This document shows positions 1-64,000 of a stretch of 64,000 bases of DNA, in pieces. A program made the position numbers and the translations under genes. Source of the DNA: Yinghuangia seranimata (GTDB taxonomy: Bacteria; Actinomycetota; Actinomycetes; Streptomycetales; Streptomycetaceae); contig NZ_JASAOI010000017.1 of the NCBI RefSeq assembly GCF_029953285.1, positions 124,001 to 188,000 on the forward strand. The letters are read 5' to 3'. Each line of letters starts with the position of its first letter. Positions within the stretch are counted from its first letter, which is position 1. A model generated the notes under the pieces. It was not told the DNA's origin, made no database searches, and was given only the letters and a program-made list of their open reading frames with translations.

Positions 1-340
1 GGGCACCGCGGAGCGCGGCGGCCTTCATCTTCTTCGGGGTCCGCTGCGAGTAGTCACGCGGCACGGGGCCGTGGACGACGCCACCACCGGCGAACTGCGG
101 CGCGCGGGTCGAGCCCTGACGGGCGCGGCCGGTGCCCTTCTGGCGGTACGGCTTCTTGCCGCCACCACGGACCTCGCCACGGGTCTTCGTCTTGTGCGTG
201 CCCTGGCGGGCGGCGGCCAGCTGGGCCACGACGACCTGGTGGATCGTCGGGATGCTGACCTGGACGCCGAAGATCTCCTCGGGGAGGTCGACGGTCCCGG
301 TCTTCTCGCCGGCCGGCGAGAGAACGTCAATGCTGGTCAT
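1..340 (-). CDS. rplD: 50S ribosomal protein L4 (3' end cut by window)
   Basis: Ribosomal protein L4 binds 23S rRNA and lines the peptide exit tunnel. The first 113 residues are present, starting [11 protein letters not shown] and including the Gly/Arg-rich tunnel extension ([20 protein letters not shown]) typical of L4; the C-terminal half lies outside the window. The ATG at 338-340 is four bases after the rplC stop, so the two genes are probably translationally coupled in the S10 operon. In E. coli L4 represses its own operon; nothing here shows whether that applies. The identification is secure. Confidence 0.97.
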
Positions 341-344
341 GAAT

Positions 345-989
345 TCACGCCCCCTTGGCCGCGGTGCGGACCAGGACGAGGCCGCCGTTCGGACCGGGGA
401 TCGCACCCTTGATCAGGATGAGGCCCTTGTCGGCGTCGACAGCGTGGACGGTCAGGTTCTGAGTGGACACGCGCACGTTGCCCATGCGGCCCGCCATGCG
501 CACACCCTTGAACACGCGGCCCGGGGTGGCGCAGCCACCGATGGAGCCGGGCGAGCGGTGCTTGCGCTGCGTACCGTGCGAGGCGCCGAGGCCCTTGAAG
601 CCGTGACGCTTCATGACACCCGCGGTGCCCTTGCCCTTGCTGGTGCCCGCGACGTCGACCTTCTGGCCGGCCTCGAACACGTCCGCGGTGATCTCCTGGG
701 CCAGCGAGTACTCGGCGGCGTCGGAGGTGCGGAGCTCCACCAGGTGGCGGCGGGGCGTCACGTCGGCCTTGGCGAAGTGCCCGGCCAGCGGCTTGTTGAC
801 CTTGCGCGGGTCGATCTGTCCGTACGCGATCTGGACGGCCTCGTAGCCGTCGGTCTCGGAGGTACGGATCTGGGTCACGACGCACGGCCCGGCCTGGACG
901 ACGGTCACCGGAACGACGCGGTTGTTCTCGTCCCAGACCTGGGTCATGCCGAGCTTGGTGCCCAGAATGCCCTTCATCTGCTTCGTCAT
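345..989 (-). CDS. rplC: 50S ribosomal protein L3
   Basis: L3 is an early-assembly 23S rRNA-binding protein near the peptidyl-transferase centre. The 214-residue product starts [18 protein letters not shown] and carries the conserved [23 protein letters not shown] loop region at about residues 125-150. The start at 989 is chosen because upstream in-frame sequence is Arg/Ser-rich and reads through rpsJ, while residue 1 matches the family start. It lies between rpsJ and rplD in the S10 operon with short spacers (13 and 4 bases). Length is normal for actinobacterial L3. Confidence 0.97.
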
Positions 990-1002
990 CGTCGGTGCGT
1001 CC

Positions 1003-1311
1003 TCAGAGCTTGATCTCGATGTCGACGCCCGCCGGCAGGTCGAGACGCATGAGCGAGTCAACCGTCTTCGGCGTGGGGTCGAGGATGTCGATGAGCCGCT
1101 TGTGAGTGCGCATCTCGAAGTGCTCGCGCGAGTCCTTGTACTTGTGCGGCGAGCGGATGACGCAGTACACGTTCTTCTCGGTCGGCAGCGGCACCGGGCC
1201 CGCGACCTGCGCACCCGTCCGGGTCACCGTCTCGACGATCTTGCGCGCCGAGCTGTCGATGACCTCGTGGTCGTAGGCCTTGAGCCGGATGCGGATCTTC
1301 TGTCCCGCCAT
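1003..1311 (-). CDS. rpsJ: 30S ribosomal protein S10 / NusE
   Basis: S10 is a small-subunit head protein and, as NusE, partners NusB and NusG in transcription antitermination. The 102-residue protein ([19 protein letters not shown] at the start, [19 protein letters not shown] in the middle) is full length and close to other actinobacterial S10 proteins. It is the first gene of the S10 operon, followed by rplC and rplD. A 450-base leader separates it from tuf and carries a 24-nt element also found before rpsL. Tetracycline-relevant loop changes cannot be judged without an alignment. Confidence 0.98.
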
Positions 1312-1728
1312 GGCTGCTTCGAATTCCTTCTCTCGTACCGCTGCGGATCACCCCCGCTGACGCGGGACTGAAGTCTTACGACCGACCCCCGCGGTCGGGC
1401 GTGTCGCCCTGCTACTCACAAGGCACCCTTGAAAACCCCCTAGGAGGGGCTCTGGGCGCCGAATAGCGGATCGCACTGTCCTTGTCGCTGCGGCAAGCGA
1501 CCGGACATCGATGCGACCACCAGGCTGTCCACGCGCACTAACTGCGGTGGGCGGCGGGGGAGGCAAATCCTCTGCTGCCTGAGCCAGGATTTTGCGCACC
1601 TACAGGTGCACACAAAAATCCCTTGGCCGAACAGGCAACTCGACCAGTATGCAGTACCAGGTACTGCCTTGGCCAATCGAGGTTTAACACCCCGCCATAC
1701 GGGGGTGGAATCTCAACCTGAACAAGGC
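1312..1728 (-). promoter_or_regulatory. S10 operon promoter/leader region
   Basis: This gene-free stretch lies between the tuf terminator and rpsJ. No reading frame resembles a protein. It must hold the S10 operon promoter and a 5' leader. The stretch just upstream of the 24-nt element (about 1410-1445 on the minus strand) is less GC-rich and is a reasonable promoter position, but I cannot name convincing -35/-10 hexamers. A short inverted repeat (CACCCC/GGGGTG) lies near 1688-1707. Confidence 0.5.
1386..1409 (-). promoter_or_regulatory. 24-nt leader element shared with the rpsL leader (copy 1)
   Basis: These 24 bases are identical to 6220-6243 upstream of rpsL. On the minus strand the element begins GGGCGACACGCCCGACC and ends in a G run; flanking bases in this copy extend a CGACC/GGTCG palindrome. 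It lies 75-98 bases before the rpsJ ATG. Exact sharing only by two ribosomal-protein operon leaders suggests a common transcription start context or RNA leader structure; the mechanism is inferred. Confidence 0.6.
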
Positions 1729-1762
1729 CCCGCCCGCCGACCCGAGTGGGTCGGCGGGCGGG
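1729..1762 (-). terminator. Terminator after tuf
   Basis: A perfect 15-bp inverted repeat (arms 1729-1743 and 1748-1762, loop GAGT) lies 8 bases past the tuf stop codon. It has no long U tract, as is usual for high-GC actinobacterial terminators. It ends the str operon and insulates it from the S10 operon. Confidence 0.85.
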
Positions 1763-1769
1763 ACGTTGA

Positions 1770-2963
<1,194 letters not shown>

Positions 2964-3031
2964 TGGGGTCCTCCTGTGGACTCGTTCTTTACGCCGTACG
3001 ACGTCGGGGTGGTCAGATGGGGCGGGCCGAC

Positions 3032-3059
3032 GGCCCGGGATCCTGACGAATCCCGGGCC
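3032..3059 (-). terminator. Hairpin between fusA and tuf (attenuator or processing site)
   Basis: A perfect 10-bp inverted repeat (GGCCCGGGAT / ATCCCGGGCC, arms 3032-3041 and 3050-3059) occupies the fusA-tuf spacer. No U tract follows on the minus strand. It could partially terminate the str operon or stabilise/process the tuf transcript. Confidence 0.5.
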
Positions 3060-3080
3060 CCCTGGTTCCCGGTGAGCTGA

Positions 3081-5219
3081 TTACTCGCCGCGAACCTTGG
3101 CAATGATCTCGTCCGCCACGTTCCGGGGAACCTCGGCGTACGAGTCGAACTGCATGCTGTAGCTGGCCCGACCCGAGGTCTTGCTCCGGAGGTCGCCGAC
3201 GTAGCCGAACATCTCCGACAGCGGGACCAGCGCCTTCACGACACGGGCACCACTGCGCTCGTCCATGGCCTGGATCTGGCCACGACGCGAGTTGAGGTCG
3301 CCGATGACATCGCCCATGTAGTCCTCGGGCGTGATGACCTCGACGGCCATCATCGGTTCAAGAATCGCCGGGCTCGCCTTGCGGGCCGCTTCCTTGAACG
3401 CCATCGAGCCGGCGATCTTGAAGGCGAGCTCCGAGGAGTCGACGTCGTGCGCGGCACCGTCGAGCAGGTAGACGCGCACGCCCACCAGCGGGTAGCCGGC
3501 GAGGACGCCGAACTCCATGGCCTCCTGGCAGCCGGCGTCCACCGACGGGATGTACTCCCGGGGGATGCGGCCACCGGTGACCTTGTTGACGAACTCGTAG
3601 TTGTCGTCGCCGCCGGCGTCGAGCGGCTCGATGCCGATCTGCACCTTGGCGAACTGACCCGAGCCACCGGTCTGCTTCTTGTGCGTGTAGTCCACGCGCT
3701 CGACAGCCTGGCGGATCGTCTCGCGGTAGGCCACCTGCGGCTTACCGACGTTGGCCTCGACCTTGAACTCGCGCTTCATGCGGTCGACCAGCACCTCGAG
3801 GTGCAGTTCGCCCATGCCGCCGATGATGGTCTGGCCGGTCTCGTCGTCGGTGTGCACCTGGAACGACGGGTCTTCTTCGGCGAGCCGCTGGATGGCGACG
3901 CCGAGCTTCTCCTGGTCGCCCTTCGACTTGGGCTCGATGGCGACCTGGATGACCGGGGCCGGGAAGGTCATCGACTCGAGGATCACCGGGTTCGACGCGT
4001 CGGACAGCGTCTCGCCCGTGGTGGTGTCCTTGAGGCCCATGACGGCGACGATGTCGCCGGCGCCCACGCTCGGGATCTCCTCACGCTTGTTCGCGTGCAT
4101 GCGGTAGATCTTGCCGATGCGCTCCTTCTTGCCCTTCACGGAGTTGAGCACAGCAGAGCCCGACTCCATGCGGCCCGAGTACACCCGGACGAAGGTGAGC
4201 TTGCCGAGGTGCGGGTCGCTCATGATCTTGAACGCGAGGCCCGCGAACGGCTCGCTGTCCGCCGGCTTGCGCTCGATGACCGTGGCCTCGTCGCCGACCT
4301 TGTGGCCCTCGATGACCTCACGGTCGAGCGGCGACGGCAGGTAGCGCACGACCGCGTCGAGCAGGGGCTGGACGCCCTTGTTCTTGAACGCGGTGCCGCA
4401 GAACACCGGGGTGAAGGTGGCCTCGCCGGCCTTCTCCGGGCTGGTCGACGCGATGGTGGCGCGGCGGATCGCCGCGTACAGCTGCTCCTCGGTGGGCTCG
4501 GTGCCCTCCAGGAACATCTCCATCATCTGCTCGTCGTTCTCGGAGATGGTCTCCACGAGCTTCTCGCGCCAGGTCTGCGCGATCTCGGTGTGCGAGGCCG
4601 GGATGTCGACGACGTCGTACATCTCGCCCTTCGCCGCCTCGGCGGACCACACCAGGGCCTTCATGCGGACGAGGTCCACGACGCCCTGGAAGTCCATCTC
4701 GGCACCGATCGGCACCTGCATGACCAGCGGGGTCGCGCCCAGGCGGTCGACGATCATGTCGACACAGCGGAAGAACTCCGCGCCGGTGCGGTCCAGCTTG
4801 TTCACGAAGCAGATGCGCGGCACGCCGTAACGGTCGGCCTGACGCCACACCGTCTCGGACTGCGGCTCGACACCCGCGACACCGTCGAACACGGTGACCG
4901 CACCGTCGAGGACGCGGAGCGAACGCTCCACCTCGACCGTGAAGTCCACGTGGCCCGGGGTGTCGATGATGTTGATGGTGTTCTCTACACCCTCGAGGGA
5001 CCAGTGGCAGGTGGTCGCAGCGGACGTGATCGTGATGCCACGCTCCTGCTCCTGCTCCATCCAGTCCATCGTGGCGGCGCCCTCGTGGACCTCGCCGATC
5101 TTGTAGTTCACACCGGTGTAGAACAGGATCCGCTCAGTCGTCGTGGTCTTGCCCGCGTCGATGTGAGCCATGATCCCGATGTTGCGGACCTTGGCCAGGT
5201 CAAGAGCAGTGGTAGCCAT
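3081..5219 (-). CDS. fusA: Elongation factor G
   Basis: EF-G is the translocation GTPase. The 712-residue product shows the P-loop [19 protein letters not shown] (about 18-36), [17 protein letters not shown], and the domain II-V sequence ending [24 protein letters not shown], so all five domains are present. The ATG at 5217-5219 is close after rpsG. It lies in the classical str operon order rpsL-rpsG-fusA-tuf and is probably cotranscribed. Nothing in its length or motifs is unusual. Confidence 0.98.
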
Positions 5220-5258
5220 GTGGCTTTCTCTCTCGTATCTCGTTCGACGGGGGGACGA

Positions 5259-5729
5259 CTACCAGCGGTAGTGCGCGAAGGCCTTGTTGGACTCGGCCAT
5301 CTTGTGGGTGTCCTCGCGCTTCTTGACGGAAGCGCCGAGGCCGTTGCTGGCGTCGAGCAGCTCGTTCATCAGGCGCTCGGTCATGGTCTTCTCGCGGCGG
5401 GCGCGCGAGTAGCCGACGAGCCAGCGCAGCGCGAGCGTCGTGGAGCGGCCGGGGCGGACCTCGACCGGGACCTGGTAGGTCGCGCCACCGACACGGCGGC
5501 TGCGGACCTCGAGGGTCGGCTTCACGTTCTCGAGCGCGCGCTTCAGCGTGATGACCGGGTCGGTGCCGGTCTTCTCACGGCAGCCCTCGAGGGCGCCGTA
5601 CACGATCCGCTCGGCGGTGGAGCGCTTGCCGTTCAGCAGGACCTTGTTCACCAGCGAGGTGACAAGCGGCGAGTTGTAGACCGGGTCGATGATGACCGGT
5701 CGCTTCGGGGCCGGGCCCTTGCGAGGCAT
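5259..5729 (-). CDS. rpsG: 30S ribosomal protein S7
   Basis: S7 nucleates assembly of the small-subunit head. The 156-residue protein starts [20 protein letters not shown] and ends [11 protein letters not shown], the standard family ends. Its ATG overlaps the rpsL stop by one base (TAATG), implying translational coupling. In E. coli S7 is the str operon feedback repressor; the tight coupling is compatible with that, but no S7-binding site is identified here. Confidence 0.98.
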
Positions 5730-6103
5730 TAGCTCTTCTCCTTCTTCGCGCCGTAGCGGCTGCGCGCCTGCTTGCGGTTCTTGACACCCTGGGTGTCAAG
5801 CGAGCCACGGATGATCTTGTAGCGGACACCCGGGAGGTCCTTCACACGGCCACCGCGGACGAGCACGATCGAGTGCTCCTGCAGGTTGTGACCCTCACCG
5901 GGGATGTACGCCGTGACCTCGATGCCACTCGTCAGGCGAACACGCGCGACCTTGCGAAGCGCCGAGTTCGGCTTCTTCGGGGTCGTCGTGTAAACACGGG
6001 TGCACACGCCGCGACGCTGCGGGCTCCCCTTGAGCGCAGGAGTCTTGGCCTTGTCGACCTTGTCCTGGCGGCCCTTTCGGACCAGCTGCTGGATCGTGGG
6101 CAC
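5729..6103 (-). CDS. rpsL: 30S ribosomal protein S12 (streptomycin-sensitive type)
   Basis: S12 sits at the decoding centre. The 124-residue sequence is complete ([15 protein letters not shown] to RYGAKKEKS). The positions where streptomycin-resistance changes usually occur are wild type: Lys43 in TTTPKKPNS, Lys88 in GGRVKDLPG, and Pro91. It opens the str operon, with a 470-base upstream region that shares a 24-nt element with the rpsJ leader. The stop codon overlaps the rpsG start. Confidence 0.98.
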
Positions 6104-6573
6104 CGCATCTCCGTCTTCTTCGTGCCAAAGCGGTCTTGTACTACGACTGCATCTTCAATGTGCTGCTGGATGGCCTCGAATCCCTGGGTGTTGGGCCATC
6201 GCCTACCTCGCTAATCCGGCCCCCGCGGTCGGGCGTGTCGCCCGCTCTACGGCGTGTTCCGGCATCGGGAGGTATGTGTTTCGGTCTCCTGCACCCTCTC
6301 AAAGACCGATCCGAACCGGATGGCGGTGAGAGCAGGCGCAAGAACCCGGGGACACCCCAGGCACAAGGAAAGAGAGTACCTACCACACGAGCCGAGGTCA
6401 AAGCGAAAGCCAGGCCCCGGGACGCCACCATGGATTCGCACGCCGAAGCGTGCCCTGACCACCGGTTTTACCGGTCGCCGTCGCGGTACATCCGATTCTT
6501 CGGCCACGCTACCCGGACGGAGCAACGGACGCTATTCGGGTGCCCCTGACAGCGCGCTCCAAACCCCGTGCGG
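6104..6573 (-). promoter_or_regulatory. str operon promoter/leader region
   Basis: This 470-base gap between rpsL and the DUF1707 gene holds no convincing gene; short frames here have atypical composition. It must contain the rpsL promoter and leader. The shared 24-nt element is at 6220-6243. The minus-strand sequence just upstream of it (around 6244-6290) is moderately AT-rich and may hold the promoter. Confidence 0.5.
6220..6243 (-). promoter_or_regulatory. 24-nt leader element shared with the rpsJ leader (copy 2)
   Basis: Identical to 1386-1409 on the same strand, 117-140 bases before the rpsL start codon. In both copies the minus-strand sequence immediately upstream begins GTAG, hinting at a shared promoter or start-site context. 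Confidence 0.6.
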
Positions 6574-7206
6574 TCAGCCGCCGAGCAGGTGGATCAGTCC
6601 GAAGAAGGACTCCAGCGAGCCGATCACGACGCCGGCCGCGGCCTGTGCGCTGCCGCCGTTCTCCGGATACGGGCGCTGACGGTTCTGGCGCAGCGCGAGC
6701 GCGCCGGTGAGGACCGCGATCAGGCCGAACACGATCGGGAACGGGTTGCCGTGCGGGTACAGCACCGTCTGCGTGTAGATCCAGCCCGGCCCGATGGTCA
6801 GGATCGCGGTCAGCAGCGACACCACCGCGAGCGGGTTCGTCTTCGCCGGCGGCCGGGCCGGGACCAGGTGCGGGTAGCCCCACACCGGCGGCGCCGCGTA
6901 CGGGTTGTACGCCCTGGGCCCGTACGGGCCCGCGTACGGGTTCACGTACGGAGCCGGCGGCTGCGCCTGCGGCGGCGGCTGCGGCGCGGGGGCCGTCGGC
7001 GTCGGCCCGGTCGGCAGGTCCCGCACCAGCGCGCGCAGATCCCCGTAGGTACGCGCCTTCAACGCCAGTTCGAGCCGCTCGTGGTACTCCGCGTCGGTCA
7101 GCCGGCCCTCGGCCCAGCCCGCCTTCAGCACGTCCGCACAGCGGTCCCGGTCCGCCGAGGCACACCGCATGTCGTCGGGCACCGTGCCGCCCCAGCCGTC
7201 GCTCAT
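6574..7206 (-). CDS. DUF1707 and proline-rich DUF4190-like membrane protein
   Basis: The product is about 210 residues. The N-terminal 55 residues (MRCASADRDRCADVLKAGWAEGRLTDAEYHERLELALKART as the core, split by charge) match DUF1707, a short helical domain common in actinobacterial membrane proteins. A Pro/Tyr-rich linker (about 75-125) precedes two or three hydrophobic segments (about 130-150 and 165-185) and a C-terminal one, resembling DUF4190. The start at 7206 has an AGGGGG ribosome site; an upstream ATG at 7236 lacks one. It lies between rpoC and rpsL with its own spacers, so it is probably an independent unit. Function is unknown. Confidence 0.8.
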   Translation of the reverse strand: MSDGWGGTVPDDMRCASADRDRCADVLKAGWAEGRLTDAEYHERLELALKARTYGDLRALVRDLPTGPTPTAPAPQPPPQAQPPAPYVNPYAGPYGPRAYNPYAAPPVWGYPHLVPARPPAKTNPLAVVSLLTAILTIGPGWIYTQTVLYPHGNPFPIVFGLIAVLTGALALRQNRQRPYPENGGSAQAAAGVVIGSLESFFGLIHLLGG

Positions 7207-7310
7207 CACGCCCCCTGTGCTCCGCGTCCCTCCCATGGTGCCCCGCGAACCGGCCTGCCGCCGCCCGTACTTCTACTCATTCCCGCCACTCACCGCCCCC
7301 GGGTACGCGG

Positions 7311-7344
7311 CAGGGCCGCCACCACGGATGTGGTGACGGCCCTG
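7311..7344 (-). terminator. Terminator after rpoC
   Basis: A 15-bp stem with one mismatch (arms 7311-7325 and 7330-7344, loop GGAT) starts 26 bases past the rpoC stop. It ends the rpoBC unit before the DUF1707 gene. Confidence 0.8.
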
Positions 7345-7369
7345 ACGTCGTGCCCTGGGTGACCCGGGA

Positions 7370-11263
<3,894 letters not shown>

Positions 11264-11398
11264 TGTTTCGTCAATCCCTCTTTCGGGGTTTGGTCCCGGC
11301 GGCGGCGGACGGGGTGATCCGCCGCCCCGGGGGTGTCTTCATCAGGTCTGTGGTCCGGGAGTCCGGGGCCTGGCTCTCACCAGGTCCCGGGCCGGACA

Positions 11399-14884
<3,486 letters not shown>

Positions 14885-15529
14885 GAGGGGTCCTTCCGAG
14901 GGCTCGGACTCACTGTGCGCATGCCGGACAGCCTCGGTGGGAGTACCGCGGACGGGTCAACAGGCAGCGCAAAGGGTCAGTGTAGCCACACGGCACACCG
15001 CTGTCCAGCGCCTGGAACGGGCGCTCGCCATCTCGGGGGCTTCTGCCACCCGGCAAGTGCTCTTCGGGACGCGTCCGAAGAATTGCGCGCCGCGTTGGGT
15101 TCGTCAAGAGGCAGGCGACCGATCGAGGCGCGAGGACCACTCTTGCACAGCTGACCGACAGTGCGCCGCACAACCGTCGGCGCGTTGCGAATCCGTTCGA
15201 AATCTGCACGCAGGCGCAGGTCACAGCCTCGCGCGAGTTCCGGCGGCCGGCGTCGGGCGCGTCGGCGGCCGCGGGATTCCGGGCCGGACGGACACCCGGG
15301 CGGGTGCCTCCGCACGGGTGTGCGGAGCGTCACCGGGAGGCGGAGCGCGGACCCGCGAGGCCTCCGGAGAGTGTCGTCGAAATCACTCGGAAGAGTGAAT
15401 CCGATCCGGTGACTCCGGTGTGTCGCAGGCCTCTCGGAGATCGTTTCCGGTCGACTTTCGGGTCGACTCCGGAGTCTGCATCGGGATCCGCGATGGTGCC
15501 GTGAGAGGGCTCCACAGCGCCCGGGAACG
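14885..15529 (-). promoter_or_regulatory. rpoB upstream region
   Basis: This roughly 650-base stretch between the rplL hairpin and rpoB has no reading frame with protein-like composition. It probably carries the rpoBC promoter(s) and a long 5' leader. The minus-strand sequence is GC-rich and I could not pick defined promoter hexamers. Confidence 0.5.
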
Positions 15530-15566
15530 CCGTCGGGCGGCCCTCCAGAGGAGGACCGCCCGACGG
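15530..15566 (-). terminator. Terminator/attenuator between rplL and rpoB
   Basis: An 11-bp perfect stem (15530-15540 with 15556-15566) continues after one mismatch into five more pairs, with a 3-nt loop. It begins 32 bases after the rplL stop. It probably reduces readthrough into rpoBC so that ribosomal proteins exceed polymerase. Its tip is the 17-nt sequence also found in the L10 leader. Confidence 0.8.
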
Positions 15567-15597
15567 TGTGAAGCAGGTGTGCAGTAAGCGTGGAAAC

Positions 15598-15981
15598 TTA
15601 CTTCACGGAGACGGTGGCGCCGGCACCCTCAAGGGCGGCCTTCGCCTTCTCCGCGGCCTCCTTGTTGACACCCTCGAGCAGCGGCTTCGGGGCGCCGTCG
15701 ACCAGGTCCTTGGCCTCCTTGAGGCCGAGGTTCGTGAGGGCACGGACCTCCTTGATGACCTGGATCTTCTTGTCGCCCGCACCCTCGAGGATGACGTCGA
15801 ACGAGTCCTTCTCCTCGGCCTCTTCGGTCACGGCCGGGCCGACCGGGCCCGCGGCGACGGCGACCGGGGCGGCAGCCTTGACGTCGAAGGTCTCCTCGAA
15901 GAGCTTCACCAGGTCGGAGAGCTCGATGAGGGTCATTTCCTTGAACGCCTCGATGAGCTCGTCGTTGCTGAGCTTCGCCAT
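15598..15981 (-). CDS. rplL: 50S ribosomal protein L7/L12
   Basis: L7/L12 forms the flexible stalk that recruits translation GTPases. The 127-residue acidic protein has the N-terminal dimerisation helices ([20 protein letters not shown]), an Ala/Pro/Gly-rich hinge (about 38-57), and the C-terminal factor-binding domain ([20 protein letters not shown]). It lies 99 bases after rplJ. Multiple copies bind the C-terminal helix of L10, which the adjacent gene encodes. Confidence 0.98.
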
Positions 15982-16080
15982 GGTGGCGGTCCTTCCTAAT
16001 AAGTTCGGCAGGTGCCGGGTGGTGTGTGTGGCGGGGGCAGGGCCCCCAGCGACCGTGGTCGCGAGGTGCTGCGGACCGAA

Positions 16081-16659
16081 TTACTCGGCCGCGGCCTCCT
16101 CGGTGGCCTCGGCGGCGGGAGCCGGCTCGCCGGCACCGCCCTGCTCGGCCTCGCGCTTGACCCGGAGCGCCTCCGCGGTGCGGACGAACTCCGTGAGCGG
16201 GGCCTGGAAGGTCGCGGCGGCCTTGGCCATCGACGCCTTCATGGCACCCGCCAGCTTGGCGAGCAGCACCTCGCGGGACTCGAGGTCCGCGAGCTTCTTG
16301 ATCTCGTCAGCAGTGAGGGCCTTGCCCTCGAGGACACCGCCCTTGATGACGAGAAGGGGGTTCGCCTTGGCGAAGTCACGCAGGCTCTTGGCAGCCTCGA
16401 CCGGGTCGCCGGTGACGAAGGCAACGGCGGACGGACCCACAAGGAGGTCGTCCAGCTCGGTGATGCCCGCCTCGTTGGCCGCGATCTTGGTCAGCGTGTT
16501 CTTCACCACGGCGTACTCTGCGTTCCCAGCGAGAGAACGGCGCAGCTCCTTGAGCTTCGCCACGCTGAGTCCGCGGTACTCGGTCAGCACGGTGGCGTTC
16601 GAGCCGCGGAACTTGTCCGCGATCTCGGCAACCCCGGCCGCCTTGTCGGGCCTCGCCAT
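16081..16659 (-). CDS. rplJ: 50S ribosomal protein L10
   Basis: L10 anchors the L7/L12 stalk to 23S rRNA. The start at 16659 gives 192 residues beginning [20 protein letters not shown], the family start; upstream in-frame codons run through the leader and are rejected. A Glu/Ala-rich C-terminal tail (about 165-192) is the usual actinobacterial stalk-anchoring extension. A leader of nearly 400 bases with an attenuator-like hairpin lies upstream, as expected for autoregulation by the L10-L12 complex. Confidence 0.97.
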
Positions 16660-16969
16660 GGGACGGGCCTCCTTCCGCGATGCGATCGTTTCGGCCGGTC
16701 GTGAGACCGACCGGGCGCCTGGGACACCGCCGGAGCTGGAGAGCCGCAAAACAAAACGCCCCGGCGCAAGCGCACGGGGCGGACCTGCCCTCCAGAGGAG
16801 GACGGAGAACGTCTCACGAACACCTGCGCAGGTCGCCCGCTTCGCGGAACCTTCGGTCACGGGACCCTTCGAGAAGGGCACACCAGTGACGACCGGCGGT
16901 CTTTGGCTTCGGTACAAGGTACGTGACGACGGCGCGTCGGTGCAAATCGGTTGGGCGACAAACGCACGC
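16660..16969 (-). promoter_or_regulatory. L10 (rplJ) leader region
   Basis: This untranslated stretch between the rplA terminator and rplJ must carry the rplJL promoter and the L10 autoregulatory leader. It includes the 17-nt CCTCC/GGAGG hairpin element (16787-16803) followed on the minus strand by a terminator-like hairpin with a U tract (16748-16781). The arrangement matches known L10 leaders that attenuate transcription; the L10-binding kink-turn itself is not mapped here. Confidence 0.65.
16748..16781 (-). terminator. Intrinsic attenuator inside the rplJ leader
   Basis: On the minus strand a stem of CGCCCCG with CGGGGCG, extended by three inner pairs, is followed directly by TTTTGTTTT. 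This is one of only a few U-tract terminators in this very GC-rich window. It lies about 90-120 bases before the rplJ ATG, so it is an attenuator and not an operon end. Confidence 0.75.
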
Positions 16970-17003
16970 GGCCCGTACGCCCCTCGGAAGGGGCGTACGG
17001 GCC
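16970..17003 (-). terminator. Terminator after rplA
   Basis: A perfect 15-bp inverted repeat (arms 16970-16984 and 16989-17003, tetraloop CGGA) lies 50 bases past the rplA stop. It separates rplKA from rplJL. Confidence 0.85.
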
Positions 17004-17053
17004 ACGGGAGTTCGCTGCCTGACGGCAACCGGTCCAGCGTCCGATCAGAGTGA

Positions 17054-17785
17054 TCAGACGGCGGCCGGGTCCTCCTCGACGAGGAGGTTGCGGGTGCGGT
17101 TCGGGTCGACCGGGATGCCCGGGCCCATCGTCGTCGTGAAGGCGACCTTCTTGACGTACCGGCCCTTGGCGGCGGACGGCTTCACACGCAGGACCTCGTC
17201 GAGGGCCGCGCTGTAGTTCTCCACCAGCTGCTCGTCGGAGAACGAGGTCTTGCCGATGATGAAGTGCAGGTTCGAGTGCTTGTCGACGCGGAACTCGATC
17301 TTGCCGCCCTTGATCTCGTTCACGGCCTTGGCCACGTCCGGGGTCACGGTGCCGGTCTTCGGGTTCGGCATCAGGCCACGCGGACCGAGCACGCGGCCGA
17401 GGCGGCCGACCTTGCCCATCAGGTCCGGGGTGGCGACGACCGAGTCGATCTCGTTGAGCAGCTGGCCCTTGAGGATCTGGTCGATCAGCTCGTCGGAGCC
17501 GACGATGTCGGCGCCCGCAGCCTTCGCCGCCTCGGCACGCTCACCGGTCGCGAAGACCAGGACCCGGGCGGTCTTGCCGGTGCCGTGCGGGAGGATGACG
17601 GTGCTGCGGACCATCTGGTCGGCCTTGCGCGGGTCGACGCCCAGGCGCAGGGCGACCTCGACGGTCGCGTCGAACTTGGTCTTCGAGGTGGCCTTGGCCA
17701 GGCGGACGGCCTCGAGCGGCGCGTACAGCCGCTCCTTGTCCACCTGGGCGACTGCCTCGCGGTAGGCCTTGCTGTGCTGCGTCAC
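17054..17785 (-). CDS. rplA: 50S ribosomal protein L1
   Basis: L1 binds 23S rRNA and forms the mobile stalk by the E site. The GTG at 17785 is preceded by AGGAG at good spacing and gives 243 residues (first residues [20 protein letters not shown]). Conserved segments include [35 protein letters not shown] and the C-terminal [16 protein letters not shown]. It is cotranscribed behind rplK and followed by a strong terminator. In other bacteria L1 represses the L11 operon. Confidence 0.97.
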
Positions 17786-17896
17786 TTCTGCTCCTGAAGG
17801 TACGGAAGGAGTCGTGGTGGTGTCGGGCCGACGCACGGCCCTGCCACGGAATTTCGGGGTCCGCGCCCTAGCGGGTCACGGACGGGGGGTGAGGTC

Positions 17897-18328
17897 TCAG
17901 CCCTCGACCGTGATGCCCATGGAGCGGGCGGTGCCGGCGATGATCTTCTCGGCGGCGTCCAGGTCGTTCGCGTTGAGGTCCGCCATCTTGGTCTCGGCGA
18001 TGCCGCGGACCTGGTCGCGGGTGATCTTGGCGACCTTGGTCTTGTGGGGCTCGCCGGAGCCCTTCTCGACACCGGCGGCCTTGAGGATCAGGCGCGCGGC
18101 CGGCGGCGTCTTCGTGACGAAGGTGAAGGAGCGGTCCTCGTAGACCGAGATCTCCACCGGCACGATGTCGCCACGCTGCGACTCGGTCGCCGCGTTGTAG
18201 GCCTTGCAGAACTCCATGATGTTGACGCCGTGCTGGCCCAGCGCCGGACCGACCGGCGGGGCCGGGGTGGCGGCGCCGGCCTTGATCTGCAGCTTGATGA
18301 TCGCTGCAAGCTTCTTCTTGGGAGGCAT
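17897..18328 (-). CDS. rplK: 50S ribosomal protein L11
   Basis: L11 forms the GTPase-associated centre, the thiostrepton target region. The start at 18328 gives 143 residues beginning [18 protein letters not shown]; the Pro-rich N-terminal thiostrepton-contact segment ([16 protein letters not shown]) is intact. The C-terminal RNA-binding domain includes [20 protein letters not shown]. It lies between nusG and rplA; the hairpin after nusG suggests some independent transcription. Confidence 0.97.
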
Positions 18329-18503
18329 GTTTCCGGGTCCTTCGACGAGATGTACTTCCCTGTCGCCGCTCGGTACGCACGGCTCCGCAGGGAACCGATT
18401 CGAGCGACGTGTGCGCCACGCGGCGCCGCCCCTGAGGGGTGGCACACGCGGCGTGGCGCCCCCACAACGATAACCACCGTTGCGAAGGCGCCATAATCCG
18501 CGT

Positions 18504-18526
18504 CCCCGGCGGGCTCGCCGCCGGGG
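18504..18526 (-). terminator. Hairpin after nusG
   Basis: A perfect 9-bp stem (CCCCGGCGG / CCGCCGGGG, loop GCTCG) lies 13 bases past the nusG stop, a likely partial terminator before rplK. Confidence 0.7.
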
Positions 18527-18538
18527 CTTCGGAAGCCG

Positions 18539-19360
18539 TTAGTTCTTCTGGATCTGGTTGAACGAGAGCTCCACCGGGGTCTCCCGGCCGAAGATCTCCA
18601 CCAGGCCCTTGACCTTCTGCGAGTCCGGGTTGATCTCGTTGATCGTCGCCTGGAGCGTCGCGAACGGGCCGTCGATGACCGTGACCGAGTCGCCGACCTC
18701 GAAGTCGAGGACCTTGACCTCGGCGGGCGCCTTCGTCGAGGTGCCGCCGCCGGCGGCCGCCTGCTCCTCCTCGGGCGCCAGGATCTTGGCGACCTCGTCG
18801 AGGGTGAGCGGGAAGGGCTCGTGGGCGTTGCCGACGAAGCCGGTGACGCCCGGGGTGTTGCGGACCGCGCCCCACGACTCGTTCGTCAGGTCCATGCGGA
18901 CCAGGACGTAGCCGGGGAACTTGTTGCGCTTGACGGTCTTCCGCTGGCTGTTCTTGATCTCGACGACCTCTTCCATCGGCACCTCGACCTGGAAGATGTA
19001 CTCCTCCATGTTGAGGGAGGTCGTGCGGGACTCGAGGTTGGCCTTCACCCGGTTCTCGTAGCCCGCGTACGAGTGGATGACGTACCACTCGCCCGGGGCG
19101 CGGCGCAGCGCCTCGCGGAACTCCTCAAGGGTGTCGACCGGGGCGACCTCCGCGAGCTCGGCGGCGTCGTCCTCGGCAGCCTCGTCCTCGTCCTCTTCCG
19201 CGTCGACGGCCTCTTCGGCGTCGGCGTCGGTGCCCTCGTCGAGGATGTCCGCGTCGGCCGGCTCAGCGGTCTCGGCGCGCTCGGCGGCGTCCTCCGCCTG
19301 CTCCGACAGGGACCCCGTCTCCTCGACGGCCTCGTCGGGGAACAGGTTCGGGTCTGACAC
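18539..19360 (-). CDS. nusG: Transcription termination/antitermination factor NusG
   Basis: NusG links RNA polymerase to Rho or the ribosome. The GTG at 19360 gives 273 residues. The first 85 or so are a highly acidic extension (many Asp/Glu/Ala), characteristic of actinobacterial NusG. Then comes the NGN domain ([29 protein letters not shown]) and a C-terminal KOW domain ([19 protein letters not shown], ending LSFNQIQKN). A longer upstream reading is rejected because the ribosome-site-like AGGAAG and family start agree with this GTG. It follows secE in the conserved secE-nusG-rplK order. Confidence 0.96.
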
Positions 19361-19488
19361 GGTGGCTGCTTCTTCCTGGTGGGGATCAATCGAGGGGGCC
19401 CGGCTCGGCGGCATCGCCTCCGGGCACCGCGCTACCGCGGAGCCCAGGGCCGTGCCCTACGCACCACAGTAGCCGGACGGCCGTCGGA

Positions 19489-19815
19489 TCAGCCGAAGAC
19501 TTCGAGCGCGGCGCGCGCGAACCCGAGGTCGAGCGTGTACACGATGCCGATGATGATCAGACAGAACACGATCACGACGGTGGTGTACGTGACGAGCTCG
19601 TTGCGGGTGGGCCAGACGACCTTGCGCAGCTCGGCGATGATCTGCCGGTAGAAGACCGCGAGGCGCGCGAAGACCGACTTCTTCTTCGGCTCCGGCTTCT
19701 CCGCCGCGGCCCGGCGCCCCTTGCGGTCCTTGCCGCCAGGCGGGGTCTCGTCCACGCCGAGGTCGTCCGAGCTCTCGTGCTCGGGCGTGGCCGTGGAGCC
19801 GTGGGCCTCCGTCAC
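19489..19815 (-). CDS. secE: Preprotein translocase subunit SecE
   Basis: SecE clamps the SecY channel. The 108-residue protein has a charged N-terminal tail, the conserved amphipathic cytoplasmic helix (FYRQIIAELRKVVWPTRNEL, about 56-75) and one C-terminal membrane segment (about 78-98). A single membrane span is usual outside the enterobacteria. It lies directly downstream of tRNA-Trp and upstream of nusG. Confidence 0.96.
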   Translation of the reverse strand: MTEAHGSTATPEHESSDDLGVDETPPGGKDRKGRRAAAEKPEPKKKSVFARLAVFYRQIIAELRKVVWPTRNELVTYTTVVIVFCLIIIGIVYTLDLGFARAALEVFG

Positions 19816-19936
19816 TCGTCCTCACCTGGATCCGGTCTGACTGGATCACCGACGGTGTCGTCGGCGCTGATTTCTGGCGCTGACTGCATATGCGCGCCCC
19901 GGGCGATCGTCGATGCGATCCCGGGACGGCACATCG

Positions 19937-20009
19937 CAGGGCACGAGGGACTTGAACCCCCAACCCCCGGTTTTGGAGACCGGTGCTCTGCCAATTGAGC
20001 TAGTGCCCT
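19937..20009 (-). tRNA. tRNA-Trp (CCA anticodon)
   Basis: A complete 73-nt cloverleaf: acceptor AGGGCAC pairs with GTGCCCT, the anticodon loop is CTCCAAA with anticodon CCA, and the T-loop is GGTTCAAGTCC-like. The terminal CCA is not encoded. It lies directly upstream of secE, the standard streptomycete arrangement. Confidence 0.96.
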
Positions 20010-20192
20010 TCGGTGGTCCCCAACCTAGCTGAAGCACGGCCCGGTAACCATGGGGTTTCCGGGCGCGACGACAGCGAGGTGTGATCCGCCAGAGGATGAG
20101 TGTACGGGTTGAGGTGCCCGAGGTCGAACCCGTCGTCTCGGATCGTAAATCCGGTGTGCCCGCGTGCGGGGGCCAGTGGGACGATGGGCGGC

Positions 20193-21443
<1,251 letters not shown>

Positions 21444-21472
21444 CCGTTCGGCGCAGTCGCCCGAGGAGTCCG

Positions 21473-21514
21473 GCGCCGGGCCCCAACAGGGTTAAGTAGG
21501 TGCCCGGCGCTTTT
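21473..21514 (+). terminator. Intrinsic terminator after the aminotransferase gene
   Basis: A perfect 9-bp stem (GCGCCGGGC / GCCCGGCGC, arms 21473-21481 and 21502-21510) is followed by TTTT. It lies 30 bases past the stop codon. Confidence 0.85.
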
Positions 21515-21574
21515 CGCTGTCATCCGGTAGAGGCAAACCACGCGGACTCCACCCGTTCGGCCGCCGGGTCGGCC

Positions 21575-22621
21575 ATGATCGGGGAGATGGATCACCCCGA
21601 TCGCCCCGCGCGCGACGTCAGCGCCCTGCCGAAGGCCCATCTGCACCTGCACTTCACCGGCTCCATGCGAACGTCGACGCTGCTGGAGCTCGCCGACCGG
21701 TACCGCGTCCAGTTGCCCGGCGCGCTCACGTCGGGCACTCCCCCGCGGCTGCGCGCGACCGACGAACGCGGGTGGTTCCGGTTCCAGCGGCTGTACGACA
21801 TCGCCCGATCGTGTGTGCGCGGCGAGGACGACGTGTACCGGCTGGTGCGGGAAGCCGCCGAGGACGACCTCGCGGAAGGGTCGCGGTGGCTGGAGATCCA
21901 GGTCGACCCGACCTCGTACGCGCCGCGGCTCGGCGGACTGTCGCCTGCGGTCGAGGTCGTCCTCGGCGCCGCGGAGGAGGCCGAGCGCGCCACCGGCGTC
22001 GGCATCGCGGTGGTGATCGCGGCGAACCGCACCAAGCACCAGCTGGAGGCGCGCACGCTGGCGCGGCTGGCGTCGCGGTACGCGGGGCGCGGGCGGATCG
22101 TCGGGTTCGGGCTGTCCAACGACGAGCGGCGCGGGCGGGCGCTGGACTTCGAGAAGGCGTTCTCGATCGCGCGCCGGTCGGGGCTGTTCGCGAACCCGCA
22201 CGGCGGCGAGCTGGACGGGCCGCGCAGCGTCCGCGAGTGCGTCGACGTGCTGGGCGCCAAGCGGCTCGGGCACGGCGTGCGTGCGGCGGAGGACCCGGTG
22301 CTGATGGCTGAGCTGGCGCGGCGCGGTGTGGTGTGCGAGGTGTGCCCGGCGTCGAACGTCGCGCTCGGGGTGTACGACAAGCCGGCCGACGTTCCGCTGC
22401 GGAAGCTGTTCGACGCGGGCGTGCCGATCGCGCTGGGCGCGGACGACCCGCTGCTGTTCGGGTCGCGGCTCACCGAGCAGTACCGCATCGCGCGCGCCGA
22501 CCACGCCTTCACGGACGAGGAACTGGCCCAGCTGGCACGGCAGTCGATCCGCGGTTCCGTCGCGCCCGACGCGGTGCGGGACCGGCTGCTGGCCGGTGTG
22601 GACGCGTGGCTGGCCGGCTGA
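21575..22621 (+). CDS. add: Adenosine deaminase
   Basis: Hydrolyses adenosine/deoxyadenosine to inosine in purine salvage. About 348 residues; starts at 21575 or 21587 (both ATG) are equally possible. Zinc and catalytic motifs are present: HLHLHFTGSM (two zinc His), NPHGGELDG (His/catalytic Glu region), KRLGHGV (catalytic His) and LGADDPLLF (Asp pair). The internal in-frame Arg/Gly content is that of normal high-GC genes. It is convergent with the MFS gene, separated by a strong bidirectional terminator. Confidence 0.92.
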   Translation: MIGEMDHPDRPARDVSALPKAHLHLHFTGSMRTSTLLELADRYRVQLPGALTSGTPPRLRATDERGWFRFQRLYDIARSCVRGEDDVYRLVREAAEDDLAEGSRWLEIQVDPTSYAPRLGGLSPAVEVVLGAAEEAERATGVGIAVVIAANRTKHQLEARTLARLASRYAGRGRIVGFGLSNDERRGRALDFEKAFSIARRSGLFANPHGGELDGPRSVRECVDVLGAKRLGHGVRAAEDPVLMAELARRGVVCEVCPASNVALGVYDKPADVPLRKLFDAGVPIALGADDPLLFGSRLTEQYRIARADHAFTDEELAQLARQSIRGSVAPDAVRDRLLAGVDAWLAG

Positions 22622-22646
22622 GCGGCCGGCCGTACCGACACATGAC

Positions 22647-22689
22647 GACGCCCCGGCCGGGTTCCGTGGTGGAACCCGGCCGCGGCGTC
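22647..22689. terminator. Bidirectional terminator between add and MFS genes
   Basis: A 12-bp perfect stem (22654-22665 with 22671-22682, loop GTGGT) extends past one mismatch by six outer pairs (GACGCC / GGCGTC). It lies between convergent genes. Confidence 0.85.
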
Positions 22690-22709
22690 CGGTGTGGTGG
22701 TCGGGGTGG

Positions 22710-24176
22710 TCAGGCCGCGACGCCGACCTTCTCCGGAGCGGCGGCGGTAACGGTCTCGGTGTCCGCGGACTTCGCGACGGTCCTGCCGAGGCCCCGCGGG
22801 ATCAGGGCGGCGGTGACCGCGCCGACCATGGCGATCGCGGCGCCGACCCACAGGGCGGGGACCAGGCCGTCGACGAAGTCCTGGCCGGAGGCGTAGCCGC
22901 CGTTCGAGGAGAACACCGAGGCGAGGACCGCGACACCGAACACGCCGCCCAGCTCGCGCATCGCGTTGTTGGTACCGGAGGCGACGCCGTGCAGCTCCTG
23001 CCGGACGATCGACATCATCAGGCTGGCGGTCGGGATGAAGTACAGCGACATCCCGATGCCGCACAGCAGCAGCGCGGGGATCTGCGCGGCGTACGAGACG
23101 TCGGTCGAGGCGATCGCGGCGAACCAGGCGAGGCCCGCGGCGGACATCGCCATGCCGGTGACGACGAGCGGGCGTCCGCCGATCTTCGCGGCGAGCGGGC
23201 CGGCGAGCGGCGCGATCAGGACCGGCATCGCCGTCCACGGGAGGATGCGCAGGCCCGCGCCGAGCGGCGAGAAGCCCTGGACGCCCTGGAAGTACTGGGT
23301 GAGCAGGAAGATCGAGCCGAAGACGCCGGCGAACATCAGCAGGCCGGAGAAGGTGAGCGCGGTGAAGCCGCGGTCACGGAACATCGTCAGCGGAAGCATC
23401 GGCTGCTCGGTGCGGCTCTCCCAGACGACGAACGCGGCGAGGAGCGCGACGCCCGCGGCGATCGAGCCGACGATCTGGGCGCTGCCCCAGCCGGCCTCCT
23501 GGCCGCGGACCAGGCCGAAGACGACGCCGAGCATGCCGAGGCTGACCAGGGTGGTGCCGACCAGGTCGAGGCGGCTGTTGGGGCCGTAGCTCTCCTCGAC
23601 CTTGAGGCGGGTCAGCGGGACGAGGACCAGGCCGATCGGGACGTTCAGCAGGAAGATCCACTGCCACGAGCCGCTGTCCACGATGGCGCCGCCGACCAAC
23701 GGGCCGAGGGCGACCGCGAGGCCGTTGACGCCGCCCCACAGGCCGAGCGCGAGCGGGCGCTTCTCGGGCGACACGGCGCGGGTGAGGATCGTGAGGCTGA
23801 GCGGGAGGATCGCCGCGGCGCCGGCGCCCTGGATGGCGCGGGCGGCGATCAGCGTGCCGGTGTTCGGCGCTATGGCGGCGAGCGCGGAGGCGACGGTGAA
23901 GATCGCGATGCCGGACGCGAAGACCTTGCGGCGGCCGAAGCGGTCGCCGAGCGCGGCGCCGAGCATGAGCAGGACGGCGAAGCTCAGCGTGTAGCCGTTG
24001 ACCGTCCACTCGAGCTCGGAGATGTCGGCGCCGAGGTCCTCCTTGATGGACGGCAGCGCGGTGGTCACGACGAGGTTGTCGAGTCCGGCCATGAACAGCG
24101 CGAAGCTGCTGGCGAGGAAGGTCCACAGGGCGGTCCGGGGACCGGGGCGGGCCGCGGTGGGCTGGGTGGTGCTCAT
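22710..24176 (-). CDS. MFS drug efflux transporter, DHA2 family (14 TMS)
   Basis: A proton-coupled multidrug exporter of the EmrB/QacA type in the cytoplasmic membrane. Roughly 488 residues with about 14 hydrophobic segments. Typical motifs are ALFMAGLDNLVVTTALPSIKEDL in TM1 (motif D1), motif A (GAALGDRFGRRKV), motif C (GLWGGVNGLAVALGPLVGGAI), and QWIFLLNVPIG. An earlier ATG at 24188 sits directly on the GAGGGG sequence, so the ATG at 24176 is preferred. The TetR-type gene just upstream on the same strand, with palindromes in the spacer, is the likely regulator. The substrate cannot be inferred. Confidence 0.9.
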   Translation of the reverse strand: MSTTQPTAARPGPRTALWTFLASSFALFMAGLDNLVVTTALPSIKEDLGADISELEWTVNGYTLSFAVLLMLGAALGDRFGRRKVFASGIAIFTVASALAAIAPNTGTLIAARAIQGAGAAAILPLSLTILTRAVSPEKRPLALGLWGGVNGLAVALGPLVGGAIVDSGSWQWIFLLNVPIGLVLVPLTRLKVEESYGPNSRLDLVGTTLVSLGMLGVVFGLVRGQEAGWGSAQIVGSIAAGVALLAAFVVWESRTEQPMLPLTMFRDRGFTALTFSGLLMFAGVFGSIFLLTQYFQGVQGFSPLGAGLRILPWTAMPVLIAPLAGPLAAKIGGRPLVVTGMAMSAAGLAWFAAIASTDVSYAAQIPALLLCGIGMSLYFIPTASLMMSIVRQELHGVASGTNNAMRELGGVFGVAVLASVFSSNGGYASGQDFVDGLVPALWVGAAIAMVGAVTAALIPRGLGRTVAKSADTETVTAAAPEKVGVAA

Positions 24177-24205
24177 GGCGGGTGACATCCCCTCGGAGGC
24201 GATGG

Positions 24206-24225
24206 AAGTTATCGATGACTAACTT
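24206..24225. promoter_or_regulatory. Putative TetR operator 1 (MFS promoter)
   Basis: AAGTTA(8 nt)TAACTT forms a perfect 6-bp dyad in an AT-rich island 30 bases before the MFS gene. Similar TTAGT/ACTAA and AGTAA/TTACT dyads lie at 24238-24255 and 24960-24973. Confidence 0.6.
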
Positions 24226-24237
24226 TTGACCACAGAT

Positions 24238-24255
24238 TTAGTTATTGGTCACTAA
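24238..24255. promoter_or_regulatory. Putative TetR operator 2 (MFS promoter)
   Basis: TTAGT(8 nt)ACTAA is an inverted repeat with the same spacing as operator 1, twelve bases away. Together they cover the probable MFS promoter. Confidence 0.55.
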
Positions 24256-24322
24256 GTTTGCGGGGCGGAGGAGTCCCCTGGCGCGGTACAGGCAGGTCCC
24301 GCGGCGGTGCGGTCGGCGTGGC

Positions 24323-24955
24323 TCAGCCGGCGTCGGCGGCCTTGGCGGCCGCGGCCGCCTCGGCCTCGCGGCAGTAGTCGCAGTGCACGACGTCGCCTTG
24401 CTCGTCGTAGGTTTCCTCGAAGTAGATCTGCTTCGGCAGGTCGAGCGCGGCGATCACGTTGCAGAGCATGCCGCGGGCGAAGAAGTTGGTCAGCTCCTCG
24501 CCGGTGATGCCGGTGCGGACCCGGACCAGCTCGTCGAGCTTGGACCAGCAGGCGCGGATGTCGGCCTGCAGATCCGGGTCCATCCCCGCGACGTACGCCT
24601 GCATCTGCATCCGCAGCAGGGTCGGCTCGCGGTCGAGCAGCTCCTGGTAGGCGTGCCCCATCGCGTGCGTCGCCGCGATGCCGTCCAGACCCTCGGTGGC
24701 CTGGTCGAACGTGACGACGACCCGACGGAAGCACTCCTCCACGGCGGCGAGGAACAGCTGCCGCTTGTCGTCGAAGAGCCGGAACAGGTACGGCTGCGAG
24801 ACGCCGATGCGCTTGGCGATCGCGGCCGTCGAGGTGCCGTTGTAACCGCCCACGGAGAACTCCTCGACCGCCGCGCGCACGGCGGCGGTGCGGCGCTCGT
24901 CGGCGCTCATCCGGACCGTGCCCGCGTTGTGCGGGGCGTTCTTCGTCGCTGTCAT
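24323..24955 (-). CDS. TetR-family transcriptional repressor
   Basis: A 210-residue one-component repressor. The N-terminal helix-turn-helix reads TSTAAIAKRIGVSQPYLFRLF with the usual YxLFxDK-like continuation (FDDKRQLFLAAV). The C-terminal ligand/dimer domain is divergent, and an HCDYC pair lies near the end, possibly a metal or redox site. The start at 24955 is chosen because it abuts the AGTAA/TTACT palindrome upstream; a later ATG at 24910 is also possible. It very probably represses itself and the downstream MFS exporter. Confidence 0.85.
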   Translation of the reverse strand: MTATKNAPHNAGTVRMSADERRTAAVRAAVEEFSVGGYNGTSTAAIAKRIGVSQPYLFRLFDDKRQLFLAAVEECFRRVVVTFDQATEGLDGIAATHAMGHAYQELLDREPTLLRMQMQAYVAGMDPDLQADIRACWSKLDELVRVRTGITGEELTNFFARGMLCNVIAALDLPKQIYFEETYDEQGDVVHCDYCREAEAAAAAKAADAG

Positions 24956-24959
24956 GAGT

Positions 24960-24973
24960 AGTAAGTTATTACT
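24960..24973. promoter_or_regulatory. Putative TetR autoregulatory operator
   Basis: AGTAAGTTATTACT, a perfect 5-bp dyad with a GTTA spacer, lies 5 bases before the TetR start. A binding site here would block the gene's own promoter. Confidence 0.6.
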
Positions 24974-25000
24974 CAATAACCAGCGTGTCAACAGCCCCGG

Positions 25001-26074
25001 TCAGAGCTCCGCGCCGACGAACACCGGCTCGTTGACCAGCTCGACGCCGAACGCCTCGCGGACCCCGTCGCGCACCTCGCGGGCCAGCGCGAGCAGGTCC
25101 TCGGTCTTGGCGCCGCCGCGGTTCGTCAGGGCCAGCGTGTGCTTCGTCGAGATGCGGGCCGGGCCGGTGCCGTGGCCCTTCGCGAAGCCGGCGCGCTCGA
25201 TGAGCCAGGCCGCCGAGGTCTTCGCGTGCCCCTCCCCCGCCGGGTAGCGGGGGGCCGCCGCGTCGGCACCGAGGCGGTCCGCGACACGCTGCTCCAGCGC
25301 GGCGAACTCCGCGTCGGTGAGGACCGGGTTGGTGAAGAACGAGCCCGCGCTCCACGTGTCGTGGTCGGCCTCGTCGAGCACCATGCCCTTGCCGCGGCGC
25401 AGCCCGAGGACGGTCTCGCGCGCGGTCGCCAGCGGGACGCGCCCGCCCGGCTCGACGCCGAGCACCCGGGCCACCTCGGCGTACCGCACGGGCGCCGACA
25501 GGCCGCCCTCGTCGCGCAGCTGGAAGTGGACGCGGAGCACGACGAAGCGGCCCGCATCGGCCGGGTCCGCGGGGGTCTTGAACATGCTGTCGCGGTACGA
25601 GAACCCGCACTCCGACGCGTCCAGCATGTCCATGCGGCCGGTCTTGCGGTCGTACACCTCGACGAGGGAGATCGTCTCGGCGACCTCCTGGCCGTACGCG
25701 CCCACGTTCTGGATCGGCGTCGCGCCGGTGCTGCCCGGGACCCCGGACAGGAACTCGACGCCCGCCAGGCCCGCGTCGACGGCCGTCTCGACCAGGTGGT
25801 CCCAGCGCACGCCCGCGTCCGAGCTGAGCAGGCCGCTCGGGCTCAGCGTGTGGCCCTTCGTGGCGACGCGCACGACGATGCCGTCGAACCCCTCGTCCCC
25901 GATGACCAGGTTGCTGCCGCCGCCGATCAGCAGCAGCGGCGTGCCGTGGTCGTCGGCGTCGCGGACGACCGCGACCAGTTCGGCGGTGGTGGTGGCCTCG
26001 TAGAGGCGCCGCGCCGGTCCACCGAGGCGGAGCGTGGTCAGCGGGGCGAGGGGGGAGTCGGCGAGATGCTGCAC
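25001..26074 (-). CDS. murB: UDP-N-acetylenolpyruvoylglucosamine reductase
   Basis: MurB uses FAD and NADPH to make UDP-N-acetylmuramate for peptidoglycan. The 357-residue sequence shows the FAD-binding segment LLIGGGSNLVIGDEGFDG, GVEFLSGVPGSTGATPIQNVGAYGQ, the active-site Arg in GFSYRDSMFK, the catalytic Ser in AGSFFTNPV and the terminal Glu in VNEPVFVGAEL. It belongs to the longer (type I-like) MurB group. It follows the HadAB-like pair on the same strand, separated by an 8-bp hairpin. Confidence 0.96.
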   Translation of the reverse strand: MQHLADSPLAPLTTLRLGGPARRLYEATTTAELVAVVRDADDHGTPLLLIGGGSNLVIGDEGFDGIVVRVATKGHTLSPSGLLSSDAGVRWDHLVETAVDAGLAGVEFLSGVPGSTGATPIQNVGAYGQEVAETISLVEVYDRKTGRMDMLDASECGFSYRDSMFKTPADPADAGRFVVLRVHFQLRDEGGLSAPVRYAEVARVLGVEPGGRVPLATARETVLGLRRGKGMVLDEADHDTWSAGSFFTNPVLTDAEFAALEQRVADRLGADAAAPRYPAGEGHAKTSAAWLIERAGFAKGHGTGPARISTKHTLALTNRGGAKTEDLLALAREVRDGVREAFGVELVNEPVFVGAEL

Positions 26075-26096
26075 CCGAACAGGGTACGGGCAGCCA

Positions 26097-26117
26097 CGCC
26101 ACGGACAGGCCGTGGCG
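26097..26117 (-). terminator. Short hairpin between MaoC gene and murB
   Basis: CGCCACGG / CCGTGGCG, a perfect 8-bp stem with an ACAGG loop, 7 bases after the MaoC stop. Partial termination is plausible. Confidence 0.6.
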
Positions 26118-26123
26118 CGGGCG

Positions 26124-26549
26124 TTACGCCAGCTGGACCACCGCGCGCGGCACGCCCAGCACCTTGCCCGCGTCGCTCGTCACGGTCAGGTCGACACGCA
26201 CCCGGCGGTCGTCCAGCTTCTGCGCGACCTTCCCGGTCACCTCGACGACGGCGCCCTCGGGGTCGGGAACGACCACCGGACGGGTGAACTTCACGCTGTA
26301 CTCGACCACCGCGGCCGGGTCCTCGACCCAGTCGGTCACCACGCGGACCGCCTCGGCCATCGTGTACATGCCGTGCGCGATGACGTCGGGCAGGCCGACC
26401 TCGGTCGCGAACCGCTGGTTCCAGTGGATCGGGTTGAAGTCACCGGACGCGCCCGCGTACCGGACCAGGTTCTCGCGCTTGACCGGGAAGGTCTGCGCGG
26501 GCAGCTCGGTGCCGACCTCGACGTCGTCGTAGCTGATGCTCGCGGCCAT
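26124..26549 (-). CDS. MaoC-family dehydratase, HadB-like
   Basis: A 141-residue single hot-dog protein. The catalytic MaoC motif is clear: YAGASGDFNPIHWNQRFATE with Asp and His, followed by GLPDVIAHGMYTM. In mycobacteria HadB pairs with HadA or HadC as 3-hydroxyacyl-ACP dehydratase of FAS II. Here it starts four bases after the preceding hot-dog gene (26553-27014), supporting a heterodimer. Whether its substrate is an acyl-ACP or another enoyl/hydroxyacyl thioester is inferred. Confidence 0.88.
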   Translation of the reverse strand: MAASISYDDVEVGTELPAQTFPVKRENLVRYAGASGDFNPIHWNQRFATEVGLPDVIAHGMYTMAEAVRVVTDWVEDPAAVVEYSVKFTRPVVVPDPEGAVVEVTGKVAQKLDDRRVRVDLTVTSDAGKVLGVPRAVVQLA

Positions 26550-26552
26550 CGG

Positions 26553-27014
26553 TCAGGCCTCCCCTTCCGCCGCGGTGCCGCGGGCTGCGAGTGTCGAGTG
26601 CGCGGTGACGACGTGCTCGCCGTCCTCCGTCGCGATGTCCGCGCGGGTGGTGATGATGTCGTTGCCGGCCATCGACTTGATGTTCTCGACGGTGACCACG
26701 GCCACAAGGCGGTCGCCGGCGCGCACCGGGCGGGCGTACGCGAACCGCTGGTCGGCGTGCACGACGCGCGAGTAGTCCAGGCCCAGTTCGGGGTCCATGA
26801 CGATCTGCTCGGCGGCCGTCATCGACACGACGATCGGGAAGGTCACCGGGGCGATCACGTCCGGGTGGCCGAGCTTCCGCGCGGCCTCGGGGTCGCGGTA
26901 CGCCGGGTTGGCGTCGCCGATGGCGTCCGCGAACTCGCGGATCTTCTCGCGACCCACCTCGTACGGCGCGGTGGGCGGGTAGGTCCGCCCGATGAACTTG
27001 GGGTCCAGCGGCAT
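26553..27014 (-). CDS. MaoC-like N-terminal hot-dog dehydratase, HadA/HadC-like
   Basis: A 153-residue hot-dog protein starting MPLDPKFIGRTYPPTAPYEVG, with the substrate-side segment EFADAIGDANPAYRDPEAAR and a PVTFPIVVSM stretch as in FAS1-type dehydratase domains. The start at 27014 has GAGGAGG ten bases upstream. It forms an operon with the HadB-like gene and lies next to rpmG, the order seen in many Actinobacteria. This subunit usually binds the acyl chain while its partner supplies the catalytic Asp/His. Confidence 0.87.
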   Translation of the reverse strand: MPLDPKFIGRTYPPTAPYEVGREKIREFADAIGDANPAYRDPEAARKLGHPDVIAPVTFPIVVSMTAAEQIVMDPELGLDYSRVVHADQRFAYARPVRAGDRLVAVVTVENIKSMAGNDIITTRADIATEDGEHVVTAHSTLAARGTAAEGEA

Positions 27015-27049
27015 TCTCGGGTCGCCTCCTCGGGCGTCGGACAAAACGC

Positions 27050-27085
27050 CGACGAGGCCACCCCCGTGCAGGGGTGGCCTCGTCG
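27050..27085 (-). terminator. Terminator after rpmG
   Basis: A perfect 15-bp stem (27050-27064 with 27071-27085, loop CGTGCA) is followed on the minus strand by GCGTTTTG, 24 bases past the rpmG stop. Confidence 0.9.
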
Positions 27086-27109
27086 AAAGTGTGGGATCCG
27101 CGACCGGGG

Positions 27110-27274
27110 TCAGCGGGTCTCGCGGTGCGCCGTGTGGGCGTTGCAACGCGGGCAGTGCTTCTTCATCTCAAGACGGTCCGGGTCGTTACGCCGGTTCTTC
27201 TTGGTGATGTAGTTCCGCTCCTTGCACTCCACACAGGCAAGCGTGATCTTCGGGCGGACATCTGTGGCAGCCAC
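27110..27274 (-). CDS. rpmG: 50S ribosomal protein L33, zinc-binding form
   Basis: A 54-residue L33 read from a GTG at 27274, with AGGAAGG eight bases before it. Translation starts [20 protein letters not shown] and ends [14 protein letters not shown]. Two CxxC pairs (CVEC, CPRC) make a zinc ribbon, so this is the C-plus paralogue; Streptomyces often keep a zinc-free copy elsewhere, induced by zinc limitation. It follows tRNA-Met on the same strand and has a strong terminator. Confidence 0.95.
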
Positions 27275-27355
27275 GGGAGCGCCTTCCTGACAGTCGTGGA
27301 CGTGATTTCAGCAAAAGCAGCCGACCTGGGGTTCCCCCCACATCGGCTCCTTGGG

Positions 27356-27428
27356 TAGCGGCGACCGGACTTGAACCGGTGACACAGCGATTATGAGCCG
27401 CTTGCTCTACCGACTGAGCTACGCCGCC
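27356..27428 (-). tRNA. tRNA-Met (elongator, CAT anticodon)
   Basis: A 73-nt cloverleaf. Acceptor GGCGGCG pairs with CGCCGCT (one G-U), the loop CTCATAA holds anticodon CAT, and the T-arm is CCGGTTCAAGTCCGG. The first base pair is not the C:A mismatch of initiator tRNA, so it is elongator type. Confidence 0.94.
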
Positions 27429-27433
27429 TCGAC

Positions 27434-27466
27434 GAAGACCCCCGCCCGCGATCGGGCGGGGTCTTC
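27434..27466 (-). terminator. Hairpin between tRNA-Thr and tRNA-Met
   Basis: GAAGACC and a C/G run pair with GGTCTTC across a short CGAT loop, a 14-bp stem with one bulged base. It separates the two tRNA genes and may terminate or aid processing. Confidence 0.65.
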
Positions 27467-27474
27467 CTCGTCAG

Positions 27475-27547
27475 AGCCCCAATACGGAATCGAACCGTAG
27501 ACCTTCTCCTTACCATGGAGACGCTCTGCCGACTGAGCTATTGGGGC
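27475..27547 (-). tRNA. tRNA-Thr (GGT anticodon)
   Basis: A 73-nt cloverleaf. Acceptor GCCCCAA pairs with TTGGGGC, the anticodon loop is ATGGTAA with anticodon GGT, and the T-arm is TACGGTTCGATTCCGTA. The MoxR-type operon starts about 95 bases beyond its 5' end. Confidence 0.95.
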
Positions 27548-27641
27548 GAGCAGGTGAAACCATACACGGCTCATGCCCCGCATCGGAAATCGGTTGTCCG
27601 GGCGGTGTCGCGGCGGGTCTTCGGCGGACCTCCGGGCCGGG

Positions 27642-29846
27642 TCAGACGGGGTCTGGCGCGGCCCAGGCGTGCGCGGTCAGGGCCGCGTCGACGGCCCTCG
27701 TATAGGTGGTGGCGGCCAGCCACGCACGGGCCAGCGCGTCGGCGTCTCCCGGCAGCAGCCGGCCGAACACGTCGCGCCCCCGGTCGGCGGACGCGGCGAC
27801 CAGCGCCTCGAGGAGGTCCGCCCCTGTGACCAGGCCGTCTCGGCGCAAACGGGCGGCGTCGCGGGCCATAGGGGTGAGAGGCGCGGCCGCCGGGGAGGCG
27901 GTGGCGGAGACCGGTGCGGCGGCGAGGGCCAGCGCGGCACGGCCGCCCGAGACGGCGCGCTCGACGTGCCGGGACAGCAGATAGGCGGGGGCCTGGTCGG
28001 GGGTGGCGAACGCCGGCGCGGGGGCGGGCTGCGGGGGGCGTGCGCCGGAGTGATCAGGGGACGGGGCGTGCTCCCGGCGGGCCGGCGCGGCCTGCGAAGT
28101 CGGCGAAGTCGGTGTGGGCGCGGTGACGTCGGCGCGTTGCAGACGGTCGAGGCCGAGGTTGACGCGCACGCGGAGGGTGTCGGGGGTGGGGTCGTGCGCC
28201 GTTTCGCCGGATGGGGCGACCGGGGCCGGGCCTGCCGCGAGTGCTCGTACGGCGGGCTGCGCGCCGGGTTCGAGACGGCCGACGATGCGGAGGCGCAGGC
28301 CCGGGCGGGTCGCGAGGAGGCGGAGGTTGTCGCGGTACGGCAGCGCGGGGTGGTCGTCGGCGACCAGGAGATGGACGGTCAGTCCGCCGCACCGGGCCGC
28401 GACGCGGTCGGCACCGGACGCGGACGCCACCGGGCCGAGCAGCTCGACGTCCAGGAAGACCAGGTCGGAGCCTGCCGGGCGGGCGTCCGGCGGAAGGTCG
28501 GCGAGGGTGCGCAGGACGCGGGCGACCTGGTCGGCAGGGGGCTCCGCCCACAGCGCGGCGAGCGGGTCGTCGTGCCAGGCGGCGCCGGACGCGCTCACGG
28601 CACGGACCGAGGCGCCCGCGCCGAGACGTCCGGTCGGCGACTCGGTGGCGCCGGAGACGATGAGGCCCGCGCGGGAGAGCTGGTGGTGGTCCAGAGCGGT
28701 GTCGCCCAGGCGTACGGCCCGCGCGGCGGCACCGGCGATGCGGGCGGCGCCGCCCGGCATCACGTCGGACACGGTGCGCAGGGCGCGACTGCCCGGGGCG
28801 AGCGTGTAGGTGACGACGCCGGCGTGGCCGGTCGCGGTGTTGATCGGCTCGGTGAACACGCCGTAGAGGCGCAGGGAGCCGGCGTGGGTGTAGGGCTGAC
28901 GCGCGGTGCCGATGAGGACGGCGGTCGCGTCGGGGGTGGGCCGGTCCCTTTCCGAGCCGGGTTCCGGGCCTTCGGAGATCCGGGACAACTCGCGAGCGGT
29001 GTCGAGGAGTTCGTGGGTTGCGGCGATGAGGTCGGCGAGCCGGTGGGAGGGGTCGTCGGCGCGGGCGGCGCGGAGCCCGGTGGTCACGGCGACGGCCGCG
29101 GCGGCGGGCCTGTGCAGACCCGCGAGCTTGGCGGCGTGCGCGGCGCGGAGCAGGCCGGCCTGGAGCACGGCGCCGGAGCCGGAGACCCCGGCGTCGAGAA
29201 CGGTGGCGGCGGCGGACCAGAGGGCTTGGGCGGCGGATGAGGCCTGTGTGGTGAGCGCGGCGCCGGCGGATGAGGCCTGTCCGGTGAGCGCGGCGCCCGC
29301 TGCTGAAGCGGGCACGGAGACCGCAGTGTCGGCCGCCGAGGCGGATCCAGGAGCGGCGGTGTGATGATCGCACCGCGAACTCGGGCCCCCACCTTGGGGG
29401 TTTAGCACGGGTGAGGCGAGAGCGACCCCGCACTGTGCACAGGTGCCGTGTGATGATCCGACCGGGGCGGCGGTGGCGTCGTCGGCGGCCGGTGCGGGCG
29501 CCGACGGGTCGGTCGTCTCCGGTTCCGGTGCGGCGGGTTCGTCGTCGACCGACGGCGTCAGGGACGACACGGCCGCGGCACGGTGCACGCACGCCGGGGC
29601 CAACAGGCACGAGCACCGCACGTCTTCGGCGGTGCGCACGAGCGATCCGGGCGCGTGCAGCGTCAGTTCGGCGTCCTCGTCGACGGCGATACGGACCGTG
29701 TCGGCGTCCTGGGTGACGGGTCGGGCGGCGAGCTTGTCGACGGCGGCGTCGAGGCGCTTGCGCAGCCTCGGCGACAGGGCGTCGACGATCTCCGCGACCG
29801 CCTCGGGGCGTACCGCGATCGCACGCAGGTCCACGGTGTCGGTCAA
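27642..29846 (-). CDS. SWIM zinc-finger protein of the MoxR-VWA operon (YehQ-like)
   Basis: A 734-residue protein, the last gene of the operon. The SWIM motif is Cys78-x-Cys80-x5-Cys86-x-His88 (RCSCLLAPACVHRAAA), a zinc-binding fold that mediates protein or nucleic-acid contacts. A Pro/Ala/Asp-rich linker carries a second Cys cluster (Cys136, Cys139, Cys159) homologous to one in the preceding VWA gene, but with Ser at one ligand position. The rest is alpha/beta with Ala-rich linkers and no recognised fold. The start is TTG at 29846, in a TTGA overlap with the VWA stop. The E. coli counterpart by order is YehQ. Function is unknown. Confidence 0.82.
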   Translation of the reverse strand: MTDTVDLRAIAVRPEAVAEIVDALSPRLRKRLDAAVDKLAARPVTQDADTVRIAVDEDAELTLHAPGSLVRTAEDVRCSCLLAPACVHRAAAVSSLTPSVDDEPAAPEPETTDPSAPAPAADDATAAPVGSSHGTCAQCGVALASPVLNPQGGGPSSRCDHHTAAPGSASAADTAVSVPASAAGAALTGQASSAGAALTTQASSAAQALWSAAATVLDAGVSGSGAVLQAGLLRAAHAAKLAGLHRPAAAAVAVTTGLRAARADDPSHRLADLIAATHELLDTARELSRISEGPEPGSERDRPTPDATAVLIGTARQPYTHAGSLRLYGVFTEPINTATGHAGVVTYTLAPGSRALRTVSDVMPGGAARIAGAAARAVRLGDTALDHHQLSRAGLIVSGATESPTGRLGAGASVRAVSASGAAWHDDPLAALWAEPPADQVARVLRTLADLPPDARPAGSDLVFLDVELLGPVASASGADRVAARCGGLTVHLLVADDHPALPYRDNLRLLATRPGLRLRIVGRLEPGAQPAVRALAAGPAPVAPSGETAHDPTPDTLRVRVNLGLDRLQRADVTAPTPTSPTSQAAPARREHAPSPDHSGARPPQPAPAPAFATPDQAPAYLLSRHVERAVSGGRAALALAAAPVSATASPAAAPLTPMARDAARLRRDGLVTGADLLEALVAASADRGRDVFGRLLPGDADALARAWLAATTYTRAVDAALTAHAWAAPDPV
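29359..29475. repeat. Cys-rich cassette copy A with flanking 11-bp direct repeats
   Basis: This segment aligns without gaps to 31107-31223 in the neighbouring gene, at about 75% identity by eye from 29371 on. It has a CCCCCA/TGGGGG hairpin core near 29386-29400. GTGTGATGATC occurs at 29359-29369 and again at 29448-29458, 89 bases apart and in different reading frames. It encodes the second Cys cluster of the SWIM protein. Confidence 0.7.
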
Positions 29847-32800
29847 CGGACTTTCTCCCCTACCCAGCGGGCCAGTTCGGTCGGGCTGAGGGCCGCCACC
29901 GGCATGCCCGCGCCGACGAGTTGCGAGGCGACGGCCGTCGAGTAGCGCGGCTTGCCGCGGTCGTCGAGGCTCGCGCAGCCGAGGACGTGGCAGCCGGAGC
30001 CGACCAGCGTGCGCACCTCCGCGAGCAGTCCGCCGAGCGGCCAGCCCTCCTCGAAGTCGCTGACCACGGCAACGAGGGTGCGCGACGGCACGGTGACGAG
30101 CTCGCGGGCGTACCGCAGGCCCGCGGCGATGTGCGTGCCGCCTCCGACGCGGACGTCCAGGAGCAGGCCCAGCGGGTCGTGGACCTGGTCGGTGAAGTCG
30201 ACGACCTCGGTGGAGAACGCGACGAAGTGCGTGGTCAGCGCGGGCACTCCGGCGAGGATCGAGGCGGTCAGGGCCGACCAGATCGTCGAGGCCTCCATCG
30301 AGCCGGACACGTCGACGACGAGGATGAGCCGCCAGTCGGCGGCCCGGCGGGCCTTCGTACGGAAGACCGGCCGCTCGGGGACGACGGTGACCACGCCGTC
30401 CGGGCCCATGGGGCGCGCGGTGGCGAGGTTGGCGCGGATGGTGCGCGGAAGGTCGAGGCCTCCCCCGGGGCGGCGGCTCGGGCGCGGGACGGACAGCCCG
30501 GAGAGCGCCGGCCGCATGCGGGTGGCGAGCTCGCGGGTCAGCTCGGCGACGATGCGGTCGACGAGCGGGCGCAGCGCGGCGATCCGCGACTCGGGCAGGC
30601 CACCCGCGTGTTCGAGGACGGCCCGCAGCAGGTCGACGGACGGCCGGGCGGACCCGGGGTCGAGCTCGGAAACGGCGTCACGGCGCCCGGCGGCCACGGC
30701 GGCCGCGAGGACCTCCTCGCGGACCCCGGGCCCGAACAGCGCCGCGAGGTCCTCCGACCAGTCACGGGCGGACGGATAAGCAGGTTCCCGCCCGGCCCCC
30801 GCCCCGGGAGCGCCGCCGCCGAGATCCCCACGCGACCCTTCGCCGCGCCCGGCCCCGTAGAGCTCGTCCAGCGCGGCCCCGAGCCGCGCGACCCGCGCCC
30901 CGGACCGGTCGACCCGCCGGCCGAGGACCAGCCGCCAACGAGCCTCGGGAGCGAGTGTGAGGGGGGCCGACGAGGTGGGTGCGGGCTGCGCAGACGAGGA
31001 GGGCGTGTCCGCCGCGGGAGGCTCGCCCGACGCGGGGGGCTCGCCCGACGCAGCGGTGGAGGGCTGAGCAGGTGCAGGTACGGCGGCCTTCGAGGCGCCC
31101 GACGCGGTCTGATCGTCACACCGCGAACACAGGCCCCCAGCTTGGGGGTCTACCGCAGACGGCACGAGAGCGGCCCCGCAGCGTCCACAGGACCGGGGTG
31201 ATGATCCGACCGGAACGGCGGCGGGAGCGGACAGCTCTGGTTTCGGCGAGGTCGTCTCGTGCGGGTCGGGGTGGGGTGTCAGGGCGGGGGCGGACGAGCC
31301 TGGATTCGGGGAGCCGGGTTCGGGCTGCGGCGGCGTCGTGGTCGGCAGTAGGCCGCGTTCGCGCAGCGCCGTGCGGCCGGCCAGGTCGGCTGCGGCCCAG
31401 GAGGCGAGGGTTTCCGGGGACGTGTCCGTCGTGGTGTCGACCGTGGACTCCAGGCGGTCCTCGATCACCGCCAGGAGCCTTTCGCGGGCCGCCGGGCTGA
31501 GGGTGTCGAAGCCGCCGCGCAGGGCCGGGAGGCGGGTGAGGAAGTCCTCGTCGGGGAGCTCCGCGACGCGGTCGAGCAGGGGCTCCAGGGCGGCTCCGCC
31601 GGCGCTCAGGAGTGGGCCGGCGGCGGTCAGGAGGCCGGTCATGCGGCGGACGAGGTCGGCGCGGCGGTCGGGCGTGGTGGCCTCGTCGAGCCACGAGGCG
31701 ACGCGTTCGCCGAACCGTTCGGCCGGCTGGTGGCCGAGCAGGACCCGTACGGCGCCCGCCGCAGCGGCCATCATCGGGGCTGCGTCGGTGTCCAGGCGGG
31801 TGAGGGCGTCGGCGAGCCTGAGACCGCCGAACGTGTCGGCTCGGCGGGCGAGTTCGACGACGGCGCGGGCGTCGGCGGGGTCCTCGGAGCCGCTGAGCCC
31901 GTCGAGCCGTCGGACGGCGGCCGCGGTGAGGTCGGCGCTGACGTCGGCGGTCTCGTCGGGGGCGTCCGGCAGGCCGGGGATGTGCCCGTTCGCCCACCGG
32001 TCCAGCAGCGCGAGACCGGACAGGAGTTCGGGCAGTGTCGCGAGTCCCGGCACGAACGCGTCGACCTCGGCGAGGCGTTCGGCGGCGAGCGCCTCCAGGC
32101 CGCACTGGGCGGCCTCCTCCAGCCCCGCGAGCACCTGGGCCGCGGTCGGCCCGCCGTCCTCGTGTTCGCGGCGCCTACGCTCGCGCAGCACGCCTTCCGC
32201 GGCCTGTTCGGGGGTGACGCCGCGGATGCCGGCGACGTCCAGCATCGCGGCGGTCGACGGCGACCAGCGGACCCGCCAGCGGGTGGTCAGCGCGTCGGCG
32301 CCGCCGGTGCCGACCACGTCGACGGGTTCCGCGTACGGGATCCGGCACACGTCGAGCCGCCGCAGGAGCAGTTCGCGGTGCCGGTCGAGGTCGGCGCGCA
32401 GCGGGTCGAGGCGCAGGTCGCGCTCGTCGTCGCCGGCCGCCGTACGCGAGCCGCCACGCCCGCCGGCCGGGCCGCCGCCGGCCGGGCGGCGGCGTGCGGT
32501 GCCGGGCTCGGGTGCGGGCTCGTGCGGGCCCGGCAGCCCGAGTTCGGCGAGTTCGGCCTCGACGGCGGGTCCGAGGCCGCTGCGCGGTGTGCCGGGCGCG
32601 CGGCGTCCGGCGCGCGTGCCGACCAGCACGCGTTCGAGGGCGCGCGCGACGGCGCGGCCCCGGCCGAGGGGTTCGCCGTGGGTGAGCGCGGTCTGCGCGG
32701 CCTCGGCGAACTCGCCGCGTCCGGCGGCGGGGAGGCCGCGCAGGGCGGCCAGGTCGGTCGCGATGCGCACGACCTCGCGGGCGTCGGCGGGTCCCGACGG

Positions 32801-33910
32801 GTGGCCCTGGGCGCGCAGTTCCGCGCACACGCGGGTGGCGGTGCGGGTGAGGGCGTCGTACAGCCGTGCGGGGTCGCCGCCGGCCTCGAACACCTGCTGC
32901 TGCCACTCGGGGTCGCGGATGCCCGCCGGGTAGCCCGAGCGCTCGTCGAGGAGCGCGTGGGTGTACGGGACGAGGGAGGTGACGACGGGTTCGGCGTCCT
33001 CGGCGAAGTCGCCTTCCACGTCGGCCTGTTCGGCAACCGTTCCGAGCAGGAGCGCCGGGGCGTGGAAGGCGCCGACGACCGCGGTGGCGCGGGCTCCGTC
33101 GGCGGTGGCCTCGCGTACGGCCCGCCGCATCCACGCTTCGCGGCGCAGGTCGACCGGGTCGACGCCGGGGCCGGCGGCGGCGTCGCGGCGGAGCGCCCAG
33201 CCGACCATGAGCGCGGCCCGGCGTACCGCCTCGGGCGTCGAACCCGGGGCGGACGCCTCGACGAGGCGGTCCCACAGGTCGTCGCCGGGGCGCCCGGAGA
33301 GGCGGCGGCTGAGCGCGGCGTGCAGCGTGGGCGCGGCGGCCGCGCCGGCGGGCGGCTCGGACGGTTCCCAGCCGCGGTGTGCGAGGGGCAGGTCGCACGC
33401 GACGACGGGGACTCCGGCGCGGGCCGCCCAGCGTACGGCGGCCAGTTCCGGCGAGAAGTCCGCGAACGGGTAGAACCCGAGCCCGTGCGGCCCGGACCCG
33501 GCGAGCGCGACCGGCGCCTCGGTCTCGGGGTGCGCCAGCCACGGCAGCCAGTCCTGGAGGTCGGCCGGGAGCTCGACGAGCACGACGTCGGGCTTCGCGG
33601 CGTCGAGCAGCGCGGGCATGGCCGCCGCGAGTGACGGCGCGTGGTGCCGGACGCCGACCAGGTGCGGCCGGTCGGCGGCGGCGAGCCGGGCCGCGGCCGC
33701 ATCGGGGGCGTCGTCCGCGGCGAGCCGGTCCGCGGCGGCATCGGAGCCATTGGCCGCAGCGAAAGCGCCGGCCGCGACGGACGCACCGACCGCGTCGAAG
33801 GCACCGGCCTCGTCGAAAGCGCCGGTCGCGTCGGGGGTACCGACAGCCGCCCCGCGAGAGGCCGGGACCGGCCCGGCCTCTCGCGCGAACTCGTCGAAAT
33901 CACTCGGCAC
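29843..33910 (-). CDS. DUF5682-VWA fusion protein (YehM-YehP fusion)
   Basis: A 1355-residue protein from a GTG at 33910, four bases after the moxR stop. The first 80 residues are Ala/Asp low complexity. DUF5682 follows (HLVGVRHHAPSLAAAMPALL, DVVLVELPADLQDW, VPVVACDLPLAHRGWEP, VVGAFHAPALLLG), reaching to about residue 820. A Pro/Ser/Glu linker contains a four-Cys zinc-ribbon-like element (CGRC...CSRC, about 903-928). The C-terminal VWA domain (about 1190-1355) has an intact MIDAS start DVSGSM (about 1199) and the Thr/Asp sites (GGGTHIAAGL, VVSDFEEGWP). E. coli has these halves as separate proteins. VWA proteins act as adaptors for MoxR ATPases; the DUF5682 activity is unknown. Confidence 0.85.
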   Translation of the reverse strand: MPSDFDEFAREAGPVPASRGAAVGTPDATGAFDEAGAFDAVGASVAAGAFAAANGSDAAADRLAADDAPDAAAARLAAADRPHLVGVRHHAPSLAAAMPALLDAAKPDVVLVELPADLQDWLPWLAHPETEAPVALAGSGPHGLGFYPFADFSPELAAVRWAARAGVPVVACDLPLAHRGWEPSEPPAGAAAAPTLHAALSRRLSGRPGDDLWDRLVEASAPGSTPEAVRRAALMVGWALRRDAAAGPGVDPVDLRREAWMRRAVREATADGARATAVVGAFHAPALLLGTVAEQADVEGDFAEDAEPVVTSLVPYTHALLDERSGYPAGIRDPEWQQQVFEAGGDPARLYDALTRTATRVCAELRAQGHPSGPADAREVVRIATDLAALRGLPAAGRGEFAEAAQTALTHGEPLGRGRAVARALERVLVGTRAGRRAPGTPRSGLGPAVEAELAELGLPGPHEPAPEPGTARRRPAGGGPAGGRGGSRTAAGDDERDLRLDPLRADLDRHRELLLRRLDVCRIPYAEPVDVVGTGGADALTTRWRVRWSPSTAAMLDVAGIRGVTPEQAAEGVLRERRRREHEDGGPTAAQVLAGLEEAAQCGLEALAAERLAEVDAFVPGLATLPELLSGLALLDRWANGHIPGLPDAPDETADVSADLTAAAVRRLDGLSGSEDPADARAVVELARRADTFGGLRLADALTRLDTDAAPMMAAAAGAVRVLLGHQPAERFGERVASWLDEATTPDRRADLVRRMTGLLTAAGPLLSAGGAALEPLLDRVAELPDEDFLTRLPALRGGFDTLSPAARERLLAVIEDRLESTVDTTTDTSPETLASWAAADLAGRTALRERGLLPTTTPPQPEPGSPNPGSSAPALTPHPDPHETTSPKPELSAPAAVPVGSSPRSCGRCGAALVPSAVDPQAGGLCSRCDDQTASGASKAAVPAPAQPSTAASGEPPASGEPPAADTPSSSAQPAPTSSAPLTLAPEARWRLVLGRRVDRSGARVARLGAALDELYGAGRGEGSRGDLGGGAPGAGAGREPAYPSARDWSEDLAALFGPGVREEVLAAAVAAGRRDAVSELDPGSARPSVDLLRAVLEHAGGLPESRIAALRPLVDRIVAELTRELATRMRPALSGLSVPRPSRRPGGGLDLPRTIRANLATARPMGPDGVVTVVPERPVFRTKARRAADWRLILVVDVSGSMEASTIWSALTASILAGVPALTTHFVAFSTEVVDFTDQVHDPLGLLLDVRVGGGTHIAAGLRYARELVTVPSRTLVAVVSDFEEGWPLGGLLAEVRTLVGSGCHVLGCASLDDRGKPRYSTAVASQLVGAGMPVAALSPTELARWVGEKVR
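31111..31223. repeat. Cys-rich cassette copy B
   Basis: The homologue of the 29359-29475 cassette, in the same reading frame, encoding PVGSSPRSCGRCGAALVPSA then PQAGGLCSRCDDQT. Here all four Cys are kept. The hairpin core is CCCCCAGCTTGGGGG (31134-31148). The right flank GTGATGATCCGACCG is near-identical to copy A; the left flank is degenerate. Confidence 0.7.
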
Positions 33911-33914
33911 TTGG

Positions 33915-35105
33915 TCAGCCTTCCAGCACGTGCCGCAGGTCCCACAGCGTCCGCCACGTCGCCGACCCCTGCTCGGCTCGGCGGCGCACGGCGGCGTCCC
34001 AGTACCCCAGCAGCCGTGCCGCGTCGGTCGGGTCGTCCTTGCGCACCACGCCGAGCAGGTGGCCCGGCAGGAGCCCCAGCACGTCGCGGTCGCCCGGGAA
34101 GTACGCCGACGCCAGCCCCAGCGCGGACGCGACGGCGACCGCCTCGGCGGTGCTCATCACGGTGGACGGGCGTTCGACCTCCCAGCCCTCGGCGCTGCGC
34201 CCGGTGCGCAGGTCGCGGAACGCCGTGACCAGCGCTTCGAGCACCGCGTCGTCGACCGAGAACGCCGCGCCCGCGCGTTCGACCGAGCCGCGGGCCTGCC
34301 GCCGCACGAGGTCGGTCTCGGCGTCGAGGTCGGCGATCGGGCCGATGGTCTCGAAGTTGAACCGCCGCTTGAGCGCCGCGGACATCTCCGAGACGCCGCG
34401 GTCGCGCAGGTTGGCGGTGGCGATCAGGGTGAAGCCGGGCGCGGCGTGCGCCTGGGCGTCGTCGGTGCCGGCGAGTTCCGGTACGGCGATCCGGCGTTCG
34501 GAGAGCAGCGACACCAGGGCGTCCTGCACCTCCGGGAGGCAGCGGGTGACCTCCTCGACGCGGGCGACCGCGCCGCGCGCCATGGCGGTCAGCACCGGCG
34601 ACGGGACGAGCGCCGCCCGGCTGGGGCCCTGCGCGAGGAGCATCGCGTAGTTCCAGCCGTACTTGAGCTGGTCCTCGGTGGTGCCGGCGGTGCCCTGCAC
34701 GGTGAGCGCGCTGGTGCCGCACACGGCGGCGGCCAGCAGCTCGGAGAGCATGGACTTGGCGGTGCCGGGTTCGCCGACGAGGAGCAGCCCGCGTTCGCCG
34801 GCGAGGGTGACGACGCAGCGTTCGACGAGCGCGCGCTCCCCCACGAACTTCTGGCTGATCGTCATGCTCGCGGAGCCGTCGGGGAGTTTGAGCTGTTCAC
34901 CGGCGCTGCCGAGGATGAACGTGACGACCGCGCGGGGCGTCAGCCGCCAGGCCGGGGGCCGCGCCCCGGTGTCGTACGCGGCGAGGAACTCCAGTTCGGC
35001 GGCGTACGCGTCCTCGGGCGGCTGGACCTGGCGGGCCGCCTGCGGGCGGTCCGCGCCGTCGGGCTCCGGCGTGCCGGGCCCAGGCGTGATGGTGGCGGTG
35101 CTCAT
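33915..35105 (-). CDS. MoxR-family AAA+ ATPase (YehL-like)
   Basis: A 396-residue AAA+ ATPase. Its ATG overlaps the stop of the giant gene by four bases (ATGA). Walker A is GEPGTAKS at 111-118. The Walker B position reads VARVEEVTRCLPEVQDAL, with Glu-Glu where most MoxR proteins have Asp-Glu. Sensor 1 is LIATANLRDRG and the arginine-finger region is SAALKRRFNFE. The C-terminal lid is present. MoxR proteins remodel partner proteins together with VWA-domain proteins, and the next gene supplies one. Much longer upstream readings in the frame run over the giant gene and are rejected. Confidence 0.9.
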   Translation of the reverse strand: MSTATITPGPGTPEPDGADRPQAARQVQPPEDAYAAELEFLAAYDTGARPPAWRLTPRAVVTFILGSAGEQLKLPDGSASMTISQKFVGERALVERCVVTLAGERGLLLVGEPGTAKSMLSELLAAAVCGTSALTVQGTAGTTEDQLKYGWNYAMLLAQGPSRAALVPSPVLTAMARGAVARVEEVTRCLPEVQDALVSLLSERRIAVPELAGTDDAQAHAAPGFTLIATANLRDRGVSEMSAALKRRFNFETIGPIADLDAETDLVRRQARGSVERAGAAFSVDDAVLEALVTAFRDLRTGRSAEGWEVERPSTVMSTAEAVAVASALGLASAYFPGDRDVLGLLPGHLLGVVRKDDPTDAARLLGYWDAAVRRRAEQGSATWRTLWDLRHVLEG

Positions 35106-38100
35106 CGGCGGCGTCCCCTCCGGGTGGTGCGGGTCTCGAGCTGTTCGAACGCGGGCGCGTCGCCCTCCTGGACACGCTGCCATGCGGCCCGGAACAGGTC
35201 GGGAACGGGCTGCCGCGGGGTGATCGCCCGGTTGCCGTCGACCTCGTAGAACGCGTCCTTCCACGTCTCCAGCGGCAGCGCGCGCTTGAGCTCGTGCCAG
35301 CCGCCGGGCAGGAACAGGGTCCGGGAGGCGCGGGACCGCTTCGCGGAGACCACCAGGTCGGTCGCCTCCAGGGCGGCCTTGGCGGCCTTGAAGCGGGCGG
35401 GCTTCCAGCCGTTCCAGCGGACGACGTTGCGGTCGGTCGGGTCGGGCAGGGCGAGCAGCTGGAGGTAGAGCGCGGCGGCGTCGGCGGACAGGTCGTGCGT
35501 CTTCGCGACCTCGTCGACGAGGTCGGGCACCGACCAGGCCGGGTCCTGGGCGTACCCGACGGGACCGTCGGCGCCTGCCGCGGCCAGTCCGTCGAGTTCG
35601 GTGCCGAGGAGGGTGCGCACGGCGGCCGCGGCCCCGGTCGGCGCACCGCGCAGGGCGATGACGTGGGCGAGGTCCGGGTCGTCGGGCCCGGTCAGGTTGC
35701 CGGTGCGGACCCACACCTGCTCGGCCTCGCCGTGCCACGGGGTCAGCACGATGACGTCGTTGACGTGCACCATGCCGTCCTCGGCGGCGCCGCCGGTGGC
35801 CGGCAGGCCGGCGGCCTCGCGCAGTGCGACGGAGGTGTAGGCGCCGCGTTCGGTCCACTCCAGGTCGAGGTCGAGGAGCAGCCCCGGGTCGGCGAGGCGG
35901 GCGCGCACGGCGGCCAGCAGGCGGGGCAGCGCGGCGCGCAGCGGGTCGCCGTAGGGCAGCCGGTAGGCGAGCCAGCGCACGGCGCGGGCGTAGGTGCCCA
36001 GCTGGTGCGGCGACAGCATCGCGTCGCTGTCGTCCGCGACGAGGCGCTGGTGCTCGTCGAGTCGCTGGGTGGTGGTGCGGGACAGCTCCGCGCTGGTGTC
36101 CGGGTTGAGGACGCTGTCGATGAACGTCTCGCCGAACGACGCCGCGACGGCGTCGGCGGCGATGTCGTCGGGCAGCCGCAGGAGGTGCCCGAAGTGGGTG
36201 TTCCAGGCGGCGGCGCCCGCGTCGACGTCGGGTCCGGTGTTCGCCAGGTCCGCCGGGTCGGCGGGCAGGAGTGCCCCGAGGACGCCGCTGAGGGCCTTCG
36301 TGTCGAGGCCGCGCAGGCGGTCCCGTGCGGCGGTCGCCTCGGCGCTCTTGAGGCCGAGGAGGGTGCGCTGGTCGGTGTCGAGGTCGATGCGGCCGTAGCG
36401 GGCGGCGTCGGGGAGGCCGGCGAAGAGCAGCGCGGCTTCGGTGCGGCGGGCGGTGGTCGCGGCGGCGAACCGGTCGACGGAGTCCGGCCACCACGCGGCC
36501 GCTTCGGCGGCGCGGATGGCGGTGACGTAGTCGCCGACGCGCGCGGCCCGGTCGTCGCTGTCGAGGTAGTCGACCGGCCAGGCGTCGTGCGACCTGAAGT
36601 CGGCGACGGCGTCGAACCGGCCGCTCGGGTCGTAGTCCAGCGCCGTCCAGTGCTGGCGGCGGTCGCTCCCCCAGCCCGCCGGTCCGATGATCACCACGAC
36701 GCGGCCGCCGCGGCGCATGACCTGTCCGACGCGGGTGGCGTCGCGGTGGTCGGCGCACAGCACGACGCGGCGCAGCAGCCCGGGGCGGCGGAACACGTCG
36801 GCGGACAGCTCCTCGACGAACAGCAGGAGCGCTTCGCGGTTCGCGGGCGCGGTGAGCGGGGACGCGGCGCGGTAGAGCAGCGCGCCGAGGCGGCCGATGG
36901 CGCCGATCCAGGTGCCGGAGCCGTCGGCGAGCCGGACCTGGGTGGTCGTCCACGCGTCGGCGGCTTCGCCGTCGGCAGGTCCGCCGTCGGCGGCTTCGCC
37001 GTCGGTCGCGGTCTCCGCGTCCGCTCCGGGCGCCGCGAGGAGCGCCGCGACCTGTCGGATCTGGTTGAGGACGTTCCAGCGGGGGGCTCCGCCGTAGTAG
37101 CCGTAGCCGCCCTGCTCCCCGATCCCGCGCAGGCCCTCGTGGACGAGGCTGTCGGTGCCGTGCTCGGGCCGGTACTCGTCCTGGTCGTCGCCGGTGCGCT
37201 TATTCGCGACGACCGTGCCGTAGCCGTCGAGGCGGCGGACGAGCGAGGCGGCGTCGCGGGTGATGCCGGCGACGCCCGCGCGCAGGCCGGGGTGGGTGAT
37301 GCCGGGCAGGAGTGCGTCGACCTCGGCGAGCGGCACCGGGTCGGGGCGGGCCGCCGGTTCGCCGGTGGCCGCGGCGGCCTCCTGCGCAGCCTCGACGGCC
37401 GCGTCGCGCGCCCGCTTGGCCGCGGCGAGCAGGCCGCGCGCGTCGTCGTCGGTGACCGCGCGGAGCACCGCCGAGCCCGCCTCGTCGCGGGGGCGCAGCG
37501 CGTGCCAGAACGCGGTGTCCGGCACCAGGCGGGTGCCGGCCGCGTGGACGCCGCCCCGGCGCCACGCGTCGGCGCTGCCGAGCATGACCTCGCCGTCGGC
37601 CCACCGAAGGCTGCCGTCGTCGGCGAACACGGTCGGGCACGCGCCGCCGGGCAGGCGCAGCGCGCCCATGGGCAGCCGCTGCGGGCGGCCGTCCCAGCGG
37701 CGTGCGCCGACCGGGAGGGTGACGGCGGTGCCGTCGACGCTTCCGGCGGTGACGGTGTCGTTGTCGTCGACCCGCACCCAGTGTCCGAGCAGGGTGCCGT
37801 CGGTGCCGAACGGGCTGTTCTCCAGGCCCGGTTGCAGCGGCATGAGGCGGCAGGCCTCGTGGACGAGGCGTCCGCCGTCGGCGACCGCGGCGGCGAACGG
37901 CGCGGGCAGCGACGCACGGCCGCGCGTTCCTGTCGCGGGGTCGTACTCGTGCCAGGTGAGGACGTCGCGCCAGTGCAGCACCCAGTAGTTCGCGCCGTCG
38001 CCGATCACGTGCTCGCGGCCCGGCAGAGCGGTGTCGCCGGCGTGCAGGACACGGCCGCCGCTGACCCGGCCGCCGCCGGGGAACGGGAGCGACATGACGC

Positions 38101-40198
38101 CGCCGGACTCGCCGCCCCACCGGCCGGGGGTGTCGCCGCCGACGGTGAAGACCTCGGCGGGCCGCGACGACCAGTAGCCCTTCTGCTCCTCGTCCCACCA
38201 CATCACCAGCAGGTCGCCGTCGACGTAGCGGAACTTCGGCCTGACCCAGGAGTCGAGGCCGCTGGGCAGCCGCAGGTCGTGCTCGAGCAGCACGCCGTCC
38301 GGGCCGATGACGACGGCCTTGCCGCCGCTCGCCAGGACGAGCGCCGGCCACGCCTCGGAGATCAGCAGCTCCGACTTGTCGGTGGACGCGTCGTCGTGCA
38401 GGCCGGGCGTCGGGGTGCCGGTGGTCAGGCCGAGGCGGTCGAACGCCTCGTCGAGGGCGGGCCAGCCGAGTTCGTCGAGCAGGCCGACGCGCAGCGTGCG
38501 GGCCAGCAGCGGGGCCATGTCGAACGCCTGGACGCGGGCCACCACGTCCGGGTTGACGTCGGCGCACACCGCGTTGAACGGGTGCAGTGCGTCCAGCGCG
38601 GCGCGGGCGCCGGGCAGCGCGGACTGCGTCTCCAGGTCCGCGGCCCGGTCGGCGAGCCACGCGTGCATGACGCCGCGCAGCACCGGGTGGGCGGCCGCCT
38701 TGACGAGGTGGTTGCCGTTGCCCTGGCTGCCGAGCGCGCCGACGGCCTTGCGCAGCACCGGTTCGTAGCGGGTGTCGGCAGCCACGGCGGCCAGGTCGCG
38801 GCGGCCGGGCTCCTCGTCGTCGTACCAGTCCCCCAGGGCGAACTGCGCGCTGTTGTTCGGGTCGGCGACCGGGATGCCCGCGGCGAGGCACACGTCGAGC
38901 AGGTCGGCGTCGATCGGGTGCCACGACTTGTCCCCGAGCGAGACGGGGGCGCCGTCGGCGCGCAGCGCCTCGGCCATCCGCGCCGCGAGGCCGAGGGCGG
39001 CCGCGTCGCGCTTGCGGCCGCGCCAGCTGCTGCGGCGCATGTGCTTGGCCCAGCGGGTCAGCCAGGCGGCGGACTGGCCGGACTCGCGTGCGCCCGGGGT
39101 GGTCAGCAGCGCCTCGGCGCCGGTGTCGGCGAGCAGTGCCAGCCAGAAGGCGTCGGCCTCGGCCGGGGCGCCGGTGTTCGGCGTCGGGAAGATCTCCAGC
39201 AGGCGGGCGCGGGCCGCGGGTTCGTCGGCGCACAGCGCGACGAGGGCGGGGCGGAACGCCTTCCAGAAGGTCAGAGGGGCGCGGGTCACGGCGGGCGTCG
39301 GCAGCAGGTCGGCGAGCAGCGCGCGTTCCTCGGCCGCGACGACGGCCGCGGACTCGGCGGCGGACTGCCGCTTGCCGTCCTTGGCGGCCGCGGTGCCGAC
39401 CGCCTTGATCATGGAGCGGGCGTCCTCGGCGAGGCCGGCGTAGGGCGGCATGCCGGCCGCGCAGCGTTCGACGCACAGCTGGCGGAACTGCGCCCACGCC
39501 TCGGCCGCTTCGAGGCGGCGGGACAGGTCGCGGGCGTACTCCTTGAGTGCCTTCGCGGTCAGCGCGCCGGCGAACGCGAACTCGAGGAAGACGGCGCGCA
39601 GCCGCTGTTCCTCGACGGGCAGGTTGTGCACGCGCTCGGCCTCGCGGGCCTTGCCGAAGAAGGTGGCGGCGTACGTGGTGTTCTCGTGCCCGAGGAACAC
39701 GCGCGCGGCCTGCTCGTAGAACGTCGGCAGGAAGTGCGGGACGGCGCGCCCCAGGCGGGTGCCCAGCACGTCGAAGCCGTCCTTGGCGGTGCCGGGCTTG
39801 CTGCGGGCCTGGCGGCCGAGGCGTTCGATGTCGCGGACCAGGGCGAGCGCGTGGTGGCCGTTGGCGGGGTCGTTGACCAGTGCCCAGGCCGGGAAGCCGA
39901 GCGTCTCGCGGCGGACCAGGCCGACGGTGGGGGCGGTGTCCTTGCCGGCCGCGTCGGCGGCGGGGACGTCGTCGCCGGTGTCGCGGGTCAGGCCGAGGAA
40001 GTCGAGTGCGAGGTCCTCGGCTTCGCCGAGGGTGCCCGGCACCAGCCGCACTATCGGCCGGTCGCCGAGCGCGGGGTGCGTGTACGTGCGGGCGGTCAGC
40101 GTGTCGACGTCGTCGCCGGTCGCGGCGCCGAGCGGCAGGACGGCTCCGGCGTCGAGCAGTGCGGCGGCCTCGGCCTGGGTGTTCGGGTGGGCGCTCAC
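35102..40198 (-). CDS. Giant uncharacterised protein of the MoxR-VWA operon (1698 aa)
   Basis: Read from the GTG at 40198, which overlaps the DUF4132 stop by four bases (GTGA), to 35102. It is soluble: no signal peptide or membrane spans are visible. The N-terminal 700 residues are mainly helical with many Ala/Glu/Arg segments (for example VHNLPVEEQRLRAVFLEFAF), the central part contains beta-rich Trp/Gly/Asp stretches (YVDGDLLVMWWDEEQKGYWS, GANYWVLHWRDVLTWHEYDP) suggestive of a propeller-like repeat, and the C-terminal part is helical, ending LETRTTRRGRRR. I recognise no catalytic motif; VVIIGPAGWGSDRR is not a P-loop. By position it may be the scaffold or sensor between DUF4132 and MoxR. 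Confidence 0.8.
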   Translation of the reverse strand: MSAHPNTQAEAAALLDAGAVLPLGAATGDDVDTLTARTYTHPALGDRPIVRLVPGTLGEAEDLALDFLGLTRDTGDDVPAADAAGKDTAPTVGLVRRETLGFPAWALVNDPANGHHALALVRDIERLGRQARSKPGTAKDGFDVLGTRLGRAVPHFLPTFYEQAARVFLGHENTTYAATFFGKAREAERVHNLPVEEQRLRAVFLEFAFAGALTAKALKEYARDLSRRLEAAEAWAQFRQLCVERCAAGMPPYAGLAEDARSMIKAVGTAAAKDGKRQSAAESAAVVAAEERALLADLLPTPAVTRAPLTFWKAFRPALVALCADEPAARARLLEIFPTPNTGAPAEADAFWLALLADTGAEALLTTPGARESGQSAAWLTRWAKHMRRSSWRGRKRDAAALGLAARMAEALRADGAPVSLGDKSWHPIDADLLDVCLAAGIPVADPNNSAQFALGDWYDDEEPGRRDLAAVAADTRYEPVLRKAVGALGSQGNGNHLVKAAAHPVLRGVMHAWLADRAADLETQSALPGARAALDALHPFNAVCADVNPDVVARVQAFDMAPLLARTLRVGLLDELGWPALDEAFDRLGLTTGTPTPGLHDDASTDKSELLISEAWPALVLASGGKAVVIGPDGVLLEHDLRLPSGLDSWVRPKFRYVDGDLLVMWWDEEQKGYWSSRPAEVFTVGGDTPGRWGGESGGVMSLPFPGGGRVSGGRVLHAGDTALPGREHVIGDGANYWVLHWRDVLTWHEYDPATGTRGRASLPAPFAAAVADGGRLVHEACRLMPLQPGLENSPFGTDGTLLGHWVRVDDNDTVTAGSVDGTAVTLPVGARRWDGRPQRLPMGALRLPGGACPTVFADDGSLRWADGEVMLGSADAWRRGGVHAAGTRLVPDTAFWHALRPRDEAGSAVLRAVTDDDARGLLAAAKRARDAAVEAAQEAAAATGEPAARPDPVPLAEVDALLPGITHPGLRAGVAGITRDAASLVRRLDGYGTVVANKRTGDDQDEYRPEHGTDSLVHEGLRGIGEQGGYGYYGGAPRWNVLNQIRQVAALLAAPGADAETATDGEAADGGPADGEAADAWTTTQVRLADGSGTWIGAIGRLGALLYRAASPLTAPANREALLLFVEELSADVFRRPGLLRRVVLCADHRDATRVGQVMRRGGRVVVIIGPAGWGSDRRQHWTALDYDPSGRFDAVADFRSHDAWPVDYLDSDDRAARVGDYVTAIRAAEAAAWWPDSVDRFAAATTARRTEAALLFAGLPDAARYGRIDLDTDQRTLLGLKSAEATAARDRLRGLDTKALSGVLGALLPADPADLANTGPDVDAGAAAWNTHFGHLLRLPDDIAADAVAASFGETFIDSVLNPDTSAELSRTTTQRLDEHQRLVADDSDAMLSPHQLGTYARAVRWLAYRLPYGDPLRAALPRLLAAVRARLADPGLLLDLDLEWTERGAYTSVALREAAGLPATGGAAEDGMVHVNDVIVLTPWHGEAEQVWVRTGNLTGPDDPDLAHVIALRGAPTGAAAAVRTLLGTELDGLAAAGADGPVGYAQDPAWSVPDLVDEVAKTHDLSADAAALYLQLLALPDPTDRNVVRWNGWKPARFKAAKAALEATDLVVSAKRSRASRTLFLPGGWHELKRALPLETWKDAFYEVDGNRAITPRQPVPDLFRAAWQRVQEGDAPAFEQLETRTTRRGRRR

Positions 40199-41049
40199 GC
40201 GGCGTCCTCCTGGTTCTCGGTCGAGCGTCCGGCGTACAGCGCGGCGGCCATGCGCATGCCCTCGGACCACGCGACGGGTCCGACCTCGGGCGCGCTCAGC
40301 ACGCGGCCTTCGGCGCTCGTCCAGGACAGCGCGCCGGTCTCGGTGCTCTCGTAGGGGTCGAAGTCGCCGAGCCACACACGGGCCTCGACGGTGTGCCCGT
40401 CCTCGGTGACGGGACAGACGGCCTGGCCGCCGCGCACCTGGTAGCCGAGCGACGTGGCTCGGCCGAAGAGGAAGCGCAGCTGGTCGAACTTGCCGCCTGC
40501 GTAGTCGTCGACGTGGGTCGTGTCGGCGGCGAGGTCCGCGGGGCGGAGCCACACCTCGCGGTAGAGCTGCCCGGCGCGCTGCTCGACGCCCAGTTCGGCG
40601 GCGAACTCGCGCAGGTCCTCGAGGTCTTCGAGGAGCACCGGGTGCGGGATGCGGATCCGGTCCGGGGTCACGCGGACGGTGTCGCCGTCGAGGTCGACGA
40701 GGCCGATGCCGCGCTCGGGGTCGGCGTCCCGCAGGAACCCGACCGCGGCGCCGTCGTCCGCGCTGACCACGAGGTCGCGCAGCACGCCCTGCCACGCCGG
40801 GTCCGGCCACACGCGGGCGACGACCGCGGTCGGGACGGCCAGCGAGCGCACCATCCACCGCTCGACGTCGGCGAGGCAGGTCCGTTCGTGGCGTTCCAGC
40901 CACTCGGTGAGCTGCCGCAGTCCGACGACCGCGGGGTCGTCGGCGAGCTTGGAGGGGACGCTTTTCAGCCGCCGTCCCGCCGCGTTGCGGCACACCACCG
41001 TGCCGTCTTCCAGGGCGACTTCGTAGTCGCCCGCCCGCACCCACGCCAT
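40195..41049 (-). CDS. DUF4132 domain protein (YehI/MolR-like)
   Basis: A 284-residue protein, first gene of the operon. It has DUF4132 features: YEVALEDGTVVCRNAAGRRL, KSVPSKLADDPAVVGLRQL, ERWMVRSLAVPTAVVARVWP, WQGVLRDLVV and the IRIPHPVLLEDLEDL...QLYREVWLRP block. E. coli YehI (MolR) is a much longer DUF4132 protein; here the domain stands alone and the large remainder may correspond to the adjacent giant gene. The Met at 41049 opens MAWVRAGDYEV. The activity of DUF4132 is not established. Confidence 0.83.
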   Translation of the reverse strand: MAWVRAGDYEVALEDGTVVCRNAAGRRLKSVPSKLADDPAVVGLRQLTEWLERHERTCLADVERWMVRSLAVPTAVVARVWPDPAWQGVLRDLVVSADDGAAVGFLRDADPERGIGLVDLDGDTVRVTPDRIRIPHPVLLEDLEDLREFAAELGVEQRAGQLYREVWLRPADLAADTTHVDDYAGGKFDQLRFLFGRATSLGYQVRGGQAVCPVTEDGHTVEARVWLGDFDPYESTETGALSWTSAEGRVLSAPEVGPVAWSEGMRMAAALYAGRSTENQEDAA

Positions 41050-41371
41050 GGAATGAAGTCCTCCCGCCGAGCCCGCTGGACCCCAGGCCGCGCATAGGTG
41101 CGCCGGTCGCCTGTGGGTCCTGACCGCGGCCGCTCACGGCCGAGGGCCGCCGGGGCAAGTGGATGGTGGCACCGAAGCGGCCACGACCGCGATCAGGATG
41201 GCGGGAACGTTAGCGGTATCGGCTGACAACGGACGGCGAACCTCCGACGAACGCCCCGCGTCCTGACGGAATGGGGCGTAGACGCGGCCTTCGGGCGGGC
41301 GGCACGCTGGAACCGCCGCACCCGCGACCGCGCGGGCGCGGTCGGATGCATCGGGCGCTGGGGAGCTCACC
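41050..41371. promoter_or_regulatory. Divergent promoter region between DUF4132 operon and small membrane gene
   Basis: This 322-base gap must hold the promoter of the five-gene operon (minus) and that of the 87-aa gene (plus). GC-rich short inverted repeats lie near 41087-41140. A moderately AT-richer patch at about 41190-41230 is the best place for promoters. No gene is seen. Confidence 0.45.
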
Positions 41372-41635
41372 ATGCGGATCCTGGGCGGGCTGATCGCCGC
41401 GGCGATCGTGGTGGCCCTTGTGGCCCTCGCGGGCTCGCGGCTGCGCGCCAAGTGGAAGGACGACGAGGAACTGTTCGACGGGTCGCCGCGGGTGGTCGTC
41501 CCCGAGCAGGGCGGGACGGTGCGCGTCGACATGCTGGTGCGGCTCGCCAACAGCCGGGGCTACACGCTGGCGGCCAAGCAGCCGACCGACGAACCACCCG
41601 GGAGCGAGCTGGTCTTCGTGCGCGACGAACGCTGA
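41372..41635 (+). CDS. Small membrane-anchored protein of unknown function
   Basis: An 87-residue protein. Residues 4-21 (LGGLIAAAIVVALVALAG) form one N-terminal membrane segment followed by positive residues (SRLRAKWK), so the remainder is probably cytoplasmic, or the segment is an uncleaved signal anchor. The rest is charged with no recognised domain (LVRLANSRGYTLAAKQ is the most regular part). A GGGGAG ribosome site precedes the ATG. No function can be assigned. Confidence 0.7.
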   Translation: MRILGGLIAAAIVVALVALAGSRLRAKWKDDEELFDGSPRVVVPEQGGTVRVDMLVRLANSRGYTLAAKQPTDEPPGSELVFVRDER

Positions 41636-41785
41636 CGGGCCGCGCGGCTCGGCCGACGGAATGAGGGCAACCCGTTCGGCGCAGGCGGCAACCCGTTTGC
41701 CGCATTAATCACACCAAAAATTGCGAACTTCACGCGGAAGAGTGACCTTTTCATCACATCTGTACGTGTGATGGAGGAAAATCCC

Positions 41786-42586
41786 GTGCGTAGTAAGAAG
41801 CTTGTCGCCGCCGTGTCGGGCACGGCCCTGCTCGGGGTGGTGAGCCTCGGCGGATTCGCCGCGGCGGACACGGCGGGACCGGGGTCGAGGTCCGCGCTCC
41901 CGGCCGGTGTCGTCGCGAAGACCGGCACATCGGCGGACGCCTCGGCGGTCGCCGCCCCCGACGCGGCGGCGCAGGCGCGCCCCGACCAGGCGCGGCAGCT
42001 CGCCGAGCTCGAGGACCGCGTCGACCGGGGCGTCCCGGGCGCGTCCCCCGAGCTGACCGCGCGGCTCAAGCACGCGCTGGCGGCGGTGGAGAACACCACG
42101 GCGCTGGAGCGGAACACGGCCGCGCGGCAGGCCCGCGCGTCCCGGGCGGCGGGCACGGACGCCGCGGAGCTGCCCGGCCTGCGGGCGCTCGACGCGGTGA
42201 CGGAGACGCCGCCGCTGCCGGACCTCGACCTGGGCAAGCTGCTCGACGCGGTCAAGAGCGGGGACCTCGGCAAGATCGTCGGCTCGCTGACCGACCTGCT
42301 GGGGAAGCTCGTGTCGTCGCTGACCGGACTGTTGAGCGGGATCGTCAGCGGAGGCGGCGACGCCGCCAAGCCGGCACTGCCCGACCTGGCGGAGCCGGAC
42401 GTCCCGACGGTGGAGCTGCCGAAGCTCCCGGACCTGCCGCCGCTGCCCAAGCTGCCCGAACTGCCGGCGATCCCGGGTGTTCCGGACGTGTCCAGCCTGA
42501 TCCACATGCCGGCCGTGCCGCAGTACCCGGCCATGCCGGTGATGCCTGCGATGCCGCAGTTCCCGAGGGTCGCGGAGCGCGGCTGA
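41786..42586 (+). CDS. Secreted Ala/Pro-rich protein with C-terminal Pro-Met repeats
   Basis: About 266 residues from a GTG at 41786, which has GGAGGA seven bases upstream; ATGs at 41768 and 41771 overlap that ribosome site and are rejected. Residues 1-27 form a signal peptide (RSKKLVAAVSGTALLGVVSL) with cleavage near AAADTA. The middle is Ala/Leu-rich helix (about 80-170), and the C-terminus has Pro-x repeats (LPKLPDLPPLPKLPELPAIP, MPVMPAMPQFP), like wall-spanning or extended linkers. Upstream sequence is AT-richer and may be its promoter. It is probably exported; function unknown. Confidence 0.75.
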   Translation: MRSKKLVAAVSGTALLGVVSLGGFAAADTAGPGSRSALPAGVVAKTGTSADASAVAAPDAAAQARPDQARQLAELEDRVDRGVPGASPELTARLKHALAAVENTTALERNTAARQARASRAAGTDAAELPGLRALDAVTETPPLPDLDLGKLLDAVKSGDLGKIVGSLTDLLGKLVSSLTGLLSGIVSGGGDAAKPALPDLAEPDVPTVELPKLPDLPPLPKLPELPAIPGVPDVSSLIHMPAVPQYPAMPVMPAMPQFPRVAERG

Positions 42587-42593
42587 TCCGGGT

Positions 42594-42651
42594 CCGCCCG
42601 CCGGGCCCGCGGCCGTGTTGTACGAGCGCGGTCTCCGGGCCCGGCGGGCGG
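42594..42651. terminator. Bidirectional terminator between convergent genes
   Basis: A perfect 15-bp stem (42594-42608 with 42637-42651) with a 28-nt loop lies just past the secreted-protein stop and before the S24/S26-like gene's end at 42656. Confidence 0.75.
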
Positions 42652-42655
42652 GCGC

Positions 42656-43015
42656 TCAGACGTTCAGCACCTTGCCCTTGGCGGTGGCGCGCTCCTGGCC
42701 GTCGACGGCGACGCAGATCCCGTACACCCGGGTCGCGGCGGTCCACCCGTTGGCCCGGCCCCGGTTGTTGCTGATCTGGACCCGGCCCCGGGTGCGGTCC
42801 AAGGCGGAGACCAGGTGGAGGTAGACGGTTCCCGCGACGCGCGCCAGGACGATGTCCCCGATCTCCAGCTTCGCGGGGTCGACCGGTGCGACGGAAACCA
42901 GTTGGCGGCTCATGATCAGCGGCGTCATCGACGAGCCGGTCGGACGGAACTCGACGGTGGCCCCGTCGGCGACGCGCGAGGCCATGGAATCCAGCAAGCC
43001 CATGCTCCGCAGCAT
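42656..43015 (-). CDS. S24/S26 (LexA/signal peptidase-like) fold protein lacking the usual Lys
   Basis: A 119-residue soluble protein. The Ser motif GSSMTPLI (Ser29) and GDIVLARVAGTVYLHLVSAL match the LexA/signal-peptidase beta fold. The general-base Lys expected after that strand is not present (YLHLV), so proteolysis is doubtful. There is no N-terminal membrane anchor or DNA-binding domain. Alternative start ATG at 43003. It may be a regulatory or binding derivative of the fold. Confidence 0.65.
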   Translation of the reverse strand: MLRSMGLLDSMASRVADGATVEFRPTGSSMTPLIMSRQLVSVAPVDPAKLEIGDIVLARVAGTVYLHLVSALDRTRGRVQISNNRGRANGWTAATRVYGICVAVDGQERATAKGKVLNV

Positions 43016-43114
43016 GGCTCACGGATTGCGGCGGAGCCACCGGTTTTCCGCGTGGTTGGAGACGTGCGGGGGCGGACGGAAGCGGACGGGAGCGCGAGGG
43101 CGCGAACGAGGGGC

Positions 43115-44233
43115 TTACGCCGGGTCGGAGATCCGCACGTCGTACGCCTCGGGGTCGGCCTCCGCAGCCGCGAAGCGGAGCAACTCCCGGCCCTCCTCCT
43201 CCGCCTCGGCGCGCCGCGCCGCGTCCAGCGGACGGAACGGGTCGATCTGCAGGACGGCCGTGCCGCCCTTGCGGACGATCTTCCACATGCCCTCGAAGAA
43301 CCCGTCGACCAGCAGCGTTCCGGTCGTCCCGCCGTTGCCCGGCGGCAGGGGCACGCGGCGCTTGCCGACGATGACCCGGGAGCGGTCGGCGTGGGACAGC
43401 AGCAGGTTGTCGTACTCCGGCAGGAACCGCAGCGGCGCCGGCGTCTCGGCGGGTGGCCGTGGGGCGTCCGGGAGGTCGAACAGCTCGGCGCCGTCCGGGC
43501 CGCGGAACCGGACGAGCCGGGGGCCGAGCCGGTCGAAGACCTCGCGCAGACGGGTCAGCCCTGACCACATCTGCGCGTCCTTGACCGAGGCGGGCCCGAA
43601 CGCGCCCAGGTAGCGCAGGACGAACGCGTCGAGCGACGGCGCCGCATCGAACACGCCGCCCAGCCACGTCTCCGCCGGCGTCCACCGCGGCGGGCCGCTC
43701 TGGCCCCACAGCCCGCGAGGCGGCACCTGCACGTTCGGGCGCAGGTGGGTGGCCGCGTAGGCGAGCGCCATCGGGTCGGCGTCCGGCCAGCGCTCGGACA
43801 GCCGTTCGGCGAGCTCGGCGCGGGTGAGCGGCGTGTCGGTGATCAGGGTCCGGCCGTACGCGGACACCGCCTTGTAGTCGGTCCCGGCCAGCGCCTTGCC
43901 GAACACCGAGATCGCGAAGGACCGTTCGAACATCGGGCTGAGCAACGGAACCATCACCCGCGCGTCCGCCGCCGTGACGAGGTGGACGGTCACGCGCATC
44001 AACGGCATCCGCAACGCGTCGCGTGCGGCGAGCAGACCGGCGAGGTCGTCGGTGGCGAAGTCGGCGAGCCGCGTCCACAGCCCGACGTAGGGGGCGTTGG
44101 GCGCCTGCCCCTGCATGCCGACGAGGTGCTGGATCGCCTCGGCGGCACTGCGCCGGTCACGACGCAGCAGCAACTGCCGGTCGAGGGTCGCACGGCTGAG
44201 CGCACGCACGTCCAACTGCGGCGCGCCGGTCAT
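43115..44233 (-). CDS. Winged-helix (HTH_42) protein, AlkZ/YcaQ-like putative DNA glycosylase
   Basis: A 372-residue protein of the winged-helix DNA-binding (HTH_42) family. The N-terminal block AIQHLVGMQGQAPNAPYVGLW holds a Gln-x-Gln at the place of the catalytic QxQ motif of AlkZ-type glycosylases, but with Gly between the Gln residues. Other family blocks are TRAELAERL, LRPNVQVPPRGLWGQSG, YLGAFGPASVKDAQMWSGL, LPEYDNLLLSHADRSRVI and the VDGFFEGMWKI strand. The start is the ATG at 44233. AlkZ proteins unhook DNA crosslinks or give self-resistance; YcaQ is a general repair enzyme. No biosynthetic cluster is visible next to it. The activity is an inference. Confidence 0.78.
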   Translation of the reverse strand: MTGAPQLDVRALSRATLDRQLLLRRDRRSAAEAIQHLVGMQGQAPNAPYVGLWTRLADFATDDLAGLLAARDALRMPLMRVTVHLVTAADARVMVPLLSPMFERSFAISVFGKALAGTDYKAVSAYGRTLITDTPLTRAELAERLSERWPDADPMALAYAATHLRPNVQVPPRGLWGQSGPPRWTPAETWLGGVFDAAPSLDAFVLRYLGAFGPASVKDAQMWSGLTRLREVFDRLGPRLVRFRGPDGAELFDLPDAPRPPAETPAPLRFLPEYDNLLLSHADRSRVIVGKRRVPLPPGNGGTTGTLLVDGFFEGMWKIVRKGGTAVLQIDPFRPLDAARRAEAEEEGRELLRFAAAEADPEAYDVRISDPA

Positions 44234-44325
44234 GGCCGCTCCCTCCGCCTCGGGTCCTCGGGTCCTCGGGTGATCCTTCCGTATCGGCGCGCTCGCGGCT
44301 GGGGCAAGGAGGGTGCGACCGGCCG

Positions 44326-45315
<990 letters not shown>

Positions 45316-45408
45316 TCACCCCCGACCCTATGCGGGGCGTGCGGCCGCCACCCGGCCGAGCCGGTCCGTGTCGGGGCCGGGGCGCTCGGGGGCGGGCACG
45401 GCGTGGCG

Positions 45409-46302
45409 CTATCGGTTGTCGGTGCCCTGGGTGGCGCGCTCGCGCTCAGTGGTGCGGGCCGCGCGGGCGGCCTCCCAGTCGAGGTGGGTGGCGTGGACGC
45501 GGTCCCAGAGCTTGTGGCGGTCCTCCGGGGTGAGGTCGGTCAGGGGGAGGCCGAACACGTCGGCGACTGCGGCGTACCAGTCGCGTTCGGTGGTCAGGTA
45601 GGTCGTGGTCTCGCCCGACGCGTCGATCCGGCGCAGGGCGCAGCCGGTGAGCGAGTCGGTGCCCTTCGCGTCGCGGCGCAGGATCGCGCAGGTGCGGACG
45701 AACGACGACTCGGGCGACGTCGACAGCCACTCGTGCTTCTCGGCGAACGCGTCCATCTCGGTCGTCTCGCGCGCGAAGTCCATGCGCGGGAAGGACCCGC
45801 GCGGGTCGTGCGTGAAGCGCCACCCGCCGGGGACCACGTCGGACGGCGCGAGGGCGTACGAGAACGGGCCCTGGTCGTAGACGCCGGCGCGCAGCGGGAG
45901 CGGCTCGTAGATGCCGTCGCCGAGGCCCACGTCGACGAACCAGTCGCGGGCGTCCACGCGCACGGTGAGCGCGAGGTGGTTGCCGAGCACGCCCGGCGGG
46001 TCCTCGAAGCGCGGCTGGACGCCCCCGGCGTGCCGGGTGACGTGGAAGCCGAGGTGCTCCAGGAGGGCCGCGAAGGCGCCGTTGAGGTGGAAGCAGTAGC
46101 CGCCGCGGCCGGCCGCGATGCGTTCCACCGACGCGGTGGGGTCGATGCTCGCGGGGTCGCCGAACTGCGCGTGCAGGCCCTCGTACGCCACGCGCTCGAC
46201 GTGCGCGCGGTGCAGGGCGAACAGCAGTTCGCTGGACGGCGGCCCAGGTATGTCGTCAAGGCCCAGTCGGGTGAGATATCCGTGCACGTCGATGGTCCTC
46301 AT
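45409..46302 (-). CDS. nat: Arylamine N-acetyltransferase
   Basis: Transfers acetyl from acetyl-CoA to arylamines, or acts in amide synthase reactions. The 297-residue protein has the NAT triad: Cys70 in GRGGYCFHLNGAF, His109 in VLGNHLAL and Asp124 in WFVDVGLGDG. The start at 46302 (MRTIDVHGYLTRLGLDD) matches the family; longer readings are rejected. Ansamycin clusters carry NAT-type amide synthases, but no polyketide genes are nearby, so a detoxification enzyme is more likely. Confidence 0.92.
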   Translation of the reverse strand: MRTIDVHGYLTRLGLDDIPGPPSSELLFALHRAHVERVAYEGLHAQFGDPASIDPTASVERIAAGRGGYCFHLNGAFAALLEHLGFHVTRHAGGVQPRFEDPPGVLGNHLALTVRVDARDWFVDVGLGDGIYEPLPLRAGVYDQGPFSYALAPSDVVPGGWRFTHDPRGSFPRMDFARETTEMDAFAEKHEWLSTSPESSFVRTCAILRRDAKGTDSLTGCALRRIDASGETTTYLTTERDWYAAVADVFGLPLTDLTPEDRHKLWDRVHATHLDWEAARAARTTERERATQGTDNR

Positions 46303-46429
46303 GATCCCGGACTGTATGCGAACGAGGTGACGGGAGCCGAGGATTTCCGGAGGACGTCGTTCCGGCTTCACGCGCACGTCGCACACCGCGGCCCGCCGGG
46401 CCGGGGCCGGCGGGTCGCGCGGGAGGCCG

Positions 46430-47380
46430 TCAGCGGGTCGCGCCGACCAGAGCCCGGAACTCCTTCGGGCTCACGCCGCGTACCCGCTTGAACGCCGTGC
46501 TGAGTGCGAACGGACTTCCGTAACCGACCTGTTGGGCGACCGCCCCGACGGTCGCGTCGGGGGCCCGCAGCAGGTCGGCGGCGAGCGCGAGGCGCCAACT
46601 CGTCAGGTAGGTCATGGGCGGCTCGCCGAGCAGTTCCGCGAACCGCCGGGCGAGTGCGGCGCGCGACACACCGGCGGCGCGCGCGAGGCTCTCGACCGTC
46701 CACGGGTGCGCGGGGTTGCCGTGCAGCATGCGCAGCGCGCGGCCGACGACCGGGTCGCTGTTGGCCTTGTACCAGGCGGGCGCCTCCGCCTCCGGGCGGG
46801 CGAACCAGGCGCGCAGGACGGCGATCAGCAGCAGGTCGAGCAGCCGGTCGAGGACGGCCTCCTGGCCCGGCTCGTCCCGCACGACCTCGCTCTCGAGCAG
46901 CGGGATGATCGGGTTGCTCCACTCGTCGGCGCGCACGGCGAGGAACTTCGGGAGTGCGGCGAGCAGCCGCTGGGTGATCTCGCCTTCGAGCTGGTAGGTG
47001 CCGGTCAGCATGATCGTGTCGCCGTCCGGGTCGTTGCCCCACGAGCGGACGCCGAGGTCCATCATCTCGGACACGTCGACGCCGTCCGGGGTCGTGCAGC
47101 GCTGACCCGGGTGAATGATGATCTGCGGCGGGGTCTCGGGGGCGTCCGCGACGACGTACGGGTCGGGCCCGAGGATCACCGCGACGTCGCCCGGCGCGAG
47201 GTGCACGGGCTCCATGCCGTCGGCTTCCGGCAGGAACCACGCGCTGCCGCGGACCATCGCGACGAGCGTGAGCGGGGCCTCGTCCTGGATCCGGATCGAC
47301 CAGGGCGGGGCGAGGAGCGAGCGGAGCAGGAACGCGCCTTGCGCGCGAGGGCCGTCGAGGAGTCCCGCGAGTGCATCCAT
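46430..47380 (-). CDS. AraC-family regulator with N-terminal cupin domain
   Basis: A 316-residue AraC-type activator. The N-terminal half is an AraC cupin_6-like domain (APLTLVAMVRGSAWFLP, LAPGDVAVILGPDPYVVAD); the C-terminal half holds two helix-turn-helix motifs (WTVESLARAAGVSRAALARRF and GAVAQQVGYGSPFALSTAFKR), ending GVSPKEFRAL. The start at 47380 (MDALAGLLDG) is chosen by family likeness. It is divergent from the DUF1772 gene across about 180 bases and probably controls it. Confidence 0.9.
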   Translation of the reverse strand: MDALAGLLDGPRAQGAFLLRSLLAPPWSIRIQDEAPLTLVAMVRGSAWFLPEADGMEPVHLAPGDVAVILGPDPYVVADAPETPPQIIIHPGQRCTTPDGVDVSEMMDLGVRSWGNDPDGDTIMLTGTYQLEGEITQRLLAALPKFLAVRADEWSNPIIPLLESEVVRDEPGQEAVLDRLLDLLLIAVLRAWFARPEAEAPAWYKANSDPVVGRALRMLHGNPAHPWTVESLARAAGVSRAALARRFAELLGEPPMTYLTSWRLALAADLLRAPDATVGAVAQQVGYGSPFALSTAFKRVRGVSPKEFRALVGATR

Positions 47381-47558
47381 GCGCACCAGCCTAGAACACG
47401 CGTGAGACGAACGCTTATGCAATTGCGCTTCACGGCCATGGGAAGTCTCGCCGATCCGGCCTTGAATAGAGACATCGAAAGGGCGGGACACACCGCCGGA
47501 GGCACACAGACACCGCTCGCCGCGGACCGCGGCGGACCGCGAACTCGGAGGACACCCC

Positions 47559-48260
47559 ATGACCGCGACCCACGACAGCCCCGCCCCGCAGCAGACCTAC
47601 CTGACCGGCGGCCCCGCGTACCGTCACCCCGAGCAGCCGAACCACCAGCAGCCGGCCGACCCGTGGTCGCGGTGGACGCAGCGCCGCGACGAGTACGGCC
47701 AGGAGCACATCCCCGCGCCGAGCGGCCGCGGTTCCGGCGCGGAGGCCGCGGCCGGCGGCGGCAAGCGCGACGCGCTCGACATCGTGCTGGTCGCCGCGAC
47801 CGTCGCGATGGGCCTGATCGCGGGCGTCTACTACGCGTTCTCGGTCGCGGTCATGCCGGGCCTGGGCGCGACCGACGACCGCACCTTCATCGGCGCCATG
47901 CAGCAGATCAACGTAAAGATCGAGAACCCGCTGTTCTTCGCGAGCTTCTTCGGCGCGTTCGGCCTCAGCCTGGCGGCCGCGATCATGCAGCGGAAGCGCG
48001 GCGGCGGCCAGGTGTTCAAGATGATCGTCATCGGCCTGGGGCTGTACACGCTCGGCCTGGTCACCACGATGGGCTTCAACATCCCGCTGAACAACGGCCT
48101 CAAGGACGCCGGCGACCCGGCCGCGATCGCCGACCCGGCGCACGTCCGCGACACGTTCGAGAACCCGTGGCTGGTCTGGAACGCGGTGCGCGCGCTGGCC
48201 TCGACCGCCGCGATCGGCTTCCTCGGCTGGGCGCTGGTGCTCCGCGGCCGCCGCGGATGA
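47559..48260 (+). CDS. DUF1772 (anthrone oxygenase-like) membrane protein
   Basis: A 233-residue protein. An 80-residue Gln/Pro/Gly-rich cytoplasmic head precedes four hydrophobic segments (about 75-97, 125-145, 153-172, 205-225). The DUF1772 pattern GVYYAFSVAVMPGL...NPLFFASFFGAF...PLNNGL...WNAVRALAS is clear. Some family members are anthrone oxygenases; most are uncharacterised. An AraC gene is divergent upstream, suggesting inducible expression. The long N-terminal tail is unusual for DUF1772. Confidence 0.85.
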   Translation: MTATHDSPAPQQTYLTGGPAYRHPEQPNHQQPADPWSRWTQRRDEYGQEHIPAPSGRGSGAEAAAGGGKRDALDIVLVAATVAMGLIAGVYYAFSVAVMPGLGATDDRTFIGAMQQINVKIENPLFFASFFGAFGLSLAAAIMQRKRGGGQVFKMIVIGLGLYTLGLVTTMGFNIPLNNGLKDAGDPAAIADPAHVRDTFENPWLVWNAVRALASTAAIGFLGWALVLRGRRG

Positions 48261-48397
48261 GGCGGGTAGTACGAGACGCACGGACGGTACGGAGCCCGCG
48301 GACGACGCGGGACAGCCGGGCGGGCCCGGTCGTTCGAGGGAGACCTCGGGCGGCCGGGCCCTTCGGCGTGTTCGGCCCCGTGCGCGTGCCGGGCCGG

Positions 48398-48580
48398 TCA
48401 GGGGGCGGCGGCCGCCTCCTCGGGCACGGCCACGGTGATGCTGCGCCAGCCGTAGTCCGGGTTGTCGCTGTTGCGTACCAGGTCCCGCGCCGAGACCAGG
48501 ACCTCCATGTCGCGCAGGCGCGCGACGATGTGGGCCACGGCGGCGGCCGGCCCCACCAGGTCGACGTCAATATGCTGCAC
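48398..48580 (-). CDS. Small hypothetical protein (60 aa)
   Basis: MQHIDVDLVGPAAAVAHIVA begins a 60-residue chain with a beta-helix-beta look and a charged C-terminus (ITVAVPEE). Its upstream region is locally AT-richer (TCAATATGC), suggesting a promoter. The ribosome site is weak. The compact composition is protein-like, but it could be chance. No homologue is recognised. Confidence 0.5.
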   Translation of the reverse strand: MQHIDVDLVGPAAAVAHIVARLRDMEVLVSARDLVRNSDNPDYGWRSITVAVPEEAAAAP

Positions 48581-48650
48581 GCCTGATCAACGAGCCGGAC
48601 GCGGCGACGCAACGGCCGGTTCGGTCGCGTATGGACATCTGCCGCGCAGG

Positions 48651-49094
48651 CTAGGGGTGGTACGTGTCCGCGATCGAGCTCACCGCGGCCCACATCACGA
48701 CAAGGCCGACCATCCAGCCGCCCACGGCCGCGTACCGCAGCGTGCGCCACCGCGACAGGATCGCCAGCGTGCCCGCGACGGCCAGGGGGAAGCCGCCGAA
48801 CCACGGGATCTGCCCGCACAGCGCCTGCCCGTGCGCGGTGCAGATGAGCGCCGTCGACTGCGACGGGCACGGGTCGCTCATCAGGGCGAAGAGCGGCAGG
48901 ATCATCATCGAGAACACGGTCGCCGACCACAGCGGGATGAGGGCGAGCGCCTTCATCCAGGCGCGGCCGTGCGCCGGGACATCCGGCGGGTAGGCCGGCG
49001 GCCAGACCGCCGCCCCTGTGGCGAACGCGCCGGGTGCCAGGCCCCATCCGGTGTACGGCGCCGGCCGATCCGTGTGCTGCCCCCGTGTCGTCAT
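48651..49094 (-). CDS. Small membrane protein of unknown function
   Basis: A 147-residue protein starting at 49094 (MTTRGQHTDRPAPYTGWGLA). Three or four hydrophobic segments lie at about 47-66, 92-110 and 118-140 (YAAVGGWMVGLVVMWAAVSS). Two Cys pairs (CPSQSTALIC, CGQIPW) lie in an apparent extracytoplasmic loop and could form disulfides. A longer reading upstream is Arg-rich and rejected. Function unknown. Confidence 0.72.
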   Translation of the reverse strand: MTTRGQHTDRPAPYTGWGLAPGAFATGAAVWPPAYPPDVPAHGRAWMKALALIPLWSATVFSMMILPLFALMSDPCPSQSTALICTAHGQALCGQIPWFGGFPLAVAGTLAILSRWRTLRYAAVGGWMVGLVVMWAAVSSIADTYHP

Positions 49095-49162
49095 GTGTCC
49101 AGCCTCGCCGGGAGACGTGCTCGCGGGGACCGCACGGGTACTCAGATTCCGGCCCGGGGTAC

Positions 49163-49447
49163 TCAGACGGTCGTGGGCCAGACCTCGAACACGCCCATGC
49201 CCTCGGGCGGTTCGTCGTGCCGTTCGACGGAGTCGACGGCCGACTCCGGAGAACCGTGCGCGACCCACGCCTCCATCGTCTCGACCTGGTCGCGGGTGCC
49301 CTCGAACACCGCCTCGACGCGGCCGTCACGGCGGTTGCGCACCCAGCCGGCGACCCCCGCGGCGCGCGCCGCCGCCTCGCAGTCGGCGCGGAAGTACACG
49401 CCCTGCACGCGGCCGGACACCAGGACTCGAACGCGGACGACCATCAC
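49163..49447 (-). CDS. acyP: Acylphosphatase
   Basis: Hydrolyses acyl phosphates. The 94-residue sequence has the signature SGRVQGVYFR with catalytic Arg20 and GWVRNRRDG with catalytic Asn38, then VEAVFEGTRDQVETM. The fold is the small alpha/beta sandwich. It starts MMVVRVRVLV; the first or second Met could be the start. It follows a terminator after the VOC gene, so it is probably a separate unit. Confidence 0.93.
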   Translation of the reverse strand: MMVVRVRVLVSGRVQGVYFRADCEAAARAAGVAGWVRNRRDGRVEAVFEGTRDQVETMEAWVAHGSPESAVDSVERHDEPPEGMGVFEVWPTTV

Positions 49448-49486
49448 CGCATTGTCCGGTACCCCGGGCGCCCGCCCGCGGGGGAC

Positions 49487-49507
49487 ACGCCGCCGGTGAG
49501 GCGGCGT
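49487..49507 (-). terminator. Terminator after the VOC/PhnB gene
   Basis: ACGCCGCC / GGCGGCGT, a perfect 8-bp stem with a GGTGA loop, 35 bases past the gene's stop. Confidence 0.7.
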
Positions 49508-49541
49508 CCTCGACCGTCTGTTCGTCCGTCTGAACGTCCGC

Positions 49542-50045
49542 CTACTCGCCGGTCGTTTCGCCCGCGAACGCGCGGCGCAGTCCGGCCAGGTCGATCTTGC
49601 CCATCTTCAGCATGGCCTCCATGGCGCGCGACGCCTTCGCCGGGTCGGGGTCGCTCACCATGTCGTCGAGTTCCTTGGGGAACACCTGCCAGGACACCCC
49701 GAAGCGGTCCTTGACCCAGCCGCACGGGCCCTTCTCGCCGCCCTCGGACAGCCGCTCCCAGTAGTAGTCGACCTCGTCCTGGTCGTCGCACGGGACCTGG
49801 AACGAGATCGCCTCGTTGAACGTGAACATGGGGCCGCCGTTGAGGCCGACGAAGCGCTGGCCGTTGACCTCGAACTCGACCGTCATGACGCCGCCGGCCT
49901 CGCGCATGCTGTTCTCGGGGTAGCGGGTGACGCGGCCGATGCTGCCGTTCTTGAAGACGGCCATGTAGTGCTCGGCGGCCTCCTCGGCCTGGGTGTCGAA
50001 CCACAGGCACACAGGGAAACCGTTGCCGTTCGCGGTGCCGGTCAT
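49542..50045 (-). CDS. VOC-superfamily (PhnB/3-demethylubiquinone methyltransferase-like) protein
   Basis: A 167-residue protein with the glyoxalase/PhnB fold. Typical blocks are FPVCLWFDTQAEEAAEHYMA, VTRYPENSMREAGGVMTVEF, GQRFVGLNGGP, FNEAISFQVPCDDQDEVDYY and CGWVKDRFGVSWQVFP; the C-terminal tail (ASRAMEAMLKMGKIDLAGL) is the usual one. The older family name (3-demethylubiquinone-9 methyltransferase) is misleading; its enzymatic role is unknown. Confidence 0.88.
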   Translation of the reverse strand: MTGTANGNGFPVCLWFDTQAEEAAEHYMAVFKNGSIGRVTRYPENSMREAGGVMTVEFEVNGQRFVGLNGGPMFTFNEAISFQVPCDDQDEVDYYWERLSEGGEKGPCGWVKDRFGVSWQVFPKELDDMVSDPDPAKASRAMEAMLKMGKIDLAGLRRAFAGETTGE

Positions 50046-50177
50046 GGGGACCTCCTCGGGGGCTGGGTGGGCCTTCCTACCCCCTTAGACCGGGCGGGCA
50101 CCGCGGACTCATCGGTGTCCGCCCGGACAGCCCAAGATTTTCTTTGCCGGGATTCCCCGCGGGGTCCTCTACCGCGA

Positions 50178-50229
50178 TTCCTTGCCCCGGTTCCTTGCCC
50201 CGGTTCCCTTCCCCGGTTCTCTACCGGGT
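50178..50229. repeat. Four 13-nt tandem units at a gene end
   Basis: TTCCTTGCCCCGG occurs twice exactly, followed by two diverged 13-nt units (TTCCCTTCCCCGG, then TTCTCTACCGGG-like). The array overlaps the stop codon of the methyltransferase gene (50221). It may have arisen by slippage and may form a weak 3' end structure. Confidence 0.65.
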
Positions 50230-51060
50230 TCCGGACGGCGCCTCGGCCCGCAGCGAGTACAGGACGGGCAGGTACGAGTCACCGAACGGGAGCCGGTAGC
50301 GGCCGTCCCCGCCCTCGGGCAGCAGGCCGCGCGGGTCGAACTCGGCGTCGGTGTGCTCGGCCAGGTGCCGCACGACCAGCCCGGCGTTCGCGGCGGCGGT
50401 CACGATCTCGCCGAGCGAGTACGGGTACTGCACGGTCTCCTGCGCCGGCATCTCCAGGTCGGCGTCGGCGTACGTGCCGGTCACGGTCTCGCGGTGCGGG
50501 GCGCCGCCGCCGTACGGCCAGTCGACGAGCAGCGGGTCGAGCCGGCCGACGGTCTGGTACGCCGGGTGCAGGTCGACCAGCACCAGGCTGCCGCCGGGAC
50601 GCAGCGCCGCGGCGGCCCCGCCCATCCAGGCGGCCAGGTCGCCGATCCAGCACAGCACGCCGTACGTGGCCACGACGACGTCGAAGCGTCCCGCGAGGCT
50701 CGCGGGCAGCCGCTGCGTGTCGGCCTCGACGAACGCGGCGTCCACCCCGGCGCGCCCGGCCAGTTCGCGCGCGCGTTCGACGGCGACGGGCGAGAAGTCC
50801 ACGCCGGTCGCGCGGGCGCCGAGCCTCGCCCAGTTGACCGTGTCCATGCCGAAGTGGCAGTGCAGGTGCAGCAGGTCCTTGCCGGCCACGTCGCCGACGA
50901 GCTCGCGCTCGAGCGCGTAGAGGGTCTGGCGGCCGGTCAGGAAGGAGTCGACGTCGTAGAAGCGGTCGGCTTCGGTCGACCCGTGGCGTGTGGCACGGAC
51001 ATCCCACAGCGCCCTGTTGAGCGCGGTTCCGGCGTCCATGGCCGTGTGTTCTTCACCCAT
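50221..51060 (-). CDS. Class I SAM-dependent methyltransferase
   Basis: A 279-residue (or 272 from 51039) methyltransferase. Motif I reads GKDLLHLHCHFGMDTVNWAR, an unusual HLHCHFG in place of the more common DxGCGxG but known from this subgroup. Motif II/III follow (GVDFSPVAVERARELA, FDVVVATYGVLCWI), and RPGGSLVLVDLHP. The substrate is unknown. The gene's 3' end carries the 13-nt repeats. Confidence 0.85.
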   Translation of the reverse strand: MGEEHTAMDAGTALNRALWDVRATRHGSTEADRFYDVDSFLTGRQTLYALERELVGDVAGKDLLHLHCHFGMDTVNWARLGARATGVDFSPVAVERARELAGRAGVDAAFVEADTQRLPASLAGRFDVVVATYGVLCWIGDLAAWMGGAAAALRPGGSLVLVDLHPAYQTVGRLDPLLVDWPYGGGAPHRETVTGTYADADLEMPAQETVQYPYSLGEIVTAAANAGLVVRHLAEHTDAEFDPRGLLPEGGDGRYRLPFGDSYLPVLYSLRAEAPSGTR

Positions 51061-51125
51061 GCGAGGACCCTGTCATACCGGGTCAACAGGTATATCGACC
51101 GCCGGTGCCGTGCGGGCAAGTCGGC

Positions 51126-52670
51126 TCAGTAGTACTTCCGCAGCTTCGGCCAGAGCGTCGACCACGGCTCGGCGGGGCCCGCGCACAGCAGGACGACCGC
51201 GTGCTGTTCCTCGTTGTCGACGCCGTGGCCGTTGTCGACCAGGCCCACCTGGCGGCAGTCGGTGAAGTGGGACTCCTGGCGGGCGATCTTGTCCTTCTTC
51301 GCGACGATCAGGACCGGACCCGGGGTGGTGTCCGACGGGCGGCCCCAGGCGTAGAAGTTCACGTGGCCGGAGTAGGGGTACGGGAGGCCCAGGTCGGGGC
51401 CGTAGCGGGCGAGGGCGCCGGCTTCGCCGTAGTTGCTCGCGTAGAGCACGGCGTGCGGGCGCTCGTCCGCCGGTATCTGCGCCCAGCCGTCGGCCACCGT
51501 GTGTACGAATGTCTGCCAGCCGACCTGCTCGCCCTGCTCCTGGTCGATCGCGTTGGGGATGGCCAGGTGCTCGGGCGGGAGCAGCGGAAGGGCGAGCACG
51601 GCGTTGGACGCCGCCAGCGCGACGCCGAGCGCGACCACCAGCCGTCCCCGCGCACGGCGACGACCTCCGCCACGGGCGACCCAGTCCAGCACCGGCTCGC
51701 AGCCCGCCGCCATGATCACGATCAGCAACGGCAGGGCGTAGTAGGCCTTTCCGCCCACCGCGACGACGAACACGCAGGTGATGCCATACGCGTACGCGAT
51801 CGACCGCGCCCACTGCAGCTCCGGATCGCGCAGGAGCCGCCGCAGCCCGGCCACCCAGACCGGGATCAACAGTGGGGACAGGAACAGCAGTTGCTGCGGA
51901 ACGAACATGGTGCGGTTCATCGCACCGTCCCTGCCGCTGATCCCGTGCGCGACGGCCAGCTGCGGCCACCCGTGGGTCGCCTGCCACCACAGGTTCGGCA
52001 GCACCAGCACCAGCGCGACGGCCGCACCGGCGAGCGGCCACCACCCCGCGAGCACCCGTCGAGGCCCGGCGACCAGCACCCCCGCCAGCAGCGCGCCGAC
52101 GAGCAGCACCACCAGGTCCTTGTTCTGCCCGCCGACGCCGACCGCGAGCCCCAGCGCGAACCACCAGCGCACGTCGCCGGTCCGCAGAAGCCGCAGGGCG
52201 ACCCAGGTGACGACGAGCCACATCAGCACGTCGAACGTCGCCGTCGACACCATGTGCCCGACGGCCAGCACCAGTCCGGACACCGCGGCGCACCCCGCGG
52301 CGGCCACCTGCACCCGCGCCCCGCCGCCGAACTCCCGTGCCACCAGGCCGACGACGACCACGATCGCCATCGCGGCCAACGTGGCGACCACCCGCAACCC
52401 GGCCGGCGACTCCCCGAACAGCTCCGTCGACGCCCGCGCCAACAGCGGTGTCAGCGGCGGCTGGTCGTCGTAGCCCCAGTCGAGGTGCCGTCCGGCGGCG
52501 AGGAAGTACAGCTCGTCGCGGTGGAACCCGTACCGCCCGGACACCGCGGTGAGCACCGCCCCGAGCCCGACCGCGACCCCGCCCACTCCGCGGCCGGCGA
52601 ACGCCCTTACGCCCGGCCGCGAGTGGTCGGCCACCGTCGGCCTCACCGCCGCTCTGACGTCCTCCACCAT
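51126..52670 (-). CDS. GT39/ArnT-like polytopic glycosyltransferase
   Basis: A 514-residue membrane enzyme of the PMT/ArnT (GT-C) superfamily. The N-terminal FHRDELYFLAAGRHLDWGYD holds the first-loop Asp-Glu typical of GT-C enzymes, followed by QPPLTPLLARAS; about ten membrane segments follow and a C-terminal soluble domain after about residue 390. Such enzymes transfer sugars from polyprenyl phosphate to lipids or proteins. The acceptor cannot be inferred. It is preceded on the minus strand by a hairpin ending the upstream unit. Confidence 0.85.
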   Translation of the reverse strand: MVEDVRAAVRPTVADHSRPGVRAFAGRGVGGVAVGLGAVLTAVSGRYGFHRDELYFLAAGRHLDWGYDDQPPLTPLLARASTELFGESPAGLRVVATLAAMAIVVVVGLVAREFGGGARVQVAAAGCAAVSGLVLAVGHMVSTATFDVLMWLVVTWVALRLLRTGDVRWWFALGLAVGVGGQNKDLVVLLVGALLAGVLVAGPRRVLAGWWPLAGAAVALVLVLPNLWWQATHGWPQLAVAHGISGRDGAMNRTMFVPQQLLFLSPLLIPVWVAGLRRLLRDPELQWARSIAYAYGITCVFVVAVGGKAYYALPLLIVIMAAGCEPVLDWVARGGGRRRARGRLVVALGVALAASNAVLALPLLPPEHLAIPNAIDQEQGEQVGWQTFVHTVADGWAQIPADERPHAVLYASNYGEAGALARYGPDLGLPYPYSGHVNFYAWGRPSDTTPGPVLIVAKKDKIARQESHFTDCRQVGLVDNGHGVDNEEQHAVVLLCAGPAEPWSTLWPKLRKYY

Positions 52671-52708
52671 GCGCAGTGCCCCCCGCCCCCACCCGTCTCG
52701 ATTCGACA

Positions 52709-52734
52709 GACCCCCTGTCTACCTCCCGGGGGTC
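52709..52734 (-). terminator. Hairpin between the barrel-protein gene and the GT39-like gene
   Basis: GACCCCC / GGGGGTC, a 7-bp stem with a 12-nt loop, lies 38 bases past the upstream gene's stop. Confidence 0.55.
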
Positions 52735-52771
52735 CGTCTTCGGAGGGTGTTCGCGAAAGCGCCCGCGCTAA

Positions 52772-53377
52772 TTACTTCGGCGACCTCAGCCACGGGTCCC
52801 GCAGGTCGAAGTACGCCACGTCCTCCATGATGGCCATCGACTCCTCGAAGGCCTGGCGCAGTTCCGCCGGGAGCTCCTTGCCCTCGCCTGCGCGGGCCTC
52901 GGCCTCGGACGTGAAGTAGACCGTCTCGGTGAAGCCGCCGTCGCCGTGCAGCGCGGTGGTGCTGCCGATGACGTCGGGGCGGAACTGCCGTACCTGGGCG
53001 TCCATTTCGCGGCCCATGCGGCGCATGCGCTCCACGTCGGTCACGCGGCCCTGGATGACCTGCACGAAGCCCGCGTCGTCCGAACCGCCCCCGGTGTGCG
53101 TCTCGACGTCCGGGCAGTCGTGGAAGGTCACGTCGCCGCTGAACAGCTTCGACGTCTCCTCCCACCACGCGGACTGCTCGGGGCGGTCGCTGTTGCGGCG
53201 CGCGTCCTCCTCGGAGGCGAAGCGCACGACGCCGACGAAGACGCCCTTGTCCGTCACCCCGCCGGTCGCGCCGAGCCACCCCGTGGCACCGGGGCCCACC
53301 TCGGTCTGCCAACGGTCCAACCGCGCCTTCAACGCCGCCGGATCCGTGACCCGGCCCTGAATCACCTGGATGAACAC
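52772..53377 (-). CDS. Tandemly duplicated dimeric alpha/beta-barrel domain protein
   Basis: A 201-residue protein made of two related halves: FIQVIQGRVTDPAALKARLD at residue 2 and FVQVIQGRVTDVERMRRMGR at about 104, each followed by a further strand (GVFVGVVRFASEEDARRNSD; FTETVYFTSEAEARAGEG). This is the ABM-like ferredoxin fold that normally dimerises; here two copies are fused. Function is unknown; such domains occur in monooxygenases and stress proteins. Confidence 0.8.
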   Translation of the reverse strand: MFIQVIQGRVTDPAALKARLDRWQTEVGPGATGWLGATGGVTDKGVFVGVVRFASEEDARRNSDRPEQSAWWEETSKLFSGDVTFHDCPDVETHTGGGSDDAGFVQVIQGRVTDVERMRRMGREMDAQVRQFRPDVIGSTTALHGDGGFTETVYFTSEAEARAGEGKELPAELRQAFEESMAIMEDVAYFDLRDPWLRSPK

Positions 53378-53513
53378 CGCGCGCTCCTCCGCTCCGGGGC
53401 GCCCTGGCGCGCGCCCAGCCGTCCGAGTGCCACGCGCGGCGCCCCCGTAACCCTTCGCGCGGAAGGATCACCTGAATGCCTTGGGGGCGCCGCTGCGTCA
53501 CGGCATGCGAGGG

Positions 53514-56500
53514 TCAGGGGCCGTCGGTGGTGCCGCCCGTCGACGCGTCCCAGCTGACCGACCCGCCCTGGAAGTTCGAGCGGCGGCCGCCCGTGATCGA
53601 GAACTCGTCGGTGACCGGGTACTTCAGGTACGACTTCTCCCAGCCGAGTTCGGCCCAGCGGTTCCGGATCGCGCCGTGCACCTCGTGGGCGCTGGTGTCG
53701 GGCGTCCAGTAGATGGAGCCGGCTTCGAAGTGGTTGTAGCGGCCGACGCCGTCGGGGGTGCCTGTCTCGTCGGTGAGCGGGAAGCCGAGGACGCTGCTGT
53801 CCCAGCCGAGCGCCGCGTACTCGTCGAAGACGTAGCCGTGCACGCTCTGCGCGCCGATCGTCGAATTCAGCCAGTAGACCGCGCCGTTCTGGAAGTTGTT
53901 GTACCGGCCGCGGCCGTTGGCCGTGGTGCCCTCGTCGGTCACGGGGTAGCCGTTCGGGCCCTGCTCCGCGCCCAGCGCCAGCCATTTCGTGTGGATGTCG
54001 CCGTGGATCTCGTGGGCGTTCGTGCTCGGCGTCCAGTAGATGGAGCCGGCCTCGAAGCGGTTGAACCGGCCGACCCCGTCAGCCGTCCCCGTCTCGTCGC
54101 TGAGCGGGAAGCCGAGGACGCTGCCGTCCCAGCCGAGCGCCGCGTACTCGTCGAAGACGTAGCCGTGCACGCTCTGCGCGCCGATCGTCGAATTCAGCCA
54201 GTAGACCGCGCCGTTCTGGAAGTTGTTGTACCGGCCGCGGCCGTTGACGGTCGTGCCCTCGTCAGTGACGGGGTAGCCGTTCGGGCCCTGCTCCGCGCCC
54301 AGCGCCAGCCATTTCGTACGGATGTCGCCGTAGAGCATGTGCGCGCCGGTCACCGGCGTCCAGTACGAGGAGGCCGCCCCCGTCGCGCTGGTCCCGGTGA
54401 AGTGGCTGAACCGGCCCACGCCGTCGGCGGTCGCCGTCTCGTCCGTGGTCGGGCCGCCGAACCGTGCGTGCCCGCCCTGTGCGAGGTAGTCGGCGAGGAT
54501 CGCGCCGTGCACCTCGTGCACCCCGGTGGCCGGCGTCCAGTACGCCCGCCCGCCGACGAAGTCCCGGTAGCGCAGGGAAGCGTCGCCCGTCTCGGGCCCG
54601 GTCGGAGCGCCCAGCAGGGTGCGGAAGGCGGCGTCGGAGGCGTACCGCTGGTCGATCGGCGACCCGTAGGTCACCGCCAGGTCGAGGTCGCTGTCCGGCA
54701 TCACCAACTGCCGTGCGCGCGGCGCGCCGTCGTTCCAGCCGAGGAACGTCGTGACGCCGTCCGCCGCGGTGACCGGCGCGATGACCGCCACCGACGCTCC
54801 GACGGTCTGCTCGGAGGTCTGCCGTGCCTCGCCGTTGACGGTCACCGCCGCCGGATAGTTGCTGGTGACGGTGAGCGTGCGCTGCTTGGGCAGCGCGGTG
54901 TACTCGGCGCTCGACACCACGCCGAAGTGGTCGGTCGCCGACGCGGTGACCACCCACTTCGTGTTGTCGCCGTGGTCCTCGAACAGCGACGAGTACGACG
55001 GCCCGTCGGTCGACGTGCCCGGGTGCTCATGGCACGTGCTGACACTGCAGTGCACGATCTTCGACGTCCAGTGCACGGTCAGCGGGCCGTCCTCGGCGTC
55101 GTTCGCGGTCGCGGTGAGCGAGACGGTGTCGCCGACCCGGTACAGCGTGCCGTCCGGCGGTCTGTTCAAGGTGAGCACGGGGGCGGCGTTCGCGGGCACC
55201 ACCGTGAACGAGACGTCGCCGGACGCGCCGACGGCGTCGGTCACCGTCAGCTTCGCGGTGATCGGGCTCGTGCCGGGCGCGGCGTACTGGTGCGTGGTGC
55301 GCACGCCCGTCCCGGTGTTCCCGTCGCCGAAGTCCCATCTGTAGGTGAGGGCGTCGCCGTCCAGGTCGTACGACTCGGACCCGTCGAAGGTGACCGTGCG
55401 CGTGGCCGGGTCGGTGCTGGTCGTCTGCTTCGCCACCGGCGCCCGGTTGCCGGCCGCGTAGACGAGGCGGCGCAGCTTCGAGGAGATGATGTCGGCGAAG
55501 ACGATGTCGCCGTTGACCGCGCTGGCGAACTTCACCGGACCGCCCAGGCCGGAGCCGAACCCGTCGGGCTCGGGGGCGCGGGTGAGGACGCCGGTCGCGT
55601 CGTAGGCGAGGGTGTACAGCCGGTTCGAGACGTAGTCGCCGAAGAAGTACGCGCCCTGGTACTGCGCCGGATAGGCCTTGCCGGTGTAGAGGATGCCGCC
55701 GGTCACCGACGAGCCCTGCGGGCCGTGCGGGTACTCCCACAGCGGCGCCGCGCCCGTCACGCCGCGGCATCCGTCCAGGTCGTGGTAGCCGGGTGTGGCG
55801 TGCGTGCCTTCCCAGCAGGGCCAGCCGTAGTTGGTGCCGGGGCGCACGATGTCGACCTCCTCCCAGTCGTTCCAGCCCACGTCGCCGACCACGGGGCCGC
55901 CGGTGGCGGGGTCGAGCGTGAAGCGGAACGGGCTGCGGAGGCCGTACGCGTAGACGCGGCTGCGCCACGACGTCGGATTGGCCGAGTCGTAGTACGGGTT
56001 GGACGACACGCCGCGGCCGTCCGGGTACATGTGCAGCATCTTGCCGAAGCCCTGGTCGAGGTCCTGGGCGCGCAGCGCGAGAGGGTCCACCGTCGACGGC
56101 TGGGCGTTGTCGCCGATCGCGATCCACAGCGTCCCGTCGTCGGGCGCGAGGACCGTGTTGACCGCGTGGCCCCCGGCATCGCCGATCAGGTCGACGATCT
56201 CCCGGTTGTCGGTCAGCCCGACCGGCTCACCGGTGCCGGTGACCGCGTAGCTCTCCACCCGCAGATGCCGCGAGCCGGTCGCCCGGCAGATGTAGATCCT
56301 GCGCGACGTCGCGTAGTCGGGCGCCACGGTCACACCGGTCAGGCCCAGGTCGCCGACGGTGTCGACGCTCAGCGTCGCGATCGTCTTGGCCACCCCGCCA
56401 GGCGAGACCCACGCGAGGACGCCGTTCTTCCCCGTCGTGAAGTAACCGCCGTCCGGCGTCCACGCGAAGTCGGTGAGCAACTCCGTCTGCCCGGTGGGCA

Positions 56501-56696
56501 TGTCGACCAACGAAAACCCGGCCGGCAACGTCACCGCCGCCTCGGCCCGACCGCCCCCGATCACCGTCCAGGGGACGGCCAGAAGCGCGGCAAGCAAAAC
56601 AGTCACCACCCGACGGTGCAGAACAGCCACCACCCGACGGAGCGGAACGTTCAGTACCCGACGGCGTCGGCAAGGCAGTGCGGCGGTCTTCGGCAC
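53514..56696 (-). CDS. Secreted PQQ-type sugar dehydrogenase with PKD domain and LGFP repeats
   Basis: A 1060-residue exported protein from a GTG at 56696 with AGGGAG nine bases upstream; longer reading is rejected. A twin basic start and signal peptide (VVTVLLAALLAVPWTVIGGG, ending RAEA) come first. A six-bladed sorbosone/glucose dehydrogenase propeller follows (about 50-400: FAWTPDGGYFTTGKNGVLAW, YGLRSPFRFTLDPATGG, VGWNDWEEVDIVRPGTNYGW), then a PKD domain (VTFDGSESYDLDGDALTYRW, about 430-500), an Ig-like segment, and six or so LGFP repeats (about 690-1060) with the wall-binding pattern YLAQGGHARFGGP. Two-repeat blocks are near-identical at DNA level. It is probably wall-associated and oxidises sugars. 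Confidence 0.85.
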   Translation of the reverse strand: MPKTAALPCRRRRVLNVPLRRVVAVLHRRVVTVLLAALLAVPWTVIGGGRAEAAVTLPAGFSLVDMPTGQTELLTDFAWTPDGGYFTTGKNGVLAWVSPGGVAKTIATLSVDTVGDLGLTGVTVAPDYATSRRIYICRATGSRHLRVESYAVTGTGEPVGLTDNREIVDLIGDAGGHAVNTVLAPDDGTLWIAIGDNAQPSTVDPLALRAQDLDQGFGKMLHMYPDGRGVSSNPYYDSANPTSWRSRVYAYGLRSPFRFTLDPATGGPVVGDVGWNDWEEVDIVRPGTNYGWPCWEGTHATPGYHDLDGCRGVTGAAPLWEYPHGPQGSSVTGGILYTGKAYPAQYQGAYFFGDYVSNRLYTLAYDATGVLTRAPEPDGFGSGLGGPVKFASAVNGDIVFADIISSKLRRLVYAAGNRAPVAKQTTSTDPATRTVTFDGSESYDLDGDALTYRWDFGDGNTGTGVRTTHQYAAPGTSPITAKLTVTDAVGASGDVSFTVVPANAAPVLTLNRPPDGTLYRVGDTVSLTATANDAEDGPLTVHWTSKIVHCSVSTCHEHPGTSTDGPSYSSLFEDHGDNTKWVVTASATDHFGVVSSAEYTALPKQRTLTVTSNYPAAVTVNGEARQTSEQTVGASVAVIAPVTAADGVTTFLGWNDGAPRARQLVMPDSDLDLAVTYGSPIDQRYASDAAFRTLLGAPTGPETGDASLRYRDFVGGRAYWTPATGVHEVHGAILADYLAQGGHARFGGPTTDETATADGVGRFSHFTGTSATGAASSYWTPVTGAHMLYGDIRTKWLALGAEQGPNGYPVTDEGTTVNGRGRYNNFQNGAVYWLNSTIGAQSVHGYVFDEYAALGWDGSVLGFPLSDETGTADGVGRFNRFEAGSIYWTPSTNAHEIHGDIHTKWLALGAEQGPNGYPVTDEGTTANGRGRYNNFQNGAVYWLNSTIGAQSVHGYVFDEYAALGWDSSVLGFPLTDETGTPDGVGRYNHFEAGSIYWTPDTSAHEVHGAIRNRWAELGWEKSYLKYPVTDEFSITGGRRSNFQGGSVSWDASTGGTTDGP
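53700..54353. repeat. 327-bp tandem duplication in the LGFP region
   Basis: Two adjacent copies, 327 bases (109 codons) apart, nearly identical: for example 53775-53945 and 54102-54272 differ by only a few bases. Each unit covers two LGFP repeats. It suggests recent in-frame expansion of the wall-binding region. Confidence 0.8.
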
Positions 56697-57266
56697 GGGC
56701 GGATGCTCCCTGCTTCCTCGGCGTGTGGCCCACCCCCGACGACCCGCCGGGACGCGGCCGGGGACAGCCGCACTCAGCCCCTCGACCACCCGTACGCCGT
56801 AGCCGAGTTGCGTTCTCCACGGCCATGCGGTCCCACGCCCGCCCCACCCCAAAACAACAACCGCCCCCCTCCAACCCAACTGGCGCAACCCCAAAATCTG
56901 TGCTGCCCCCACCCCCACCCACCCACCCAGCCCGCCCCCACCACACCCCCGACCCCCCGACGGCCCCGCACAGCCCTACCAGTTGCCGACCATGGAGGAC
57001 GCGCACGCCAATGCTGAGACCCACGTCGGCAACGCGGTCGGGGACAAAGACAACGTCGAGAGCGACTGTGCCCCGGTCGGCTACCGCCCGATCGGCGCCG
57101 TCAATCGGACCACTGGCCTGGCCTGACTCCTGGACAGACGCAGTGAGCACCGCGCAGGCGCTTCTCGTCCACGGATAGTCCGCACGCGCCGGACAGGGCG
57201 CGAGCACCGCCGAGACAGAGTCAGATAGTCCCGGCATTACGGGCACTGGGTCGAGCCGACGAACGA
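56697..57266. other. Gene-free region upstream of the dehydrogenase
   Basis: About 570 bases without a convincing gene. A C-rich, G-poor plus-strand tract occupies about 56836-56960. It must include the promoter of the minus-strand dehydrogenase gene and the end of the chromosomal side of the integrated element. Confidence 0.5.
56906..56949 (-). other. G-quadruplex-like tract
   Basis: On the minus strand, runs of 3-5 G are separated by single bases: GGGTGGGTGGGTGGGGGTGG and beyond, with further GGGGG runs on each side. More than four runs of three or more G with loops of 1-4 nt meet the usual quadruplex pattern. It lies about 210 bases upstream of the sugar dehydrogenase start and on its coding strand. 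Confidence 0.75.
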
Positions 57267-57307
57267 AAACAGCCCCTGACCGCGAACATGCTGGTCAGAG
57301 GCTGTTT
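57267..57307 (-). terminator. Terminator of the tRNA-Tyr gene
   Basis: AAACAGCC... pairs with ...GGCTGTTT over 15 positions with one mismatch and an 11-nt loop, followed on the minus strand by TTTTCG. It lies 9 bases beyond the 3' end of the tRNA-Tyr fragment, as in an intact tRNA locus. Confidence 0.8.
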
Positions 57308-57315
57308 CTTAAGGG

Positions 57316-57366
57316 TGGCGGGTGCAGGGTTCGAACCTGCGTAGGCATCAGCCGACAGATTTACAG
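57316..57366 (-). other. 3' half of tRNA-Tyr: attachment-site copy (attL-like)
   Basis: The minus strand reads CTGTAAATC (anticodon GTA context), a variable-arm-like CGGCTGATGCC, the T-arm GCAGGTTCGAACCTGC and acceptor 3' ACCCGCCA. The 5' part does not form an acceptor complement (expected GGCGGGT) and the anticodon stem is degenerate (GCGTA against TCTGT). The cut lies at the anticodon loop, the usual crossover of integrases that enter tRNA genes. Confidence 0.75.
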
Positions 57367-57528
57367 TACGCGGCCTGGTTCGGCCATCGGGGCACCTGAC
57401 CTGCGCAAATGAACAGCAGGCCACGCACGGTGAGCGCACGTCCGCACGGTGTCCGCATCCGTGGAGACCCCCCGGAGACCTCTGAGGCGGGCGCCATCTG
57501 GACAGCAACGATCCTGGCAAGCGCCCGC

Positions 57529-57695
57529 TCAGGCCCCACCCCCCTTCACCTGAACAGCCGCCGAAACATGCAGGGCAACCTGAACAACCTCGCACTTGTT
57601 CAGGCCCCACCCCCCTTCACCTGAACAGCCGCCGAAACATGCAGGGCAACCTGAACAACCTCGCACTTGTTCAGGCCCCACCCCCCTTCACCTGA
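57529..57695. repeat. 71-bp tandem repeats near the attachment site
   Basis: Copies start at 57529, 57600 and 57671 (the last partial), almost identical. Each full unit holds CCTGAACAA(8 nt)TTGTTCAGG, a perfect 9-bp inverted repeat (57579-57604 and 57650-57675), plus CACCTGAACAG direct motifs. Position next to the tRNA junction suggests integrase/excisionase arm sites; a replication or transfer role is also possible. Confidence 0.75.
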
Positions 57696-57728
57696 AGACG
57701 ATCTGTAGAGACTCTGTACACTCCGCGC

Positions 57729-58901
57729 ATGGACGTTGAAGCCCTCCGGAGCTCTCCAGTTGGCCGGCTGGAGCCGATCAGCGGAGTAGACCCCTCAACT
57801 GGTCGCGACTGGCAGTACTGGGCCTTCGTTCCCACGCCTCTCCCGTCCGAACCACCCCTTAACCTGAGCGCGATCCACGCGGCCACGGAAGCGGGAATGG
57901 AAGTCGCGCGGCTTGATCAGGCTGCCACTCAATTGCCGAACGCCGAGATCCTGGTCCGTCCAATCGTCAGGCGCGAGGCCGTGAGCACTTCAGCGCTCGA
58001 AGGTACATACGCCACGTTCGACGAGGTGCTAGAGGCAGATTTCATTGACGAGAGTCGCCAGTCTGCAGAACAGCGCGAAGTCCACAACTACGTTCGCGCC
58101 ACTGAACAGGCGATGGACCTACTGCATAAGTACCCGATTAGCCGCCGAATGCTCGGGACCCTACAGCACACCATCGTGCGGGGCACCCCCGGCGAAACCT
58201 ACGACGCCGGCGACATCAGACGACGCCAAGTATGCATCGGCCCCAAGCACAGACCCATTGAGGAATCGCGCTTTGTTCCCCCGCCTCCGGGCCCCGGCCT
58301 CGAAGAGCTTTTCAGCGACTGGGAGAAGTGGGTTAATGCGCAGGACAACATTCCGGCAGTAATTAAGGCCGCCCTGGCTCATTATCAGTTCGAGACCATG
58401 CATCCATATGCCGATGGAAACGGGCGCCTCGGGCGCCTCATCGCGCTGCTCCAGTTGATTCAATCGAACGTCCTCAGGCTACCGATTCTCAGCATCGCAC
58501 CGTGGCTTGAGGAAAATCGAGATGAATATCAAGACGGACTCCTCAGGGTGACGAAATCTGGAGATTTCAACGACTGGATCACGTTCTTTTCAAGGGCAAT
58601 CAGCATTCAGGCCCGAGCAGGAGTAAGGAAAATTGCACTCCTTATTCAATTTCGAGACGAAATGCTTGCGAAACTTCGCTCGTCGGGCTACAAGGGCGCC
58701 GCAATTCAGATCGCCGAGAACCTGATCGGCTTCCCGGTTATTGACGTACAGACGGCCACGAAGCTAACCGGAAAGACCTTTGAAACAACCAACCAAGCCG
58801 TAGCAAAGTTGGTCAGCATGGGCTATTTGCAGGAGATCACCGGACGCCCAAAGAACAGGCTCTTTGCATGCCCGACAGTGATCTTCATCATCAATTCTTA
58901 G
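57729..58901 (+). CDS. Fic-domain protein (class II, putative AMPylase)
   Basis: A 390-residue Fic protein. Fic enzymes usually transfer AMP from ATP to target proteins. The active-site motif HPYADGNGRLGR (His225) is intact, and the autoinhibitory motif STSALEGT places Glu91 as in class II Fic proteins, where the inhibitory helix is N-terminal to the domain. A DeoR/winged-helix-like C-terminus (about 300-390) is usual for this type. Its codon use has visibly more A/T than neighbours (ATT, AAT, GAA, AAG frequent), consistent with transfer. It lies 30 bases beyond the repeats. Confidence 0.88.
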   Translation: MDVEALRSSPVGRLEPISGVDPSTGRDWQYWAFVPTPLPSEPPLNLSAIHAATEAGMEVARLDQAATQLPNAEILVRPIVRREAVSTSALEGTYATFDEVLEADFIDESRQSAEQREVHNYVRATEQAMDLLHKYPISRRMLGTLQHTIVRGTPGETYDAGDIRRRQVCIGPKHRPIEESRFVPPPPGPGLEELFSDWEKWVNAQDNIPAVIKAALAHYQFETMHPYADGNGRLGRLIALLQLIQSNVLRLPILSIAPWLEENRDEYQDGLLRVTKSGDFNDWITFFSRAISIQARAGVRKIALLIQFRDEMLAKLRSSGYKGAAIQIAENLIGFPVIDVQTATKLTGKTFETTNQAVAKLVSMGYLQEITGRPKNRLFACPTVIFIINS

Positions 58902-59147
58902 GAGCAGCGTCGAGGGGACGTCACACTGTGAAATGAAACATCGGGGAGGCTCCCCCTGACCTGCATCATCGCCGCGCGGAGTGATGGCGCCCGGTCGCTG
59001 TCCTGCGTTTGTCCCGAACGCCTGGCATACGCGGCGGCATGACCAAGCCAGGGGGCGCGCAACGGCGCGAACGAACGCTTCAGTTGCTCGGGTAGCCCAT
59101 CGCGTGTCGGCGAGGCTTACCTACAGATTGATGGTCCGCTGATTCCC

Positions 59148-59510
59148 ATGACCGGACGCTTTGAGGGACTGGATCCCGCTCAGAAACGCCTCTACGGCAT
59201 GATGCAGACATTGATGGTCTACCGGGCCCAGGGGGCTACCCCGCCGCCTGGCGCGCCCCGCAATGTTGTGTCCCAGCAGGACGCCCTTGAAGCCGTGTTG
59301 CTCATCGCAGAGCATGTGGACGCCTTGACCCAGTCAGGCCGCATTCACGTAGCTGACGGCGGGACGCTGGCGTCGATGCTCATGCTCGTTCGCGATTACA
59401 TCGAGCCCCTGCCGCATGGCGCGGATGAGTACTCAGAGGCCGACGGCGTGAAGCCAGACCTAGAGGCCACCATCGAAGTCCTGCGCGCGGCCCAGGAAGC
59501 TACGAGTTAG
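59148..59510 (+). CDS. Hypothetical protein of the integrative element
   Basis: A 120-residue acidic, mostly helical protein (RFEGLDPAQKRLYGMMQTLM, ALEAVLLIAEHVDALTQSGR, MLMLVRDYIEPLPHG). No recognised domain. A weak ribosome site; it follows a 246-base gap after Fic. Codon use is protein-like. Function unknown. Confidence 0.62.
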   Translation: MTGRFEGLDPAQKRLYGMMQTLMVYRAQGATPPPGAPRNVVSQQDALEAVLLIAEHVDALTQSGRIHVADGGTLASMLMLVRDYIEPLPHGADEYSEADGVKPDLEATIEVLRAAQEATS

Positions 59511-59540
59511 AACCGCGGGACCACAGGTACACGGGGAGAG

Positions 59541-59656
59541 GACTGAAACATTGGGGTGCTGTCCGGCAAGCTGTCCGCCGCGTTTCCGCTGGTCAGGGAC
59601 ACAGCCGGACAGCCGGACACCCCGGACAGCCAGGACATGCCCCCATGTTTCAGTCC
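59541..59656. repeat. Nested inverted repeats between convergent genes
   Basis: GGACTGAAACAT (from 59540) and ATGTTTCAGTCC form a perfect 12-bp inverted repeat with about 93 bases between; inside, GCTGTCCGGC (59558-59567) pairs with GCCGGACAGC (59604-59613), and further GGACA motifs repeat. It may be a convergent terminator, or a recognition site. Confidence 0.65.
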
Positions 59657-59672
59657 CCCCGCTCACAGGGAC

Positions 59673-60119
59673 TCAGAGCAGGGCCCGCCCGTCGTGAGAG
59701 CGGATGGCGGGGGTGCTTTCCTCCTCAAGCGCGTCCGTGACACGTACTCGGTACGCCTCTGCCATCAGGTCGCCGAGTTCGCCGCGGTGGGCCCACCGGA
59801 ATTCGGTGACCTCGCTGTTCGGCGTCAGTACTCCGCCGACCGCACGGCACCGAAACACCAGCGCGACGACACCAATCCGCATGTTCTTGTAGACGCCGGT
59901 CAGGCTGACGGGCTCAACTTCGAGACCGGTTTCCTCGCGCAGCTCGCGCCGCAGCCCGTCCGTGATGGTCTCGTTCACTTCGAGTACGCCGCCGGGAGCT
60001 TCCCAATTGCCGTTGTCCCGTCGCCGCGTGAGCAGGCAGCGTCCGGCGTCGTCAACGACGACACCGGCGACGCTGACTGAGTGCCGGGCGGGGTCCGTCA
60101 CGACCCGAACTCCCGGCAA
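59673..60119 (-). CDS. NUDIX hydrolase
   Basis: A 148-residue NUDIX protein. The box is complete: Gly44-x5-Glu50-x7-Arg58-Glu59-x2-Glu62-Glu63-x-Gly65, seen as GGVLEVNETITDGLRREL then REETGL. These enzymes hydrolyse nucleoside diphosphates linked to X. Its start overlaps the PP2C-like gene end by about 22 bases, implying coupling. pSAM2-type elements encode a NUDIX protein (Pif) that blocks redundant transfer; this could be a counterpart, but sequence alone does not show that. Confidence 0.85.
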   Translation of the reverse strand: MPGVRVVTDPARHSVSVAGVVVDDAGRCLLTRRRDNGNWEAPGGVLEVNETITDGLRRELREETGLEVEPVSLTGVYKNMRIGVVALVFRCRAVGGVLTPNSEVTEFRWAHRGELGDLMAEAYRVRVTDALEEESTPAIRSHDGRALL

Positions 60120-60847
60120 AGGACGATCGTGGCGTCGTCGTACTGCTTGCCGCGAAACGTTCCTGGGGTCGTATCGCGTTCAGCGTCGCGCACTGCTCGG
60201 ACGGCCGCCGCAGCGCCGTCGTTCTCGACTACGTCCATGAGGCGGGACCAGGACCAGCCGTACCGCTCAACAAGCCGGGACATGCCGTCAGTCATCAACG
60301 CCACGCGTCGCACTTCTGCCGCGGGAACCGAGCCAATGACCGCGTGCTCTGCCGCTTCGGGCTTGGTACTTGCCACCCAGAACCCCCCGGGCTGATTGCG
60401 CGTAAGTCGCAGGTCATCCGGCTTGTAGCCCGGAAGGTAGGACGTGGCGTCGTCTGTGACGGCCTGCACCTTCCCGTCCGTCGTTTCGATGGCCATGGGC
60501 GAGTCGCACAGGATGAGGTAGTCCACCGTTTCGCCGCTGTGCCGCAACAGTGCCACCGTGCTAGAAGGGCTGTCCGGGTTGGACAGGTCGCAGGTGTCCG
60601 CGTGCATCGCGCAAACGCGATCGATGGCGCCCCCGAGAATCGCGGTGAGGGACGTGTCCGGCTCCGTCGCAAGGCTCGTCGCGAGCTGCGTGCCGAGCCT
60701 TGCGACCAGCCACGGCACGCCATGAATGCAGCCGGAGGCACTGAGCTGCGTTGCCCCGTCAAGGACGACGACGAATCGCTCCCCCGCGATCACGAAATCG
60801 TCGTTCACTCCGCCGGGTGTCGGATCGCTGATGTAGGTGACCTGCAA
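60098..60847 (-). CDS. PP2C-like Ser/Thr phosphatase domain protein
   Basis: A 249-residue protein with PP2C-type metal motifs: NDDFVIAGERFVVVLDGATQ (metal Asp near the start), SSTVALLRHSGETVDYLILC, DSPMAIE, VALMTDGMSRL (the DG motif) and KQYDDATIVLCREF. The fold reads as a compact PPM domain. Some metal residues are shifted, so activity is uncertain. It lies between the NUDIX and GntR genes on the same strand, probably one operon. Confidence 0.78.
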   Translation of the reverse strand: MQVTYISDPTPGGVNDDFVIAGERFVVVLDGATQLSASGCIHGVPWLVARLGTQLATSLATEPDTSLTAILGGAIDRVCAMHADTCDLSNPDSPSSTVALLRHSGETVDYLILCDSPMAIETTDGKVQAVTDDATSYLPGYKPDDLRLTRNQPGGFWVASTKPEAAEHAVIGSVPAAEVRRVALMTDGMSRLVERYGWSWSRLMDVVENDGAAAAVRAVRDAERDTTPGTFRGKQYDDATIVLCREFGS

Positions 60848-60859
60848 GGGTCTTCCTGT

Positions 60860-61636
60860 CTACTCGGGTGCGGGGAACTCGTAACAGAACACGTGTCGGT
60901 CTCCGGCGACCACCGATGTGAGAACTTCCACCGGGCCGTCTGCGGTGAACGCGATACGCCGCAGCTCTGCGACGGGGATTCCGGGGGAAAGCCGCAGCGA
61001 CTTGGTTTCCGCCGGCGACGGCATGCGGATCGCGATTTCCTCGCGGAACCGCTCCAGCCGGTGGCCCTGCTCTTCCAGCCGCGCGTAGCTCCCGCCGGGG
61101 CCGGTGTTCTCCGTGCGGATGGCGGTTCCGGCAACCGTCTCCTGGCGATAGTAGCTGTCCGCGATTTGGGTGGGATCGTCGTCGACCCAGTTGCGCCGGC
61201 GCCGTACGAACACCGGGGTACCCGGTTCGATGCCGAACCACTTGGCGACCCAGGCAGGCGCGGGAACGTCGGCGAGTTCCAGGATCTCTTGGCCCCACTT
61301 GCGGCCCTGTGCCTCTATCTCCGCCTCAAAGGCAGCCTTGCCCTCCTCTCGCGTCCTGCGCGAGAAACGATGAGAGCCCATGTGGATCGTGGGTGGTTGC
61401 TTCTTGACGAAGACGCCGCGGCCGGGTTCGGACACGACTAGCCCCTCCTGCTTGAGGAGACGAACGGCCTGCCGGGCCGTCGTGGGCGACGTGCCATAGG
61501 TGCTGACCAGCACACTCTCGGACGGCAACGGCTGTCCTGGCTCAAGCTCTCCGCTGACGATCTGCTCTCGCAGCTCGTCAGCGATCTGGCGTGATGGCGG
61601 TCGCGGATCGGTCGGATCGATACCCATGACAGCCAT
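60860..61636 (-). CDS. GntR-family repressor, HutC/UTRA type (KorSA-like)
   Basis: A 258-residue regulator. The N-terminal winged helix reads SRQIADELREQIVSGELEPG then LPSESVLVSTYGTSPTTARQ and LKQEGLVVSEPGRGVFV; the C-terminal UTRA domain (about 95-250) includes GIEPGTPVFVRRRRNWVDDD and LSPGIPVAELRRIAFTADG. In AICEs such as pSAM2, the GntR-type KorSA represses transfer functions. Two TCACTAGTGA-type palindromes lie just upstream. It is likely autoregulatory and also controls the divergent plus-strand genes. Confidence 0.88.
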   Translation of the reverse strand: MAVMGIDPTDPRPPSRQIADELREQIVSGELEPGQPLPSESVLVSTYGTSPTTARQAVRLLKQEGLVVSEPGRGVFVKKQPPTIHMGSHRFSRRTREEGKAAFEAEIEAQGRKWGQEILELADVPAPAWVAKWFGIEPGTPVFVRRRRNWVDDDPTQIADSYYRQETVAGTAIRTENTGPGGSYARLEEQGHRLERFREEIAIRMPSPAETKSLRLSPGIPVAELRRIAFTADGPVEVLTSVVAGDRHVFCYEFPAPE

Positions 61637-61648
61637 CGTATGCCTACT

Positions 61649-61658
61649 TCACTAGTGA
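61649..61658. promoter_or_regulatory. GntR operator 1
   Basis: The perfect palindrome TCACTAGTGA in the context TACTTCACTAGTGAGGTA, 13 bases before the GntR start codon. A single C-to-T change separates it from a full 18-bp palindrome. Confidence 0.75.
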
Positions 61659-61702
61659 GGTATTGCGGTGGCTTGACTTGTCGCGCTACGGTGACGTCAC
61701 TA

Positions 61703-61716
61703 CCTCACTAGTGAGG
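61703..61716. promoter_or_regulatory. GntR operator 2
   Basis: The perfect 14-bp palindrome CCTCACTAGTGAGG, 54 bases from operator 1. It covers the presumed -10 region of the plus-strand promoter. Confidence 0.75.
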
Positions 61717-62095
61717 CAGTGACGTAGCGGACTTGTCGTCCGTCGCAAGAGCTTGACCTGCACGTTTGCGCGACGAATGGGCTCGCTTCAGCGAGTCAAG
61801 GGACCCGGGACAGATCGGGTCGAGGGCACCGGACCCCTGGGCAGCCGGATGGCACGAGGCGGCGGCAACCCCGCCTCACGTCCCCAGCCTGAACCGGCAG
61901 CGCGCTGCCGAAGGGGACACCTGAACCAGTGCTCATAGTCCCGGGCGACCGCAGTAAATGCGGGTGCGTCCGGGGCCATGACCACTCGTCAGATCGCAAG
62001 ACGAGGCACACGCATCGTGTGCCGGGGCGACCGCCGACACCTTGGCCGGACGGCGGTCGCCCCGTGGGTCGCTCCTACGTGAGAGGAGTACGACC

Positions 62096-62365
62096 GTGCG
62101 AACCATTGTCGCCGGACACACGGTGTTCTCGGATTCCGAGTTCGCCGAGCTGGCGTTGGGCATCGACCCGGAATTGTTCACCGGTGTCGAGGGGGAGAGT
62201 GCGAGCGAGCGCACCGCGCGGCTGGATGCCGCGAGGGATGTGCTCGCCGACCTGCGGCGCGAGGACCCCGAGCTCGCCGCGTACGCGGCGGGCCTGTTGG
62301 ACGAGTCGGCGGAGGTCATCGACCTGCCGGCGCGACGCACCGCCCCGGGGCGGTGGGCGGCGTGA
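62096..62365 (+). CDS. Small acidic protein of the integrative element
   Basis: An 89-residue protein from a GTG at 62096, with AGGAG seven bases upstream (longer reading from 62042 is rejected for that reason). Sequence: VRTIVAGHTVFSDSEFAELA and ARLDAARDVLADLRREDPEL, acidic and helical. Its stop overlaps the next gene's GTG (GTGA). No family recognised; such small genes commonly precede spd genes in streptomycete elements. Confidence 0.68.
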   Translation: MRTIVAGHTVFSDSEFAELALGIDPELFTGVEGESASERTARLDAARDVLADLRREDPELAAYAAGLLDESAEVIDLPARRTAPGRWAA

Positions 62366-63714
62366 CGGAGACCATCTACACGCTGCGCGCCGGCGCCAAG
62401 ATGGACCGGGCGCGGATCGCCGCGGCGAACGCCGAAGCGTCGGAGAAAACCGCGGCGGCGTCCGTGGTGCAGGCGGAGATGGCGGCGCGCGTCGCGGCGA
62501 TCCGCCGGCAGCAGGAGCGCGACATCCGCGCGGAGACCGGCCGCGACAAGGCCGAGCAGCGCGCGGCGCGGCGAGCCCGCTGGTCCGCGTCGCTCGCGAT
62601 GGTGCGCGGGCGTCGGGACTTCACGCTCGTGACCGGCGTCATGACGGCGTCCGTGGGCACCGCGTGGCCGGCGCAGATGGGGTTCTACCTCGCGATGGGC
62701 ATGCACCCGGTGCTCGCGGTGCTGGTCACCGCGATGACCGAAGGTGCGGCGTGGGCGGGCGCGGCGATGGCCTCCAAGGCGATCGAGGAGCAGCGTCCGG
62801 CGGGCATGTACCGGGCGATCACGTGGGGCTCGGCGCTGTTCGCCGCGACCTTGAACGTGGTGCACACGTGGGCCAAGAGCCCCGCGCTCGCCGCGGTGCT
62901 CGGCATGGCGAGCCTGCTCGGCGTTTTGCTGTGGGAGGCGTACGCGCACTCGCGCACCCACACCGCCGGCGGGAAGTCCGGCGCGCAGATCCGCGCCGAG
63001 ATCTACCGCAAGGCACGGTTCCGCAAGGTGGCGCGGCGCACCCGCGACCTGATCGCCGCGGTCCCCGGGATGGACGAGGACGCGGCGTGGGTCATCGCGT
63101 GGCGGTCGGTCCACGGGGCCGACCCCGGCGTGACCCACCGGACGCTCAAACAGCACCACAAGGCCGTGGCCGGGATCGCCGAACTCCTCGACAAGGCGCC
63201 CGTGGCGAACCCGTGCGCGATCGGACTCAACTCGCTTCAGACGCTGTCCGCGTCGCTCCCGGACATGGCGCCCGGCGGAACGGTCGCCGACTCGCAGCGC
63301 GCCGTGCGTGACGCGGTCGTGGTCGCGTTCGATGCGTCGTACCCGATTGAAGAGCTGATCGGCGTTCCCGAGTCGGCGGACGAGTCGGCCGAACAGTCGG
63401 GGCCTGAACAGCGCGTTTCCGGCGAATCTCCACAAACCCTCGCAAACGCGAGTCGGCCGACTGGCGCGCGGCGTCGCCCGACCGGTCCGGTGCCGCCGGC
63501 CGCGAAGTCGGCCGCGCCGAAGCGCACCGCGGACGAACTGCTCGCGGACGCGCGTCGGATCACCGCCGGGTGGCCGATCGGGCACCTGACCGCCGACCGC
63601 ATCCGCAAGTCGGTGCGCACATCAGCGGAGTCGGCTCGGACGCTGCGGGACACGCTGCGCGCCGAGCGCGCCGACTCCGCCGCGCCGGAGGACTCCGAAG
63701 GTGAGGCGGCATGA
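62362..63714 (+). CDS. DUF2637-type membrane protein (SpdB-like)
   Basis: About 450 residues from the GTG at 62362 in a GTGA overlap. An Ala/Glu/Arg coiled N-terminus (about 15-80) precedes three or four membrane segments (about 90-195: FTLVTGVMTASVGTAWPAQM, HPVLAVLVTAMTEGAAWAGA, SALFAATLNVVHTWA, LAAVLGMASLLGVLLWEAYA). The soluble C-terminus ends in RTADELLADARRITAGWPIG and RIRKSVRTSAESARTLRDTL, a region I associate with DUF2637 proteins of Streptomyces elements. These are linked to replication, spread or transfer. It is in an operon with the methyltransferase (ATGA overlap). Confidence 0.78.
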   Translation: MTETIYTLRAGAKMDRARIAAANAEASEKTAAASVVQAEMAARVAAIRRQQERDIRAETGRDKAEQRAARRARWSASLAMVRGRRDFTLVTGVMTASVGTAWPAQMGFYLAMGMHPVLAVLVTAMTEGAAWAGAAMASKAIEEQRPAGMYRAITWGSALFAATLNVVHTWAKSPALAAVLGMASLLGVLLWEAYAHSRTHTAGGKSGAQIRAEIYRKARFRKVARRTRDLIAAVPGMDEDAAWVIAWRSVHGADPGVTHRTLKQHHKAVAGIAELLDKAPVANPCAIGLNSLQTLSASLPDMAPGGTVADSQRAVRDAVVVAFDASYPIEELIGVPESADESAEQSGPEQRVSGESPQTLANASRPTGARRRPTGPVPPAAKSAAPKRTADELLADARRITAGWPIGHLTADRIRKSVRTSAESARTLRDTLRAERADSAAPEDSEGEAA

Positions 63715-64000
63715 CCGCCCGACCGGACCGGCCGCGGCTGTTGGACCTGTTCTGCTGCGCTGGCGGCGCGGCCCGCGGCTACCAGCGCGCCGGATGGCAC
63801 GTGACCGGCGTGGACATCCGTCCGCAACCGCGGTACGCGGGTGACGTGTTCGTACGGGCGGACGCGATCGAGTACGCCGCCGAGTACGGGCACCTCTTCG
63901 ACGCGATCCACGCGTCTCCGCCGTGCCAGTTCCGGTGCACGCTCAACCGGGGCACCAACCGGTGGCGCGACCACCCGGACCTGATCGGCCCGACCCGGGT
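63711..64000 (+). CDS. C-5 cytosine DNA methyltransferase (cut by window end)
   Basis: The first 96 residues: LLDLFCCAGGAARGYQRAGW is motif I (SAM binding), VDIRPQPRYAGDVFVRADAI follows, and IHASPPCQF is motif IV with the catalytic Cys. The ATG overlaps the DUF2637 stop (ATGA). In mobile elements such enzymes often protect against host restriction; no restriction gene is visible in the window. The 3' part is missing. Confidence 0.9.
   Translation, partial: MTARPDRPRLLDLFCCAGGAARGYQRAGWHVTGVDIRPQPRYAGDVFVRADAIEYAAEYGHLFDAIHASPPCQFRCTLNRGTNRWRDHPDLIGPTR

Follow-up and report, generated by a model that had tools for sequence, protein, structure and literature searches.

A diverged yeh-type MoxR-VWA operon with an added giant protein and a candidate DNA-damage promoter in Yinghuangia seranimata

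What could switch on a tightly coupled set of MoxR, VWA and accessory proteins, and what would such a set do? The question is raised by a coupled set of five minus-strand genes in the window, the 64,000-nucleotide stretch of Yinghuangia seranimata DNA analysed here. The genes span positions 27642-41049 and are lettered D, G, M, V and S. In brief, D encodes a DUF4132-domain protein of 284 aa (40195..41049, minus strand; PF13569, 2.6e-29), and G encodes a giant protein of 1698 aa (35102..40198, minus strand). M encodes a MoxR AAA+ ATPase of 396 aa (33915..35105, minus strand; AAA_5, 4.5e-39), V a DUF5682-VWA fusion of 1355 aa (29843..33910, minus strand; PF18934, 9e-203, and PF05762, VWA_CoxE, 1.8e-60), and S a SWIM-motif protein of 734 aa (27642..29846, minus strand). 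The Pfam matches back the DUF4132, MoxR, DUF5682 and VWA assignments made in an earlier note on this DNA. The DUF4132/giant, giant/MoxR and DUF5682-VWA/SWIM junctions are 4-bp overlaps and the MoxR/DUF5682-VWA junction is a 4-base gap, exactly as that note had it. The order D-G-M-V-S is found in 58 of the 63 Streptomycetaceae loci with room for it. An overlap of 4 bp joins D and G in 79 of 80 loci, and V and S in 58 of 62, which bears out the claim of one coupled unit. Since order and overlaps recur across loci, including one from a second actinobacterial family (L145), the layout is not due to chance.

The operon had been described as being of the yeh type. The yeh gene content given for E. 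coli holds, the listing now comprising yehF, yehI, yehK, yehL, yehM, yehP and yehQ. A YehL-like MoxR, DUF5682, a CoxE-type VWA and SWIM are encoded together in the operon, in the same order as in E. coli and likewise with a DUF4132 gene upstream. Both sets have the P-loop GEPGTAKS, the DUF5682 motifs and the MIDAS motifs. They differ in that the actinobacterial operon has the added 1698-aa giant, has DUF5682 and VWA fused (61/63), and has DUF4132 as a lone domain, which makes up the whole gene D product in place of a full YehI-like protein. Full-length DUF4132 proteins (about 1000-1200 aa) are encoded in L008, another locus of the same genome, and not in the five-gene operon. The operon proteins are 46% identical to YehL, 39% to YehP and 30% to YehM, whereas those of L008 are 63%, 57% and 42% identical. 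Because L008 is closer to E. coli for every protein compared, by 12-18 identity points, the five-gene operon is a diverged yeh paralogue; judged by these identities, L008 is the true yeh orthologue. The term yeh type thus stands for the composition and the MoxR-VWA core, not for orthology.

A RecA-NDp/PafBC-type promoter, TTGTCAGCC-GATACCGC-TAACGT, lies 180 nt ahead of the start codon of gene D (41207..41229, minus strand). The element first surfaced as enriched k-mers upstream of gene D and was recognised as RecA-NDp afterwards. A scan for TTGTCRGTG-N8-TANNNT within 400 bp of gene D in 93 operons found it with at most one mismatch in 78 and with at most two in 90. Shuffled sequences gave 0/93 and 0.65/93, and 820 other neighbouring genes gave 0.1% and 1.2%, respectively. 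As a positive control, the same element was found upstream of recA in all 23 readable Streptomycetaceae genomes. Two positions of the Y. seranimata site deviate from the strict consensus, and the sites of all three Yinghuangia genomes belong to the weaker ones. Operon copies on megaplasmids keep the motif with 0-1 mismatch, as do loci with D and G only (L085, 0 mismatches; L100 and L146, 1 each), and it also precedes some stand-alone giants (L127, 1 mismatch). We did not find the motif, with up to two mismatches, in 10 kb around the start of the canonical yeh orthologue.

The PafBC DNA-damage response is LexA-independent. PafBC, whose motif is RecA-NDp (PMC6789036, PMC8223512), has ssDNA as its trigger (PMC11804915), and a gene with RecA-NDp is UV-inducible in S. 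coelicolor (PMC5087735). The Y. seranimata genome encodes pafA, pafB and pafC together with tatA and tatC, as identified by WYL matches, adjacency and protein recognition; pafB and pafC are adjacent WYL genes. The operon resembles the PafBC regulon in its promoter element, in the geometry of this element and in the occurrence of the element upstream of Streptomycetaceae recA. Its promoter sequence and the encoded PafBC make it a candidate member; the literature searched held no report naming a MoxR-VWA operon as part of this regulon. The shared recA-type promoter suggests that the operon is switched on by DNA damage. The trigger, called unknown in the earlier note, therefore now has a testable candidate, with induction predicted from a conserved promoter.

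A link to a damage regulator is a further likeness to the yeh set, as molR is reported to be LexA-regulated in E. coli (PMC4576408, PMC11039860), and we found a one-mismatch LexA box directly upstream of yehF. In Deinococcus, as another independent parallel, drA0165-drA0166 (DUF4132) and DR2173 (WGR) rise on DdrO depletion (PMC8533742). Damage control alone does not imply repair, because prophage, toxin and conflict genes are often under such control too.

The motifs of the MoxR-VWA core are intact. The MoxR P-loop is GEPGTAKS (GXXXTAKS type) in 71 of 71 relatives, and P-loop, Walker B, sensor 1 and MIDAS are kept throughout. The CoxE-type VWA domain (29861..30529, minus strand; Pfam and motif survey) has a complete MIDAS (DVSGS, GGGT, SDF) and forms the C-terminal end of the gene V protein, residues 1128-1350 of 1355. 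Among phages, a MoxR match was seen on one unannotated contig. The N-terminal part of DUF5682 (32654..33673, minus strand) carries GVRHH, E, RE..M and GAFH motifs and is tentatively TIKI/TraB-like. Compared with the TIKI/TraB/EreA set (GxxH, E, R, GxxH), the motif order is kept and the residues are invariant. With YbaP and plasmid homologues as the TraB yardstick, the local hhalign match was weak (P 7e-4 over 33 columns, against 0.3-1 for controls). TraB itself (PF01963) is absent from 21 related genomes, and DUF5682 is not mentioned in the literature searched. From motif order and weak profile match, DUF5682 may be a TIKI/TraB-like hydrolase. The PF04434 match of the SWIM protein misses the Pfam threshold (E 0.34), but the protein has the CxC..CxH signature (CSCLLAPACVH), which is kept in 61 of 61 relatives. 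A CxxC repeat was rejected as a conserved zinc ribbon, since it is missing from all relatives.

The giant has homologues at 80 loci and no match in Pfam, NCBIfam or PADLOC. Structure models predict an alpha-solenoid, a beta-propeller-like domain and a C-terminal winged helix. The predicted solenoid comprises residues 104-590 (38429..39889, minus strand; AlphaFold2 pLDDT 89.9), and residues 108-292 match a designed helical repeat with Z 8.3. It overlaps a strongly conserved block, residues 101-250 (39449..39898, minus strand), whose conservation is about 80% among copies in operons and about 30% among homologues that stand alone. The predicted propeller-like domain, residues 610-880 (37559..38371, minus strand), compares with the Nup133 propeller at Z 6.5 (rmsd 5.9, 252 residues), and the predicted winged helix, residues 1555-1679 (35162..35536, minus strand), with MarR-type 1ku9 at Z 5.9 (rmsd 3.1, 76 residues), both modest values, as Z below 8 may mean only a common arrangement. 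The winged helix is the most conserved part across all homologues. A PDB sequence search with giant and DUF5682 profiles hit nothing but Mcm7 and repeats or barrels designed de novo. The parts of the giant without a named fold are not evidence of a new fold. The idea that the giant is a split-off piece of a full-length DUF4132 protein was rejected, as its profile matches neither these nor any yeh protein.

Searching with the C-terminal 159 aa of the giant, we found the operon in 42 of 98 good Streptomycetaceae genomes, a patchy distribution. The place of the operon beside tRNA-Thr had been called compatible with an acquired island, and we considered a recent insertion at this tRNA gene. The tRNA-Thr (27474..27547, minus strand) and a tRNA-Met do adjoin the 3' end of the operon, and operon GC (0.75-0.79) is slightly above that of the surroundings. 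However, in both sister genomes of the genus the operon sits at the same site, with the same tRNAs and flanking genes (2/2), and L151, from an Embleya-like genus, has the downstream flank in common with this site. As both sister species retain it in place, the operon is not a recent tRNA island, and we regard that origin as very improbable. Universal presence in the genus, which the earlier note had equated with a housekeeping role, was indeed seen in 3/3 genomes, a small sample, but the distribution within the family is patchy.

A second reading is that of a biological conflict system of the MoxR-vWA kind, directed against phages or plasmids, with damage control reporting invasion. In detail, the fast-evolving giant and SWIM proteins would sense the invader, MoxR-VWA would set a threshold, and the complex would harm the infected cell or the invader. 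The patchy distribution, the carriage on megaplasmids and the widely differing flanking genes of Streptomyces loci are in line with this. So is divergence within the genus, where giant (58-59% identity) and SWIM (56-60%) evolve fastest and MoxR is kept at 92-94%. Comparable features of the ternary conflict systems in Kaur et al. 2020 (PMC7159879) are the MoxR + vWA core and an additional large component in which a propeller is predicted, and the GXXXTAKS P-loop is noted there for subsystems 3 and 4, those with FtsH and beta-propeller. In one instance (G002), a giant-like 810-aa protein adjoins a VMAP conflict locus. In subsystem 4, however, the beta-propeller is fused C-terminally to the vWA, whereas here VWA ends the protein and it is the giant that has the predicted propeller. 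The five-gene operon also lacks VMAP, iSTAND, FtsH, EAD or an effector: at E <= 1 none of the five proteins matched VMAP, iSTAND or FtsH in Pfam, which likewise indicated no known peptidase, nuclease or TIR domain. PADLOC matched the operon to no known defence model, viral contigs held no relative of the giant, and inheritance at a single site within the genus also speaks against conflict. In E. coli, yehL-yehQ is found at >=80% coverage in 5162 of 5426 genomes, which is core and not defence-like. DUF4132, DUF5682, SWIM and yeh are not mentioned in the text of PMC7159879. We consider a conflict role, which gained no specific support, rather unlikely.

The near-core status of yeh in E. coli could instead point to a housekeeping maturation chaperone that, like CoxD-CoxE or RavA-ViaA, assembles a particular enzyme with molybdenum or another cofactor. 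The logic of an ATPase with a vWA cochaperone and the CoxE-type vWA are shared with these pairs, several MoxR-vWA pairs of established function serve as assembly factors (PMC7159879), and the old name MolR hints at molybdate. The partners are different, though, and these chaperones lack both the giant and DUF5682. The varying flanks of the operon include no conserved enzyme client, a damage promoter and a patchy presence in the family would be unexpected for such a chaperone, and molybdate genes were unchanged in the Deinococcus study (PMC8533742). We therefore find this role improbable.

We suggest, with a probability of roughly 55%, that this diverged paralogue of the E. coli yeh set encodes an AAA+/vWA remodelling machine, induced by DNA damage and including a recruiting scaffold. 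We infer that damage would produce ssDNA, upon which PafBC would redirect the housekeeping RNA polymerase to the RecA-NDp promoter before the DUF4132 gene, so that the whole coupled unit is made. The MoxR ATPase and the VWA domain would together remodel a protein complex, the VWA domain binding a client peptide via its MIDAS site. As scaffold, the giant would do the recruiting. Its solenoid, propeller-like domain and winged helix would bring the client or nucleic acid, and its operon-specific N-terminal block (101-250) would dock to the partners. DUF4132 and SWIM would act as adaptors, and DUF5682, as a TIKI/TraB-like hydrolase, may cut the delivered client.

In E. coli the yeh genes count as conserved but uncharacterised, and the actinobacterial variant adds a giant that belongs to no family. 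What is new here is the RecA-NDp (PafBC, LexA-independent) promoter upstream of the first gene of the operon. It bears on the existence of a PafBC response in Streptomyces, left open by a motif search in S. venezuelae in which the M. smegmatis PafBC motif was reported not to be conserved (PMC9380542), a finding that speaks against our reading. Tentatively, and with less confidence than for the operon itself, we speculate that DUF4132-MoxR-vWA operons are a widespread damage-inducible AAA+ machine, brought independently under LexA in E. coli, DdrO in Deinococcus and PafBC in Streptomycetaceae. In the actinobacterial version, the giant would then be a new scaffold that recruits nucleic acid and provides a specific client linked to damage or to an invader.

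The operon lies entirely on the minus strand, and its five genes match the description in the earlier note exactly, in coordinates and in gene calls. In brief, in transcription order, D (40195-41049) encodes a DUF4132 domain, G (35102-40198) a giant protein of 1698 aa, M (33915-35105) a MoxR protein, V (29843-33910) a DUF5682-VWA protein and S (27642-29846) a SWIM protein. The junctions D/G, G/M, M/V and V/S measure -4, -4, +4 and -4 bases. The family assignments made earlier hold strongly by Pfam for D, M and V, and for S through its CxC..CxH signature only. We found no match for the giant in Pfam, NCBIfam or PADLOC. The DUF5682-VWA (31049-31210) and SWIM (29298-29462) proteins share a 55-aa CxxCG...CxxC segment, 47% identical between the two, which is missing from all relatives, both sister species included. 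Elsewhere in the window, positions 57000-60000 have a GC content of ~0.60 vs 0.70-0.76 nearby and few strong coding calls.

Scanning the giant against 84,980 species genomes gave at least 501 relatives, and the best 80, taken as loci, are nearly all from Streptomyces and Kitasatospora. Of the 63 loci long enough to judge, 58 show the full order D-G-M-V-S. The D-G overlap is 4 bp in 79/80 loci and the V-S overlap 4 bp in 58/62. All five genes are also carried by Streptomyces megaplasmids and by a locus from another actinobacterial family (L145). The operon is thus a real, recurrent unit. Three loci (L085, L100, L146) hold D-G without M-V-S, and L007 of the host genome holds MoxR-DUF5682-VWA without D-G; therefore D-G and M-V-S act as two modules.

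Stand-alone homologues of the giant (about 1540 aa) and of its C-terminal half (about 660 aa) also exist. The latter (L114-L119, L122, L125, L129) have unrelated neighbours, and one genome, G005, holds several extra copies. One stand-alone homologue (L121, 5395-10023) includes a part that resembles the N-terminal end of the DUF4132 protein (38% over 87 aa), which would fit a former fusion of D and G. In one case, a VMAP conflict locus (EAD2-trypsin, EAD2-VMAP, MoxR-like AAA, NB-ARC-TPR) is directly adjoined by the gene of an 810-aa protein that resembles residues 424-983 of the giant (L028, 7459-9891; G002:C1, about 822 kb).

The giant C-terminal domain is found in 7/296 genomes of a phylum sample and in 44/101 genomes and 9/17 genera of the family. 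Presence does not vary within the genus (3/3) and is patchy in the family (42/98 good genomes). The yehL-yehQ genes of E. coli, on the other hand, are near-core (5162/5426 genomes at >=80% coverage). An acquired island at tRNA-Thr, as suggested earlier, is not borne out: all 3/3 genus genomes carry the operon at one site with the same tRNA-Thr, tRNA-Met and flanking genes, and L151 shares the downstream flank. Therefore, the operon was inherited at this site here. In Streptomyces it sits in many places, its flanks forming >20 groups.

In k-mer counts upstream of D, CGTTGTCAGTG and related words are far more frequent than in shuffles. With a TA-rich block they make up TTGTCRGTG-N8-TANNNT, which is the RecA-NDp motif, its consensus reportedly from Gamulin 2004. 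RecA-NDp is the PafBC motif (PMC6789036, PMC8223512). It precedes D with <=1 mismatch in 78/93 operons and <=2 in 90/93, against 0 and 0.65 in shuffled controls; the 93 sequences are related, not independent, and the matching control, 820 neighbouring genes of the same loci, gave 0.1% and 1.2%. In the same family the motif precedes recA in 23/23 readable cases, 16 of them perfect, so its identification is independent of the Gamulin consensus. Upstream of D it lies 59-61 nt before the start codon in most Streptomyces and 180 nt before it in the window (41229-41207, minus strand), where positions 8 and 9 are the two that depart from the motif. The host genome encodes pafA, adjacent pafB and pafC, tatA and tatC. 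Over 10 kb, its canonical yeh operon shows no copy of the motif with <=2 mismatches. Many Streptomyces loci, L030 and L043 among them, have another conserved stretch upstream of D, CCCGTCACTTGATCA, which lies 3' of the -10 block and is possibly a second operator; its 10-mer CACTTGATCA occurs in 44/89. Near the promoter end of the operon, the gene at 43115-44233 encodes an AlkZ-like DNA glycosylase and that at 42656-43015 a protein with a weak likeness to S24 peptidases; the damage motif is absent within 400 bp of either gene.

In M the P-loop GEPGTAKS, EE Walker B and sensor 1 are kept in 71/71, and in V the full MIDAS in 63/63. DUF5682 has H, H, E, R, E, M, H invariant in all members compared, YehM included, in the same order as in TIKI/TraB enzymes (2His/2Glu plus Arg, PMC6254334). 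Compared by profile with TraB relatives, DUF5682 gave P 7e-4, against 0.3-1 for controls that were unrelated, shuffled or reversed; the resemblance is suggestive only.

Compared with its counterparts in the genus, M of the window is 92-94% identical, D 81%, V 67-72%, G 58-59% and S 56-60%. Two blocks of the giant are conserved, one at residues 101-250 and the other at 1551-1650. In stand-alone homologues only the latter is retained (0.53-0.63, vs 0.26-0.32 for the former). Block one would dock to operon partners and block two hold the core activity. A model of residues 1-960 (pLDDT 89.9) predicts a small alpha/beta start, an alpha-solenoid (104-590) and a beta-rich, propeller-like domain (610-880), whose best propeller match, Nup133 (Z 6.5, rmsd 5.9, 252 residues), is below secure-match level. 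In the model of residues 930-1698 (pLDDT 88.8), the C-terminal conserved block resembles MarR-type winged helices (1ku9, Z 5.9, rmsd 3.1, 76 residues); the remainder matched no listed fold in few comparisons.

The 9.8 Mb host genome (Streptomycetaceae) has a single giant and four MoxR-DUF5682-VWA modules: the window, L008 (tandem DUF4132 genes, then MoxR, DUF5682, VWA, SWIM), L007 (MoxR, DUF5682, VWA) and L009 (split SWIM-like pair, VWA, MoxR, DUF5682-like). L009 (6732-14157) is more divergent, its SWIM-like part consisting of separate 177- and 473-aa genes, and has a 2-mismatch version of the damage motif 76 nt upstream. Identity to YehL, YehP and YehM of E. coli is 63%, 57% and 42% for L008, and 46%, 39% and 30% for the window. 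The yeh type assigned earlier is right as to kinship; by these identities L008 is the orthologue and the window set a diverged paralogue.

In E. coli, a LexA box with one mismatch lies just before yehF, part of the former molR. The molR locus is listed as LexA-regulated (PMC4576408, PMC11039860), and in Deinococcus depletion of DdrO strongly raises drA0165-drA0166 (DUF4132) and DR2173 (WGR) (PMC8533742). With the operon promoter, three unrelated damage regulators therefore touch DUF4132 or WGR genes.

That the operon is a defence system is a live alternative. We favour a MoxR-vWA machine driven by a DNA-damage promoter, with the giant as scaffold, a new variant within the yeh kind. The damage promoter is well supported; its induction, a complex, a client and a physiological role are inferred.

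Follow-up and report, generated by a model that had tools for sequence, protein, structure and literature searches.

Short palindromic repeats have been found within or next to the genes of several bacteria. Rickettsia palindromic elements (RPE) are palindromic repeats of about 150 bp that lie in frame in unrelated protein genes, where they are tolerated (PMC10969869). The RU-1, RU-2 and RU-3 repeats of enterobacteria are MITE-like, intergenic and 103-168 bp long; they contain chance ORFs and are sometimes fused in frame to genes (PMC2759123). REPINs, or REP doublets, have two palindromes per unit with a spacer able to form hairpins, are mostly extragenic, and show spacings of 71 and 110 bp (PMC3116915). 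The titles and abstracts of open-access papers covered by a limited search contain no report of such elements in Streptomyces or other Actinobacteria.

Here we analyse a sequence cassette that occurs twice, as copies A and B, in adjacent genes of the window, the 64,000-nucleotide stretch of DNA under study. Very probably, both copies are members of a lineage-specific, non-coding dispersed repeat, bounded by palindromes and MITE- or REPIN-like, that is tolerated in frame in two protein linkers. This would provide an actinobacterial case of intergenic palindromic repeats turned protein sequence, as in Rickettsia. Like RPE, the element is dispersed, shows inverted symmetry and falls within about 100-150 nt: it measures 108 nt, has a 19-bp quasi-palindrome at either end and occurs in at least about nine further copies. 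A and B, moreover, are in-frame insertions in protein genes that are absent from orthologues. Unlike RPE, nearly all of its copies are intergenic, the only two genic copies found being in adjacent linkers, and the likeness seen is one of behaviour. The RU repeats belong to another phylum and their fusions are reported for C-terminal regions, whereas A and B lie in internal linkers of a gene pair; here too the likeness seen is one of behaviour. With REPINs the element shares the paired-palindrome plan, since an inverted doublet is present in A, B and the intergenic copy C; however, conserved blocks also lie in its spacer and its copy number is far lower. Similar to bacterial MITEs, it is short and dispersed, has no gene of its own and carries imperfect terminal inverted repeats, but no target-site duplication was evident on inspection of the borders of A, B and C.

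Host genes and the two in-gene copies

The two host genes overlap and are both on the minus strand (Table 1). The first encodes a protein whose CxC-LLAP-x-C-x-HRAA motif is kept in orthologues, with a weak Pfam SWIM match that is below the cut-off. The product of the second matches DUF5682 (E 9e-203) and VWA_CoxE (E 2e-60) in Pfam. A preliminary description of this DNA had aligned 29371-29475 with 31119-31223 without gaps, at about 75% identity by eye. The measured identity is 78.1%, and the full match comprises 121 ungapped nucleotides (29356-29476 against 31104-31224, 78% identity). The copies pair codon on codon in the same reading frame of both genes, as had been claimed, and each has the CCCCCA/TGGGGG core that the description assigned to it. 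The linker match between A and B scored 97.8 bits, whereas none of 9312 comparisons of VWA linkers with SWIM linkers between different genomes exceeded 60.8 bits. Judged by these alignment scores, the similarity is far beyond chance. Outside the copies, identity downstream is at background (27-37%; mean 35%) and identity upstream falls towards it (47-60%).

Table 1. Coordinates in the window of the host genes, the two in-gene copies and their sequence features
Feature	Position	Strand	Remarks
SWIM-motif protein gene	27642..29846	-	734-aa ORF; copy A in low-complexity linker
DUF5682 + VWA_CoxE protein gene	29843..33910	-	1355 aa; copy B in linker before VWA domain
Copy A of dispersed element	29356..29465	-	In frame in SWIM gene; aligned repeat 29356-29476; 87.6 bits with refined model
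Copy B of dispersed element	31104..31213	-	In frame in VWA gene; aligned repeat 31104-31224; 84.4 bits with refined model
Terminal 19-bp quasi-palindrome, copy A	29357..29375	.	CGGTGTGATGATCGCACCG; fits pattern CGGTNNGANNRTCNNACCG
Other terminal quasi-palindrome, copy A	29446..29464	.	89 bp from first; one mismatch to pattern
Terminal quasi-palindrome, copy B	31105..31123	.	Palindrome pattern search
Other terminal quasi-palindrome, copy B	31194..31212	.	89 bp from first; one mismatch to pattern
CCCCC/GGGGG hairpin, copy A	29386..29400	.	CCCCCA/TGGGGG core; common to intergenic copies C, D, G
CCCCC/GGGGG hairpin, copy B	31134..31148	.	CCCCCA/TGGGGG core
CCTGTG box, copy A	29437..29443	-	Source of first Cys codon (TGT)
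CCTGTGG box, copy B	31185..31191	-	Source of first Cys codon (TGT)

Architecture of the element

The element consists of a 19-bp quasi-palindrome (CGGTNNGANNRTCNNACCG), a CCTGTGGAC box, about 28 variable nucleotides, the blocks TGCTAnACCCCC...GTGGGGGC, and a second quasi-palindrome. In A, B and C the terminal quasi-palindromes are 88-89 bp apart and form an inverted pair of the REP-doublet type. Measured from palindrome to palindrome, the in-gene copies are 108 nt long, a multiple of three, and intergenic copy C is 107 nt long. The two ends pair imperfectly as terminal inverted repeats, with most pairs retained in these three copies. Genome-wide, the palindrome pattern has 10 forward-strand matches versus 1 for a reversed control pattern, and CCTGTG is kept in 7/7 aligned copies. 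Apart from the hairpins, no stable common RNA fold was found, folding z-scores being near zero for A and B, and Rfam gave no relevant family match for the element.

Copies elsewhere in the genome and in relatives

The preliminary description had proposed a BLASTN copy count as the way to tell a mobile element from a domain duplication. Plain BLASTN turned out to be misleading: in the window's own genome it recovered only A and B plus short weak pieces, which would suggest a private domain duplication, and what it returned from 298 family genomes was limited to short fragments that look like chance matches. Further copies were revealed by profile searches. A profile of A and B led to a third full-length copy, C, which lies between genes (G000:C47:5768-5888; L133:1501-1621), and a covariance model led to a fourth (contig C2:96030-96148). 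Copies were then counted by model searches that scored the best 93-150 candidates per genome, and all counts are lower bounds. The relatives searched were Streptomycetaceae, with the window's own genus represented by three genomes. A refined model gave at least 12 matches in the window's genome (G000), two of which are one stretch present on both contig C26 and contig C49; beyond A and B, at least about nine further places in this genome carry the element. The congener G001 has at least four matches; among the candidates scored, G002 yielded no copies and 38 other genomes yielded nothing above 20 bits.

On the evidence of ORFs and codon composition, all copies except A and B are apparently intergenic. 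They are few and divergent, with about 56-69% identity to A and B, and the weakest ones are uncertain. Some lie between convergent genes, in either orientation (L138, L262). The dnaX-ybaB spacer of the window's genome is 525 nt long and holds two head-to-tail copies; in G001, G002 and G005 the orthologous spacer is empty of the element and has a length of about 150-200 nt. The preliminary description had left two origins open, two in-frame insertions of a small palindromic element or a zinc-ribbon module duplicated between partners. Intergenic copies in the same genome, together with a site that is empty in relatives, support the first.

These distributions also bear on another reading, in which the dispersed repeats would be paired operators or promoters of a regulon and coding sequence would have captured two of these cis-regulatory regions. 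A pair of palindromic sites with a spacing of 88-89 bp does resemble dimer operators, and the GGAAC-N17/18-CGTT spacing of a repeat family in G001, described below, resembles an ECF promoter. However, copies also occur between convergent genes and in both orientations, the dnaX-ybaB spacer of congeners has none, and no copies were found among the candidates scored in G002. We consider a regulon origin unlikely.

Several individual copies have features of their own. At its start, immediately behind the stop codon of a gene, copy C (L133:1501-1621) has a long, perfect hairpin that this gene probably uses as a terminator; the folding z-scores of the two strands are -3.2 and -5.2. The stretch shared by contigs C26 and C49 (L138 and L139) has identical flanking genes and is probably redundant assembly. 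The matches L137 and L138 have another centre in common, TTGCTACACATCGCAATGGGAACCGCGCCCGCGGTG, and may form a second subfamily. Sequences similar to the element's left half, GATCATCA...CCTGTGGAYAAC, are also present in two further family genomes (L042:1501-1546 and L046:1500-1538), a hint that the repeat family is older and more widespread.

The encoded peptide

As had been described, the cassette reads CGRC...CSRC in the VWA protein, whereas the SWIM protein has CAQC...SSRC. A zinc-ribbon interaction module, duplicated between the two partner proteins, would account for the common frame, the CxxC spacing and the location in adjacent genes of one operon. Such a ribbon implies four ligands under protein-level selection, but two complete CxxC knuckles occur only in the VWA copy, the SWIM copy being short of one Cys (SSRC). 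The differences between A and B are distributed 9/9/9 over codon positions 1/2/3, and all codon changes except 2 synonymous ones are non-synonymous. This comparison suggests that there is no protein-level constraint on the cassette.

Homologous DNA also lies between genes. Read in the frame of A and B, the intergenic copies begin in the same way (PVGSSDRPCGR...) and then run into stops (several copies) or other residues. The CCTGTGG box supplies the first Cys codon, TGT, and the last Cys lies within the terminal palindrome (CGGTGYGA), so the cysteines appear to be, in part, by-products of the DNA motifs of the element. Pfam detected no zinc ribbon in the cassette. The VWA linker, when modelled by AlphaFold2 from a single sequence, was unstructured, with a pLDDT of about 45 over the cassette; this is weak evidence. 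Among 97 SWIM/VWA gene pairs, CxxC was present in one other SWIM linker (L096) and in no other VWA linker. We therefore regard the duplicated module, the second of the two origins proposed earlier, as very improbable. A neat CxxC...CxxC motif common to two adjacent proteins may be a by-product of repeat DNA, and this calls for caution.

Orthologous linkers and the sister species

The same 97 gene pairs served as the sample for linker comparisons. Similarity between the two linkers of a pair rose above the cross-genome range in 2/97 pairs, those of the window's genome and of the congener G001. The element is absent from the orthologous linkers of other genomes. No precise empty site could be defined for A or B because the linkers are too variable.

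In G001, another cassette is common to the SWIM and VWA linkers, in the same frame and with 85% identity over 163 nt; it has no visible relation to the window's element. It is also a dispersed repeat: at E 4e-17 or better, G001 has at least 12 copies of it. None was found at that level among the candidates scored in G000, G002 or 22 other family genomes. Two unrelated repeat families thus appear to have each entered the same pair of disordered linkers in two congeners, and chance alone can hardly account for this. The SWIM and VWA linkers may therefore be a recurrent landing or tolerance site. The two congeners form a natural replicate, each with its own, unrelated repeat family in this pair of linkers. 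They make it possible to study whether elements land preferentially in disordered linkers of neighbouring subunits, and by what route copies pass from one gene to the adjacent one.

The G001 repeat (L083:3607-3697, 5526-5616 and 10 other places) opens with GGAAC-N17/18-CGTT, which is ECF sigma promoter-like. This start is followed by about 60 nt that are strongly conserved and non-structured. It could act as a promoter that is mobile, or as the leader of a regulon.

Origin of the two in-gene copies

We propose that a non-autonomous palindromic element, normally intergenic, entered two disordered, fast-changing linkers. Read in frame the element is open and its 108 nt keep the frame, and it would therefore be tolerated as about 36 extra residues in each linker. 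It presumably moves, or moved, via an enzyme that acts on its palindromic ends. The copy in the second linker would have come from the first, or together with it, as a unit, given that no other copy is as close to A or B as these two are to one another. In both species the nearest relatives are the two in-gene copies (78% vs at most 69% to other copies for the window's element; 94% vs at most 74% in G001), with modest tree support for their being neighbours (0.67 and 0.87). A and B also have in common a centre that is otherwise variable (65% vs 32-41%), and the most likely source of the second copy is therefore the first copy or a parent common to both.

Nearest-neighbour in-gene copies are also the outcome expected from recombination between the genes. 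After a single insertion, local recombination or non-allelic gene conversion could have copied the element across 1.75 kb into the other linker. The mutual closeness of the in-gene copies in both species and the shared centre of A and B agree with such an event. A conversion tract, however, would be expected to include flank, and the similarity falls at or near the element ends; this favours insertion as a unit over a broad conversion tract. We view gene conversion as a possible second step, held tentatively. It is a variant of the insertion of a dispersed repeat that we favour, and is compatible with it.

The linkers of interacting partners might also co-acquire matched elements, the repeat being copied from linker to linker and the resulting likeness favoured. 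If true, this would explain why two unrelated families occur in exactly both linkers and at no other coding site found. We consider it rather unlikely.

The low GC3 of the cassettes was considered as a strong sign of non-coding origin and rejected, several orthologous linkers being equally low. Since many linkers in the SWIM/VWA family have low GC3, we treat this property as suggestive. In other genera, regions of the VWA gene carry tandem repeats of their own with units of about 90-105 nt (L088:4423-4883, from Embleya, and L092:1668-2086), and the VWA gene therefore seems prone to repeat growth.
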